This document shows positions 1-64,000 of a DNA stretch of 64,000 nt, piece after piece; the first letter of the stretch is position 1; each line of letters begins with the position of its first letter. The translations under genes and the position numbers were made by a program. This stretch comes from Beverwykella pulmonaria (taxonomy: Eukaryota > Ascomycota > Dothideomycetes > Pleosporales > Melanommataceae). The stretch lies in contig BCHH01000004.1 of assembly GCA_001599595.1 (NCBI GenBank), positions 2,178,702-2,242,701 of the forward strand, written 5' to 3'. The notes beneath the pieces were generated by a model. It was not told the origin of the DNA and made no database searches. It worked only from the letters and a program-made list of their open reading frames with translations.

Positions 1-1048
1 GTCTCTGCAGCCGGCGCCGACACCGAAAACTGTTGACGGCTAGCCCTAGCCGCTACCAGCCGCCACCAGCCACATTCCCGCCACCGCACTGCCTTGTTCG
101 TCATCCTTTCCATGCGGCGACGTCCTTGGGGAAAGAGGGCCGCCAGCGGAGCACTCACCGTGGAAGCGAACAAAGAAAGTGGCTGTCAGCGCGGCGCCTC
201 CCTGGTACGCAATCCACCACCATGTTTCATCAATAATCATGATCGGCTCGGAAGGCTGGGCAGCAAAGCCGACGAAGACGACGACACCTGTCCACGACCA
301 ACACCTGCTGGCTAAAAATACCCGGCAGTCTGATATTCGTTCGCCATCCAGCCACCCCTTCTATCTCGCTCAGCAGATCTTCGGAAATTCAGCGCTGTTG
401 ATCAGCCCCCTTTGCCCTGACGCGCAATCTGCGTTTATCTCTTCGCAATTTAGCATCCAAGGCAAAGTAAGAATCTGTGTTACACGGCGACGGGAAAGGA
501 AAGACTCGTGCCGCACGCCTCGCCCTCGATAACAACACGAGCGTCCAACTTTCCCTTTTCGTTTGCTTCCCCTGCCAGCACAACAATCAAATTTGCATTG
601 CATGCATGCACGCCTCTCCAAATGTCGTGCTGGCATCCCCGCCCCAGCGAATCTCGTGAGAACGTAGAGATCCAAGGATCGGGCGATTGGCCCCGCGGTC
701 ATCAATCCGGCATGTACTAAGTATTGGACTAGGTATATGTGGTTAGGAAATTTTATCATGAGATGCACGGGGAAAGTGTGAATGCGACGCAGGTACCCTT
801 TGGCCTGCTTCCTGCAAGCAGCAGCACTCGCGCGACACTCAAAATGCGATGACGGTGAGCAAGCGCTGACATGTCAGCAATACTGCAGGTGAGCGGATAA
901 ACATGATGAGAAACGCTAGGGACCAAGCCTTATCTATCGAACGAATTCGGATAATCTACATGGCCATGAAGGCGTGCTTTTATCTACATAAGCGCCGTCA
1001 TAAAAACATCACAACTTGGACAGGATGGACCATTCCCAATGCAAACTC
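1..1048. other. Intergenic, no supported gene
   Basis: Both strands contain only short overlapping open frames that lack splice-consistent continuity, recognisable motifs or a convincing start context. It may contain the 3' flank of the LCCL gene, which converges from the right. Nothing else is seen. Confidence 0.6.
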
Positions 1049-3039
1049 TTAACTGGCCCCAGGCGGTATACCCGCCCACGTTCCATTCGGCCACCATATC
1101 CCCGCCTTCGTAAAGTCGCTATACGTCACCCCACCGAACGGCAGATAATTCACAAACCCAAAGCGAAAATACTCGGGCCTGTCCATCGCATGCCGTGCCC
1201 AGGTAAAAGAATTGTCGCCGTCTTTATGGAAACCGCGGAAGCGCTCGACGTCATTTACAAGGACGCTGACGCCCTCGTAACCTTGCGCGAGACTGTCCCA
1301 TGCAAATGTGATATTGGTCGAGTTGATCGTGGGGGCCAGAATGGAAGGTGTTCCGCTGCCAATTTGGGCGTCTCCGCGCAACGCTGCAGAGGTCTGGAGA
1401 ATGGCAGCGAAACCCCAGCGGGCTACGCCGTTGATGAACAGGCCGACCAAGAGGCCTTGATATAAAAGGCTTGGTCGCGTTTGCAATGTTGTCCCTGGCA
1501 GTAGGAGTAGTCCTAGTATGTAGTGGTGGATGCGCAGGTCCAGTCCGGGTAGGGCCATGAGTATGAGAAGACCGATCCCGAGCATGGCGTAGAGGCCTAG
1601 GTATCGAGGGAGTCTGCCTTCGACTCTGAAACACCACGCTTGGAAGAATGCAATAATGGCCAGGGCGAGAACTATGAATATGAGTGCGACGATGGCTCCT
1701 GGTTGCTGCTTGATATCGTGGGGCGTCAACCGCTGAATGGGTATGAGTTCCAGCGTGACATTGCTGAGTGCGCCGACCCAGCAGCCACCCAGCCATAGGA
1801 TTGTCTTCTCTATGTGTGCATTCAACTTCTTCAGTGTCTTGCGGACGCAGAAGTGATATATGAAGACGCTGATAAATGCGGCAGGAAGAAAGCTGCCAAT
1901 AGCGGTGGATGCGAGAGATGGATAATCGGAATAAGGTGGAGGGTCTGACGCCATCGAGATCTGAAAGTAAACGATGATGAAGATAGGAAAGAAGAAAGCA
2001 GCCGGAGAAGTCGTGACGAGAGAAAGTATGGACGTAAAGATGGTTGATAGAATGAGCAGATTCCAACGAGGGTCTCGACATTTGCTTGCTGCAGAAATGA
2101 CTTCCTGGCTGCGATTGAAATCGAAGGAAAGTGGAAAGCTTGAGTTGAAGCCTACACTCAGGATCCCGTTTCGCTCGATGGAACCGTAGCTGGGCTTCTC
2201 TCCTGTTAGTGTCAAGACACCGCAGCCTCCTCGAGCATCTTCCAGGATACCTGCATGAATTGCGGCTCCACAGATGAAGGAATCGCCACGATATACAAAT
2301 TCGTTCCCTTCTGACTCGTCTGGCGTCCCTCCTACAACTAGAGAGCGGTAGATAATCTGTTGATCACCAATGGTTCTGTAATTGAGGACTTGGACACCTG
2401 CACAGTCGGCGGGGCAGCTGAATGCAAAGGTCGAATCGTCGAAGGGAAGACAATTCCTACCGTCGAGTCCACAGCTCGGGGAGTCTGGCCTGTGCATTGT
2501 GTTAGGGCGAGCTTCGCCACAGAGCTCATCTGCCAGACTTACCAAAGTCTATTGATACATGACAGCTTTACAGGTGCTCCCAAGCCTGCTATGTCTTTAG
2601 GGGTCCCAAACTTGGAAAGAATGACTGAGAACAGCACAACCCAAAGAGCGAAAGTGGTGAAAAGGAGGCCAATTCGAGCGGCTCTTGGAAGGCGCGCTAG
2701 AAGGCGGGCTGGAAATGTCTGAACCGGCTCAAACAAAGGCTTGATGTGGTAGATCCGAGGAGGCTGCGGTCCCTTGATCCAGTCTACTGCTTTATGGAAT
2801 CGGCTTGCGATGGGCTGAGGTATCCTATTCCAAACTTTCTGCCATTGTGCTGATGCTTCCGAACGATGGTGGGCGCCAGCGCCGTCATACTCATTGCTCG
2901 ATCGCGTAGCCGGGGTAACCGATTCTGAACTGTCTCCAGGTTCCAGAGGAGCACCGCGCGCTATCTGGTCACCATTTTCGAGATCCACGATCCGAGGTTC
3001 CTGGTGTTTCGGTTGCGAGTGAGGACGGCTCGGGGCCAT
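1049..3039 (-). CDS. LCCL-domain multi-pass membrane protein
   Basis: Complement of 2543-3039 joined to 1049-2489; the 53-nt intron 2490-2542 has GTAAGT donor, a CTAAC branch point and CACAG acceptor, and the reading frame continues exactly, giving 645 aa. Residues 1-120 are hydrophilic and disordered. A first membrane segment lies at about 123-142, followed by an LCCL domain at about 177-265 with the hallmark YRGDSFICGAAIHAG and several cysteines. The C-terminal half holds six or so further hydrophobic segments, followed by a non-membrane tail of about 80 residues. LCCL proteins of this layout are widespread in filamentous fungi and of unknown biochemical role; the LCCL module is usually extracellular. 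The start is the first ATG, with an A-rich upstream region. Family assignment is firm; function is not. Confidence 0.92.
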
Positions 3040-4239
3040 GGTTCGGTTCGACTCGACGTCTTTCGCATCGAGAACGTGCGCTCATCGGTAGGGCATTGCA
3101 TCGGTTTTATCATTCAGGTCCCAAAGAGGTGGTGTCGAGCAAGTGCGTGAAGTTTGCTGATGGAGGCCTAAGGGAACGTTTCGAGCCAGGTCGCGACGGC
3201 ACGTGCGCTTAGCGTGACCTTCCACCACGTACCTGTTGACGCAAACCATCAACACCATCCACCACGCCCAGCAGTTCATTGGAACCGACTCCCCCAGTTC
3301 GCTGCGAATATCCCTTGTGACTCCACATAATAGTCGGCAAGGGGTTTGTTCAAACCAAACAGAAACCTCCGGAGTCTCGACAACAACGCGACTACTCTCT
3401 CGCTGTCAGCCTGACATGTCGCAGCTTTCTATAGCCATGTTCAAACCCAGGAAGAGAGTATAAGAATTATTTCTCCTTGCAAGATCTCAGTCGGGCAAGG
3501 AGAGACTGAGTGTGGGCGCTGCCATCAATACAAATACTATTTACTCCTCAAGAAGACTGACGGCTCTGGATATTTACGCGACCAATTCGAAACCTTCTGC
3601 CACCCATTCCCATAGCCACGGGGAGAGCGTTAGCGCGATAGTTTGCCCTTTCAAGTAACAGCCGACGCTTTGGATCTTGATGTCGCAGACGCTTACGTCT
3701 GACATGCAAGGATATCGAAGTCAGTTTCTAATTGCGAAAGTTAATCCCTATCGCGAGCCGTCCCCTCAGAATTGGTGGCCCGTGGCTCCTCCCGCGCGAG
3801 TGCCGTCTCCTGACAGGTCACGTTCTGGTCATATACGAGCCGATGCAACTCTTTCTTGTCCTAGCTCCTCTGTCTATTCAGTTCTTGGTGAAGGCATCGT
3901 TGTTGAAATTTCTAAATTCAAAGGCTTCAAGACTGTAAAACCGAGCAAATTCTGCAATACGTATGTGGTTCCTGGTTCCTGGTTCCTAGTTCCTGGTTCC
4001 TGGTAAGTTGCAAGATCCGAAGTGGCAGTGCACCATGGCAATCACATCTGCAACGTCGCCATCCTGAGCCATGACTATGGAGGATTTGGAGGCGTCATGC
4101 AACAGCGAACGCATTGTGAACTTTAATGCCTAACTTTGCCCACGTGTGATGAGAACTCAAACGCGCAGCTGTCAGTTGATCGTTCGCTGCCCTTTAGGCT
4201 TCATGTTTACCCTCCTTCTGTCGACTAATATTACCCCCA
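3040..4239. other. Intergenic divergent promoter region with a small minisatellite
   Basis: This is the shared upstream region between the leftward LCCL gene and the rightward rhodopsin-fold gene. No coding potential is supported. It contains a tandem GGTTCCT-type minisatellite at about 3967-4003. Confidence 0.6.
3967..4003. repeat. Minisatellite, 7-bp GGTTCCT unit
   Basis: Five near-perfect tandem copies of a 7-bp unit (GGTTCCT, one copy with A for G). It is a short slippage-type repeat in the promoter region of the following gene. No function is evident. Confidence 0.85.
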
Positions 4240-5467
4240 ATGGCTGGCGCAAGCGACGAAAGGAACGCCATCATTATTATAACTGTCTTGACGGTGGTGG
4301 CAACCATCGTCGTGTGCTTTCGACTGAAGAGGAGGAAGAGTAACGGGTTTCTCGGTGCTGATGACTGGATCATTGTCGCTGCGCTGTTGGTGTTGTACCT
4401 TCAAGATTTCTGGGCCTATACGCGTATGTCCGCCTGCCCGCCACATCGAAGCAGCTTTTTAACATGTCTCAATAGTTGCAGGTGTGGAAGGAAGGCCGTA
4501 CAGTGCTCTAACACTCACAGAGAAGAAGTGGTTCCAAAGGGTAAGGAGCGCATACGCTCCTTGGTTTGTCTAGCATACTAACAACGCCTCTCAGACCTAC
4601 TTCTTCGGAAACATCGGCTACTGCGTCCACGTCACAATCATCAAGATCGCCATCCTCATATCCTACAAGCGTATCTTTGGCCACATCCGCTGGACCCGCC
4701 ATGCGATCCACTCCATGGCCGTCGTCTCCATTTTATGGGGACTCGGCGCCTTCTTCCCTTTTCTCTTTCAGTGCAGGCCTATCATCAAAGCCTATGAGCC
4801 ATGGGTACCAGGGACATGCCAACGAATGCAGAAGTGGTTGTGGGCAACCGCAATTTCTAACATGATCATGGACTGGATCATCCTACTGCTCCCAATCATC
4901 CCGCTATTCAGCCTGCGATCACACTTTGGGGGGATGGGAAAGGGCCTTGTGTTTGCGTCGTTTGCGATGGGAAGTCTGGCTTGTTTGGCGACTTCAGCGA
5001 GGGCGTGCTTGAATACCTGGGGTTATGATGGAGTTTCCAGTTAGTACACGCTCTGCGACTGGTGGAGAACTGCGTTAATTGAAATCACAGCGAACGTCTT
5101 TCTAGCGTCGATATCTACATACGCCGAACCGATGATCGCTATCATCAGCGCCTGCCTCCCTTTCCTTCCGCTGAACCACTTCTTTGCCAACACTTTCTCT
5201 CGCATACGGCGTCTTTTCTCCAAGGAACCGAAATATCAGATACCCGAAGTCAACCTGGCGGACACAAAGACGAGTATTGTGGAACACACCATCACAGAAC
5301 TACGAACTACACATGTGATATACCGGATTTCTACCTGGTTACCTCCAGCGCCCGTCAGACCGAGGACGGGAAATCAACCGCCGGATATCCTGGAAAACGC
5401 TCCTAGCTCGCATGGGACAATTGCAATACCTACTCGAGCAGCTCTGGCCAAAGATGGAATGAAGTAA
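4240..5467 (+). pseudogene. Rhodopsin-fold (PTH11/SAT4-like) 7-TM protein with in-frame TAG
   Basis: Exons 4240-4423, 4476-4540 and 4595-5467; intron 2 has a textbook TACTAAC branch point. The conceptual product is about 373 aa with seven hydrophobic segments and the fungal 'rhodopsin domain' pattern: a GADDW motif after TM1, EKKWFQ before TM3, the QC...P region, YTLCDW, and a final TM before a soluble tail. Family members are plasma-membrane proteins, some implicated in host-surface sensing. A single TAG at 5042-5044 sits in frame just before YTLCDWW and the frame continues cleanly afterwards for 140 codons. I found no GT-AG pair that could remove it while preserving frame, so the gene is broken, or read through, or the base is an error. 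A CAG-to-TAG transition would explain it. Confidence 0.8.
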
Positions 5468-5727
5468 TGCCACTGCCCTACTTTCTTTTGTTGCTATATT
5501 GGATAACAAAGCATCTCAGCGTTACATGTTGCATGGGAAGGGAAAGGTCTGGAGTTTCTGCGGCTAAGCATTCCGTTGGTTTGGACATAATGCACGTTAT
5601 TCAGGCATAGCACAGGAGTACTTTGAGCTATTTGGCGTCGCGATATACCCGTCTAGTTTGAATTTATCTTTTACTTCCAGTTACACAGTCCTCAATAGTC
5701 ACATGCTCGACGTGCTACTCCCCCAAA

Positions 5728-6501
5728 TCAAGCACCGTCCTCTCCACCCATCACCTCCTCCACAACGCCCACAATAACATCCCCCAAACCCACCGGCCAA
5801 CTAATCATTGGCTCATGCCCGGCCGCGCACCTAACCACCTTACTCCCCGCCCTCTGTGCAAACATCTCTTGATACTCCTTCGGACAAGCCCTGTCCTCCC
5901 CACAAACCAAATACGTGCTGCTCACATACTCATAAGCCGCTCTACTCATCACCGTTTCCTGTACGCCATAACTCTGGCTAATCATCTTCGACACCCAGAG
6001 CTCTGCCTCAATGTCGTCCACGTCACTGAATAGGATTTCTTTGGCGTTCTTGAGGGAGAATGTGCCGTCGGCGTGGACGTCGTTGTTAGGCGATTCGCCG
6101 AAGGCCGATAGCACGGATTCGCCCACAGGGAGAATGAAAGCACAGAAGTAGAAGAAATGCGCCACGCCGCCTTTCTTGCCTTCCTCTTTCCTTCTTTTTA
6201 AAGTGAGACTTTCTGGGATTGCACTGCTGCCAACCAAGCCGCCGTAGGAGTGCATCGCTACGATAACGGTCTCATTTTCTTGGGTGATGAGCTGGGTCAG
6301 CGCTGCTTCCACGGCGTCGACGTCATTGGTGAGGGTTATACTGCGGAAATTTGGCGTCGACGGCGTGCAGCTGGGGAGGACAGGGTGTGTGGTTGGAAAG
6401 CCTTTGCTTTGCAAATATGTGTGCAGGGATGTGTAGAAGGCGGGGGTTTGGAAGGAGCCTTGGATTAGGAGGATTGTTGGTTTTGAAGGGGTTGGTGACA
6501 T
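5728..6501 (-). CDS. Alpha/beta hydrolase (AB_hydrolase_6-like)
   Basis: Single-exon ORF of 257 aa starting at ATG 6501. The N-terminus is a beta strand and oxyanion segment (TILLIQGSFQTP), the nucleophile elbow is MHSYGG with Ser85, a candidate acid lies in the CGEDRACP segment, and the catalytic His is about 229 in AGHEPM. Length and motif order fit small cytosolic esterase/hydrolase-fold proteins related to salicylate- or pheophorbide-esterase-like fungal enzymes. The elbow has Met instead of the usual first Gly, which is tolerated in the family. Substrate unknown. Its start lies about 1 kb from the end of the converging rhodopsin-fold gene. Confidence 0.9.
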   Translation of the reverse strand: MSPTPSKPTILLIQGSFQTPAFYTSLHTYLQSKGFPTTHPVLPSCTPSTPNFRSITLTNDVDAVEAALTQLITQENETVIVAMHSYGGLVGSSAIPESLTLKRRKEEGKKGGVAHFFYFCAFILPVGESVLSAFGESPNNDVHADGTFSLKNAKEILFSDVDDIEAELWVSKMISQSYGVQETVMSRAAYEYVSSTYLVCGEDRACPKEYQEMFAQRAGSKVVRCAAGHEPMISWPVGLGDVIVGVVEEVMGGEDGA

Positions 6502-6924
6502 GTTGGATTGCGCGTTGTCGTTGAAATTAGGGGAGGATGGAGATGTGGATGTAGATCTCTAGGGCACGCGAAGAATTACATATGAGACTCCCATGGTACT
6601 ATATATGTTAGGCGTCCCATGGACTGCACTAAATGGCTATCAAGAGGTCGCTTATGATGAGAGGATTCACGTGGGCGAATACAAAACGCAGTCCTTCTAA
6701 CCCCTGTTAGCAATGTTTAATTTGCCACTGGAGTTGAAAAGTAGAGTACTTTCATTAGTATAAAACAGGCATCAAGCCATTTTGGATCAACACACTTCAG
6801 TGTCGCAAAAAGCATGAAATACCAAAAGTCGGTTAGACCCTAATTAACTATCCCATCTTTGACAGCCGTGCTTGAAACTCCTCAAATCGCATGAACTCTC
6901 GTTTCAAAACATGATACCCACCTC
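6502..6924. other. Intergenic, nothing seen
   Basis: AT-richer spacer between the hydrolase start and the 3' end of the NACHT gene. It contains a TATAAAA at about 6760 with no gene beginning after it. No coding or repeat signal. Confidence 0.55.
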
Positions 6925-9606
6925 TTAAACAAACTCTGGCATCTCCATATGGGCCTTGGGCGTAGCAAATCTCACCAACTTGGCATAATATTCCAACAGC
7001 GAAAACAATTCCGGGCTCACATTTGCATGCGCAGCCTTCAACTTCTTCCTCTCCCCAATCCATCTCTCCTCCTCACCCGCCAGCATCTTCCTCACCGCCC
7101 GATTGTACTCCATCGCGTGCTTGATATCTTTTCTCTCCGCGCTCTTCGCCTTGATCCGCACGTAGCCTGTGAGATTGAGCCATAACGCTATATCGAGAAA
7201 CGTCTCTGTAGGGTATCCCTTGGGCAAGTCCATTGCGGATATGGAGTCATGCCGTTCGGCGATGCCAGTGCGGCCCACTTCGTCCAGGTATGTAAGCCGG
7301 ACTTTTTTGTCGGTTTCTTCGAGACGGAGCGCGTACTCCATGCACCACGCGAGATCTTCCCAGACGGGGAAAACTTGGGTTTGGCCTTTTTGTTGGGGCC
7401 GCAGCGTTTTGAGAGCCCAGAGGCTGGCGTTGGCCCAGTATTCGTCTGCGTTGAAGGCGTCACCTCCCGTGGCTTGCCGGATTTTCTCGAGCACGGGGCG
7501 CGATTGCACAAAGTCTTTGATGCTGCGATGCGAGTAGTTTATCTTGAGACGCCGGGGGTCCGCTACGCTGCTGTCGGGTTCTTCTTCGGCGTCAGTAGAG
7601 GGGGCGGAGCCCTCGAAGACGGTGAGAAAGTTCTTGCATTGCGTCTTGAGCAGGGCGAGCATGTCTTCGAGTCTTTTAGTTAACTCTGTGGGACGCAGGG
7701 GGCGGATTTCGGCGGAGAGGCTTGAGTTGGTGTGCGGATCGTTGGCAAAGGAGAGGGCAAGGAGGTCGGGGTACCCATGAGCGTCCACGAGACGGAAGAG
7801 CTGCGAGGCTTGTTGTAGGTCGACTTTATCGGTTCCGAGATCCTCGAAGATATATGCGAGGAGAGGGTCCAACTCGGACTGGAGCGCCCACACGCGTGCT
7901 TGTAACGACACCACGTCGTCGGATTCGCTTGCGCCCTGGACGAGGAAGTCCGTGGCCAGTGTTGCCCACAAGAAGACGCCGGATGCCTTCTCGACAATAT
8001 CGCCAATGAGATTATGCTTCAGTGTGTCGTCGGTCTCGTAACTACATATCTTGACCAGATGCTCTTCTGTGTGAACAACATGGGACACAAATAACCTGAT
8101 GTCGTCGCTCATCATGGTATCAAGCATGAGGCTTGGTCGCTTTTCGAACGCATTCTGGAACCCTGGCATCGGACGACTGGAGGTGCATATCTTGACGTTG
8201 TCGCGCTTCGTTGCACTCATCAGCAGATCGACAACTGCTTCTGGGTACCCGCCCAACTCATCGAGCCCGTCGATCAAGAAGAAGAACTTCTTCGTCACAT
8301 CTGAGATCATGAGTTCGAAGCCGCGCCGAAGATCTGGAAATGTGAAGTCGTGCATGCCGCCGCCATACGAGGTGAATTGATTCCACCGGTCCGCAAAGAG
8401 CCATTGGATTATGCCTGGATCCTGTTCGAGCGGGCCATATATCATGTCTTGAAGTGATTCGTAAAGCAAAGATCTCAATAGACCGGTGCTTGACATTTGC
8501 AGATCAAGACCGGAGCTCCAGAAGAAGAATGCAGCATTGATGCCGGGCGATGCTCCTGACCAAGCTTCTAAGCTTGGGAAAAGCCGAGAGTTGCGGAACA
8601 GGTGCTTCATAAGCACGCTTTTGCCCGAACCTGGCTTCCCTATGCAAACATGTTTAGCAAAAGCGAAGATGCAAAAGTTAAATCAGTTCTTACCAGTTAT
8701 CCAGAACAGATTTTGTCCGCTCTTGTCGCCCAACCAATCCAAAAAGGCGCTCACCTGCTGCTGACCATCTTCGTAACCGGGGGGAGACTCAAACATCCAT
8801 TCAAAGGTGCCATCATGTGCTGTAGGAATGCTATGGACGCGGTCATCCAAGGTCGCGAAATGTAATTTGGCAAATACTTCATGACAGAAATGTGCTTCGT
8901 TCTCGACATTGATCAAGGAATCGACCTTCTTTGAGAACTCCTCGACGTGCTTTTTGTTCTTTGGTTTCCAGTCGTTGGAATGAATTGCATCCATTGCCTC
9001 GTTCTGCCATCTTTCCCAATGGTGGATTTGGGAGTCGTCTGCACTAAAGACAGGGAGGCCTGTCTCTGCCGACTGGTCGAGGTATGCCCTGCATCCAATT
9101 AAGCAGATGATTTTCCCCCCCACATTTCTGGTACGAACTGCTTACCGAAGGGCAACCAGGAGAGCCATATCGACCTCCTTTCGTACATTCTTGAGCTTCT
9201 TCTTGAGCCCCGTGATTTCCTTCTTCTTCCATACTGTGAGTAGTGCTTCACGGCAGGTCTGCCATTTCGGATCTGAGAATGAGCCCCTCGCCTGTGCTTG
9301 CAGAATGGCATCAATTAGCGTCTGGGTCAGGAGCTTCGTGTCATCGCTGAGTTTGAGCAATTGTTCCGCGGCCTCACTAAGTTTCGGCCGCTTAGGATCC
9401 GCACTCAATTTCTTCAAATCATTGTGATCTATATTCAACGAAAGGCGAAAAAGGTTCTTGGCAACATCTTGCAGTATAGTGTGGTTCTCCACGGCGGCAC
9501 CATCAGTCGGTTGGTAGATCTTGTGGTCCTTGGAGAGAATCTTAACGGAGAAGTCGACAATTTGGATGATGCTCGATGAGAGGCCGACGGCGGGAATGGG
9601 TTTCAT
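6925..9606 (-). CDS. NACHT-type P-loop NTPase (NLR-like)
   Basis: Complement of 9146-9606, 8694-9088 and 6925-8639, with introns of 57 and 54 nt (GTAAG donors), total 856 aa. I chose ATG 9606 because the protein then begins MKPIPAVGLSSSIIQIVDFS, the typical start of fungal NACHT proteins; an ATG 38 codons upstream is in frame but looks like leader. An N-terminal helical region covers about 1-190. Walker A is GKPGSGKSV at about 285-293, created by the second splice junction, and Walker B is FFFLIDGLDEL at about 404-414. The C-terminal half is alpha-helical, as in NACHT (NPHP3_N-like) plus DUF7791-type fungal proteins, with no visible WD, ankyrin or TPR repeats. Such proteins are candidates for non-self recognition and incompatibility cell death. 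Effector type is not identifiable. Confidence 0.9.
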
Positions 9607-10617
9607 TGTGGGAGTGGAAAATGTGAAGGTGTTCGGAGGATTGGAGCTGTGTTGGTAGACTTCCAAGGGGGTGTAAAGTCCGTCAGCGTAAATTCCCCGC
9701 CACTGCGGCTTGGCCCCCATCCGTCTATTTTAAGTAACGTGATCATCATATTGAAACGCTTAAATCCCCGATGCGAGCAAAAGGGCACAGCCATAGCCTA
9801 CCAAGTTCATCTAGTTTGGCGCTCCGCTCCGCCTTGCGTATGGAGTCGCGAAAGACTCGCGATGCAGTTTAGGAAATGGAATTCCTGAGCACTCCTCTCA
9901 TTTATTTGATGAGTTAGCGCGGTGGTCGGCCATGTGCGATGGTCATGCTTTCGAAGGGATCGACGGTCTATATGTATATATATATAAGAGAAGGATATAT
10001 GAGGCGCGAAGACGGTGTTAAAGCGGAGTTGAACTACAAGGGACCTGGGCTTGCTACTGGTCAGATGAAATTTCAACACACTTGCTCTAACGGCTGAATG
10101 GAAAAGTATCTGATACAGGAATATTTTCTTTAATTCCCTAGTTGTTACAAATAGTATTTGGATATGTCTCGACCGTCCTGGCCTCTTACTGAAGCCCCCC
10201 TCGTAGACCATTGGGATGGCAAACCAAGTAAACTGATAAATGTTCGCAACTGGAGTGGTTGGCCATTCGATGAGTCAATGAGTAAGTAAAGAGGTATTCG
10301 ATCTAGCAATCACTAGTAGCTTGAAGAAGCACAACCTATTCGAATGTGAAATTAGGTATCAAAATCGGGACCAGAAGAAAAGACCTAAGTCATTGCAATC
10401 GAAGGAACGAACGTTCACCCATTTGGCTCGTGGTACATTTCTCTCGTCCACTTTTTACAGCATTTCTTTTATCCAGCTCCTGCAATCTTTGAGCAAGAGC
10501 GCCTCCACTTGTTACTCCTGGAGTCAACTCCGACCACCCCTCAGCTACCAACCCCATCATCACCTGCAGGCCAACCACATTCGTCAACATATATTGCCGC
10601 CACCATCGACGAAGGGA
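9607..10617. other. Intergenic divergent promoter region
   Basis: Upstream of the NACHT gene (left) and the spliced unknown gene (right). It contains a TATATATATATA run at about 9971-9986 and otherwise unremarkable sequence. No supported gene. Confidence 0.55.
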
Positions 10618-11586
10618 ATGGAGCTCGATTGCGGCAGACTTCCGACTCCTGAGGACTTTGGCGATCTGTACAATAGTCGAGCAGAGATGCTAATATTCAA
10701 GTGCGAATGGCCGGCTATGCACACTTTTTCATGATTGATGGAATGAGTACTGACTATGCGTGTTAGTGGCTCTGATTCCCACTTTTGTCTGCGACACAAG
10801 CTCGACCTCGAATTCGACGATACGCCGCTGGCTAATCCGGGGCTTGCCGATGATATCAATGGTCAACATGATCTCAGCCAGCAGATAACGCTCATTTACA
10901 TGTGAAGCATCCCACCTCTTTATGTCCTAGCAGTTGTCTGACCTTGTACAGCACGTCGTTCTTCAAGGATAGCACCGACTTCGCTTTTGTTGTAAAGGGG
11001 CTCAAGAACATGACCGAGTTCAGCAAGGGAGTGTTCATGAAGAAGGCGTACGTCGGACCCTGCTTTGCAACGCCGATCGTCGGATTTGACCTCGAAGAGA
11101 TTTGCGGCGATGCGGAGGTCCGGCCTCATATTTTTGAGACTGTGTCGAGGATGGAGACGAAGGGGCTGAGGTGGAGGTGAGTGTACATGGATTTGCTGTT
11201 CTGGCTGGCCCCAGGTCCGCTGATTTTTTTTCCTGAGGTATTACTACGAGACTGCAAGGGTTGCATGGGACAATCTCGAATTCGACTGGCCGAAGTTTCA
11301 CCGGCAGGCTCAGGAGAAAGTGGTGGGAAAGGCAGGAGCGGTGGAGGACGATGCGTGCGCCGGGGCATCGCCGCCTGTACAAGTTCCGGCGTCAGACACC
11401 CAGGCGTCAGAAACGCGGTTAGAGCCGCTAGAAGAGGACCCAGAGAACATGGCTTTGACACCAATTGATGAGACGAAGGAGGATAAAGAGGACTCTGAAC
11501 TGAAGGACGAGAGGGGTGTGAACATGGAAGTGGGAGCAGACTTGCAGACATTGGAGACCAATGCGTCCGACAGCGAGATGGGTTGA
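10618..11586 (+). CDS. Unrecognised spliced protein, 263 aa
   Basis: Exons 10618-10700, 10767-10901, 10952-11176 and 11238-11586. The introns (66, 50 and 61 nt) each have an acceptor and branch-like CTGAC or similar, and removing them gives one uninterrupted frame, which is the main evidence that the gene is real. Intron 1 uses a weaker GTGCGA donor. The product begins MELDCGRLPTPEDFGDLYNS. Its middle (FVVKGLKNMTEF...FETVSRMETKGLRWR) is globular and it ends in an acidic, Glu/Asp/Thr-rich tail of about 90 residues. The first 60 residues (YNSRAEMLIF...HFCLRHK) faintly resemble a BTB/POZ start, but the rest does not fit, so I do not assign a family. Confidence 0.7.
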
Positions 11587-12360
11587 GGAATTGCGCTATG
11601 GCTGTAATGATCCTCCTTTGGAAGAGCTAGCAGGATCTCATCAGATATGGGTAGGGTGGAGGACATATGCAATCGATGGTGGCGTTGTTTGGATGGGCTG
11701 GGGGCGTTGTGTCTTGGGCGTCCTATTGATCCGTACATGCACATGATTGACTTGAATTTGTTCCTCGCCACCAACGGCCATGCGAGCGAACGAGAATTCA
11801 GATTTGCCTCGCCATGTCGTATGCAGCAGTGGAGGTGACAAGGTGCGGTTGAAAGCGTTGTAGGTTCCCATACCGTTCCCCAAACAAGCCGGAAACGCCA
11901 TGACGTCGACAGCCAGGGTCCAGACTTGGCTGGCTCTCAGGGCTGCACACGAACAACAAGGGTTGTATGGCTCGAAAAGGACGGATAAGCCGTTCCATGG
12001 CTGCCCGCGAACCACCAAGTGCTTGACCCTTTCTTGCTTGTTTCCTCCTCGTCCTCCTGCGAAAAGGCTTAGCAAAGCTTATTTCGGCGCTGGGGCTTGT
12101 TCCGGAGAGGACGGGTACTCGTCCAGCCGCTGAGTTCGCACCTCTTCCTTGTTTTGGCATCACCAGCTTATTCTTAACCACCCGTCCGTCAGACGCGCTC
12201 CGGCGACTGCAGCGGCTCGCACGCTCGACGTACCTCGACCCTTTCTAGCATTTCCCAATTGCGCGTGCTTGTGTGTTTGCGACTGCCTGCGCCGCTTGTG
12301 CCTGCGCCGCTTCTACATCCGCAGTCCCCACCTGCCATCACGATACCCACAACACCCACC
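11587..12360. other. Intergenic and 5' UTR, nothing else seen
   Basis: Spacer before the C2-domain gene. The last 150 bp are CT/AC-rich as in fungal core promoters and leaders. No supported gene. Confidence 0.5.
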
Positions 12361-14277
12361 ATGGCCGAAGAAAAGGACGCGACACAACACAATGGCGCCA
12401 ATGGCGCCAATGGCGACCACCCCGAGACACCCCAGAAGACAGAGGACGGCAGCGACAAATCTCACATACCACTGAAGCCGCAGAAGACGGGAACCAACTC
12501 GAGCAAAAACAAAGGCCCAGCGGGAGGCTTCGACGACACGCCCATCGCCAAAGCCCCGCCTGGCTACACAGTCAAGTTCACCTTCCACAAGGCGACAAAC
12601 CTCCCCCTCGCTGACATCAACACCCTCTCCGCCGACCCCTTCATTGTCGCTCAGCTGAGCACCGCGCTCCCGACCCGACACAAAGAAGACCCGCCGCTGC
12701 AGATCCGAACCCCAACCATCCGCCAGTCTACCGATCCCGTGTGGAATTGGGAGTGGATCGTGGCCAATGTGCCGGCCTCGGGGTTCAAATTGAAGTGCCG
12801 CATATACGACGAAGACCCGGCGGACCACGACGATCGCCTCGGGAATGTCCATGTCAACGTGGATTCGATCAACGAGAAATGGCCAGGCATACACCAGCAG
12901 TCGTTTCCCGTCAAGAAGCGCATGGGCAGCAAACGGGCATACCTGCTCCGCGCCCTGGCCGTGTGCTTCAAGAAAGTCGAGCATATGAACGGCTTCTTGA
13001 ATGTCAGCGTCGAGGTGCTTGGGAAGACAGACGATGAAAGTGGAGGACGCGCATACACCATTGGCCCGCAGTTCTGGATACGGCATCAGTCGCCGCTGCT
13101 GGGACGCTTGTTGGGGCAGAAGGAGCCTGTAGAGGGCGAAGACAGCGTATCGCGAAGGACGGGGAAAACCAAACCCGAGAAATACAAGTAGGTCTTCACT
13201 CTCTCCTGAGGTATCGCGCTGCTCATGCTGACCCTTTCCAGCTTCCAAGCCAACCAGATGCAACTGCGTGGACCTGTTCCCGAAGCCATGTACCACCGCT
13301 TCGTCGAGTTCAAGCCCTTCGTCAAGGCCATGTTCACCGCTACCGGCGTCCGAGGCTTCATTCTATCCAAAGCCCTCCACCACCAGCATGCGCGCGTCTA
13401 TAACTTTGACCAAAACACTGAATTCAAGATGTTCAAAGAGCCCTCGAAGGAGTTTACACAAAAGTTTCTCGAACTCGTCCACTACGACCAAGGCGGCCGC
13501 ATATTCACCTACGTCCTGACCCTCGACTCTCTCTTCCGCTTCACAGAGACCGGAAAGGAATTTGGCATCGACATGTTGTCCAAACATACCATGCATAGCG
13601 ACGTAGCCGCGTATATCGCCTTCTCTGGCGAATTCTTCATCCGCCGCCTGGAGCACGCGCACCGCCCTCCCCCGGAAGAAGGTGGAAACAACAAAAGCCA
13701 TCCCCCAGATGACATCTCGGGTGGGCCCCCGGGAGAGGACCCCAAGAAAGATCCAAGCTACTATGAGATCATTATCGATAACGATTCCGGCACCTACCGC
13801 CCCAACGCGAAGCTTCTCCCCCAGCTCAAGGAATTCTTCCAGTCTAATTTCCCCGGCCTGCACGTCGTGACGCTCGATTGCCAGGGCGATGCAGAGAAGA
13901 TGGAGGAGATGAAGAAGGAGCAGCGCGAGCGGAAGAAGAAGGAGGGCGATCATATCATCTACACGCAATTGAGCAGATCCAGCAGTATGAGCAGTAGCGA
14001 TGTCGAAGAGTTGGATCGACTAGAGGCGGCGGGAGAGTTGCCGGAAAGACATCTAAGACACCAAGTCATGCGTGAAGCAGGCGCCAGAGCGGACGCTATC
14101 AAGACGCATTTGAAGGAGTACAAACCAAGTAATAATCGAGAAGGCTGGAGGGGCTCAAAGCATCAGGCGAGGCAGGATGACGCTGATGCCGTAGCGGCAA
14201 AGGAGAAGGAGGAAAAAGAGGGAGAGCCTTCGACGAATAATGAGAAAACGAAGGAAAACAAAAAGGCAGCGGCGTAG
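12361..14277 (+). CDS. C2-domain protein, 620 aa
   Basis: Exons 12361-13187 and 13242-14277; the 54-nt intron (GTAGGT...TTCCAG) joins GAGAAATAC to the frame encoding NFQANQ. The start is ATG 12361 in a CACCATGG context; an upstream in-frame extension lacks an ATG. A low-complexity N-terminus (about 1-60, Asn/Gly/Thr rich) precedes a C2 domain at about 62-200, with the strands KFTFHKATNLPLAD, SADPFIVAQL and DPVWNWEW and the acidic loop DEDPADHDDRLG, which could bind calcium. The rest is a conserved fungal region with many charged residues and a C-terminal Lys/Glu-rich coiled tail. It is probably a peripheral membrane protein; specific role unknown. Confidence 0.9.
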
Positions 14278-14610
14278 TGATGGTTCGGTGCTTACATGGA
14301 CGTGGCTTGGCGTTTTCTTTTGCATTTGTGTCTGGTGGTGCGCACAGCGCGTTCGAGATGTTCTCTGATACCCGCGATTCCCTTTGTTTGTTTAGATGGG
14401 TGGGGGGGGGTGAAGATGGTGATGGATGCGTGTTGCATACAGCGAGCGAGCGAGTGAATGAGTAAGTACTGCTGCGGCTTCGGATTTTCCCTTTGTTTGA
14501 TTCACTATTTAGGTTTGTGTCCATGTCACTTTCTTTCTAATCATAGTGTTTTAATATTAGCCATTCCTTCATCGCACCACCGGCTCTCCATCCCTCTTTC
14601 CCGCACTTTT
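14278..14610. other. Intergenic between converging genes
   Basis: 3' flanks of the C2-domain and SnoaL-like genes. It has a G-run at 14401-14410 and a GAGC repeat near 14445. No gene is seen. Confidence 0.6.
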
Positions 14611-15332
14611 TCAGAACTCCTTCATGATATTCTCCTCCCCGATCCGCGCTGTGAAGCTTACCGTCCGGGTCTTGATCCGCCATATCCCGCTTGCACCCTG
14701 CACACCTTCATAGTCTCCATCGGGCGCATCTAGACATACGAGCTCATCAACGTAGCGTCCGTATGCAGTTAGGACTTTACCCGCGTGCACGCCTTGCCCG
14801 AAGTGGGCTGCTGTGAAGTAAGTTATTGTGTTTGCGGTCTTGGAGTCTTGGGATATGCGGATCATTTGTGTTGTCAGAGAGTGGTGTGTGGCGATGGGGC
14901 CGAGACTAGAGAGGGGTTGGAGTCAGTGAAAGTTAATCATGTAGGAGAGAGGCATAATTGGGGATAAGTTAATCCCTTTCGCCCTCAGAACACTGCATGG
15001 GACCAGCTTGCGTAGAAGACAGAGAGGGCCGGGTTTGAAGTCAGGCTCCTTTGCAGCAGGATCCTTTGCAGCAAGCTCCCTTTGCATCCACACAAGTTTG
15101 TAACCTGTAGTACATTCGCTCGAGTATGGGTTGAAGAGGGGGAATCGTACCGGTTTATGATCGCGTTGCGAACGGCATCTACGCCTCGGAGGTCGGACTT
15201 GAAGGGGTAGTCGGCGACGACATCGGGGACAAAGACTTTTTGCAGCAGGTCGAGATATTTGGTGTCAAGGGCCTCGCAGTACCGCGCGAGGGTGTTGCGG
15301 ATTGCGAGGGCATCGGCGGTGGTGTTCGACAT
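14611..15332 (-). CDS. SnoaL-like (NTF2-fold) protein
   Basis: Complement of 15151-15332 joined to 14611-14905, 158 aa. Exon 1 ends in RNAIINR and exon 2 begins LGPIATHHSLTTQMIRIS, so the join restores the THH motif that follows helix 2 in SnoaL_4 proteins. The family's later signature GRYVDELV...GIWRIKTRTV is intact. These small alpha+beta-barrel proteins include hydroxylases, dehydratases and polyketide cyclase-like enzymes; no pathway partner is adjacent. The intron is unusually long at 245 nt (GTACGA donor, CTCTCTAG acceptor) compared with about 55 nt elsewhere in the window. Unspliced transcripts would encode a 115-aa truncated product. Confidence 0.88.
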
Positions 15333-16267
15333 GTTTACGCTGGAGAAAGGAAGCTTGGATGAAAGGAGGCTACTGAGTTTGTATGGGAAAGTGGAGGTTT
15401 ATTAATGTGTTTGGTTATACATTGAAGGATTGGAGATGTGATGTGGCCGTGGTGTGATATCATGTCGTCGTTCCCGAGAGCTCCTCCGAGGACGCATGCC
15501 GAGATGCAGCTGCATCGGTACCCCACTTTGGCACGACGGCCGCTGATGTGATGGCTTCTCAAGACGGATCTGAAATGGTAGCATGCGATATCTTCAAGTC
15601 TGCGATTCGTCAATTATTCAGCGAACTGTCGTGGTTCATGATAGAGTGGCTTTCTGGTACTCAGACCATGCCAGAAAGCGTAAGCGGCGAGATCAATGGT
15701 GGATCTGCGAACGAGTGGGGATTGGACGGGCTGGACTTCAACTCAACTACCCTCATCCATCGTGACCTCTTCATCGCCAGCCCATTTGTTCTTCTACCCT
15801 GCATCGTTGTATCATTGGGATCTGTGGGAGTTCTTCTTTGATCGACGACCTAAGTGGATATCTAGATATCTTTAGATAAACTGCCCCTCTCCATCCGTCA
15901 TTCATTCGCCCTCTCCGTTTCATACTTGGTCTTTGCGATACCAAAATTTGCGTATGACGATTGCATGTTCACACCTGTAGCCTTGAAGCTATTCTAGCTT
16001 CTCTCGAAAGACTCATCTCGCCCACGGTCGATCGTAGTACAAATTAGTACCAATCAACGCTTTTGGCAAGTGCTTTGAGAGCAGTCGTCAAACTGAACGC
16101 CTTTCAATTGTGCACGGAACAATTCACTGAGCTCTCACGCACTTGACAAGTGAAGTGTAGTATAGAGTAGCAACTCAACCACCTCTGTCACGCAAATAGG
16201 CTTGGAGGTAGCAAGTATGATTTTCTTCAAATCTAGTCGCTCAACTATGCTCCTTCAGTGGCGCAGT
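15333..16267. other. Intergenic, left flank of the transposon cluster
   Basis: GC content is normal until about 16260. One open frame (15548-15841) ends in a hydrophobic stretch but has no splice, motif or context support. Nothing else is seen before the target duplication. Confidence 0.55.
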
Positions 16268-16273
16268 GACTTT

Positions 16274-16398
16274 TACGGAAAGCGGATATGAGCAAACCGG
16301 CAACAATTCAAGCGAGGAAAATCAAAACTCAAAACTCAAAACGCACAATGCAAAATCAACAAATACATGCACACCTAAAAATTATTTCAATAATTAAA
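16274..16398 (+). repeat. Left terminal inverted repeat
   Basis: About 125 bp. The first 89 bp are identical to the reverse complement of the right end, including a small internal direct repeat (CAAAACTCAAAACTCAAAAC). The inner 35 bp differ mainly by C/T and G/A transitions, as RIP would leave. Confidence 0.93.
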
Positions 16399-16848
16399 TC
16401 ATATTAAGTATAAATCAAGTAGACAATTAAAACATAAATAATAATGCTCCAACACTTGTACACTAAACTTAAAAGAACTAATACTGTGGCTAATACCGTG
16501 TCAAATAGACCACATGTTTGTAAATAAGTTTGACAATATGGAGCGAGGTTTAAAGCTAGAATATCTTATGGTGTCCTTGCATTTGTAATGTTTAAAAGTA
16601 AGTAGACCATTATATTTAGACTATGAAAAACTGTAAGTAGTGCTGAATCAACCAATTCCTCAGCTCTACCTGTCTAATACCTGCCTAATGCCTGTCCCCA
16701 AAGTCAGAAACTAGAACTAGTTGTATACTTAGATATCTCCTCGCAGACACTGATATATAGCCCAATACTTACTAACACCTATATTGCTAGTTGAGGATTG
16801 CGCCTTATTTATCTACTAATGATGCTTTGAGCGGTGATTGTGGATGAT

Positions 16849-17506
16849 CTAGACATAGTCGCCAAGAATATTAGCAATCTAGAAAGCATGTTGGAAGTCC
16901 TTCTGCTGGATGGTAACCTGCTTGGTGTGAATAGCAGACAAGTTGCAAGCTAAAGTTATTAGAACAATACTAGATTAATACTGAAGATGATATTAGCATA
17001 CCTGTCAAGCATGTAGTTATAAATGCCTCAGCTGCCTCTTGCAAAGTAGTAAGTGCATTTAATTGGAACTGTTTAATAAGTTTTTCGCCTTTAGTATTTT
17101 GGAAATCCTCTAGAATTTCACAAACAAGGCAAATAAATTAGGTTTTTGGGATAAGAGTGCTAATACATTACTAGTAGTGTTAGATCTCACAGAGAGCAGA
17201 GCCTAATACTAGTATTAGTCAAAAATTTAGATGATACTATACATAGAACTTACAACCAGGCCTTGCTTTCACCTTCTTAGGTCTACTAGTGGTAGCTCCA
17301 CAGTAGACAGGCGCTTTGACAGCATTCTTATTATACAAAATGTTCTTGCGTTTAGCAGGCTTTTTAGGTGCAGACTTGCGCGGTGATTTGGTAGCAATCT
17401 TCCTGCTGAAGGCTAAAACAGCTATTAGCAAATAGCTAATACTAGTACTAATACTAAGATTACTAGTTGCTCCAAGTGGGCGATTGGGAGGGCGAGTTCT
17501 TGCCAT
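16849..17506 (-). pseudogene. Histone H3-like gene 1 (RIP-damaged)
   Basis: Complement of 17464-17506, 17254-17412, 17002-17202 and 16849-16949; all three introns are GT-AG and phase-consistent, giving about 167 codons. The tail starts MARTRPPNRPLGA and continues RKIATKSPRKSAP, matching canonical H3 around K18-P30, but K4 is R and K9 is P. After a tail insert, RPGCSALCEI matches the alphaN region (RPGTVALREI). The histone fold follows: LVCEILEDF, a loop 1 about six residues longer than canonical, ALTTLQEAAEAF (helix 2), NLSAIHTKQVTI and KDF (helix 3). In-frame stops cluster in the alphaN helix (three), before FICLVCEI (one) and near the C-terminus (one), mostly at Gln positions. No normal product is expected now. 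Confidence 0.85.
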
Positions 17507-18217
17507 GATAGTGTAGATATAATAGACGGTAATAGTAATTCAGTTGCAATGAACAGGAGTTGACAATTAACGCAAAAAGTAAGTGGTAGAGGAAGAAGGT
17601 TGGTTGCTGAAGAGAAGATATAAAGGTTTCAGAATAGTAAAAAGTTAGGTAGGTGAAGGTGAAGGTGAAGGTGAGATAACAGGTGAAGGTAGAAAAAAAT
17701 GCGAGAAATTCTTAACTAATACCTAGTCTAATACTATTAGTCCTAATTCTCCGCTCATTGCAAAGCAAAGCCAATTGTAATAAAGCCAGAAAAAACAAAA
17801 TCTAACAATTAGTTAGAGATTACAAACTAAGAATATATTCCAAAGCTACTCACTTGCATAAAGACTAATACCCAGCCTAATACTTGTATTATTAGCAGAT
17901 TCTAACTGGCAACGTCACGCGGTTTTAGAGAGGTCTTAATAATAGCTAGAAGTTAAGTTTTGGTAATAAAGCGCAAAGCACTTTCTCTGTTTGCCTTTTA
18001 CTTAAAATTTTGCTAGGGTAAATTATTAAGTTAGCTTCACACAAACACACTAAAACTCCATAACACCTGCACTTAATTCAACCTGGCCACAATTACTAGC
18101 TAATTAGCATAATACTCAACTAATACTTGCCAATACCACACGCGTGCATTATAACTAATCAAAAATAGAAGAAACAAGCCAGCAAATACTCTACAAATCC
18201 AAATACCATCAAAAACA

Positions 18218-19733
18218 ATGCCATTCGCGCAAAGAAAACTAGTGAAGACTTCTTAGTTATAAGGGGAAAAAACGCTAATAACACAGTAAGACCCACAGCA
18301 GAATAGCTAATACTTAGACTAATGCTGTAAAGGCGTCTTTAAAGCTATAGAAGAACAAGTTCAAGCCGCGTATCCAACATCTACTAGATGCAGAATCCAA
18401 CAAATTAAAACGCAACTAGCTAGAGAAGGACCTAAGGGATTAGTGCAAGAATGCAGCCCTTAATACTAGGTATAAGATAAGTATTAGGTTAGTATTAGGC
18501 AGAGCTAACAGTATACAGGGCGAAGCAAAACTTGCTCTAGACTTAGCAAGCAATAGCGCGCACTGGCAACCCTAAATCTCATTACCTATCCCTAGACACT
18601 CTGTTTAAAGCACAGACGCGTGTCTGGCTTCTTAACAATAAGTTTATGCCGCCCTAGCATATTATTGATAGCGCAACGGCTACTATTGCTGTCAGCTCTC
18701 TACCAAGCAGTTAAGAGGAAGATAGCGTCTAAAAAAGCACTAGAAACACAAACTAGGACCAAGATGAACAAGACTTACGCACAGAGAAGGAGTTGTGGGC
18801 CAACCTTAGATACTAGCTGTCTATTAAGCAATACTAGAACAGCCAGCTTAATATAGTAGTTTGGAAATTAAGTGTTATACGCACTTAAGGCTTAAGGGCA
18901 TTTCTACTGCGCATAACACTTGACCAACTTAAGGCAAGTAAATTCTAGATAGCCTAATACTAAGACTAATACTTAGCAGGAATATATAAACTGGCTTAAC
19001 CTAAATATCCTGTCTATAGTAGTTGAAATGCTTAGCAAGCTCAAGCAGCGCTTTAAACAGGTACGTTGAGCATTTGTCTAGGTATTGGGCCATTGCTAAC
19101 AATTCCTAGATTGTAGCCGTCCAAAAAGCATATAAAAAGACACAAGTTGCGTATAAGAACGATATCGCGATTGACAGCAACTTAGGTGTACCAATACTGC
19201 TATTCTTAATGCTATTTACTAGTCCTGAGCGCGTCCTACTATCTCTACTCTACTAAGCTTAACGTGGCGGAACATTCTAGGGTTCTAAGTTCAAGCTTTT
19301 TGACAACAATTAGCCGTCTAAACTTCCTAGTGTCTATAAACTACAGACTATTAAGGACTACAGAAGGGACTTTCCACTTACAGCTATTAACATAACTAGG
19401 GCTGCAGACCTGCTAGACAATATTGTTAAGCTATTGCCAAAAGAGAACAATGAGTTAGACGAAATAGCTAAAAACAAACCTGCCGTGGAAGATGATTAAA
19501 TAGAAGGAGTTTTGGAGGATAAAGATGCTATAGATGTTAATCTAATAGAAGCTAGGGAAGACGATTAGGATATAGAGATGCCCAACATTGATGAATTCCT
19601 AAATTTGGGGTTACTCTGGCAAGATAATAAGAGGCAGAGCAGTATGTATGCTATAGATGACGTGGAGAACGTATTAGATAATGAATGGGAGTCTTAGGGT
19701 GAGGAGACCCAAGCGCCTAAGCAGCTGAACTAA
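18218..19733 (+). pseudogene. Element gene A, unknown (RIP-damaged)
   Basis: Starts at ATG 18218. A first coding block covers about 18333-18465, an intron lies near 18467-18493, and long blocks run 18494-18950 and about 18970-19733. Frames are free of random stops apart from TAG/TAA at likely Gln codons. Readable pieces include ARTGNPKSHYLSLDTLF, KAQTRVWLLNNKFMPP, ELWANLRY, VPILLFLMLFTSPERVLL and an acidic C-terminus (DEFLNLGLLWQD). Estimated length is 420-480 aa. At least one frame change near 19060 may be an intron or an indel. I recognise no domain. Divergently oriented from H3-like gene 1 with 711 bp between. Confidence 0.55.
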
Positions 19734-20363
19734 AGGTATTAGGTGGTATTAGGCGTATGGGCTAAGATAGGGAAAGGTTATTTACTAGAGTTAGACGGGT
19801 TTAAACTATAGAGAAGGTTTAGTATTAGGCTAGTATTAGTCTGCCTAGAAACTGCATGTAATTAACTGCAATACATAATAATTAAAGAAAGAATACAGCA
19901 CTTGCAGAAATAAGTTGGCGCCCGCGCCAATTCTTATCTGCCTCTATAGCTGTTAATAACAACAATTAATGCTTTTAGAGGCTCCTTGTAGCTATCCTAA
20001 GTACCTAGAAAGGGCCTTGGTTTCTCTCTTAGCTGTTTGCTTCGCAATTACTTAACGCGATATAAATATGCGTCCAACACCCAACCTATTAAAAAAAAAG
20101 AGGAACAACAAAAAAACTACTAGACTATAAACAAGACAATAATTAATTTATTTATTCTGTGTACATATATATAGCCCTTTCTTTAAAATATATACAACAA
20201 AATAGAACTAAACTGCTATTAAACACATTTCCTACATTTTTGTTTAGTGTATTGCTGCTTTGGACATCACACAGCTGTAAGTTGCCCCCTTACCCTCCTA
20301 TTTCTGTTTCTACCCTTTGCTACACCCTACAACTACTATAATAGACTGTGGAGTGCAAGAAAA

Positions 20364-21885
20364 GACCTAAGTTAAAACCTAGTTTATCAACTCTCTATTG
20401 TCTTTCTCTCTTTCTTTCTTCTCTCCCTTGTCTTCCTTTATTATATTTTCCTTAAAGGTATTATTGTGAGCCTTAACGTTGTTTAATTTGTTCTCCCCAA
20501 ATTCCTTCCTTGATATCTTAGTGCTGTACCCCTTATTAATCTTGTATTAAACAGTAAGGTAGTCTATATGTTCAATCTCAATCTAAGGAATAAGATTAGC
20601 AGGCTAGGTATCCTTATTGTAAAGCATACTAAGCATGTAGTAGGCATCCTGACTAGAGTGTATGCTAATACTAAAAGGATGCTTAATATTGTTTAAGGTC
20701 TATAAATTATAGATGCCTGGAAGAGGTAGATATCTGTGAATACTAGCCAACTAGATTTTGCAATTCTTAAGTTTGCTAATTAATTAGCTCTAAGCAACAA
20801 GACCTATTATAGCTCTCTTAAGACAAGTAAACTAGAGCGTAAAGGGAATAGTTGGCACTAGCTCCTAGTGAGAAGTATTAGTTCCTAAAGCTTTAGCAAG
20901 GCGACGGACCTTAGAACAAATAATATCTACAACTTCTCCCTAAGAGATGTTAGTATTAGGCTAATATCACATACTAATACTAAACATACCTAATTAAATT
21001 TGCTTCTAAGCAGTGGCTTGTCTTTCCTATTTATACTTGAGTAGAATGACAATACTTTGTCTGTTGATTTCTTGCAAGTCATACCCCTGAGATATTGCTA
21101 CGCGTGGTATTAGTACAGGTATTAGCCAACGCAGTGTAAATGTTTATACCTCAAACTTATTCTGGCTTAAGCTTGTAATAAGTAAAGCAATATCCTTGAA
21201 GTAAAGTCTGCGGAACTTCTTGATAGCAGACTTAAGTGCTGTAGTCTATGCAATCTAAACTGTCTTCTACTAATTATAGAGCATGACTAGTGCAGTATCC
21301 TCAAAGAATTGTTGTGGTTTTTCTTTAAGGAAACCAACAAGATGCAGCAACGCAGTCAGATCATTTGCAGGCAAGTCTACCTCTTGTTCAACATCTCTTG
21401 CATCTACACTGTTACAACTAGTAGTGCCATAGTAGTTACCTAGATCTAACTGTGCAATGATATTGTTCTTAGTGGGTACAGTTATATCTGGGTATTAATT
21501 TCTAACCTTCTGCGTCTAATAGATGCCCTTCTTAAAGCTACAAATTAAACATTAGCAGATGCGCTAATACCATACTAATACCACGTACAAGATAGGAATT
21601 TTTTCCTGAGCAGCCTGGAGCAACAGTTCCTTTTCTTAGAGAGCTTGCGCTGGTTTGTCCATTTAATTAAAGGCTACTTGTTCTTCTGGCTAAGCTAACA
21701 GCTTTTTCTTGTATTTTAAAATCTAAGTGTTTGTTGAATTCTTGGCCTAGATAATAAATTTCTTATTATCCTGCGCCTTCTAATACGCATTCTAATTCTT
21801 AACTGTGTTTGAATTTGTTGAATATGACTTTTTAGGGTTTTTGGGTGAGGTAACATCTAGCTTTGCTTTGTTAGAAAGAGACTCT
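20364..21885 (-). pseudogene. Element gene B, unknown (RIP-damaged)
   Basis: Reading the minus strand, protein-like frames run from a basic, Lys/Asn-rich start (SLSNKAKLDVTSPKNPKKSY) through introns near 21560-21585, 21092-21148 and 20940-20990 to a Lys-rich end (VKAHN...KEDKGEKKE). Between them are blocks such as LTALLHLVGFLKEKPQQFFE, AIKKFRRLYFKDIALLITSL, QEINRQSIVILLKYK, VVDIICSKVRRLAKALG and DAYYMLSMLYNKDT, with stops only where Gln is plausible. Size is roughly 430-480 aa, predicted mainly helical. No family is recognised. Exact ends are uncertain; a further upstream exon near 22000-22100 is possible. Confidence 0.5.
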
Positions 21886-22369
21886 ATGGTATTAGCAGAG
21901 TATTAGTTAAATATAGCAGACAATTTTAGTTGTTAGGATAGTAGCAGTAGTAATACAACTAAGGGTTGAAGGTCAAGATTAACGTGCTATAACTGTAACA
22001 CTTGGCAAGAAACCAAAGACTTGAATGCGTGAATGCGTGTATTAGGCTAAGAGTATTTGTTAACGCACAACTTAGGACAGTAGAAACCGTACTAATTAGA
22101 CGTTTAGTAAGAAAGTTGTTGTGTTTTAAGGTTATTTAATTGTTAGTGTTTATTATGTTTTGTTGTAGTAAAAAGTTGAGACAGTGCGCTAATTATGTAA
22201 TCAAATCACGTGCTAATTTAGTTTATAATTTTCTATAAGTAATATTTAACTACTACAGCTACTCCTACAACAGCAACAATTTCAACCTTTGTGCGTACAG
22301 TAATTTACAATTTAGTTAGTACTCTAGTATACTACATCGGGAATTCGGTTAAATTTTCCAAACCATGTA

Positions 22370-22595
22370 CTAACCATGGTTAACCACAGGTTACCAGACA
22401 AACCATGCAAACCATACAAATCGTACAAACCTTGTACTGTACCCTCCGAACAACAAGCTCGGCAACTAACCTAACCTGGAATGTACACGAATCAGACACC
22501 TGACGCACGAATCAGACCCCTGACGCACGAATCAGACCCCTGACGCACGAATCAGACCCCTAACGCACGAACCAGACCCCTAACGCACAAACCAT
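22370..22595. repeat. Central repeat block: AACCATGGTT-rich segment and 20-bp tandem repeat
   Basis: At 22370-22440 the palindromic word AACCATGGTT and related ACCATGCAAACCATAC-type words recur. At 22486-22595 a 20-bp unit, CACGAATCAGACCCCTGACG, is repeated five times plus a partial copy, decaying progressively. A related AACCATGGTTAACCATGGTT block lies just right of the gap at 23396-23430. It sits in the middle of the element between divergent gene groups. Confidence 0.85.
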
Positions 22596-22726
22596 ACTGA
22601 GTACTTATTGAACACGTAGGACCTCTGGTTGAGCTCCTTCCGCAACGTCTTGTAATATTGTACCTGAGATTGTATCTCTAGCCTTCAATAGCTGATTAAG
22701 CCCTAATCACAGACTACTAATAGCCT

Positions 22727-23341
22727 NNNNNNNNNNNNNNNNNNNNNNNNNNNNNNNNNNNNNNNNNNNNNNNNNNNNNNNNNNNNNNNNNNNNNNNNNN
22801 NNNNNNNNNNNNNNNNNNNNNNNNNNNNNNNNNNNNNNNNNNNNNNNNNNNNNNNNNNNNNNNNNNNNNNNNNNNNNNNNNNNNNNNNNNNNNNNNNNNN
22901 NNNNNNNNNNNNNNNNNNNNNNNNNNNNNNNNNNNNNNNNNNNNNNNNNNNNNNNNNNNNNNNNNNNNNNNNNNNNNNNNNNNNNNNNNNNNNNNNNNNN
23001 NNNNNNNNNNNNNNNNNNNNNNNNNNNNNNNNNNNNNNNNNNNNNNNNNNNNNNNNNNNNNNNNNNNNNNNNNNNNNNNNNNNNNNNNNNNNNNNNNNNN
23101 NNNNNNNNNNNNNNNNNNNNNNNNNNNNNNNNNNNNNNNNNNNNNNNNNNNNNNNNNNNNNNNNNNNNNNNNNNNNNNNNNNNNNNNNNNNNNNNNNNNN
23201 NNNNNNNNNNNNNNNNNNNNNNNNNNNNNNNNNNNNNNNNNNNNNNNNNNNNNNNNNNNNNNNNNNNNNNNNNNNNNNNNNNNNNNNNNNNNNNNNNNNN
23301 NNNNNNNNNNNNNNNNNNNNNNNNNNNNNNNNNNNNNNNNN
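22727..23341. other. Assembly gap (615 N)
   Basis: A run of unresolved bases inside the large DNA element, immediately after a tandem-repeat block, suggesting that a longer repeat array collapsed in assembly. The real length is unknown. Confidence 1.
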
Positions 23342-23740
23342 CGCCAAATGAGGCTCTCGTAATCTCACTAACCACCAAATCTCACTAACCTAGCTAACCA
23401 TGGTTAACCATGGTTAACCACAGTAACCAGATGCTAATTTACATTTTGCCGATGTAATACTATACTGCGCAATGGCTAATACCCTTCTAGCAGCTGGCGC
23501 ACAGCAATTTTACTATTGTGTTAGCCTATCTTACAGTCCTCAATTATTAAAACGTGACCTATCTGCTGTCGCGATAGTGTATTCGCGACTAGTTTAATTA
23601 TGCGTTTACTTCTATGCAATTTAGCACCTGCTAACTATGCAAACAGCTATATTTAAGGTTTTAAACCATTTCTGTACTACATTTGCACCGCATCTTTACA
23701 TTACTACGCTGCTGGCCTAATACTGTCTAATACTGCTATT

Positions 23741-24553
23741 ATGGCTCTAACAAAGCAATTTATGCGCAAAGATTACTTTGAGAAGTAGAGGATTGCTGCA
23801 AAAGCAGCAAAAGCACCCCGCAAGGAACCTGCAAAGCTAGCTAGAAAAACACCTTGCAAGCAACCTCCACCTGGAGAACAACAAGTTAGTTCTAAGATCT
23901 CTGGCAAAGGTACATTAAAGGAAGAGGTTGAAGAGGCTGCTGGAAAAGGTAAGTAGTATAAGTATTAGTATTAGTATTGTTTTGTACTAACGTATACAGC
24001 ACTTGGCAAGAGACAAAGGGAAGCTCGCAACAGAAACAAGAGGTTGAAAGTCCTAGCAAGTAACAAGATTAATTGTGCACCTGTCTATAATTGCGTTGAA
24101 AAGAGTATACCTAAGCTTGGGAGGAATGTTCAACGTACTAAGTATTTAAGTAAGTTAGTATCTAATATCCTGTTATTACCTACTTATCTGTGTTAGCAGC
24201 TGCGCTTCAAGAAATTAAGTTCTACTAAATAAGTACTAGCTTCTTAATCCTATTTGTACCCTTTTAGAGACTTGTTCAAGAAATTAGTTGCAGTGTGTCT
24301 AGACATAAGGATCTCTGCTTCTAACAGTCTGCACTGCATGCTCTACAGGAAGCTGCCAAGTCTTTCCTTATTCAACTATTTGAGAGTAAGTTTAACAGTA
24401 TTTGTATATAGAATTGGTCTAACATCTATTCTAGACGCAAACCTTGCAGCAATTCACGCTAAGCGTATCACCATTATGCAAAAGGACATTAACCTTACTC
24501 TAAGAATTAGAAAAAACATGCACAAAATGGTTAGTTACCTTTTTAAAGCATAA
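23741..24553 (+). pseudogene. Histone H3-like gene 2 (RIP-damaged)
   Basis: Exons 23741-23948, 24000-24149, 24197-24385 and 24435-24553, phase-consistent, about 221 codons. The long basic tail begins MALTKQFMRKDYF (compare H3 MARTKQTARK) and contains KAPRKEPAKLARKTP. The last tail part shares an APVY word with gene 1. The histone fold is clear: AALQEIKFY then a stop at the YQ position, ISTSFLILFVPF then a stop at the FQ position, RLVQEI, loop 1 two residues longer than canonical, ALHALQEAAKSF, NLAAIHAKRITIMQKDI and a basic C-terminus. The longer loop 1 and TIMQKDI resemble centromeric H3 more than canonical H3. Four in-frame stops replace expected Gln codons. A real histone-fold relic, but orthology to CenH3 is not proven. 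Confidence 0.87.
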
Positions 24554-25353
24554 CTCTTTTAAGCTCTTTAAGGCTATTCTATTTTAATACATAATAGGCA
24601 CGGATTTATAGGGTAAAAGTTAGGTGCCTTATTTAGACGGATATTTCTGTTGAGTTTTTGGGAGGGTTTAATTAGTTTAGATGCTTAAGATATCTATTAG
24701 TCTTTTCTCTACAGTAGCCTACTAAACTACTTTAATACAAAACTTAATACAATGTGCCGTCTACTAAGGTGTAATAGAGGGTGGAATTTAGAAACTAGAG
24801 GGTAGATGCAACTTACAGCCGTGCTATGTTGTGGTGGAGTAAAGGTGTAATATAGAAAATTAAGAGGGTAGAAGGTGACTTGTGGCCATGCAACGTCTAA
24901 AGCAGCAATATACTAGGGGAGGAGGATCTAAAGGTCTTAGGTAACATTTATAAAGATAATAAGGTTTGGCAGTAGACTGTTGCAATTTTGTTATATCTAG
25001 CTACCAAAGGAAAGAAAGAGATGTGTGATAAACAAGAGACCTAGCTACAAACCCTATTTTGGGAAGAGCTCTCTACTATAGCGCACTATCTCAGCCTCCT
25101 TTTCCTCTTGCCTTTTCTGTGTTACTTGCTTACTATTAATGCGCATCTTTCCCGTCCTCTTGTAGGTAACTACTTCTTCTGTGCCAGCACTTGCACGAGC
25201 TAGCCTACGCCTTGGGAGGCAATAAGGGACTACCTTTGCAGCTACATTGTCTCTATTGCCTTCCTCCTCTAACTCTAGTCCTATTTTACTGTTAGAGTCT
25301 GTATTAGCCTTAGGAGTCTGCTGTAGCTGTGGACTCTTAACCTAAGAAACTCC
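24554..25353. other. Intergenic spacer inside the element
   Basis: About 800 bp between the 3' ends of H3-like gene 2 and gene C. Reading frames are short and no block resembles protein. A serine-rich minus-strand stretch near 25080-25330 could be an extension of gene C. Confidence 0.45.
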
Positions 25354-26687
25354 CTACTTCCCCTTCCCTTTCCCCTTCCCCTTATTTAAAGCTTTTAGTG
25401 TTGAATATTTGTCAACTGTTAAATCTAATTCTTTAATCTCTTTGCTATTTTTATTATCATCTCCACTGTTAGTTGTTGCGAAGTTGTCCTTATTGTTAGT
25501 GGTATTAGTTACTAGTATTAGTCTAGAAGTTCTCTTTCTTCCAGTCACTAACGTACAATTTGGCATCTAGGCTTAGTTCTTTACATATGGCGAGATTGCC
25601 TCTTTCTTAATACTAGGCTCCTTCTTAATAGCTTTCTTAGCTGCAGATACTGGCTTAGCCCTTTTAGCTAACAGGGTGACAGTAGGAGAAGCTATTCTAG
25701 CTACCCTGTAACTAATCCGCGTTACGTCCTCCTTGTCTTCCTAAACAAATAGTTTAAACAAGACAACAATTGTATATGTCCCTTTCCCATCTCTTGGGAA
25801 CATGTTAGTTCCTAGCATCTTGTATAGAGTTGTATTGTGGGTGTATTTGGCCACAATATATGTTGGTGACAACCCCTTCTTCCCTGCAGTTGCAAGGTTA
25901 AGGGTGCAATTCTTAATATTGCCCAGCTACACAAGTCCTACATTAGCAAGTAGGGTGTTCCTAATAAAGGTTAATTCATCTTTAATATCTTTGTCTTAGA
26001 GGAGGCAACTAAACTTATCTAGAGATAGTATTAGCCTAGTATTAGTCCAACGCCAATTAGTATTAGCCTAGGACATAATAGACACTTACAACTCTTAACG
26101 CATCTCTTAAACACAGGCGCGCCACTATTAACTAGTAGAACCTAGTTAACATTAAAGCAGGCCACCTTAATCTAAGTTTGTTTGTAGAATTCTACAGGAG
26201 GTAATAGATGTGTCTTTATCTTGTACGCAGCAAGTTTGCTTAAGAATGTCTTCGTGCTAGCTTTCTTAACAGTTTTTTAGGATGCTAGATGTCCATCTAG
26301 GGATTAGTAGAGGGCGTTAGATACTGCAATGCGGGCTTGTGCGTTACCTGCTACAGCTAATGCAATCTGTGCATGTGCACAATCTGCGTTAGACCTGTTA
26401 GGTGCAAGTTCTCCTTCCTATTTTCTAGACTGTGTTTGTGATCCTACAATGTACATACCTTAGGAGTTTTTTGGCAATAATAGATTAACTGTTTTAGTAT
26501 TAGTAATAATAGAAGCAGCTCTTTCATTCTGCGGCTGTAGTTGTGGTCCTACTCTAGATGCTGCTGGTGGCACTGTAACACTATCCTATTTATTATTCTC
26601 TTGACCGCACGCAGAACAACGTTGATATACAATGTTCATATTTTTATAATTATGCCCTAGCGTAGGGCAGAACAAAGTAAGGGGCAT
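25354..26687 (-). pseudogene. Element gene C, unknown, cysteine-pair N-terminus (RIP-damaged)
   Basis: Complement of 26090-26687 joined to 25354-26018; the intron 26019-26089 (GTAAGT donor) contains three CTAATACTA-type words. About 420 codons. It begins MPLTLFCPTLGHNYKNM and has QRCSACGQE, so a small zinc-binding knuckle is possible. The middle includes ALAVAGNAQARIAVSNAL and KTVKKASTKTFLSKLAAYKI, followed by a globular part (NIKNCTLNLATAGKKG, IVAKYTHNTTLYKMLGTNM, YTIVVLFKLFV). A basic C-terminus ends in GKGKGKGK. In-frame stops fall at likely Gln codons. No known family recognised. Confidence 0.5.
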
Positions 26688-26810
26688 AGTTGGTATGGCA
26701 AAACAGCAAGATAAAACTAATAATAGTAAAAGCTATTGTAAGACAAGAAACAAAAGGGTAAATATTTAATATTGCAGGTTGTGGGTTTTACCCTTGCCTA
26801 GCGCTCCTTG

Positions 26811-28579
26811 TTACCCTTGCTTACTAACATTATCTGTTTTGTAGAAATAAAAATGCTCTAAGCCTATATCAGATGGCAGTTTAAGGTCACTATCTACAAT
26901 AAACTTAGTGTTGTCTGTTGAAAGTATAGGCTTTTCTACACCTAGAACCTCTGTACTATCATCTACTACACCTAGCAGCTAGATACTATTAGCATGTAAC
27001 AAACAAAATATAATAAGCACTTACTTTCCACTCCTATACACTAGTTGGCTTGTCTAGTAACCCTAGTATTAGTTGTTTCCCAATTACTATGTGCTCAGAA
27101 ATTCTCTTACGCATCTCTAAATAGATGTGTTTAAATAGCTTAGCACGCTAAGTTGGAAACTCCATCTTAGCATTCTGTGGGTTAAAGCCAAGCTCCTGCA
27201 GTTGGGTGTTGCACTAGGCTTGCGTTTCTTCTGGCAGATACTTATCTAAATTATATTCTAGAACTTTCTGTCTAATAGAGTTATATTGCTCCTGCCTAAG
27301 TAATATAGCTTCCTCCTTTGCAGGATAGTCTGGGGCACTGTACAATACCCTAGGCTTCCCAACAATAATATTAGGCTAATTCTTCTGCTTTTAAATATAG
27401 TGGGCGTTCTAGATGTTAACATACTCTGCAATTTCTCTTTAGATAATGTCTATGTACACTGCAAACATAGCCACCTAATCTGCAATATTGGCCTTTACAA
27501 ATAGACTATTGTCTAATAATCCTCTAAAGTACATCTGTTATGTGTTAATGGTAATACTAGAATATGTGCGAATTAGGGTATTAGTTTGGTATTAGTCCTA
27601 GGACAGGAGAAAAACATGCGCTTACCCTCCACTAAAAGAGGAGTCCTCTTGATATCTGCTGCTACTAGGATTTAATTCTCTAATTTGCTGTACTAGTACT
27701 ATACATGTAGCAGTCCTTTATCTTAAGGTCCTTGTTCTTAAAGGCTGCCTGTGAGAGTTGTAGCTAGCTAAAGGCAAGAATGTAGGTTTCTTTGCCACAA
27801 TCTAATTAAATAAAGCAAGGGTGTTGGCCAGTAGCCCTAACGTGCTTTAAATACTAATTTCCAACACTAATAGCAGTGTTACCTGATATTCTAATATTTA
27901 CCTATAGGATTTTCCAAGAGAAGGCATTAATGCTAGTGTATATTTTAAAGCTGTATGGCTGCAGCTTTAAATAACTGTTAATAGACCACAGCCAATTTGG
28001 ACCTAGAACAATGTACTCCCCCTTTCTTCTTTGGGCGTCCTTGTTGCGGCGCCTAACACCTTTAGGGTTTGCGAGCTTGTATTCCCTAAACAGTGCGTCT
28101 CTTGCAAATATAAAGCCTTTCTGCTTTGCCTAAATATAAAGCATCTGTTTACTAAGTCTGTCTAATACACCTCTTTTTAATAATGCTTTTACGTATTGCC
28201 TGATTGAGTTCTCCATGCGCATACAAGCGTTAACCCTACAAGCTTAACAAACTAACCCCAATTCTTTCCGCAAGCGACGAATCTTGTACTTATTAATTAA
28301 TATCCTATCCTCAGCTCTTAGCATCTTAACTATCTCCTTGTTAGTGTTGTTCCCTACAAAGAATAGCGCAATAATACAGTACTTTATTTGCAGCGTTACG
28401 TTAGGTGACATCTTCTAGGAGACCCCCCACTCTTTAAACTATTCACGAATTTTATGCTCTAATGGTGAGTACCCTATCTCCTCAATGCAATACGCTATCA
28501 GATCTTTGTACGTCGCACCTTCTTCACGGTGCCTTGTAAGAAACTCCTGGAAGATATCTGGGTTGATTGGTGGGCGCCC
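26811..28579 (-). pseudogene. DDE integrase-core transposase (RIP-damaged)
   Basis: Complement of 27626-28579, 27025-27534 and 26811-26978, phase-consistent, at least 544 codons; the first exon start is unresolved. The N-terminus GRPPINPDIF...YKDLIAYCIEEIG and the central GPNWLWSINSY, ILxVNIRISGNTAISV, LDCGKE and STSTANxRIKS match the fungal 'integrase core domain' family, whose usual catalytic forms are IDGY, SDRG and RIE. Here the first Asp reads Asn and the Glu reads Lys, changes expected from G-to-A RIP. More than ten stops occur, nearly all at Gln or Trp positions (for example a TAGTAG where WW is expected). The C-terminal exons continue MYFRGLLDNSLFVKANIAD and QKNQPNIIVGKPRVLYS as in the family. 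It is the presumed mobilising enzyme, now dead. Confidence 0.85.
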
Positions 28580-28660
28580 TATACATATTTGTTATTTAAA
28601 GACTAATACCTTTCTCTAGAACTAATACCGGCCATGTTTTCCCAAATTATCAAGTATTGT

Positions 28661-28787
28661 TTTAATTATTGAAATTATTTGCAGGTGCGCGCATGTGCTT
28701 GTTGATTTTGCATTGTGCGTTTTGAGTTTTGAGTTTTGATTTTCCTCGCTTGAATTGTTGCCGGTTTGCTCATATCCGCTTTCCGTA
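28661..28787 (-). repeat. Right terminal inverted repeat
   Basis: Reverse complement of the left end; the outermost 89 bp are identical and the inner part diverges by transitions. Followed directly by the GACTTT target duplication. Confidence 0.93.
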
Positions 28788-28846
28788 GACTTTCCTTTTC
28801 AACCAACCCTCGAGTTCAATGCACCGACTTTAGGAAAGAGACAGGG

Positions 28847-29025
28847 TGTTGGTTTCACAGGGCTATTGCAATAGCAATGGGGGGGGGTTCTAAGCAAAGT
28901 ATTGATTCGTGTATCTGTCTATCTGAGGTGAGGCTCAGGAGGTTGTATCATCCCTTTGCCGCCAAGCGTCGCTAGTGTCTCATGTGATAAACACGTGATC
29001 ACCACGTTCGATATATATTCCAACA
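28847..29025 (-). repeat. 3' LTR of the copia-type element
   Basis: 179 bp, TGTTGG...CCAACA, containing TATATAT near one end and the palindromic ACGTGATCAC word. It has nine G in a homopolymer where the other LTR has eight. Confidence 0.93.
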
Positions 29026-29148
29026 CTGGCAACTCTTTCTTTTGTCGTTGTTGTTGCCAGTTGCAATCAAATAAGAAGAAAAGCATGTAACGAATGGACG
29101 CTCAATTGAGCTAGAAAGTAAGGAGAACTCCCATCCACTTTGATCGGG

Positions 29149-29730
29149 TTACCCACGTGACTGACTAGATTGATCGTTCGAACGGTTGACCCAACCGTCG
29201 ATTCGTATGCGGAGCTTGTTCGTGTCGACAAGGGCTTTGAGGGCGTTGTTTGGTATAACCTTGGTGAAGGTGTCGGCCGGGTTGTCGTTGCCGTTGATCC
29301 ACCGGATCTCCTGGAGCTCGCGTCGCTCATATGACTGTCGAAGAGCCATGATATCAATCATGAGGCGTTTCTCCTTTGTAGTACCGAGTTTGACAAGGCA
29401 TTCGTATAGTGAAAAAGAATCGGTGCATACAACGATCGGGATTTCGGGGATCTCCAATCGGTCCGTGATCATTTTGAGTGTCGTGCCGAGAACAATAGCG
29501 ATATCAACTCCTGCTACCATCCCATAGACCTCTGAAGCAAGCACTGCTCGGGTCACTCTTTTGCTCTTGGTAGAGCTGTAGTGGATGATATTGCCTGTAA
29601 TATCAAACTCGCTCTCCCCGGGGGTTTCATTTGCAATAACGATCAGATATCCTAACTGGGAACTCAAATCTTTGTTGTTTGCAAATGAGCCGTCGACGAA
29701 CACAAATAGCTTTGCTGATTCGATCTCAAG
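29149..29730 (-). CDS. Pol fragment: Ty1/copia RNase H
   Basis: Open frame of about 190 codons ending at 29149 with no own ATG; it is the C-terminal end of a pol polyprotein. The copia RNase H signatures are intact: LFVFVDGSFANN (first Asp), VLASEVYGMVAG (Glu), IVVCTDSFSLYECLVK (Asp), then the terminal LQEIRWINGNDNPADTFTK. The upstream reverse transcriptase is missing and is replaced by the inverted repeat. It cannot be translated without fusion to upstream sequence. Confidence 0.85.
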   Translation of the reverse strand, partial: LEIESAKLFVFVDGSFANNKDLSSQLGYLIVIANETPGESEFDITGNIIHYSSTKSKRVTRAVLASEVYGMVAGVDIAIVLGTTLKMITDRLEIPEIPIVVCTDSFSLYECLVKLGTTKEKRLMIDIMALRQSYERRELQEIRWINGNDNPADTFTKVIPNNALKALVDTNKLRIRIDGWVNRSNDQSSQSRG

Positions 29731-29878
29731 AGGATCCTCAAGCCCTTGTACAGACTAGCAGAGGCTGGAACACACTGGTATGTGACCTATTCAAAGCTTG
29801 TCTCGACGGTGTTTTGAGTAGGTCACATACCAGTGTGTTCCAGCCTCTGCTAGTCTGTACAAGGGCTTGAGGATCCTC
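29730..29878. repeat. Inverted repeat / hairpin, 66-bp arms
   Basis: Arms 29730-29795 and 29813-29878 are complementary at 65 of 66 positions with a 17-nt spacer, and the outer end is itself the palindrome GAGGATCCTC. It lies exactly where the pol region of the retrotransposon was lost, so it probably arose with the deletion by template switching. Confidence 0.95.
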
Positions 29879-29967
29879 ATGGGCGATCTCCTTCAGAAGG
29901 TGGGCAAAGACAAGGCGGGTGAGTGGGGTTGCTGATTGTTTGAAGCGCCTTGGAATCCATCTCTGCC

Positions 29968-30966
29968 TCAAAATCCACCGTGACCACGTCTGCGACCATA
30001 TGCCCTATTGTTTGCATATCTCCTGTCGGTCAGGTATTGGCTCGGGTTGTTGTTGATGAAATAGGCAGTGGGGTCATTGTTGAATTCGTTCTGAGAGGCG
30101 TTTTGGGCGAGGTAAGCGTTGTGGTACTGGCCAGCGCTAATTCCAACCTTCCTGCAAGTATTGTAGAATACAACTAATTTGGAGCTGAGAACGTTGAACA
30201 ATCCACCGCTAAATCTCATATCATCTGTATACAACTTTGACAACTCGGTAAGAAGCTTTAGCGGTCCAGGCAATTGTGTGTTTGTCTGAGGTTGTTGTCG
30301 GGGCTGCGTATTCTGCTGGGATGTGTTCTGAGGTGGTTGAGCAGGTGGTTGAGCAGGTGGTTGAGCAGGTGGTTGAGCAGGTGGTTGAGCAGGTGTTTGA
30401 TTTAGCTCGTCATTGGATTGAACATTCTGGTTGGTTGGCTTGGGGACTGAGAATCCTTGTGGAGGCAGTGAAGTACGGTACCAGTCCTTGGGGACAGAAT
30501 CCATTTGGCCTTGGNCTTGGGGAGAGCTCAGGTCTGTTCCTGGATGGTAATATCTTGAGTAGGGGTTGAGGCCGCCGTAATGCTTGTTCTGGTGGTCGAG
30601 GTCTGCTTTCTCCCATTTGTATGGCTCCTCTTGTTCCACTACGAGTCTCATGTTGACCGCGATCTTCTTGTTGTCTATTGGGATCCAAACGCCATTCCTG
30701 CGAAGGAATGCACGGAAGGCCTGAATGATGTCGCTATTAAGCTTGTTCCAAACAGCTATTGTCCAGTCTTCAAAGTCCTCCATAAACCACAGCCATAATT
30801 CGTTATCAATGAGTCTGCCTAAGCGATATTCCTCCATTCGGGAAGCTGCAAATCCATTTAACGCTTTGGAGTCGATCTTGTCAATGTCAATAGTGACNTC
30901 TGGCACTGTAGTCCATGTGGCCTCGTCAATGCGGTCCTTCCACCGCATAGGAAACTCGTATGCCAT
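29968..30966 (-). CDS. Gag-like protein of the copia-type element
   Basis: 332-aa ORF from ATG 30966 (MAYEFPMRWKDRIDEATW) to 29968. The first 160 residues are globular and helical, as in retroelement capsid regions. The centre holds five tandem PAQP repeats encoded by a 12-bp repeat, then a Gln/Asn/Pro-rich linker. The C-terminus is basic (YGRRRGHGGF) and could bind RNA; no CCHC knuckle is visible. Two codons contain ambiguous bases (30515 and 30898). The unbroken frame indicates recent insertion. Confidence 0.8.
   Translation of the reverse strand: MAYEFPMRWKDRIDEATWTTVPXVTIDIDKIDSKALNGFAASRMEEYRLGRLIDNELWLWFMEDFEDWTIAVWNKLNSDIIQAFRAFLRRNGVWIPIDNKKIAVNMRLVVEQEEPYKWEKADLDHQNKHYGGLNPYSRYYHPGTDLSSPQXQGQMDSVPKDWYRTSLPPQGFSVPKPTNQNVQSNDELNQTPAQPPAQPPAQPPAQPPAQPPQNTSQQNTQPRQQPQTNTQLPGPLKLLTELSKLYTDDMRFSGGLFNVLSSKLVVFYNTCRKVGISAGQYHNAYLAQNASQNEFNNDPTAYFINNNPSQYLTDRRYANNRAYGRRRGHGGF
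30331..30393. repeat. 12-bp tandem repeat inside gag
   Basis: Five copies of GGTGGTTGAGCA (plus strand), in frame and encoding PAQP repeats on the minus strand. Copy number is likely to vary between element copies. Confidence 0.9.
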
Positions 30967-31315
30967 CTTAACAGTGTACGATTGAAGGTTTTGTTCGGTT
31001 GAGGAGGGGGGGGGAGTCGTGTTTTCTTCGTTCGGACGCTGGTCCTGGTGTCCACATCCAGCACAAGCCGGAATCTCGACGGATACAGCGTAGAGAAGGT
31101 TGTTCTGCGTGATGGACGCGAACTCGGTCTCGTGGGTGGGCGTAGTAAAACGAACCCTGCGATATCAAGCTCTTTGAAGGTTGTGCCTGCGAGAATAGGC
31201 TGACCTTCCTTAGCACACAGCCCGGAGGGCACCAGCAAAGTCCTGGGCCTCAAGGTATGTCTCTTCCGTTTAACCTAGCTGTCTGTGGTTGACTGTGAAT
31301 TCAACCACTGATCAG

Positions 31316-31493
31316 TGTTGGTTTCACAGGGCTATTGCAATAGCAATGGGGGGGGTCCTAAGCAAAGTATTGATTCGTGTATCTGTCTATCTGAGGTGAG
31401 GCTCAGGAGGTTGTATCATCCCTTTGCCGCCAAGCGTCGCTAGTGTCTCGTGTGATAAACACGTGATCACCACGTTCGATATATATTCCAACA
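31316..31493 (-). repeat. 5' LTR of the copia-type element
   Basis: 178 bp, nearly identical to the 3' LTR (homopolymer length and two substitutions visible). In the element's own orientation it carries AATATATAT close to its start, a plausible TATA box, and is followed by a leader of about 350 nt before gag. Confidence 0.93.
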
Positions 31494-31498
31494 CAGGG

Positions 31499-32439
31499 TG
31501 TGGATTCTCTCTCTCAGCGTTCAGGAATCCAGCATCTGTACCACCCTCCTCCAACCTGGCTGTTGGAACTGAAAAGGGGAGGATCAGCCACAACGTGTGA
31601 CGAAAACACCCGTTGTAAGCTGCGGCAACGCAAGGTGGATTTGTGTCATCTATAACGACATTCTCCCCGCCTGAATCCAGCCGTCTGGAAAGAGCAACAT
31701 ATGCCGCTTGATCTATTGGCACAGATAGAGAGGTCGCTTAATAAGGCAAAAGTTTGTTGCATCACTCCATGGTGGGGTTGTGGATGAGAATGCTGTATAT
31801 ACCAACACGCCAGGCCTTCATGAAGTTCGAAATGCGGAATACTACGCGGCGAGACTGCGTACCTCGCTTCCCTTGTTATGTACATGTGCCAATTCCCATA
31901 GTCGGGCCTACCCGGCTATCACACCTGGTCAAATCAAAGTCGTACAGCATCAAGACGAGACACCCACTCTTGTACGCCTTCCTTCATCCCTTAGGATCAG
32001 CTTCTCTAGATTCCTCCTAAATTTTTTTTCCAGTGGGAGCGCGAATTTCTCAGAGCAAATAGCAAATATGAGCTTCACACCCCATTAATGATGCCTGTAA
32101 CAGCGAAAGTCGGTTAGTCACGTCAATGAGCAGGGTGACTTCAACGGCCGTGTCTATCCGCCGATCTCCCTTCACTCACAATCACACCGCCTCTCCCTGC
32201 TCCTTGCGGCTTGAAACGGTGGTCCTTAGCGTGCTTCACCGAACTAGTATGTGACCAGGCGCCCACGTGCTTCGAGGTGGAGTGCCTACCTTGGCGTGTA
32301 TAAGACTTTGGTATGCGTTCTACCGTCTTTCACCTCCTCCTCCTCCTCCTCCTCCTCCTCCCCCTCCTTCTGCTCCTCTCTCCTCTTCAGCCTGATAGCT
32401 ACCATCCGATATCACGACGCTGATACAGCACGAAAAAGA
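31499..32439. other. Intergenic, promoter side of the MFS gene
   Basis: No supported gene. A (CTC)n microsatellite lies at 32335-32360, immediately 5' of the MFS gene. Minus-strand open frames at 31500-31885 show no recognisable product. Confidence 0.55.
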
Positions 32440-34839
32440 ATGGCCCAGCCAAAAGACACGGCAGTGGAGTCCCTACACAGCTCTGCCAATCCTGGCTCTG
32501 GTAGCGCTGTTGAAGGCATCGAGGCTGTCGACTATGTTGGCTACGATGAGAAGTCTACACGCCGGCTTCGCCGCAAGATCGATTTCTCGTTGATCCCATT
32601 TCTTGCTCTTCTCTACCTGTGAGAACTTCAAACCACATAGGCATTGAAATCAGCTGACACTTCACAGACTGAGCTTCCTCGACCGCAGCAATATCGGCAA
32701 TGCGCGATTAGCGCATCTTGAAAAGGACTTGGGTATGGGCGGTCTGGATTACAATGTACGCTATTCTCCTTGGAGGAAGTCCTTTACGATGCTAAACATG
32801 CAAACAGGTCGCTCTGGCCATCTTCTTTCCATTCTACGTGCTCGCAGAGATTCCATCAAATCTCATGATGAAGCGCTTCCGACCCAGCCTCTGGATTCCT
32901 ACCCTCATGGTGGCGTGGGGCACGATGTGCTGTCTCATGGGAGTCGTACACAACTACGCTGGGCTACTTGCCGTACGTGCTGCTCTTGGCCTAGCTGAAG
33001 GTGGACTGTTCCCTGGCATCACATTCTAGTAAGTGTGTTCAATATAGCGGAGCTATTGGTCTTGGGAGTGTTTCTAACTCGGCGTATAGTATAACGATGT
33101 GGTACCAACGACACGAATGTGGCCTTCGCATGGCTATCTTCTTCTCGGCTGCAACCGTAGCTGGTGCGTTCGGCGGGTTACTTGCTTATCGTATCATGCA
33201 GTTGGACGGTAAGCGTGGCACCGCTGCATGGTCTTGGGTAAGTAACTTGGGGGTACTCAGTCTATGCCTTGTGTCAACGTTGATAAGTTGCCTAACCTCA
33301 TCCGAGATGGCATTTCAGACATTTCAGACACTTCTGACACTTGCACGTGGCCGAAGTACCCCAGCTTTCTCCTTTTTTACTTTCAAGATCTGTACTGACT
33401 GTGTCTTTCTACCTTGAAGATATTCATCATTGAAGGGGCTATAACGATTGTTATTGGTACGTATCCTGACATCGACTACGCGTGGCTTTTCTCGTGTCCC
33501 CGGTCTACCCCAGTGAACATGTTACACGCTGCGCAGCCTAAACTGACACAAGCGATCTGGTAGCTCTCGCCGCATATTTCCTCATGCACGACTACCCCGA
33601 TACGGCTCGGTTTCTCACCAATGACGACCGACGCGAAGTACAACGGCGCCTCGAGGCTGATCGCTCTTTCCTCGACGACAAGTTCAACCTGAAGAAGTAT
33701 TTCTGGGTAGCCATCCTAGACTGGAAGATTTGGGTCAACATGCTTATCACCTTCGGGATCTACTCGCCGTTGTATTCATTTTCGCTTTTCCTGCCTACTA
33801 TCATCAAGGACCTTGGATACAAAGCCACCACTGCACAGCTCATGACTGTGCCTCCCTACGTAGTGGCGTGCTTCTTCTGTATCTTTGTGGGATGGGTGGC
33901 GGACAAACATGGCCAGAGGGGCATCTACATGATCGGCTGCAACCTGCTAGCGTGAGTTACCTTACGTTTCCTAGTTTTCTAGTCCTGTCCACCCACCAGC
34001 CAGGTCTTTCTCGAGCTAAATGCATTTGTCACGTTCCACATGTCACCACTCTTCTATCTCGAGTCCTCGCCACTGGCGTAACTACATCTCTTTCTCGCTG
34101 GTCCGAAAGACCGATACGTCTTTTTCACTTAAGCTTGTGTTTATACCAAACCATGCTTCTTCACCTCCCCTCGATTCTCACAGCCTCCGGCCAGACTCGT
34201 AGTCCCCTTTACGCTAGCATCACATTTACCCCGGTCTATTGAAGCCCTTACTAATCCCTCATAGCATCATGGGTTTTGCCGTTCAAATCGCAACCAATAT
34301 CCCTAAGTACAAATACCTCGGCACTTGTAAGTGACTCGGAGGTACACAGTCCATATCTTGTCTCATATCAATGAGACACCCTTTATGACATTTCCAAACT
34401 GCCCCAACTCTTTTTCTCTCCAACTACTTTACAAAACTGCGCTGACTTCGCCTCTCATTTAGTCTTCGCTGCGGCCGGCATCTACCCCAACGTATCTCAA
34501 ACCGTAGCTTGGAACGGCAACAACATCGGGGGCGCAACGAAACGCTCCATCGGTATCGCCATGCAAGTCGGGTTTGGAAATCTCGGCGGCGTGCTCTCGG
34601 GCTTCACATACACGTACAAAGACGCGCCTATGTACCACCGTGGACACGCGATTGTTATCGGGTTGCTTACTATGAGTACGATTCTGTGCATTTTCATGCG
34701 CTGGTGGTGCGGGAGGGAGAATGAGAGGAGGAGGACCGAAGATCAGAGGGCTGGGAGGGAGGGAGGTTGGACAAAGGAGATGATGTTGGCCGAGAGCGAC
34801 AAGGGGGATCAGGCGGGATTTTTTAGGTTCACTATGTAG
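32440..34839 (+). CDS. MFS transporter, Dal5/Tna1-like anion:cation symporter
   Basis: Eight exons: 32440-32618, 32668-32755, 32808-33028, 33090-33237, 33420-33456, 33564-33951, 34265-34326 and 34463-34839; every junction is GT-AG and keeps frame, giving 499 aa. The first cytoplasmic and TM1 region, RRKIDFSLIPFLALLYLLS followed by FLDRSNIGNARL, is the allantoate/nicotinate permease signature. Twelve hydrophobic segments are split by a central loop (about 220-270), and the C-terminus is charged and cytosolic. Family members import organic anions such as allantoate, nicotinate or pantothenate with protons at the plasma membrane; the substrate here cannot be told. Several introns are long for this genome (182, 107, 313 and 136 nt). 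Confidence 0.93.
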
Positions 34840-35741
34840 ATGTAGATGCGAAGTGAGGATGAGGCGATTTTCTGACGTGCTAACAAGGTTACCTATATGA
34901 GGGCCTTGGTCGATTCTCTGAGATAGAATTAAGATGCGGAGCAGAATTAGGGGTTCACATCAAGAGGTTGGGCACATCCGGAAAGAGCACCATAATCTGT
35001 TTCATGCCGATATAATCCAAGCCACGAGACCTAAATTTGAGGACTCTATCCAAGCTATGATTTGATTTCAGGGAAGCCTGTGGTAAAACGCGCTTTTATG
35101 AATAAACTCCGCCATGTATTGAAGCCCCGTGTATCCAATCCAGCATGATTTCCGATGGGCCTTCTCCATCTTGATTCGACCTCAGATCATCTAACATTTA
35201 GCCTGCCTATTTGGGTGGCCTAAGGAAAGGTGTAGATTACAGGTGTTGATTGAAATCGTGTTAAGTTACATCATGTTCATGTAGACATCATTATACCAGC
35301 ATTCTATATTCTCCAACTGACGACATTGTAAAGATAGATGCTCGCTAAGACTAATTTTGCATTTGAGTAGCTGTCTGACGGTTATTTAACGGTTTGCATC
35401 GCGCCACCGTGTCGTCAGGAAAACGGTTTTAACGATCAAACCATCTTTCAACGCCAGCCACCTACACCTTTTTGCGGGTTTCATATTTGGGAAAGTTAGG
35501 ATTGGGCTAAAGATCAGAGAGTTGAGACGGGAGGCATATACGCGTTACGATCCATCGCCAGGCAATTTGCATGCATTAAGAGATTTTAGACAGTGACAAA
35601 TTTTGGGTCTGTTTTGAGAAATAAAAAGCAGATCCGTCGCCAGCCTAGATATATCGAACAAGACACTACACCTTACCGCGTTGCTTCCTCCAACTATACA
35701 CTATGCCATTACATCATTCGAATTTAAATATTTCACTCTCA
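34840..35741. other. Intergenic between converging genes
   Basis: No open frame or motif supported; AT-rich 3' flanks. Nothing repeated was noticed. Confidence 0.6.
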
Positions 35742-37818
35742 TCACTTCCCCGACGCATAAAACATTCCCTGCGGCCCATTCGGTGCCATAGCAAACGGCC
35801 TCGGTTGCACTTTTTCCTTCTTCTTCTCCGGTTTCTCCGCCCTGACAAATACCTCACCGACCGCATCGCCCTCGTCCTTCTTGCACACCCATTTCCCGAT
35901 CCCCAACTCCTTGGGCGCCTGTCTAACACCTCTGCCCCCACCACCTACAATGAGGTTTCCGGGCCGATACTTCGGATCCGCCTCCATTCTCCTAATGACG
36001 GAAGAGTGGATAATAGCGTTGTCGGGAATGTCGCGCACCTCACCCTTTGGCAACGGCCACGTGATGGATTTCCACATTCCGTCTTCTTGCAGATCCATGC
36101 GCCTGAAGGGTAGGTACTCCATGATATTCCAGGATATGACGGAAAGGCCCGAGACGCCGTTCTTGAACTGCAGCACATCGTGGATCTTGCCCTGGGTTGA
36201 GGCTGAGTGGAGGTGTGTGTGGAATTTGGAATGTAGGTGGTTATGGTGGTGGTAGTGGGATTGGGAGGTATTGGATTCACCCTTTTCGCTATTTTCGTTG
36301 ACTTGGGCGAGTGGGGATGCGGTATGGCGCTCAGGGCTGGGAGACACGGGGTCGACTTCGATGGTGGGGACGGGTACTATTGTCTGGCGGCGAGATTCGG
36401 GGGTTGGTTTGAGTGTTTCTGTGTAACTGCAGTTCAGAGCGCGCAGCTTGATGTCGTCGAATGAGAGACCTGCGCGTTGGGCTTCGCGAACCATCCAGAC
36501 AAGAGGGACGTGGCTAAGGGCAGCGTCTTCGCCAGGGCTCAAGGGCCAACCTCCACCGATATCAGCATGGCAGCCCGGAAACCAGACTTCTTCTATATCT
36601 TGCTCCCCATCCTCATCCTCGTCCGACTCGGCATAATGCTGAACAGAATCTAAGGAAATATTGGACATGGACGTAGCAGGCGAGATTCCACCGGTGTATT
36701 CAGATGAGACGGAGAACCCAGGGCTCAAATTACGTACACCGGAAGTCTCTGAGCGAGACCGATATCGTTCCGGGACTGCCAAAGTATCTCGGCGGCCTTG
36801 TGGCATTGAGGGCTTTCGTCCTCGATGGTGTTCTTCATCTTGTTCGGTCCGGTGAGCCGTATGATGGCGGTGCTCCTGACGACGTTTATACTGTTGCGAT
36901 CGATTGGGTTTGTCTTGCGAAATGAGATCCTGCCGGAACTTGGCTCGGCGTTCATCGATCGCTACAGCGTGGCGAATGACCTTAGCAGAACTTCGAGCTG
37001 TGTAGGGAAATTTGCTTCGTTGCATCCATGCATTCTCGAATCGAGGAACGGAGTTCACGGTGTCGAACAGACCCAGGAAGCGAATAGGACGGACAGGACG
37101 ACTGAATGTTTCTCGGAAGGCGCACATGAATTCGAGTAGGAACTTTTTCTGCTTCTTCTCCTCGGCGTTTCGTTCTTGTCGACATTGCCACTTCTGAAAT
37201 GTCTTCCATGCAAAGCGACACATTTCCTCGTTTCCAGCCTACTTTGGTGAGTATTATGTCTTCACGAGCGGGAGGGTACTCACAGATAGGAGGCCAACGT
37301 GATCCAGCATCTCTGCCAGAAATCGCGCTGTATATGCGCCTCGAGAGAAGCCAAAGAGGTAGATGTCGTCTCCGGGGAGATAGTATCTCATCAGAAACTT
37401 GTAACCCCCCATTACGTGGGCATCGAATGAAGTGCCTGTGATATGTCAATGAAGTGCTTTCACCAAAAAGCTAGAGATACACACCCACGGCGCTGTCTTT
37501 AGCCTTCATATACCAAGATCGAAGCCTGTCAAGTCTGCTGGTATGCGACAGAGAGCTTACAGTCACATACGTCCCTATTCCGGGCTGATAGTAGTGAAAC
37601 TGCGTATCATCGCTCCGGTCCAGCATGCGGTAGATCTTAAGGATGTTAGAGTCGGAGTCAGTACCCGAGAACTTGTTTCCGGTGCCATCGAAGCAGAGGA
37701 TGAACTTCTTCTTGGGTCTGTGGGAGTGCGCTTGCTCCATCCTGTCTTGATTGAGATTCAGATGTTCCCGAGGTAAGATGTTAAGGGGAGGTGGATAGTT
37801 GGAGAATTGCTGAGCCAT
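35742..37818 (-). CDS. DUF2235 (Tle1-like) alpha/beta hydrolase
   Basis: Complement of 37485-37818, 37284-37435 and 35742-37238, introns 49 and 45 nt, 660 aa. The N-terminal strand [14 protein letters not shown] and the nucleophile motif [10 protein letters not shown] at about 140-149 define the DUF2235 family; [13 protein letters not shown] supplies the conserved acid and metal-side region, and HAVAIDE is the usual mid-domain motif. A long charged, His-rich insertion (about 290-480) separates conserved blocks. Bacterial relatives are phospholipase effectors; fungal ones are mostly uncharacterised and probably cytosolic lipases or peptidoglycan-like hydrolases. Start ATG 37818 is the first in frame. 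Confidence 0.9.
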
Positions 37819-40020
37819 CTGCTTTGCTTGGTGTATATAGGATCAGCCATGCGAGCTAAATGAGATCGGCACAATTAGGAGGAATTAGGACGAAAGAAAA
37901 ACAAGATATCAGTAAGTGGCGCACAGACAGATCGTCCACAAGTACCGATGGGGCTATACCTGCGGGGTGCCCGAACCTACTTCCAGTACTTACCTATGCA
38001 TGTGTTTCCTTGTACAGTTAGGATATGAGATCAACGATCCCATCTGGTCTTACTGTTTACGAATTAGTCCATACTTTCTTGAGGTGTGAGATTTAAGCAC
38101 AATCGTTTGCCCATCCATAGAATGGACCGCGAACCCACTGCATCTTTTAGAATGCCATAGGGGCCAATGACCTCATGGCGATGGGCGCACAATATGCGGC
38201 CCCGCCCTTGCGGAACTATGCGTGCCCCGAAGCCAACCTCTGCGTTAAAATGACTCAATTGGTCCTGGCTGCCAATGATGTGGTCTAGTCTAAATCATGA
38301 ACCGATTTCAGCAGGCTAGGAGGATTGAATAGCCACGAATGGCGTGTATTACTTTGTGGTGCCGACGCCACATACGTGTAGTCCGGTAGTTATGTATGAA
38401 GCCGAAGATAGATTGGAGGATTGGCGACGCCATGCGTTGTTGAGAATAAGCATTCGTGATCCTAGGCCGAGCTATGGGTCCGTGGGCACATATCGGGCCG
38501 TAACAGCTAGCTCAAGGCTAGTTGCTCCAACCTCTTTTTGTCTCTGGTCTTCTTTTTTCTCGTCTGCCACAACGAGCCGCAACGTCTACTTGTGGCCTTC
38601 GATTACCGCTTCTCGCCAATTCACATCTACAAGAGACTGGTTCAATTTGATGGTTGTCAACTGAGCGGGTCATTCACCCTTAGCGACGCTTTATATTGCT
38701 GCGTCTTGCATGCACAACCCACTGCATAGGCGAAAAGCGCAGGCCATGACTGCCCGCAGTACAAGCCACAAGTTTTGGAATTCGATCTCCTTTAGCTCCA
38801 ATTCTCCAAGCTGGAAGCTTCGGCAGCATGAAAAGACGCTAACTCACTCACGTCGCGTAAAATGACCGTGCTCGTCAATTGATCTTCCGGAACACGGCTG
38901 GTGCCGCCCTTCCCGATCAAGAATTCCCATTGCACAATCCAACACCGGTTTTCTAGCGACAGATCGTGATCACCCTTGGCATGCAAGTTCACATGTCTTC
39001 AAGATGCAAAGCTGCACTGTGTAACGAACCATAGCGCAAACAGTCGATGGTGAGCCAATCGTGTCATACTTACTCCTCTCAGCCAGCCACTGCCAATTGA
39101 GATCACTTCGACTTTGCCATTGAGGGTTACATATATTTCTTCTGCTATTCTTTACTTACTGATGGCGTGGATTGGAAAATTCATTGATGATACTCTCCCC
39201 GTCTACGCGAATATCGTAAGTGTGTGTTGTGAGACGAATGACGTTATGAACTTCGCACCCAACGTTCACTCATTAACAGAAGAATGATATCCGCTAGCAT
39301 GGTTAGTTTAGTGCTAGAAGTTAAGTTAGTCCTCGTTCTCTTAGACAAGAGTTGTCATATTGTTAATCTACATGTGATCATCGCTGTATCGATTCAAAGC
39401 CCCAGAAATCAGTGACACCCAGTCGTGACAAATCCTTTAACTTTTAGCTTCTCCGCCGTATAAACATATATCCCCCAGCAATGAGGCTGCACAATTTGAT
39501 ATTAAATGCATTTGATGACGATGAAGTGCCATGGAGATGTTTGGTATGTAGACGGGAGAGAAAGAGATGCCCAAGAAGCGAAGATGAGGGCAAGGCTTTT
39601 CTTGTAGCGACCTCCAAGTCGAATTGGAGCGCATCCTCTACATTAAGCAAATTGCTGCAGATAATTTCTTGAAGAATTCCGCGCGACTTTCACGATCGTT
39701 CCCGTTAGTTAGATGGTTTGTCAGACGTCGAAGTCGGGCTTAGTCTTACAGAGTAGCAACTGCCTTTCCGTCCGCCGAATGATCGTAATACTTCTCACAT
39801 AACTTTTCCTTCTTCTGCTGGACCCAGCCAACCTTCACACGGCACATTCTTAAAAGCTTTGAGAGCTAATAGAAGATCAATGGGGAAACCCTTCGGTATC
39901 TCTTTGGAAGCTAAATTGGCAACATGCAAGGGAAGAGGAGAAAAGGAAATCATACAACAAACACGCCCAGGATTAACCTAGATTCTCTGTTCAAATACAA
40001 TAGCTTCCTGTCCCTAAAAA
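37819..40020. other. Intergenic, gene-poor
   Basis: No complete gene is supported. A minus-strand stretch about 38840-38992 reads as a protein-like exon with a GTGAGT donor, but I could not link it to a gene. The remainder shows nothing. Confidence 0.45.
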
Positions 40021-40330
40021 GACGCAAACAGGACACTACCAGCTAAAGCTAGGAAAGGGCTTCTTCAGGCAAATTTCTAAGGCAATTGGCAAAGATGACA
40101 AGGGAGAATATTTTGGCAACTGCAAGGCGCTGCAGACGCATAGGCACCTTCTCCTACACTGTAAACACTGCAAAAAAGAAAGAGTAAAGGCAGCAAAGGC
40201 GCCAGTAACTCGCACACTTATGCTACCTAGGCTCTTTAATACTGCAAAAGGAAGGGCAGCTCTAACAGGCTTCCTACAAGAAACCTAAATTGCTAAAACA
40301 AGATGGCTGCTAGCAGCAGGAGCTTTTTAA
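40021..40330 (+). pseudogene. Relic of a LINE (Tad-type) ORF2 C-terminus
   Basis: A plus-strand frame of about 100 codons, with one TAA at a likely Gln, reads a C-terminal segment of a non-LTR retrotransposon polyprotein: a basic block, then CKALQTHRHLLLHCKHCKKE (the zinc-knuckle-like C..H..C region after RNase H), then LFNTAKGRAALTGFL and IAKTRWLL, the usual ending. There is no upstream RT, so it is a 5'-truncated or isolated fragment. Family name is inferred from pattern only. Confidence 0.65.
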
Positions 40331-40724
40331 GAGCCTACCACCGCGACACAAATAACATAACAAAATACAAAAACAGAACAGATACAAGACAAGAGTAATA
40401 GTGCTGTAGCGCTCTAGCAAAGAGGGATTGGCAGAGTGAGCGCAGTGCTTCATGGCTAGTGGCTGCATAAGCAACATTGTATTTGTCTAGAAATAGATAG
40501 TGTCAATGTAAACGATTTATATATATATGTTTTGTGTTAAATACTTTCCAAGGTTGTTAACATATCCGTTCGCGATACGCTGAATACGGCAACCCGCTGT
40601 TGGGACCGTTTCGACCGTTCTGATCCGTTCTGATCCGTTGCGGCTGTTGGGGATTCATGCAATGTGTTGGGGATACGTTCAGGACTACAAAAAGTTTTGC
40701 TGATATACATTCCAAGTCAGTTCG

Positions 40725-40860
40725 TTCCTGAGCTTGTTGTTTGGAGGGCACTGTATCGTAGAGCACAGTACTTGTTAGATTCGTCGTTCGGATGGTACTG
40801 TTTTATAGAGTACAGTACTGCCAGACTCGTCGTTCGGAGGGTACTGTAGAAATGCAGTAT
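40725..40860. repeat. Direct repeats of about 58 bp (CGTCGTTCGGAGGGTACTGT)
   Basis: Two to three imperfect copies of a unit containing TCGTCGTTCGGAGGGTACTG and AGAGTACAGTACT run head to tail. A diverged further copy lies at about 42485-42545, beyond the cysteine-rich protein gene. Confidence 0.7.
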
Positions 40861-41006
40861 CCTTGACGGTGTTACTCCATGAGAGTGCCTTTTAGGTTGC
40901 AGTGGTGGAGTGGTATCGTGCTCCGCTCCTGACATGTACGTACCATTGCAAATATATCCATATTCATACTTGTAAGAGTGTTTCGTACTAATAGGCTTGA
41001 TTGTAA

Positions 41007-41038
41007 TGACGAGCTCGGTCTTCACTACCGTGGATGCG
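41007..41038 (+). repeat. Direct repeat copy 1 flanking the secreted-protein gene
   Basis: GACGAGCTCGGTCTTCACTA followed by CCGTGGATGCGG; the second copy at 42329-42360 differs at two positions. No other gene lies between the copies except the small secreted protein. Confidence 0.8.
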
Positions 41039-41593
41039 GGGAGTCAATGAAAGGATAAGTAGGCTCTATTTTAGCTACACTAAGATGAAGAGCGAAGAGG
41101 TACTCGGGGGAATCGATCCTATATACAGTGGGGTACGGTCCAGGCGTAGGCTGACCGAGCATATTCTGAGAGTATGGCATGGTTGAACTGAGCGCATGCC
41201 ACTATCACATCTGACATGTGTTCATATGACGTGTGGTCGAACTGAAGAGCAGCACCGTTACATTGGTAATAAATTATAGGGTAGATAAGAGTGTATTAAA
41301 GGAGAGACGAATCACTACCAACGTAACTTGGCAGCGGGGGAACACTAATAGACTAATCGCATGACACCTAAGCCATATTGCTTCCGTGCAGGCCAGAACC
41401 GGCCTTACAACAACCGTATAGGTACCAGTCACTTTGATCCTACCCTACTTTTATTCCTAATCCCCTCCCTCGAATTACAAGGACTTTTAATATATTCGAC
41501 TGTGGAGAGGCCTAGTTTAAGCTTTGGAAGGCCTGAAACATATTATAAATATGTCTTATTCTTTCTCAATATTATCAGTTGTACATACCTTAT

Positions 41594-41854
41594 TTAACAT
41601 TCATTCCAATACCAGTTCTTACCATATCCCTCACATTTTTCTTTAAATTTCTGGATGTTATCACCAAAAGGGTCGCAGTAGTCTTCAGCCCAGTGAGAGC
41701 ACCAGCAGGTGTCTTCATTCAACTGATTACAGATGCTCTTGGTCGCCTGGTATTCACTTGAAACGGTGGAATCAGGGTTCTTGCACCTGTATGCATTATC
41801 TCCGCAAGCATACACTGCAGAAGTACAAAAGAGGAGTGCTGCGAGGAATCTCAT
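41594..41854 (-). CDS. Small secreted cysteine-rich protein (effector-like)
   Basis: 86-aa single-exon ORF with true ATG. Residues 1-16 (MRFLAALLFCTSAVYA) form a signal peptide with an AXA-type cleavage site. The mature 70 residues contain eight cysteines (pattern C-C-C-CxC-C-C-C, the last being the final residue), enough for four disulfides, and many aromatic and charged residues. No domain is recognised. Small size, cysteine density and location in a gene-poor, repeat-rich stretch are typical of secreted fungal effectors, but such proteins also include antifungal and hydrophobin-like factors; function is inference only. Confidence 0.8.
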   Translation of the reverse strand: MRFLAALLFCTSAVYACGDNAYRCKNPDSTVSSEYQATKSICNQLNEDTCWCSHWAEDYCDPFGDNIQKFKEKCEGYGKNWYWNEC

Positions 41855-41968
41855 AATGATATCAGAAATGTAATGATGTTTAGGGCTCTTAGATGTAATA
41901 TAGGTAGGATAGAAAAATGTTGATCTCCAAGTAGTTTAGTACTGCAGCGAGAGCAGTTAAGTAGGGGC

Positions 41969-41977
41969 TATATATAT
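41969..41977 (-). promoter_or_regulatory. Putative TATA box of the secreted-protein gene
   Basis: CTATATATATGG (plus strand) lies 115-123 bp upstream of the ATG, a plausible distance for a fungal core promoter. No other element identified. Confidence 0.4.
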
Positions 41978-42328
41978 GGTTTTCCAACAAGACAAGACAG
42001 ATTTGAAGACGTCATACTTGTTAGGCTACTTCTAACCTGCATAATAATGGCGATCATATTTTAAAGCTAAAAGAATGATGTTAGGAAGGTTTGTTGATAG
42101 CAGCGAGCAGACTTCTGCATTGGTATCAAAGAGTCAACTTGGGCCTTGTTTAGGCCTTGTTTAGTGCTCGAAACTCTCTCCTCTTTTGATGTTCCTCGCT
42201 TAGCTGGTGCTTGGCTAGCGCTAAGCCTGCGCGGGACAAGTATCCTTACAAGCGATCATGAAGCAAAGTCAAAAATGTCAATTACAGTTGAAAGTTGAAA
42301 GGGCGATCATATGAGGGGTTGTGTGATG

Positions 42329-42360
42329 ACGAGCACGGTCTTCACTATCGTGGATGCGGT
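42329..42360 (+). repeat. Direct repeat copy 2 flanking the secreted-protein gene
   Basis: GACGAGCACGGTCTTCACTA then TCGTGGATGCGG, same orientation as copy 1 at 41007, enclosing about 1.3 kb that contains the cysteine-rich protein gene. Confidence 0.8.
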
Positions 42361-43129
42361 ATAGTTATCATACAAGACGTTGCGTAAGGAGCTCGACCAG
42401 AGGTCCTACGCGCTTAATAAGTACTGAGGTATGGTTTGTGCGTCAGGCTGAGCCTGAATAGGGCTCGGTTGTGCATTCTAGGTTATTTGCTGAGCTTCGT
42501 CGTTTGGAGGGTCTGTGTTGTAGAATACGGTTACTTGTCAAACTGGCGGCGCAATGATGATATCTGGATTTTCCATGGCTACAGACGGAGCCGGTGCGCC
42601 TTTCAAAAGCGGAAAGAATTCTAAAATTATAGGCTTGTTTCAGCAAGGATCTCATCTTTCGATCAGCCTCACAATCAATGCACTTCTCGGCTTGATCCCA
42701 GACATCTTCTAGATAATCTCAGACTTCTCTTGTATTAGCGATTAAGGCAGGGGAGGTCGAAAAAGGCTTCGGAACCCTAACAACCTGTTCATTGTGTAAC
42801 TGCATACTGAGCACTCCACTTTAGGATTCACAACCTAGAGTGAGTTAGTGAGTCTAAATTCGGATTGCATAAACCTAATCAATACTTACCTACATCTTGA
42901 TGTCGTATTCGTTGCATCTTGAGAGCCAACCCCCCCCCAATTTAGTTTATCCAGACAGTGCGTGCGTACGATACTACTACTAAGTGCAACAATTCCTTGA
43001 TCTGTTCATGTTGAGTTACGAGCTTGTCAAAGAAGCTCCGCTATCGTCGGGAAAGCTTATTTTAGCGGCGCCGAATTTGCATGAGAGCACTCTAGAATAT
43101 TTAAACGCAACTCTTTGACAGACATGGCG
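42361..43129. other. Intergenic, nothing supported
   Basis: No coding signal; holds the diverged repeat at about 42485-42545 and a C-run at 42931-42939. Confidence 0.5.
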
Positions 43130-43137
43130 GCGGGGGT

Positions 43138-43369
43138 CAGCGTGGCCAACAGTACGTAGTACGGTCGTAAGTTACGGTACCGTAGTAGCTCCGTACGTAC
43201 GTAACTTGAGGCTGTAAATTTACGCGTATACGGCCTATACGGACCTTTTTTTGGTGTTGCAGTAGGTCTGCCAAGGAGTGTTTTTCAAGTAGTCCTAGTA
43301 GAGCTTAGTGATGCTGCACGGTCGATTTTTGTCAACTTTGTATGGTGTATCAACACCCACCTATATTGC

Positions 43370-43423
<54 letters not shown>

Positions 43424-44216
43424 AATAGATAACTTTGTACACTCTACGCGTTAATCTTAATTGTCTTAAGCCTTAAGTTCTTCCTCTAGTATTGCGTTGC
43501 TGTATTACGCTTCTGCCTCTAAACGCCTCAGAAAACAGCGTGTTCACTTATTACCTATATTATCTACATCCGCCTCTCAAGAAGGCACGCCCTTATCTGT
43601 TGTATCTAATCTGCCGCAACCACTCTCTCACAAGTATCTAGATAAGACTACTAATACGCTGAACTTTAGTGTTTGCTTCCCTATTATGTAGAATTAGATT
43701 TAGAAGGGTTTAACATAACTATTAAAGGAGCATCTTAGGTACAGAGTAATAAACAAGCACCACCTGCAGGGTGGCTCTAAATGCTTAGGGATATATAATT
43801 ACAGCGCAGATCTGTTGTATTAAGAGTCTACTAGCTCTTACTAGCGTGTATAGGTCTGTAAAAGCTGCTATAAGCAAGGCCAACGCAATTGCGCCGCAGG
43901 AGGACTGTTACTAACAATAGAAATTAACTGAGTAGAGTTATGATTGAGGCGCTTCAACTACAGAAGAACTGGCTCCAAAACAAAGCGGTAACAAGTCACC
44001 TGATCAACCTCAGCGCATACATTTTGCGCCAAGAACCTATATAAAACAGCCGTATACGGCATATACGGTGGCCTCCGTACGTACGTAAGGACGCCTCGAT
44101 TTGGATCCGTAAGTAACTCCTCTGAAGCCCGTACAGTACGTACGTACAGGCTAACTTCACCGTACAGGTGACCGAAGGCCTACGGATTTACGGAATACGT
44201 ACTGTTGGCCACGCTG
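43138..44216. mobile_element. 1.08-kb hAT-type non-autonomous element
   Basis: Perfect terminal inverted repeats of 21 bp starting CAGCGTGGCCAACAGTACGT, bounded by an exact 8-bp target duplication GCGGGGGT (43130-43137 and 44217-44224). The 8-bp duplication and CAG-type ends are diagnostic of the hAT superfamily. Subterminal regions on both sides are packed with palindromes such as CCGTACGTACGTAA and CCGTATACGGC, likely transposase-binding sites. The interior has a (GTT)n microsatellite and AT-rich sequence with no transposase that I can read, so it depends on an autonomous copy elsewhere. Confidence 0.93.
43371..43423. repeat. (GTT)n microsatellite
   Basis: About seventeen uninterrupted GTT units inside the hAT-type element. 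Confidence 0.95.
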
Positions 44217-44224
44217 GCGGGGGT

Positions 44225-44848
44225 GGTGTCAGTTATAGACGTATGAGCCCTGGGAAGGCGGTGTCTATTTTTGGTGCTTGGACTCATGGAGGGTTGTAGT
44301 CCTAGATGCATAGGCGCGTAGGTGAGTGAGTGAGTGAGCAAGGAGTGAGTGAGGAGAGAAGTTCGAGGAAGGCGAGCCTTCTTCATGAACAGTGCCAAGG
44401 TAACTTTAACCTTACCTGACGGCTCGCCATGACAGTAAATTGAGGCTAAGGCATATTTGAAGGAAGTAGCGTACATAGATCATAGAGATAGACTAAGAGA
44501 ATCGTCGCGTACACCTTCATCCACCCTTGTTATGAGATGCCTCTAGAGAGGGAAGAGGCCAAAGAAGAGCATCGAGAGAGAACGCACGGTATTACGATGA
44601 GCAGAAGTTATGAAAAACGAATTGTTCGGTCAGATATTTGGTCTACTTGCAGCGTCTTGTAAACTTAGAAAAGCCTGGAGAGTTCGGTATGCTGTGAACG
44701 GATTCCATAGATCAGGTGCTAGGAGAGGAACCGAATCTATGCCATTGCCCTCATTCCAAATCACCTCGATATGCTATTCTTACAGACCGGTCTATTCCAG
44801 CACCTCCAATATCTGACCGTCTTCGCATGGCAGCTCGCTTCCCATTCA
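44225..44848. other. Intergenic, nothing supported
   Basis: 3' flank of the proteasome gene. A GTGAGTGAGTGAG microsatellite lies near 44320. No gene seen. Confidence 0.6.
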
Positions 44849-45691
44849 CTAATCCTTCTTCAGGGGTGTGAAAGTCTCGTGTATGCCATCTGCCTTGATG
44901 ATCATCATCTGCAACCCATCACCAACCTCGATATGCCTCTCCACTGCACTCGTGAACGCATCCCTCACCAAATCCTCAACATGGGGTTGCGGTAGCGGCA
45001 GCGCCTCCCTAGCCTTCAGGTCATGTCCTGTTCCGCTGCCTGGCATGTATTGGTTCTTGAAATTGACCTGGTTGTCCAAGAACGGCATAATGAGTGACGC
45101 CGCCGCACCAGCTGCCCTACACTGTTCCCTCTCGTAGCTGCCCACCGGGTCGTACGAGTATAGCGCGCCCTTGCCATCCTCATCAAGACCGCCGAGAATG
45201 GCGTGAACGTAGTATGGGAAGAATCGCTTGTTGTAGAGGATGTGGCTAAGTCTCTGAGCACATGCGGAGACTGACATGGGCTTTCCATGTTGGTACTTGT
45301 ACATCTTGACGATTGTGTCCAGGCGCTCTTTTAGCGCCTCACCATCTGCGGCGAATCCGACAACCGAGAGTACTATCCGTGAGCCTTTATTGTCTGGGCC
45401 TTCGCCGCCGATCTTGAAGAGCTTCGGGGCGTAGCGTGTGTTGATGTTGTAGCCGTTGGTGGAGCGAGTGTCGCCGGCGAGGATGGTGAAATCTGCGCCG
45501 GAGATGCCGAGGGTGGAACCGCCATTATCGGTGTAGCTGAAAGACGTCAATAGGGCTAACGTTGAGAGAAGTGAGACTGCCTACGGATAGAAGCCATGCT
45601 GCCGCTCGCCTGAGGGAGCTGTTGTAGGCGTTTGGTTGAACGAGTACCCCGGGCCGCCTTGCGGGGGGGCAAGGGAGAAGTGTGCGCTCAT
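44849..45691 (-). CDS. PRE7: 20S proteasome subunit beta type-6 (PRE7)
   Basis: Complement of 45585-45691 joined to 44849-45536, a 48-nt intron, 264 aa. Start chosen at MSAHFSLAPPQ; an in-frame extension upstream has no ATG. The splice joins HGFYP to YTDNGGSTLGISGADF, the conserved entry to the beta-fold in PRE7/beta6. Further family blocks: DTRSTNGYNINTRYAPKLF, HILYNKRFFPYYVHAILGG, GALYSYDPVGSYE and the C-terminal VERHIEVGDGLQM. It is a non-catalytic beta subunit of the core particle, lacking an active-site N-terminal threonine. Essential housekeeping gene; gives confidence that the surrounding region is core chromosome. Confidence 0.96.
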
Positions 45692-47500
45692 TATGGATGT
45701 GTTGATTGTTAATGAGAAAGGGGTTTGGGGGGATCGAGGAAGAAGAAGATGGGTTGTCGAAATGTGTTGCTGCAGCTGTTTAGGCAAGCTCTCGCGTCGT
45801 CAGTCAACCTCATCGTGCTGGTCCGAGCTCCCCTCGCTAGATCTCCGCTAACGCACGTGACCTTGAAATGGACACCTGGGTATTCGGTCGAGCTCGCACG
45901 AGTCAAGAATTACGTGCTTAGCTATGTTTCATACAAATATAGCCAGATGTCTACTGGCCAGCTTCCCTTGATATACTTAGATTTCTCGAGACGATGACAA
46001 TACTCATTGGACACTCACGTAGAGCGCTGACGAAACACGTATTATCTGCGCCGAGACGCTGAGATCAGAAGAGCACCCCTGGTCGTATCAGTGTAAAGGG
46101 TGCTGTTCATATAATAGGTGGGAGTCCTCGGTGGTGTTGAGGTGTTGCTTGCCAGCTGGTATGTATTCTTCTAAGGCCGCTTGCTCCTCTCGCCTCTACT
46201 CCCAGCTTCATCGTCACCATCCAGCATCTGCATCTTCGACAGGCAATCCGTCACTCATGCGACATCACTACTTCAGCAATTCCATGCTCCTACAGGTCGG
46301 GACCGAACAGCACCCACCGTGCCCGGCTACACTCGCTCTAGTCCACGCAGCACGCAGCACGCAGCTCTATGATCCTACCGTCCCCAACACCATTCGCTGC
46401 CTCACAATGCAATATCCTCCATTATAAAGAGGTCTGACAGGGATGCGAGCAATGCAAAGACGAAGAAAAAAGAGTTAGCTGCAACTACCTTCCGTTAAGC
46501 TTCCGGCAATCACGGCACATCGGTAGTTGCTGGATGAGCGGTGAATAGGCTCGACTACACCAGTAGAATGAAGGAGAAGGTGACAGACTGTGAGCGCCGA
46601 CTGCTTTTGGCTATTAGCCAGTCCAACTCTCATGTGCGATTCTGCGCGCAGGATTATTAACTCTCTCATGTGCGATTCTGCGCGTAGGATTATCTCGGGC
46701 CCGACGGACCAAAATGTTTGCGAAGATGACAGACTGTGAGGGCTGACTGCTTTAGCTATTAGGCAGTCCAACTCTTATGTGCGATTCTGCGCGCAGGATC
46801 ATCTCGGGACGGACCAAAAATGTCTGAGATTTGTGGATCGAGTAATGTGGCAAGCTTTGCGAGCCGCCGCTAAATCGACTCGGGTATTTCCCTATCCTTG
46901 GAAGATATCCGTCTAAACACGACTGAATACGGCGATCCACTGGAATGTTGGCTGTCGGAAATCGGTCAACAGAGTCATTCTTCCGCCTACCAGGCTCCCA
47001 TCGCGAGTTCATCTATGTATCCTAGACCAGGCTGCTCATCTCACCACAGAGATGGGCTCGGGATCCTGGGAGGCGCAAGTCTGGTTGCTCGCACTCGCTT
47101 AACCGGTCGTTCGGGGGATCGGTGCAGAAAAAAGTCCGCGAACTTGTACCGGCAATGCGTTCTTTGACAATTAGCTACGCCTATGATTGGCGAACACTTA
47201 ACTCCGCGGTTTGAGAGCCGACCTTAGTTCGACTCTTGACCTCATCATTCCGAGGTATATGAATCTCGGCCGCCTGCTCCTGCGCAAAACGGAACGACCT
47301 GCACGCTTTATCAACTACACTCGGAACGTCTGCAGGAAATAATCCATGGCCTGATGTATTTGTCACCTGTTTGTTGAATATACCATCGCTCGAACCCATA
47401 TCAAACGGGTATCATCCGCTTGACTTGTTTTTCCCCAGCTGGTACGATTTCTTCTGCCTAGGCTGCGGTCGCATGCGGTCCCACTAATGCTACGCAGACA
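45692..47500. other. Intergenic promoter region with local direct repeats
   Basis: Upstream of PRE7 (left) and the ABCC gene (right). No supported gene; contains the 146-bp-period repeat described separately. Confidence 0.55.
46582..46824. repeat. Direct repeat, period about 146 bp
   Basis: Two long copies (46582-46655 and 46728-46800) share GACAGACTGTGAG, GACTGCTTT, GGCTATTAGCCAGTCCAACT-type sequence and ATGTGCGATTCTGCGCGCAG; the last word also occurs alone at 46669-46693. Each is followed by TCTCGGG(C)-GGACCAAAA. Local duplication, possibly of a regulatory stretch. Confidence 0.85.
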
Positions 47501-50500
47501 ATGTCCATATCTTCGCTCGACGAGAAGGAGAAGGAGTACAGACTCCATGATTCGGAGGTTGCTACAGAGAGCACAAAACAATACAAGCCGATAGTGGCAG
47601 AACCGCTGGAAGCCGTGGGGATCGAAAAGGATCTGGAGGTCAGCCTTGAGCCGCGCAGCACACGAGGGAACCTATCAAGACTACAAAGCGGCACCAGTGG
47701 ATACTCAGAAACTAGCGACGATGTTTCGGATACCAAAAGCTCTGCGAGCGGAAAGAAAAAATGGTACAAAAAACTGAATCCCCTCAAGCGTAGCCAAAAG
47801 CCGCCTGTGCCAGAAACGAGGGAGGTATGTCGAGAGTACCAAGCGAACTGGTTCAGTTTGGTAACTTTCCAATGGATGGCACCTCTAATGACGGTAAGTG
47901 AGGCCTTGATTACCACAAATTTGGAAGCTCATTCAAGATGCTTATAGGTCGGATACCAACGTCCCCTGGAGCGCAACGATCTCTGGTCCGTAAACCCAGA
48001 TAGGAGTGCAGATGTTCTCGTCGCGAAGCTACAGACTTCATTCAAGAAACGGAAAGAGCAAGGCAGCAAGCGGCCTCTTTTATGGGCTCTTTTTGATACC
48101 TTCAAGATCGAATTCGTTTCCGGTGGTCTATTCCAACTCCTCGCGAGTGTTATACAATCTGTGGCCCCATTCGTTCTTCGATACCTCATCGCGTTCGCTA
48201 CCAAGGCATACATTGCGCAACATACCGGGCGGCCCGTGCCGAATATAGGAGAAGGCATCGGACTGGTTGTTGGGCTTACGGCCATGCAGTTTACTCAGAG
48301 TCTGGCAACAAATCACTTCATGTACCGCGGGATGATGGTGGGAGGCCAGGCAAGAGCAGTGCTAATAGCTGTCATTTTTGACAAGGCAATGAAGCTCTCA
48401 GGTAGAGCAAAGGCAGGCGGAGAAGCACTCATGGAGGCTCCGCCTCCAGAAGTGAAACCTGGAAGCGAGGCTGAGAAGAAATGGTACAAAAAGTTGCTGA
48501 AGAAGAAACAAAAGGAAGAAAAGAAGGATACACACGGCGTTGCAGGAGACGGACAAGGTTGGGGTAATGGCAGGATTATCAACCTAATGTCAACGGACAC
48601 ATACCGTGTCGACCAAGCAAGCGGATTTTTTCACATGATCTGGACCTCGCCGGTTGCAATTATTGTCACCATCATTCTCCTCCTCGTCAACTTGGGCTAT
48701 AGTGCTTTATCCGGCCTCGGACTTCTCATGATTACGATGCCCTTGCTTGGTCGAGCTGTTAGATCACTCTTCCGCCGGAGAATGGCCATTAATAAAGTAA
48801 CTGACCAGCGCGTTAGTCTTACCCAGGAGATCCTTCAGGCTGTCCGTTTCGTCAAATATTTCGGGTGGGAAACAAGTTTCCTGGAACGCGTCAACAAGAT
48901 CAGAAAGAAAGAAATACATGGAGTCCAAATCCTTCTCGCTATTCGAAACGGCATTATGGCAGTGGGTATGTCGATGCCAGTCTTCGCATCTATGTTGGCA
49001 TTCATTACCTACTCGCTCACCGACCACGGCCTCAATCCAGCACCAATCTTCTCGTCCCTCGCCTTGTTCAACTCCCTTCGTATCCCTCTGAATTTTCTTC
49101 CATTGGTTATCGGCCAAGTGATTGACGCCAACGCTTCCGTTAAGCGTATTGAGGAGTTCCTGCTGGCAGAAGAAGCCCAGGAGGATACTGAGTGGGACTA
49201 CAATGCCAAGGATGCCGTGGTTCTAAAGGATGCAGAATTCACATGGGAGCGTCACCCAACCCAGGATAACGACGACCTTCCTGCGACTGGACGTCCTGGA
49301 GGCCCCCCTATGAAGAAGCCGGTGAAGGAGAAGACTGTGAAGAAAGACAAGAGAGCAAGTGTGCAGTCAGAGAAGGAAACCGGCAGCTCTAGTCCTTCGG
49401 GGGTCATGGAATCGGTAGACGAGGACGCACAGCCGTTCCAATTGAAAGACATCAGCGTCTCGATCGGACGGAACGAGCTTGTTGCGGTGATAGGAGGTGT
49501 TGGGTCCGGGAAAAGCTCCTTGCTGGCCGCGTTAGCGGGTGACATGAGGAAAACACATGGTGATGTCACGATTGGAGCCTCTCGCGCCTTTTGTCCCCAG
49601 TATGCCTGGATCCAAAACGCCAGTGTTAGGGAAAACATTGTTTTCGGTAAAGAATTTAAGCAGGATTGGTATAATACGGTCGTCGATGCCTGTGCTCTCC
49701 GACCCGATCTGGAGATGCTTCCTAACGGCGACATGACCGAAATCGGTGAACGAGGTATCACTGTATCCGGTGGCCAGAAACAGCGTATGAACATCGCTCG
49801 CGCCATTTACTTCGATGCCGATATAGTCTTGATGGACGATCCCCTGTCAGCCGTTGATGCACACGTTGGTCGCCACATCATGGACAACGCCATCTGTGGG
49901 CTGCTCAAGGACAAGTGCCGTATCCTAGCGACTCATCAGCTTCACGTTTTGAATCGCTGCGACCGAATCATTTGGATAGAGGATGGCCGCATCCAAGCCG
50001 TTGACACGTTCAACAACCTCATGGCGAACAACGTCGATTTCCAGAAACTCATGACCATGACCTCGAACGAAGAAAGAAAGGAAGAGCAAGAGCATGTCAA
50101 TGAAGATGAGATCGAGGACGAGAAGAAGATGGCCAAAAAGAGGAAGAGAAAGAAGCCTTCTGCCGCGCTCATGCAGGAAGAGGATCGAGCTACCAAGAGT
50201 GTTTCTTGGGGTGTCTGGATTGCCTACACGAAAGCCGGTGGTGGGATTTGGGTTGCTCCACTTGTGCTGATCCTGCTCATTATGTCCCAAGGAGCTAATA
50301 TTGCAACGAGCTTGTGGCTCTCTTGGTGGGTGTCCAACAAATGGGGCTTCAGCGAAGGCACGTATATTGGTGTATATGCCTCCCTCGGAGCTTCGCAATC
50401 GCTCCTTATGTTTGCGTTCTCCATCGCCGTCTCCGTTTTCGGAACTGAAGCTGGTAAAGTCATGCTTCACCGGGCTATAACTCGCGTCTTGCGAGCTCCG

Positions 50501-52073
50501 ATGTCGTTCTTCGATACAACACCCTTGGGCCGGATCACGAACCGGTTCTCTAAAGATATTGTAAGCAAAACCCTTGTACAAGATGCAGATGAAATTCTCC
50601 CTTCGAAGGAACTTGACTCGCTCTGCACGGTCATGGGTTCAACATTTATGCATTCATTCACAAGAACTTGACTAACTGGGCTAGGATGTCATGGACAACA
50701 CACTTACTGATGCCATACGCATGTACTTTATCACGCTGGCGATGATCATATCAGTGTTCATCCTCATCATTTCTTATTACTACTACTACGCCATTGCATT
50801 AGGACCACTCTTTCTGGTCTTCCTTTTCTCTGCAGCATACTACAGATCATCCGCTCGTGAGGTCAAGCGACACGAATCTGTCCTTCGAAGCAATGTATTT
50901 GCCCGTTTTAGCGAGGCGGTCATGGGGACGTCTACCATTCGAGCATACGGCCTTCAAGACCAATTCTCTCGGTCTGTGCGTTCTGCAATCGATGACATGA
51001 ACAGCGCATACTATTTGACATTCGCCAACCAGCGTTGGCTCAGCGTCCGCCTAGATGTCATCGGGATACTGCTTGTGTTCACAACCGGGATTTTAGTTGT
51101 CACGTCTCGCTTCTCCGTCAACCCCAGTATCGCCGGATTGGTTCTCTCGTACATTCTTTCGATCGTGCAGATGATTCAGTTTACTGTTCGTCAGCTCGCT
51201 GAGGTGGAGAACAACATGAACGCAACGGAACGCATCCACCACTACGGAACGGAATTAGAGGAAGAACCACCTCTCCACATGGGTGAGGTGAGGCCGTCAT
51301 GGCCTGAGACGGGAGAAATCATCTTTGAAAACGTTCAGATGCGTTATAGAGATGGACTGCCATTGGTTCTAAAAGGCCTCGATATGCATGTTCATGCGGG
51401 AGAGCGCATTGGAATTGTCGGACGCACGGGGGCTGGCAAATCTAGCATCATGAGCACGCTATTTCGCTTGGTGGAGTTGTCTGGAGGCTCTATCACTATC
51501 GATGGAGTGGATATCAGCACTATCGGTCTTCATGACCTTCGATCGAAACTCGCCATCATCCCGCAGGACCCAACGCTGTTCAAAGGAACGATCAGATCCA
51601 ACTTGGATCCCTTCCATGAGCACAGCGACTTGGACCTGTGGTCCGCTTTGCGACAGGCGGACTTGGTGTCCAACGAGTCGACGATGGACGACAAGTCGGG
51701 CCGCATTCATCTAGACTCGGTAGTGGAGGAAGAGGGCCTGAACTTTTCGCTTGGACAGCGCCAACTGATGGCGCTTGCGCGAGCCCTGGTTCGCGGCTCC
51801 CAGATCATTGTCTGCGACGAGGCGACCTCGTCGGTTGACTTTGAAACCGACCAGAAGATCCAGAAGACCATCGTCGACGGCTTCAAGGGCAAGACGCTGC
51901 TCTGCATCGCGCATCGACTGAAGACCATCATCACGTACGACCGCATCTGTGTCATGGACGCCGGCACTATCGCGGAGCTTGACGCGCCATTGCGTCTCTA
52001 CGACGCAGGTGGCATTTTCCGCGGAATGTGCGATCGCAGTGGCATTCGGAGGGACGACTTCTTTCAGACGTGA
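47501..52073 (+). CDS. ABCC-type full ABC transporter (Yor1-like)
   Basis: Exons 47501-47893, 47948-50560 and 50685-52073 (introns 54 and 124 nt), 1464 aa. A cytosolic N-terminus of about 110 residues is followed by TMD1, NBD1, TMD2 and NBD2 without a TMD0, as in Yor1. NBD1: Walker A GGVGSGKSS at about 648, signature VSGGQKQR, Walker B DIVLMDDPLSAVD. NBD2: Walker A GRTGAGKSS at about 1248, degenerate signature FSLGQRQLM, Walker B QIIVCDEATSSVD. Acidic/basic linkers (KKKQKEEKK; EHVNEDEIEDEKK) lie in cytosolic loops. Probably a plasma-membrane or vacuolar exporter of organic anions or drugs such as oligomycin-type compounds; exact substrate not inferable. Start ATG 47501; no missing motif. Confidence 0.95.
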
Positions 52074-53525
52074 GGGTATGAGTGCATATCAAAAAAAGAA
52101 AGTCGGAAGTCGGAGCAGGAAAAACGTAATCGAGTGCATGAAGTTGCAATCGGAAATGGGGTTTCAGATTGGCTAGAACGCCATTTGGGTGGCGTCAAGT
52201 GTTTGGTGGCACGCGCATGTGCGCAAGCGATGCTTGTTTCTCTCAACAGTCGAGTTTTTTTTGTTCGGTGCCAAAATCGTTGAGCGGCCTCGGGCCCATC
52301 AATTTTCAGCATTGCCTCTCGTTCTAGGGCGTAGGGAGGTACATAGGTATTTGGGAACCCTCGTGTCAGGGACAGGATCACCAGGAACAGGTCAAGCTGA
52401 AAAAAAAACAAATTCGATCATGATTCCACAGAAGCTTGGAAAACTGCCGTTCTGTTGGCGAAGACCTGTCCGCATGTCAAGTGGTGATATTGGGTGGCGG
52501 CCCAGGCCCGTGCATTGGTTTTTGTGCATGAGGCTAGGCGTAATCGGGCCTGTCTGTAGCGACGCGTGGGCGCCAAGCGAACCGGGCGCCCTGCACGCTT
52601 ACCAGTAAATCTAGATTAAGGTTTCTCGGCGCGTACTCGCCCGTATCCAGTCGTGTTCAGGACGTCTGGAAGGCACTGGCAGAAGCACTGGCAGCGAGGC
52701 CAGGCGCAAGCTTGGGGCAGCCTATCGCCCGCACCGCGCCAGTGCGATTGGGGAGGCAAAAAATGGAGACGGCGGGGAAGAGGCCGCCGGGGCAGACGAG
52801 GTGTCAGGTAGACAGCGGGCGAGTGTGCTGCGACATATAGCTCAGGGCCAGCGTAGTGTCGTCGACAGCCATCGCGGCGATGGTCCTGTCTCAAATGAAA
52901 CGGTCAATTTGACATGACAGGTTCGCCCACGGCTCGATCCTAGCTCTCGAGCTAGCGGCGTCGTGGCGGCCGGAGCCCATGCCAGAAAGGGTTGGGAAAG
53001 GAGCGACACCATCGAGCGCATCATTGCTTGCACTGGCCCAGATTTGTGCAGCGCGGATTCAATAACCTTCCCCCTTCCCGCAGCCGTGTGCTCGTCGTAC
53101 GATCCCTTTGATCATCCGTTCCAGCTTCGTCACGCCGCCGTGCTCTTTTCTTATTCTTGACTTGCGCAGTCGTAGCTACCGCAGGACGACCGGCTACTTT
53201 CGATCTTCACTTACCCTACCACTCCCCTGAGCCAAGCACGCATACTCACCGCCGTCGCGCGGCGACCCTGCAAATTTCGCTGAAGCTGTGAGCCCACGGA
53301 CCACGCCAGACGTCACATTATCTGCGCCTATGCAACTCATCCTTTGAATCGGGAATCGATTTTTAAAAGTCACCCAGCGCCCGCCTCGTGCGCCTGTCAT
53401 CGGCTTACTTGCATCGCATCCATCACCTGCGTCTGCCACCAGCCATTGACGACGCAAACATTCCTCCGCCACGACTACCGCCACTTCACTCTTCTGCTCT
53501 CATACTGCACATCGCTGCCACAGCA
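52074..53525. other. Intergenic / long 5' region
   Basis: GC-rich minus-strand open frames here look like shadows of base composition. CT- and CA-rich sequence from about 53150 resembles the 5' UTR of the next gene. Nothing else supported. Confidence 0.5.
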
Positions 53526-54095
53526 ATGGCTGCACATAACGAGAAGCCCGTCGCCTTCGGTGCCACCATTGAGGTCCCATCCAAACTCCTGCCCTCCCTG
53601 CGGTCACCACCCTCGAAAGATTCGGACATGTCGACAACCTCAGCCAGCCTCGCGGAAAAGGAGACACCCATCGACTCAGCAAACCCCTTCTCTGCATTCT
53701 ACAAGCACCCCGAAGCACGCCGTTCCATGGATGGGAGCATGCAGCAGAGCAAGACGCACCTCTCCGTTAACGTTTGCGAACGCGACCTCGAAGCCGGCCT
53801 GCCCCTCTCGACCGCCACCACACAGAACCCCAAGGTCTCCGTCGACGGCAGGGTCAAGGAGTGCACAATGTGGCCCTCGCGACAGGCTATGATCGATAAG
53901 AAGAAGGAACGCCAGCGGGCTCGTGGCTGCAACCTCTTCCAGGGCCTCAGCAACAAGCAGAGACTCTGGATTAAGATCGCGATTGCTCTATTCGTCGTAG
54001 CCGCTGCAGTGGCACTGGGTGTGGGCATTTCACGAGCGGTGGGAGGAGGCGTCTGGTCCGGTGATGGCACGAGCAAGCAGATCCCGAACAACTAA
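53526..54095 (+). CDS. Small single-pass membrane protein, unknown
   Basis: 189-aa ORF from ATG 53526 (CAGCAATGG context); the longer open frame upstream has no ATG. Residues 1-145 are hydrophilic and Ser/Pro/Lys-rich with an FSAFYKHPEARRS segment and CTMWPSRQAM followed by a basic patch (KKKERQRARG). One membrane segment lies at about 151-173 (IKIAIALFVVAAAVALGVGI), leaving a short C-terminal tail. No signal peptide, so an N-cytosolic tail-anchored-like topology is likely. It resembles conserved fungal hypothetical proteins with this layout; no function is known to me. Confidence 0.75.
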   Translation: MAAHNEKPVAFGATIEVPSKLLPSLRSPPSKDSDMSTTSASLAEKETPIDSANPFSAFYKHPEARRSMDGSMQQSKTHLSVNVCERDLEAGLPLSTATTQNPKVSVDGRVKECTMWPSRQAMIDKKKERQRARGCNLFQGLSNKQRLWIKIAIALFVVAAAVALGVGISRAVGGGVWSGDGTSKQIPNN

Positions 54096-57000
54096 ACTTG
54101 GAGCACACATCTCCAGGTTCGTTTCCTGTACCTCTTCATGTAAGGCCATCCGCTAATATCCTTCAGTCACGACCTGGACTCGCGATCTCCCCACAATGCT
54201 ATGTTGCTATGGTTATCCAAAAATTACTTGCATAGACCGGCTGTTTTGAGCCGTTTCACGACCATTATTAATATCGCACCTCCAAGCTCCATACCATCGG
54301 CGGCTTCAAAAGCCTGGCACAACTGCCGCCTGGTGTATAATGGCATATTCTTCCCATCCGCTGCCATATCATCTCCGGAAAGCCTGGCGCGATCATCGCC
54401 ACTTCGCGTCACACGACGTCTCAGGCATCTAAACTCGAAACAAGCGGATCTACCCCACAACACATCTTCTCGAAACAAACGGCGAAACCGCACCATATAT
54501 TCCGTCCATGTTTCCTCTCCTCGTGGCTCGGGTTCCCTAAGACTCGTACTCCTTTTTGTGTTTCTTTCGCAGAATCTTTTGATATACTTTTATTTTTGTT
54601 TTTATTGTTTTAGTAGTGTAAATATTGCTTTTCGGTTTCTATACTTGACGTATAAGGCGTTGGGGTAGGGCACTACAACGGCATGGACGGCTGCATTGCA
54701 TCATTGTAGATAGGAGTGAACAGGTGATGTTCCTGGGCATTGGCTGTCAATGATCAGGAGACGTATACACACGCAATGAAGGCGATATACGCGGAAGAAA
54801 TGAATATCGTTGCGGGGGAATAACCCCGTGAAAACCGTCAATTTTTGCCTATGACATCTTGCTCCTTTGACCCTGCGTTGAACTCGCATGCCTCACGAAG
54901 ACAGATCCCGACCACGCAGCTCGCCTTCAAGTCTCCTGACTCTACGGCCATTCTTCCCCGACGACCAGAAAGCCTCAGCCTGCCTCCATCATATTACGCC
55001 GAGGAGAGAACGAGGTGGTATTCGACCCGCCGTCGATCTCGTTCTTGTACCGCCTTCTCCTTCTCTGTCACATTGCTTCGTCGATCTAGCGTCACGCCAC
55101 TACACCGCCACACACAGGCTCATATATTGGCTTTCGAGGGTTCATGGCGCTAGGCGCGGCTCCTTGTCGCAATTCATGCACTGCCTGCCTAGTGGTGGGA
55201 TCCGCCGATTGGGTATGAGTAGCAAGCGAGAGATGTGTTTCAGGTGTGGAGATGTGGGGCCGTGGTGCGTAGAGGGGGAGGGGAAAGGGGGATTAGGTAA
55301 GGAGAGAGACCACCGTCGTTCGCTCTACGTCCTTCTACCATTCCTTGCCATTCTGACCTCGACTACCCTCCTTCAACAGTCTTTCTAATCCTTCCTCCTC
55401 AATCAATCAATCTTGATTTCTCTACACCTCTTTGAACTTTAACCTCAGCACATTCTAGTACCCCACCTCAACAAATCTTCTGGAACAAGGCAGTAAGAAG
55501 CATCCGCATACGGTACAACTACCCGTGTGCCCTACTCAATGGTGTGTGGACGATACATATTGCTAGCAACCGCGTCACTCCGCTTCAGCCGAACAGGATG
55601 CATTCACATGACTGCATCGAGTGTTTCCTCGGCGTAAGGCTCGGCGTCCTGCAACATCTCTCGAGTAGTATGTGAAGGACCAGTTGCTTTGCTGTGATGT
55701 AGCCTATACGGTTCCGCCACTACATGCTTATCTAGTGTTTTCTCTGTGCGCGCGTCAGCATCCTATATCCTTCGTCGGCCCAGTCACCTTTCTGTTAGTA
55801 TGATGTGGACAGACTTTCAATTAGTATGCGTTAATTCACGATTTTAAGGTTTAGGATGTAATGGAAGGTTTGCTTAGTTTCCGATGTGTATTCTGCATCC
55901 AAATTTTCAAAGTGCACTGTCTGCCAAACGATCCAGCAGCGAAACCCACGAGATGTCCAAGACATATGCAGGGAAGCCGCAACAGGCTTCGTTCGGTTCA
56001 TTATTCATCTCTTCTCACCCTCATAACATTTCTTCGTCTACTCGTTATTTTTGTCCGTTCATCGTTTTTCCAACTCTCACCTTTCAAATGCCTTCTAAAC
56101 CAGACAGAAAAATTAGCCCAGAAAGCGCCGTTCCAGGAGGAAACGGGTAGAAAGCTTCAGCGGTCGGTTCTCCACCACGTTTCTCCCAACGCAGGGCCAC
56201 CCCCACGACGAAAGTTATCCGCTACAGAGTTCGCGCGACGTGGATCGGGCCTGGCTAAACGAACAGATACAGTTTCATGATTGACGATCTGCTTGGCAGT
56301 GGGTTAGTAGGGAAGGATTGGGTTCTCCGCATAAGCAGATAGCTCTACGAGCAGGTCAATAGTCTTGTTGATTTGGTGACCTAGACCAGAGAGTTTACCT
56401 CTGCCTGGGTGGCGAAAGCATCGCAACCAGGTGGTGTAATGGGCACGAGATATCGGGGCACTCCAGCCAGAGTTTTCTGTATCCGAATCATGAAAACAGG
56501 CTCCACGAGGTCAAGATCGACTTCCATGGTCCTCTGGGTAACCTTAAATCTATTTTCACGATCTCCTGCTGTATATTGGGACCACCATCCATCGTCCTCT
56601 CGATATCCTAAAAGTCTATTTTCTCGATTTGCTTCTTGCAGTTCGGTGGAGTGCTGAAGGAGATGCGCGAAAGCATGGCCTTCAGCTTCGACATGGTGTT
56701 CTGGGTACCGGGTAGTGGTTGACTTGAAGAGTGTTGAGAAGGCATGTTATGTGCTTTCTCTTATCGGTTCTGGTATGATTGGAGAAGAAAATGAAGAGTA
56801 TGTTTCTAGATTTATATGCGAGTGCTCGATAATTTCTATTGCATGCTGTTCAAGTCTCTATGTTAGGCCCATAATAGGTTGCAGACGGCACGTGCATATA
56901 TACACAATACTGATTGATGTGTGAATATGTACGTGTACATGAACGTTTAAGCTGCAAAGATATAGTGTGGTATTCGGGAAAAGTGTAAACATAGTATTAA

Positions 57001-57533
57001 GATGCTGATTATATCACATTGGAATGGAATGGAGGCGATGAGGTGAATCGAGTTTCCAATACTTACGTAGGGAGTGAGAGAGTTGGGTGTACTTGTTTAG
57101 ACTAGAACTCCATGGCAACCATCTGTGCTTTCATTTGATCGATGACATGGTTATACTTACATCAAGTCTTTCTTTTGGCTAGATGGCCTCACTTACAAAT
57201 TCCCAAGTTTAAAATTATGGAGCGTTTTTGGTGTATCAAATTCAGATTGTATCAGGACTTCGTCTGATGTGGCATCTTCCATTAACAGAACGGCCATATC
57301 AAGGCATGTTCATGACACGCTTTGGCGATGTATGTGTGTGTGAGTATGTTTTTACTCTCACTTACTTTATGTAACATTCTTCGTACGCAGCTCAACCCCC
57401 CTACCAGCTAGTCACAACCTCCAACATGACTCCTCAAGGTCAGTAGTAAGCCACGACCACCTTAACATGCTGCGCTGCGCGCTCGCCCTCGTTCCATACA
57501 CAATTACGATGAGCATTCCCAGCTGCGGCATTG
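54096..57533. other. Long stretch without a supported gene
   Basis: Open frames at 54201-54668, 54888-55388, 55861-56280 and 56409-56657 lack motifs or splice support. A possible tiny gene starts at ATG 56087 with an intron-like GTAGAA...CGCAG downstream, and an exon-like block occurs near 56450-56720, but alternative frames are equally good. I make no call. Confidence 0.4.
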
Positions 57534-58079
57534 CTACGACGAACGCCACCGTGTTCGAGGTAGCCTTGCTGCTTGATGCTTCACATCCAAGGACTTGCAG
57601 ACCACAGCGTTGCTGCGGCGAAGGGAAGGATGTTGTGAGATATCTGGGGGAGTAGCAGCGTTCTTTGCGTAGCGTTGGACGTCACCTACCGTTGTGTTGT
57701 AGCGGTGAATAGGAGGCTGAGCCGGACGAACCAGGTTTGCGTCTTCATCGTTAGTGGTGCTTTCTGCCTCATCAATCGAACCTTTGTCTTTGATATCATC
57801 TGATGAAGATTCGAAGCCGAAGTCGAATCCAGCAAACAGGTGGTCGATCTGGGGGTGAATCAGCTTGGCAGGGGGTACGAACGTGCCAACCCCAAACTCA
57901 CAGTCATTGTTAGCCAGAACCAATTTTGCTACCTTGGCCCCTTGCTTATAAAGCTTTCGCATTTCATTGTCATTCTTCGCTTGAGCGTTGTTAGCCGAGG
58001 GCGAGCAGATGGCCAGCATCTTGCCTATCAAGGATCTGGAACCTTGGACGGAGCACTGAGGAGAGGTATTGCTAGGCAT
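57534..58079 (-). CDS. Hypothetical protein, 181 aa
   Basis: ORF from ATG 58079 (MPSNTSPQCSVQGSRSL) to 57534. Composition is protein-like in the first 130 residues (KLYKQGAKVAKLVLANNDCE, AKLIHPQIDHLFAGFDFGFE, then an acidic stretch). A GTAGGT after HRYNTT could be an intron donor, so the C-terminal 50 residues may be wrong. No family recognised. Confidence 0.4.
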   Translation of the reverse strand: MPSNTSPQCSVQGSRSLIGKMLAICSPSANNAQAKNDNEMRKLYKQGAKVAKLVLANNDCEFGVGTFVPPAKLIHPQIDHLFAGFDFGFESSSDDIKDKGSIDEAESTTNDEDANLVRPAQPPIHRYNTTVGDVQRYAKNAATPPDISQHPSLRRSNAVVCKSLDVKHQAARLPRTRWRSS

Positions 58080-58925
58080 GCTGATTGTTTTGCTGTATTT
58101 GTGTTAGTAAATAGTTGGTAAAGAAGTTGATGACAAAGAGTTCCAGTTGCAGCGGTAGCTACCAATCTCTGTACCGGATGACGAAGTTAGAGTTGAAGAT
58201 GGTGAAGCTTTTGAGGTCTATATGTAGACCTTCGAGTGTCCTTGTGTGTGAACATCGTCTTGATAGTGGATTCGAAACGGAAAACGCATATACACAATGG
58301 GGAGGGGGAAGAAGTGTGAAATGTATAGACACGTACGCTAGTGGATATATGAAGTAATATCCATCCCTGGGTCACGGAAACCCACCGTACCAGAAAACAT
58401 GAGGGATACTTTGACTTCAAGTGACTATAACTCTGCGCATACGTCGAGCTTTACTAAGATATATATAAGTTGTATGCTGTGGGTACTTTCGGACATTCGG
58501 GGGCCCTTCTACCAAAAAATCCCGTTCGTATCGTCGCCTTCGCGCCTGATTCGTAGAGAGCCTCATTTTATAGCGAAATATTGTTCCTTCCCTAAAGAAC
58601 CGTCGTTAAGCTCTTACTCCTCTAGAATACTTATGAACGATCTTTTCTGAGCCTTAGAGACCTGTCTCAATGCTAGGAAGTTGAGTCAGCCTTTGTGTCT
58701 GCCGTGGCGCGCAAATTCATGCAAGGTCGCCACCCCAGTCGGTAGTTCTGATCAAAGAAATCACAAGTCCCGGCCTTTGTGGCTGCGAGGGTTCTTTTAC
58801 CTCTTCTAACAGATTTAGCGCCCCCAGAAACGAGACGAGACAGGAAGCGCAACCGGTGCCCGGTGCCGGTTGGTTGCCAGAGGTGCCTTGAGGAACGAAA
58901 GTTTGACAATGTTTTATAGATGCTC
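58080..58925. other. Intergenic, nothing supported
   Basis: No coding, RNA or repeat signal noticed. Confidence 0.5.
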
Positions 58926-59765
58926 TTATCTATCTGTGCAACCTCGCCACTCATCAACCCGAATTAACCAATCACGAACAAGAGCCTCAAAAACCACATT
59001 CTCATCAACAGGAAGGTCATGTCTACCGCGGTCTAGAACAACATAGGTCGATCGCGGGTAGAGCTCCAGCAGGCGGAGGCTGTCTCGATAGCCTACGGTG
59101 TCGTCTTGTCGACCACATATGATAAGTGTGGGTGCAAACAACTTGGGATGCTTATTGCCTGAAGCAAGAGATATCTGGTATCGCCGTGGGTCTGCCCGAA
59201 TCGGATCTAGCACTTCTTTGTCTGCCGCCTTTAATGCTGGAAGGAATGCTTCTTCATATTTTGCCTTGAGAGACTTGATATAAGCAGGTGTTTGGATGAG
59301 AACATCTCCGAGAAGTGCCTTGTCCTCGCTTGGTATGCTCGACATGAGTTGCTCATTTAAAACCAACGGTTGAAAAGTATCGAGATCACGCAAGCTGTCC
59401 TTTGGTTCGATAAGCGGCACTCGTAATAGTAAACCATCGACTTGTTCAACATATTTTTGAGCGAGTGCACGGGCGAGGTAGCCACCACATGACGAACCCA
59501 CAAGTAGGAATTTTGACTTTCCAAGCCGAGCATCAATGAATTGCACCAGGCGCAGATATATATCGTCCAGATCTTTGACATTATTCGCAGGTGTTGTCCC
59601 CATGCCTGGGAGGTCCACGTAGATCCGGCGAAATCCAGGTGCTTTGGTGAAAACTGGTTCAAAGTCCCGCTCCTCGACTTTTCCATCCAATTCCCAACCA
59701 TGGATTATTAATACGGGGATTCCTTCGCCAATATCGTGTGCAGACAATAACGAGTCTATTTCCAT
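58926..59765 (-). CDS. Alpha/beta hydrolase
   Basis: 279 aa from ATG 59765 (MEIDSLLSAHDIGEGIPVLI); the frame is open further upstream but without ATG. Oxyanion segment LIIHGWELDG, strand and loop YVDLPGMGTTP, nucleophile elbow VGSSCGG with Ser92, candidate acid in IICGRQDDTVGY, and catalytic His at about 249 in RGRHDLPVDE. This is the full set of the classical fold, similar to proline-iminopeptidase/haloperoxidase-like hydrolases. No cofactor or pathway neighbours; substrate unknown. Confidence 0.9.
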   Translation of the reverse strand: MEIDSLLSAHDIGEGIPVLIIHGWELDGKVEERDFEPVFTKAPGFRRIYVDLPGMGTTPANNVKDLDDIYLRLVQFIDARLGKSKFLLVGSSCGGYLARALAQKYVEQVDGLLLRVPLIEPKDSLRDLDTFQPLVLNEQLMSSIPSEDKALLGDVLIQTPAYIKSLKAKYEEAFLPALKAADKEVLDPIRADPRRYQISLASGNKHPKLFAPTLIICGRQDDTVGYRDSLRLLELYPRSTYVVLDRGRHDLPVDENVVFEALVRDWLIRVDEWRGCTDR

Positions 59766-60767
59766 CGCTGCGTAGTGTTGTGGTAGAGAGGAAGGAACAA
59801 GAACAGTGCGGCTGATCCAGGTAGAAGTTATTAAACTGAACGCAGAGTCAGTCTGAGCTTCAAGTTTAAATATCCAGGCCGTTAGCCTTAGCTTATGCAA
59901 GCAACACCGGCAATAACGACACTTAAGGACTAAATGAAACGGCTCCTCGTGTCAGACCTTGGCACTTGCAAGAACTACGCCACACACGCAGAGCTATTTA
60001 GGACTAGCGTTTCGCTTCGATCCCTTACCCACGCGGAACTCCCGGCTTACTGGTTTCTGAGTGATCAGTGCTGTTATAGCCTGGAGGCATGGACTATTTT
60101 GATCGAACCTTTGTACCATATGCCCGAAGCTCGAAGACATGCCGAAGTTCGTAGTTGAGTAGGGGAACGTGCTGAGGCGCGAACGGTCGCCGCGAATGGA
60201 TCAGTCGACAGCGTGCCCAAGTCGAGGTATTTTTCCAGTTGGAACTTGGAATCATGCAGATAAGAAGCTGAAAAGCATTGAGACAATGGCCGAAACTCCA
60301 CATACTTGTGAGGAGATGCTTGAGGTGTTCGATCAGATGTTGTTGTTCCGCCACTGGTGGATAGACGATAGACATATACAATGCGTCAGCGTGGAAGCAT
60401 AGGAAATGTCATTTTCTTGACGAACAGTGTGTTGCTTCTGTATTTATTTTCAGCTCTTCAGGTAGAGAGGGAAGTTGGTGCATGATTCGGTATGTCTTTG
60501 AACAGCGTATGTCACTGCTAAGCCTTCAAGTTCCACAAAGTCGTTTCAGGGTATGTTTTCGCACTCCAACGAGTCCAAAGAAGTTTTTTTGATATGGTAT
60601 CAATTTTTAATATTATGTGCTTCGATCATGTGCTTCTAGAATACACAGATGATCAGGGTTCAAACCCAAAAGCATATCACAGATACGGGCAGGCAATTCA
60701 CCCTACCTCATTTCTACCAGGGATTAGTGAGTAATGTTGAGTACAGAGAGCGCTTGGAAGTCACCAC
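59766..60767. other. Intergenic, nothing supported
   Basis: Upstream region of the hydrolase gene. Short open frames only. Confidence 0.5.
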
Positions 60768-61211
60768 TCACATCCCACGTCCGCCCCGCTGCCTATTCCC
60801 AGCAACCGCATTACATCGATGCAATGGCACCGTTGGAGCTCGACGCTTAATTTCTACGTACCCAGTGTTCCTAGACCCATGGTAAACGACTCCAGGAGAC
60901 TCAAAGACTGTCGGCTCCTCCTTGACGACTATCTTTAGCGGCTTACCTAGCTTAATGACTTTCTCAACACGCGGATGTTCAAACTCCAACGGAGTCTTAA
61001 AGGTGCTGTTCTCGGAGTACAGCTTGCGGCCGTTCTTAATGTATGCCTTGCGGAATGCTTTCTCGTGCTTGCGCTCCTGATGGCGCGAGACATGGAATTC
61101 GTCTTGCTGAAGGAGGAAGAGTTTGATGTCATGGAGCACCTTCAGGATGGAGGAAGAAGAGTTATGAGGCATGTCGTTTGTTTTGTTACTCACGTGAGAA
61201 TGATAGGGCAT
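60768..61211 (-). CDS. Hypothetical basic protein, about 147 aa
   Basis: ORF from ATG 61211. A GTGAGT six codons in could instead be an intron donor, so the N-terminus may differ; an alternative ATG begins MPHNSSSSILKVLHDIK. The middle is basic (RHQERKHEKAFRKAYIKNGR) and then beta-prone (RVEKVIKLGKPLKIVVKEEP). No domain recognised; next to a transposase relic. Confidence 0.4.
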   Translation of the reverse strand: MPYHSHVSNKTNDMPHNSSSSILKVLHDIKLFLLQQDEFHVSRHQERKHEKAFRKAYIKNGRKLYSENSTFKTPLEFEHPRVEKVIKLGKPLKIVVKEEPTVFESPGVVYHGSRNTGYVEIKRRAPTVPLHRCNAVAGNRQRGGRGM

Positions 61212-61485
61212 GACCTAGTGAGGATGTTGAACTGAGCGGCACAATGCCATTTTATATACATATAGAGGAGCGTCTTGTGTACGCATGTAATCAGGAGTTG
61301 CTAGAGACACTCACGTAGGGATAGTGTGATGTCTCGAACATTGCACTGTTAGTGTACAAGTGGGTACGCAGAAGGCGTGAAAGTGGGTACACGAAGACAT
61401 AGCAGACATATGCACAATGCTTCTCCTCCAGCTGCGCTTACTTTCAGTTTGTTTCAGAGGATTGCTGCCCACTTGAGATATATGT

Positions 61486-62195
61486 TCAGATCATAATCAG
61501 AGGATGAAGGGTGATGTGTGCCAAATCGAACTTGCTCGACTGCAACCAGGTGATGTAAGGTGGGATAGCCCACCTAGCAGCGTTGATTCCTTGGATAACC
61601 ATGGCCCACTCAAGATCACCTGGCTGTAGTGCCTTGGGCTGACGACGTCTCTCTGAGCTAGTAACAACTATCTGGGATGATATTATGCCCATCATGAAGC
61701 CAGCTTTATTAAAGTTGTAAGTATCCTTATCTAAGATCCTATACATAGCCTGCATACGCTGCACACGCTTAAACCAGGTCTCCATCACCTTTAGGTCCTC
61801 ACATAAAACTCTCTTTAGTTGTACAGTCAATTGAAACGCGTGCTAAGGCTCTCTGTACGCTTCACAAAGCTGTATGGTTTAGCGCCGCGCGTAGTGAGCA
61901 GCTTGTTGGCCATCTTTCGCACAGCGTCAAGAGTGGGCGCAAACCCTCGTGAATCTAGGTCTAGTATATGCCCAACAATCACCTCCTCTTCTATTTTGGT
62001 GAGCTTCTTTGAGTGGGGCTGGTAATTGCGTCGCGCAGGCTTTCCAGCGCGTCGGTCGTGTAGGGTTGATTGGGAGACGTTGAAAGTTGCTGCAGCGTGA
62101 TTTACGCTTGGAATTTGCTCGCGACGGAGAGCTGAGATAGCAAGGAGGATATCTGCTTCATTGCAGGTCAATCGAGTAGTAATTGGTTGAGCCAT
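61486..62195 (-). pseudogene. pogo-type (Tc1/mariner) transposase relic
   Basis: Starts MAQPITTRLTCNEADILLAI with a psq-type helix-turn-helix (SVNHAAATFNVSQSTLHDRR) and a CENP-B-like HTH (TKIEEEVIVGHILDLDSRGF...KRTESLSTRFN). At 61829 an in-frame TGA, then a TAA, then a one-base shift interrupt the frame. It resumes as RVLCEDLKVMETWFKRVQ and continues YNFNKAGFMMGIISSQIVVT and VIQGINAARWAIPPYITWL. The usual first catalytic motif FDETGF reads FNKAGF, a RIP-like G-to-A change. It is truncated before the second catalytic Asp. Not functional. Confidence 0.88.
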
Positions 62196-62238
62196 AGTGG
62201 TGAATAGGTACCGACTCGCTTGTGATGACACTTATGTA

Positions 62239-62363
62239 CACGGCCCTTCCATGAATGAATGGCTAGCGCTATCCGTGCATCTTCTATACAAATCCTTAGT
62301 TTTCCATACAAATTCTGTCTGTGCGGTGGCTCGCGCTAGCCATTCATTCATGGGAGGGCCATG
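62239..62363. mobile_element. 125-bp MITE with TA target sites
   Basis: Inverted repeats of 31 bp (29 matching; first arm 62239-62269, second arm 62333-62363), reading CACGGCCCTTCCATGAATGA outward to inward. TA dinucleotides stand immediately outside both ends, and TA duplication is the hallmark of Tc1/mariner. It lies 44 bp upstream of the pogo relic and may be a deletion derivative of a related element. Confidence 0.75.
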
Positions 62364-63033
62364 TATCCCTTCGCGTTTTAAAATAGCACGTACTTTGTAC
62401 GGCGACTTTATGGCAATGATAGTATTAAAGTTTTCTACAATTACAGTATCTGTTTGTTGCATATGCAAAATAATTTTATCAGAGGTAGTGTGTAAGGGTT
62501 TTCTGATGGGGACAATGATCATATGGCGACTGCGTTGTTCTGGGACAGATCAAGTCAGAGCAGCTTATAAGCTGTCCGACCAAGATCAACTAACTACATC
62601 TGGACAAGCTTTAATAGTCGGTATGTATTTGTACCATAAAGCTAAGGACCCCTTGGGGTACTAAACCAGAAGTAATATCTTATTGCTAGAACAGCTTTCA
62701 CGGTGGCCGCCTAGGCGTGAAAAAGGGCAGAGTTAGCGATTCTAGTCAGCTTCCAAATGCGTCGACTCAACACTCCCATTTTATTCCCCTTTCTACATGT
62801 CAAATCTACCCTCCATCGCCCTAGACTACAGTGTATTAAAGTCACAATACCTCTTTTTCTGTTAGCTGGTTGATCGAGGAAAGAGGTGTCAAGATGTGTA
62901 TTGTATGTGATGTATGTACAGCTGATATATATATGACGGACTGATTAGTCAGTGGCATGTCCACGTGACATTATGGTGTCCTCGGACATTTTCAAAGCAA
63001 ACTTCACCTTATAGCAATCAAACATATCTCGAA
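62364..63033. other. Intergenic, nothing supported
   Basis: AT-rich, short frames only; the 3' flank of the ankyrin-ZZ gene. Confidence 0.5.
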
Positions 63034-64000
63034 CTAAGGCTCTACACAGTCCCATTCGTGATTCTGATGGAGATGAGCCAAAAAGGGCTTACACATAAAA
63101 CAATAATCCAAGTCCGGACATGTGTGACAGTGGAAGCGCGGTCCGTAAATGTCCTATTTAGCATGAGATTTGTTCAATAACTTCTAGCTATTCACTTACC
63201 TGAAAGCATCCGCTGCACCAATAACCAGTCGAGCGTCTACTATGGAGTCGCACAGCATCCGCTCGGGTATCTAGCGCAGCTCTGCATGAAGCAGACAACT
63301 TTTCGAGCATATTCCCGTTTCCATGGAAGATAGCAACAGAAACAGGACTCCATTGGCCTTCTGGCTGAGAGATAGTGACGCATTTACTGCGTAGTCCCTC
63401 CTCGACCAGTCGCTCGACGACACCGGGATTACCCACTCTACAAGCCCAGTGAAGTGGGCTCCAATGCCTACTTTGTGATGAGGAAATCAGGCCCTTATCA
63501 AGCAAGGCATTGAGAATCTGTAAAGAACCCCCCAAAGAAGCATAATGGAGCAAGCTGTCCCCCTTTGCATCCTCGATTTCAAGATCAAGCCCTAGGCGAA
63601 TGAGATAGTCGAATGCATCTGACTTGCCACCGCTTGCGGCAACCAGAAGAGCGGTTCTGCCATGGTAGTCTAGGATATCTCGCATTGCATGATAATACTC
63701 GTAGACTAAACGCAGCAATCCTGTACGTCCCTTGAAGGCAAGGAAGTTCAGGAAGGATCCGTAGGGACCACCCTGCGCGTTGACGTTGGCGCCCTTGTCA
63801 AGCAGCAGCCGCACAATCTGCTCATGGTCTCCTTCCGAAGCCGCCTGGAGTGCATTGCCGCACTCTCCACCTTGCGTGTTGACGCCGGCGCCCTTGTCAA
63901 GCAGCAGCAGCACAGTCTGCTCATGGCCTCCTGACGAAGCCGCCTGGAGTGCGTTGCCGTATCTTCCACCCTGCGCGTTGACGTCGGCGCCCTTGTCAAG
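63034..64000 (-). CDS. Ankyrin-repeat protein with C-terminal ZZ zinc finger (5' part outside window)
   Basis: Complement of 63200 to beyond 64000 joined to 63034-63153; intron 63154-63199 (46 nt, GTAAGT). At the edge the frame is open, so the N-terminus is missing. Near-identical 34-residue ankyrin units (LLLDKGADVNAQGG.YGNALQAAS.G.HEQ) are followed by more divergent ones (NYHGR-type, HWSPLHWACRVGNPGVVERL). The splice joins STGYWCSGCFQ to DIYGPRFHCHTCPDLDYCFM, creating a ZZ finger with CxxC pairs and a final H..H (LAHLHQNHEW). Fungal proteins of this sort are often C-terminal halves of NACHT/NB-ARC receptors or large ankyrin proteins. Without the last exon the finger is cut in two. Confidence 0.9.

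Follow-up and report, generated by a model that had tools for sequence, protein, structure and literature searches.

Known carriers of histone H3-like genes

DNA transposons that carry H3-like genes are already known from fungi, with hAT elements of Pyrenophora (PMC3538342) and Pseudocercospora (PMC6710886) as the published cases. The hAT of Pyrenophora tritici-repentis (Manning et al. 2013, PMC3538342) resembles the element described below in being a DNA transposon with terminal inverted repeats (TIRs) and an H3-like gene, and its H3L, whose tail contains insertions and which can be assigned to neither H3 nor CenH3, is similar in kind to the H3s found here. However, that carrier has a hAT transposase, a length of ~5.6 kb, a single H3L gene and near-identical copies. 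The hAT of Pseudocercospora fijiensis (Dhillon et al. 2019, PMC6710886) is likewise a DNA transposon with H3-like cargo that was damaged by repeat-induced point mutation (RIP); it is ~9.5 kb long and bears H3-like genes singly or as a pair, the second gene having an insertion of 16 residues. Its 20-bp TIR and 8-bp target-site duplication (TSD) differ from the 97-nt TIR and 6-bp TSD of the present element, and its H3-like genes reportedly lack introns and were interpreted as originating from a captured host H3 transcript, whereas the present H3s have introns.

Another similar case is R25 of Stagonospora nodorum (Hane and Oliver 2010, PMC3017866), a RIPed repeat matching both H3 and the integrase-type transposon TDD4. 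The authors reclassified R25 as a gene region, presumably endogenous, and the available text of the paper contains no TIR or target-site term. Judging from this description rather than from the sequences themselves, R25 is perhaps kin of the present element, in which case an old puzzle gains a transposon reading. A sequence-only reading of our locus had known of no such described system, a view that the two published hAT carriers and the H3 and TDD4 matches of R25 overturn. Fungal IS3EU transposons, including TET/JBP-bearing ones and Styx, are comparable in ends, 6-bp TSD, DDE transposase and possession of extra genes, but in the text available their cargo is TET/JBP (read as anti-silencing), alpha-kinase or other genes, not H3 (PMC12730594, PMC10045372, PMC10853768). 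The four mentions of "histone" in the accessible part of PMC12730594 refer to histone H1, to the modification of histones and to SET methyltransferases carried by oomycete transposons, with no H3 cargo. As far as the literature was searched, four features of the present case are new: a complete IS3EU carrier of H3; two intron positions common with a third H3-like gene (H3c, in a different repeat) and absent from host H3; a lengthened loop 1; and changes in the K9-G12 tail motif that RIP cannot explain.

Structure and copies of the element

The window, i.e., the whole stretch of DNA analyzed, was 64,000 nucleotides from Beverwykella pulmonaria (contig BCHH01000004.1). The following features were assigned, in window positions.

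16268..16273, no strand: left target-site duplication, GACTTT
16274..16370, plus strand: left terminal inverted repeat, begins TACGG
16849..17506, minus strand: H3a, histone H3-like gene (joined-exon profile match, DNA similarity)
18217..19760, plus strand: candidate RIP-damaged gene, function unassigned (frames judged by eye)
20900..21883, minus strand: RIP-damaged frame, function unassigned (frames judged by eye)
22335..23454, no strand: nested insertion, outside the element proper (missing from the other full copy)
23741..24553, plus strand: H3b, histone H3-like gene (PF00125 match)
25060..25950, minus strand: RIP-damaged lysine-rich frame, function unassigned (genome matches)
27704..28648, minus strand: transposase, HTH_21 then rva_4 integrase core (sub-cut-off Pfam matches, likeness to P0030)
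28691..28787, minus strand: right terminal inverted repeat, final letters CCGTA
28788..28793, no strand: right target-site duplication, GACTTT

The TIR arms (16274-16370 and 28691-28787) are 97 nt each and 98% complementary, and the GACTTT duplication on both sides is perfect over 6 bp. Positions 16274-28787 are confirmed as a single 12.5-kb cut-and-paste DNA transposon, in agreement with the bounded mobile unit that the sequence-only reading had proposed. Beyond the left TIR, a weaker second inverted stretch reaches 16401. Pfam searches of 18217..19760 (six frames, stops as X) gave no match besides Histone; the two genomic matches of the 20900..21883 frame are the two full copies of the element, and the lysine-rich frame matches these copies and, weakly over a short length, one other place in the genome. 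The nested insertion, which includes an N gap of 615 nt (22727-23341), has the ends CATCGG..CCGATG and a TA duplication, suggesting a Tc1/mariner-like element.

One further full copy was found in the genome. Its perfect 6-bp duplication is TCTAAG and it also has both H3-like genes, which are therefore cargo that moved with the transposon, as had been claimed; they are present in both full-length copies found, at different sites. Among seven TIR pairs examined, five had a perfect 6-bp TSD, and the other two (the 9-kb C1, and C2), each with one incomplete end, showed no duplication. Three short copies with identical ends were also flanked by perfect 6-bp duplications.

RIP makes C-to-T and G-to-A changes, not transversions. 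Over 11,406 gap-free aligned sites, the two full copies differ by 490 transitions, 324 of them in CpA context, and 3 transversions. Such transition-dominated differences are the mark of RIP, by which the element has been inactivated, and they support recent joint mobility of the transposon and both H3 genes.

Transposase and superfamily

A DDE integrase had been claimed beside the H3-like genes, and one minus-strand frame did match HTH_21 (E 0.015) and the rva_4 integrase core PF24764 (E 0.018) in order, both below their curated cut-offs; an intact metagenomic relative, P0030, matches at 3.9e-61. By eye, the putative catalytic positions are N, D and K in the element versus D, D and E in P0030, which is consistent with G-to-A change by RIP. 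The AlphaFold model of P0030 (mean pLDDT 35.5) was left unused, and a scan of viral contigs with P0030 found no relative.

The termini of fungal IS3EU are TAYGG..CCRTA (stated for rust IS3EU) and the TSD is 6 bp (PMC12730594, PMC10045372). The termini of the present element, TACGG..CCGTA, fit this pattern, its TIR is longer than 30 bp, as in IS3EU, and its TSDs have the right length. The combination of integrase and TIR also brought Polinton/Maverick and Ginger2 into consideration, but the terminal sequences, the length of the TSD and the HTH match of IS3 type favor IS3EU instead; Ginger2/TDD, with a TSD of 4 or 5 bp (PMC2836005, PMC10045372), does not fit the 6-bp duplication. Nor does the element fit the hAT H3 carriers, its TSD being 6 and not 8 bp; a six-frame search with stops as X found no hAT domain, a negative that carries little weight in RIPed DNA. 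Support is good for an integrase-type DDE transposase and for membership in IS3EU, and we consider it highly probable that the element is an H3-carrying transposon of IS3EU type.

The H3-like genes

With splice sites picked by us under the guidance of histone similarity, three GT..AG introns could be fitted to each gene, of 51/51/52 nt in H3a and 51/47/49 nt in H3b, and neither reading required a frameshift. The exons of H3a are 17506-17464, 17412-17254, 17202-17002 and 16949-16849, and those of H3b are 23741-23948, 24000-24149, 24197-24385 and 24435-24553, with the stop codon at 24551-24553. Pfam did not detect H3a in raw six-frame DNA, which is ~70% identical to three other H3-like loci, but its joined exons matched the core histone profile PF00125 at E 1.7e-14. 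H3b matched PF00125 exon by exon in raw DNA (E 1.2e-8 and 5.1e-5) and at E 1.2e-24 when exons were joined with stops as X. The top PDB match of H3a was S. pombe CenH3 Cnp1 (5.3e-16, gap-free alignment); for H3b the best protein match was a CenH3 and the best PDB matches were ordinary H3. These significant matches to the core profile and to H3/CenH3-type chains place the predicted proteins in the histone H3 family, and the description of two divergent, intron-bearing H3-like genes held up. The histone fold of H3a is identical to host H3 at 40 of 90 positions (44%), and that of H3b at 51%.

Stop counts do not set the coding frame of H3a apart, with 5 internal stops there and 5 and 14 in the other frames. 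All stops in H3a and H3b of the window are TAA or TAG, the products expected when RIP acts on CAA/CAG; the C16 copy of H3b additionally contains 2 TGA stops. An "APVY" stretch common to H3a and H3b is weak, since 667 of 20,000 shuffles were equally good.

A third H3-like gene, H3c, is housed in another repeat, which is present in 4 copies and whose 3' end is sharp and 5' ends are ragged. H3a, H3b and H3c have introns at two common positions within the histone fold, and the fold intron positions of H3a and H3b differ from those of host H3 and the host CenH3-like gene. It had been argued that the pair is not one duplicated host H3: the unlike host introns agree with this, while the two positions common to H3a and H3b work the other way and therefore hint that these genes may have a common ancestor.

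Lengthening of loop 1 is a mark of CenH3. Counted by eye on the alignment, loop 1 exceeds that of H3 by six residues in H3a and by two in H3b and H3c; it is also lengthened in the H3 variants P0006 and P0009, neither named CenH3. Phylogenetic tests neither showed nor rejected a grouping of all three transposon H3s (p-AU 0.278), of H3a with H3b (0.236) or of the three with CenH3s (0.409). H3b fell among CenH3s in a 15-row tree (support 89/99), where the program still draws the fork as open, and its placement was not separated in a 23-row tree. When the three H3s were used as a search profile, the best 120 of 7,986 scored candidates were plant, algal or animal H3-domain proteins by name, with no recognizable transposon relative among them.

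Possible roles of the H3-like proteins

The host H3 tail is canonical, and a Pre-SET match and two loci for DNA methylases were detected in the host genome. H3a lacks K4, K9 and K14 in the tail, and its changes at K9, S10, T11 and G12 cannot be explained by RIP. The same is true of S10, T11 and G12 in H3b, which has a long N-terminal region and reads S10D T11Y G12F with K9 kept, and of K9, S10 and T11 in H3c, which retains G12 and K14. In Neurospora, ectopic K9L or K9R H3 alongside wild-type H3 leads to loss of DNA methylation, and DIM-5 requires H3 residues R8-G12 in vitro (PMC3248561). The likeliest reading, which the sequence-only reading had offered as escape from silencing and which we favor tentatively on the predicted tails, is that the altered H3s escape or poison silencing by H3K9 methylation and DNA methylation. 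Transposon H3 variants would replace or dilute host H3 in nucleosomes, whose tails would be poor substrates for the H3K9 methyltransferase DIM-5/KMT1; H3K9me3-HP1-DNA-methylation silencing might then weaken, locally or dominantly, long enough for transposition.

Constraint on H3b in the transversion test (see below) and the recurrence of an H3-like gene in another repeat (H3c) count for this mechanism. Against it count K9 in H3b, G12 and K14 in H3c, the weak transversion signal of H3a, the lack of a PF00125 match near the other six transposase matches in the genome (by a search that likewise failed to detect H3a and one of the H3c copies), and the fact that the tail changes could reflect drift in an unused tail. 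Besides, the elements were RIPed regardless, and any protection was therefore incomplete. The H3-variant genes may also have been handed from one kind of transposon to another, a route already proposed for the TET/JBP genes that transposons carry. A broader version, which we regard as unlikely, is a fungal lineage of dedicated transposon-borne H3 decoys, passed among superfamilies, that would block H3K9 methyltransferase on their own nucleosomes and so overcome heterochromatin, methylation of DNA and, in part, RIP; if true, this would be counter-defense via nucleosome substitution and not via an enzyme. A direct test of these ideas is possible in Neurospora, in which H3 altered at K9 disturbs DNA methylation.

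H3-bearing transposons have so far been interpreted mainly as gene capture, and a serious, although rather doubtful, rival to the anti-silencing reading is passive transduplication, i.e., accidental capture of H3 genes followed by drift without use. In the available text, the papers on P. fijiensis and P. tritici-repentis describe their cases as capture, and possible drift is named for Pyrenophora H3L (PMC3538342, PMC6710886). The strong divergence and marginal constraint signal of H3a agree with it, as do the six transposase matches that lack a histone match nearby. However, one element contains two different H3s, neither has a frameshift despite the low fold identity to host H3, the stops of the window copies are of the TAA/TAG type, and the fold introns are unlike those of host H3. 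Transversions were also rarer at codon positions 1+2 than at 3 for H3b with host H3 (P 0.0081) and H3b with H3c (P 0.0045), and weakly so in four comparisons of H3a (P 0.038-0.12), all among ten uncorrected and mutually dependent comparisons. H3 cargo recurs, being known from hAT elements, from IS3EU and from the repeat of H3c; with an IS3EU carrier whose H3s are altered in the DIM-5 motif and H3c elsewhere, recurrent and possibly selected histone cargo is plausible.

Mimicry of CenH3, in which a CENP-A-like loop 1 engages a CenH3 chaperone or centromeric chromatin and aids retention or placement of the element, appears distinctly improbable. The longer loops, the gap-free alignment of H3a to Cnp1, the CenH3 protein match of H3b and its position in the 15-row tree point toward it, but the loops of P0006 and P0009, the 23-row tree and the ordinary H3 structures matched by H3b point away. 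The suggestion that the element could mark itself for segregation gains from the lengthened loop and loses from its presence in some ordinary H3 variants, and is weak. A cofactor role in transposition, with H3-like proteins packaging the excised element or helping the integrase choose chromatin, is very unlikely: both H3 genes do share a unit and move together with the transposase, but perfect 6-bp duplications also flank the three short copies that share its ends, for which service in trans is possible.

Structure and copies of the element

We found that the 12.5-kb region listed first below is one DNA transposon, and its anatomy is firm.

16274-28787, DNA transposon, putatively of the IS3EU type
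16849-17506 (-), histone H3-like gene H3a
23741-24553 (+), histone H3-like gene H3b

The terminal inverted repeats (TIRs; 97 nt, 98% complementary) start with TACGG and end with CCGTA, GACTTT flanks the element on both sides, and GC content at 1-kb resolution is 0.51 directly to the left, 0.34-0.42 within (omitting two 1-kb blocks that contain an N gap) and 0.48 directly to the right. A query with the left end gave 33 matches in the host genome. Seven TIR pairs, including that of the window, were inspected, and five had a perfect 6-bp target-site duplication (TSD): GACTTT, TCTAAG, CTTTCG, TGGATG and TACTCG. No TSD was found in the other two, a 9-kb relative on contig C1 and a 1.8-kb relative on contig C2, each of which has one incomplete end. 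Full-length elements lie between two of these pairs, in the window and at C16:813496-825338; the right end of the C16 copy repeats the TIR tip in tandem (19 bp).

Across 11,406 aligned sites, these two copies differ by 490 transitions (324 of them in CpA context), 3 transversions and 0 gaps, a count that omits two insertions each present in one copy only. This pattern indicates that both copies stem from what was nearly a single source sequence, and that repeat-induced point mutation (RIP) damaged them once they had inserted. Within the element the TpA/ApT index reaches 1.51, compared with 0.60 and 0.69 in flanking DNA. The RIP pattern, together with small introns and the gene content, points to a filamentous fungus as host. 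Window positions 22335-23454 have no counterpart in the C16 copy; this insertion, Tc1/mariner-like by eye, has CATCGG..CCGATG ends and a TA duplication, and contains 20-bp tandem repeats (~22486-22600) and a 615-nt N gap. Opposite window position ~18145, the C16 copy has a ~0.4-kb insertion that looks like a solo LTR: its ends are TGTAACG..CGTTACA, and ACACG flanks it on each side.

H3a and H3b are cargo of the element, as the sequence-only reading had proposed: the C16 copy, the sole other full copy found, carries both. Shorter copies are too small for these two genes. The 9-kb C1 relative has only its terminal and a few short stretches in common with the element, and gave no PF00125 (histone profile) match in a raw six-frame search of the genome.

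In one minus-strand frame of the element, HTH_21 is followed by rva_4, both matches being below the cut-off. The sole passing candidate among 317 was P0030, an intact metagenomic protein of 302 aa (E = 3.9e-61, 47% identity over 77%), which shows D, D and E where the element's frame has N, D and K. The superfamily assignment is based on ends, TSD and domain content, not on a tree. Eight transposase matches were present in the host genome: one in each full copy, plus six that are partial or more distant. No PF00125 match was found near any of the six by the raw six-frame search, which also missed H3a and one copy of H3c (see below); the nearest on the same contig was 48 kb away. As far as RIP-damaged DNA shows, H3 cargo is therefore not general among these elements here.

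Histone identity of the cargo genes

In raw six-frame DNA, PF00125 matched H3b in both full copies despite interrupting stops, and did not find H3a. With exons joined and stops read as X, both genes gave significant Pfam matches (H3a, E = 1.7e-14; H3b, E = 1.2e-24), which bears out their earlier recognition as H3-like. The closest PDB match of H3a was S. pombe Cnp1 (5.3e-16), gapless through loop 1. For H3b it was ordinary H3 (1e-22), relative to which loop 1 of H3b has two extra residues. In the protein database, 29 of 398 candidates for H3b passed, none of them close; the best was a CenH3 from the fungus Phlyctema, with 45% identity over 65%.

Further PF00125 matches with stops, at C2, C16:75 kb and C8, belong to another repeat, which carries a third H3-like gene, H3c. 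Four copies of 1,439 bp were found, one of them missed by the raw six-frame search.

L045:4006-5444
C2:22613-24051
C8:193932-195370
C4:1790611-1792049

At the DNA level this repeat has only the H3 stretch (~147 bp, 70%) and one 23-bp match in common with the element. Its 3' end is sharp (..GCCAGCCTA) and its 5' ends are ragged; a widespread repeat of ~180 bp lies inside it (matches at 911-1091).

Histone-fold identity to host H3 is 40/90 for H3a, 47/92 for H3b and 55/90 for H3c, compared with 83/95 between host H3 and PDB H3. Counted by eye, loop 1 exceeds that of H3 by 6, 2 and 2 residues, respectively. It is likewise lengthened in P0006 and P0009, H3 variants not named CenH3, so loop length alone is insufficient for CenH3 identity. 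Two histone-fold introns are common to H3a, H3b and H3c, both in phase 1, one falling on the T in RPG^T and the other at E^D; because splice sites were picked with histone similarity as a guide, this sharing is good but not independent evidence. Host H3 has introns in the codon of R8 and in that of the Q preceding SKD, and the host CenH3-like gene (fold only) has one after FQRV. Monophyly of the three genes was not rejected (p-AU 0.278). A 15-row tree placed H3b with CenH3 (support 89/99), and a 23-row tree was without resolution.

Constraint, tails and a possible effect on silencing

Since RIP makes transitions only, transversions were compared. They were more frequent at codon position 3 than at positions 1+2 in all ten pairwise comparisons, which are not independent.

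Transversion test, one-sided Fisher, uncorrected P
H3b: vs host H3, 0.0081; vs H3c, 0.0045; vs host CenH3, 0.004
H3c: vs host H3, 0.052; vs host CenH3, 0.016
H3a: vs host H3, 0.047; vs host CenH3, 0.038; vs H3b, 0.09; vs H3c, 0.12
Yardstick: host H3 vs host CenH3, 0.009

These values support past constraint on H3b, are suggestive of it for H3c and only marginally point to it for H3a.

A1 and T3 are kept in all three tails, as is R8 except in RIP-changed copies. The K9-S10-T11-G12 motif reads P-L-G-A in H3a, K-D-Y-F in H3b and P-G-R-G in H3c. No C-to-T or G-to-A route leads from any codon for the canonical residue to those at K9, S10, T11 and G12 of H3a, S10, T11 and G12 of H3b, and K9, S10 and T11 of H3c; these changes were therefore not made by RIP. 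In the host genome, Pre-SET matched once and DNA methylase at two loci; at one of these loci the matched stretch contains two stops, perhaps an intron. Taken with Neurospora genetics, the tail anatomy suggests that the altered H3s might escape or poison silencing by H3K9 methylation and DNA methylation. The main rival to this anti-silencing role is passive gene capture.

It has been reported that fungal IS3EU elements have ends and TSDs like those of the present element, and that some bear TET/JBP genes, interpreted as anti-silencing cargo (PMC12730594). No description of an H3-bearing IS3EU element was found among the matches listed in the open-licence literature. H3-like genes are described in hAT elements of Pyrenophora tritici-repentis (PMC3538342) and of Pseudocercospora, Cercospora and Sphaerulina (PMC6710886). 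For R25, a RIPed repeat with matches to H3 and TDD4, the authors revised the classification to an endogenous gene region; its table row gives 23 and 3320, which we take as copies and length (PMC3017866).

Other features of the window

6928-8616, ORF with NPHP3_N and DUF7791, NLR-like protein
29735-29880, directly right of the element, ~60-base stretch repeated in inverted orientation (by eye)
35745-37223 (-), ORF strongly matching the Tle1-like phospholipase domain (PF09994, E = 6.8e-43)
39000-44000, second AT-richer stretch (GC 0.42-0.44, TpA/ApT raised to 1.12), perhaps another RIPed repeat
48161-52070, two adjoining ORFs that may be one gene; both encode ABC transporter membrane and ATPase domains
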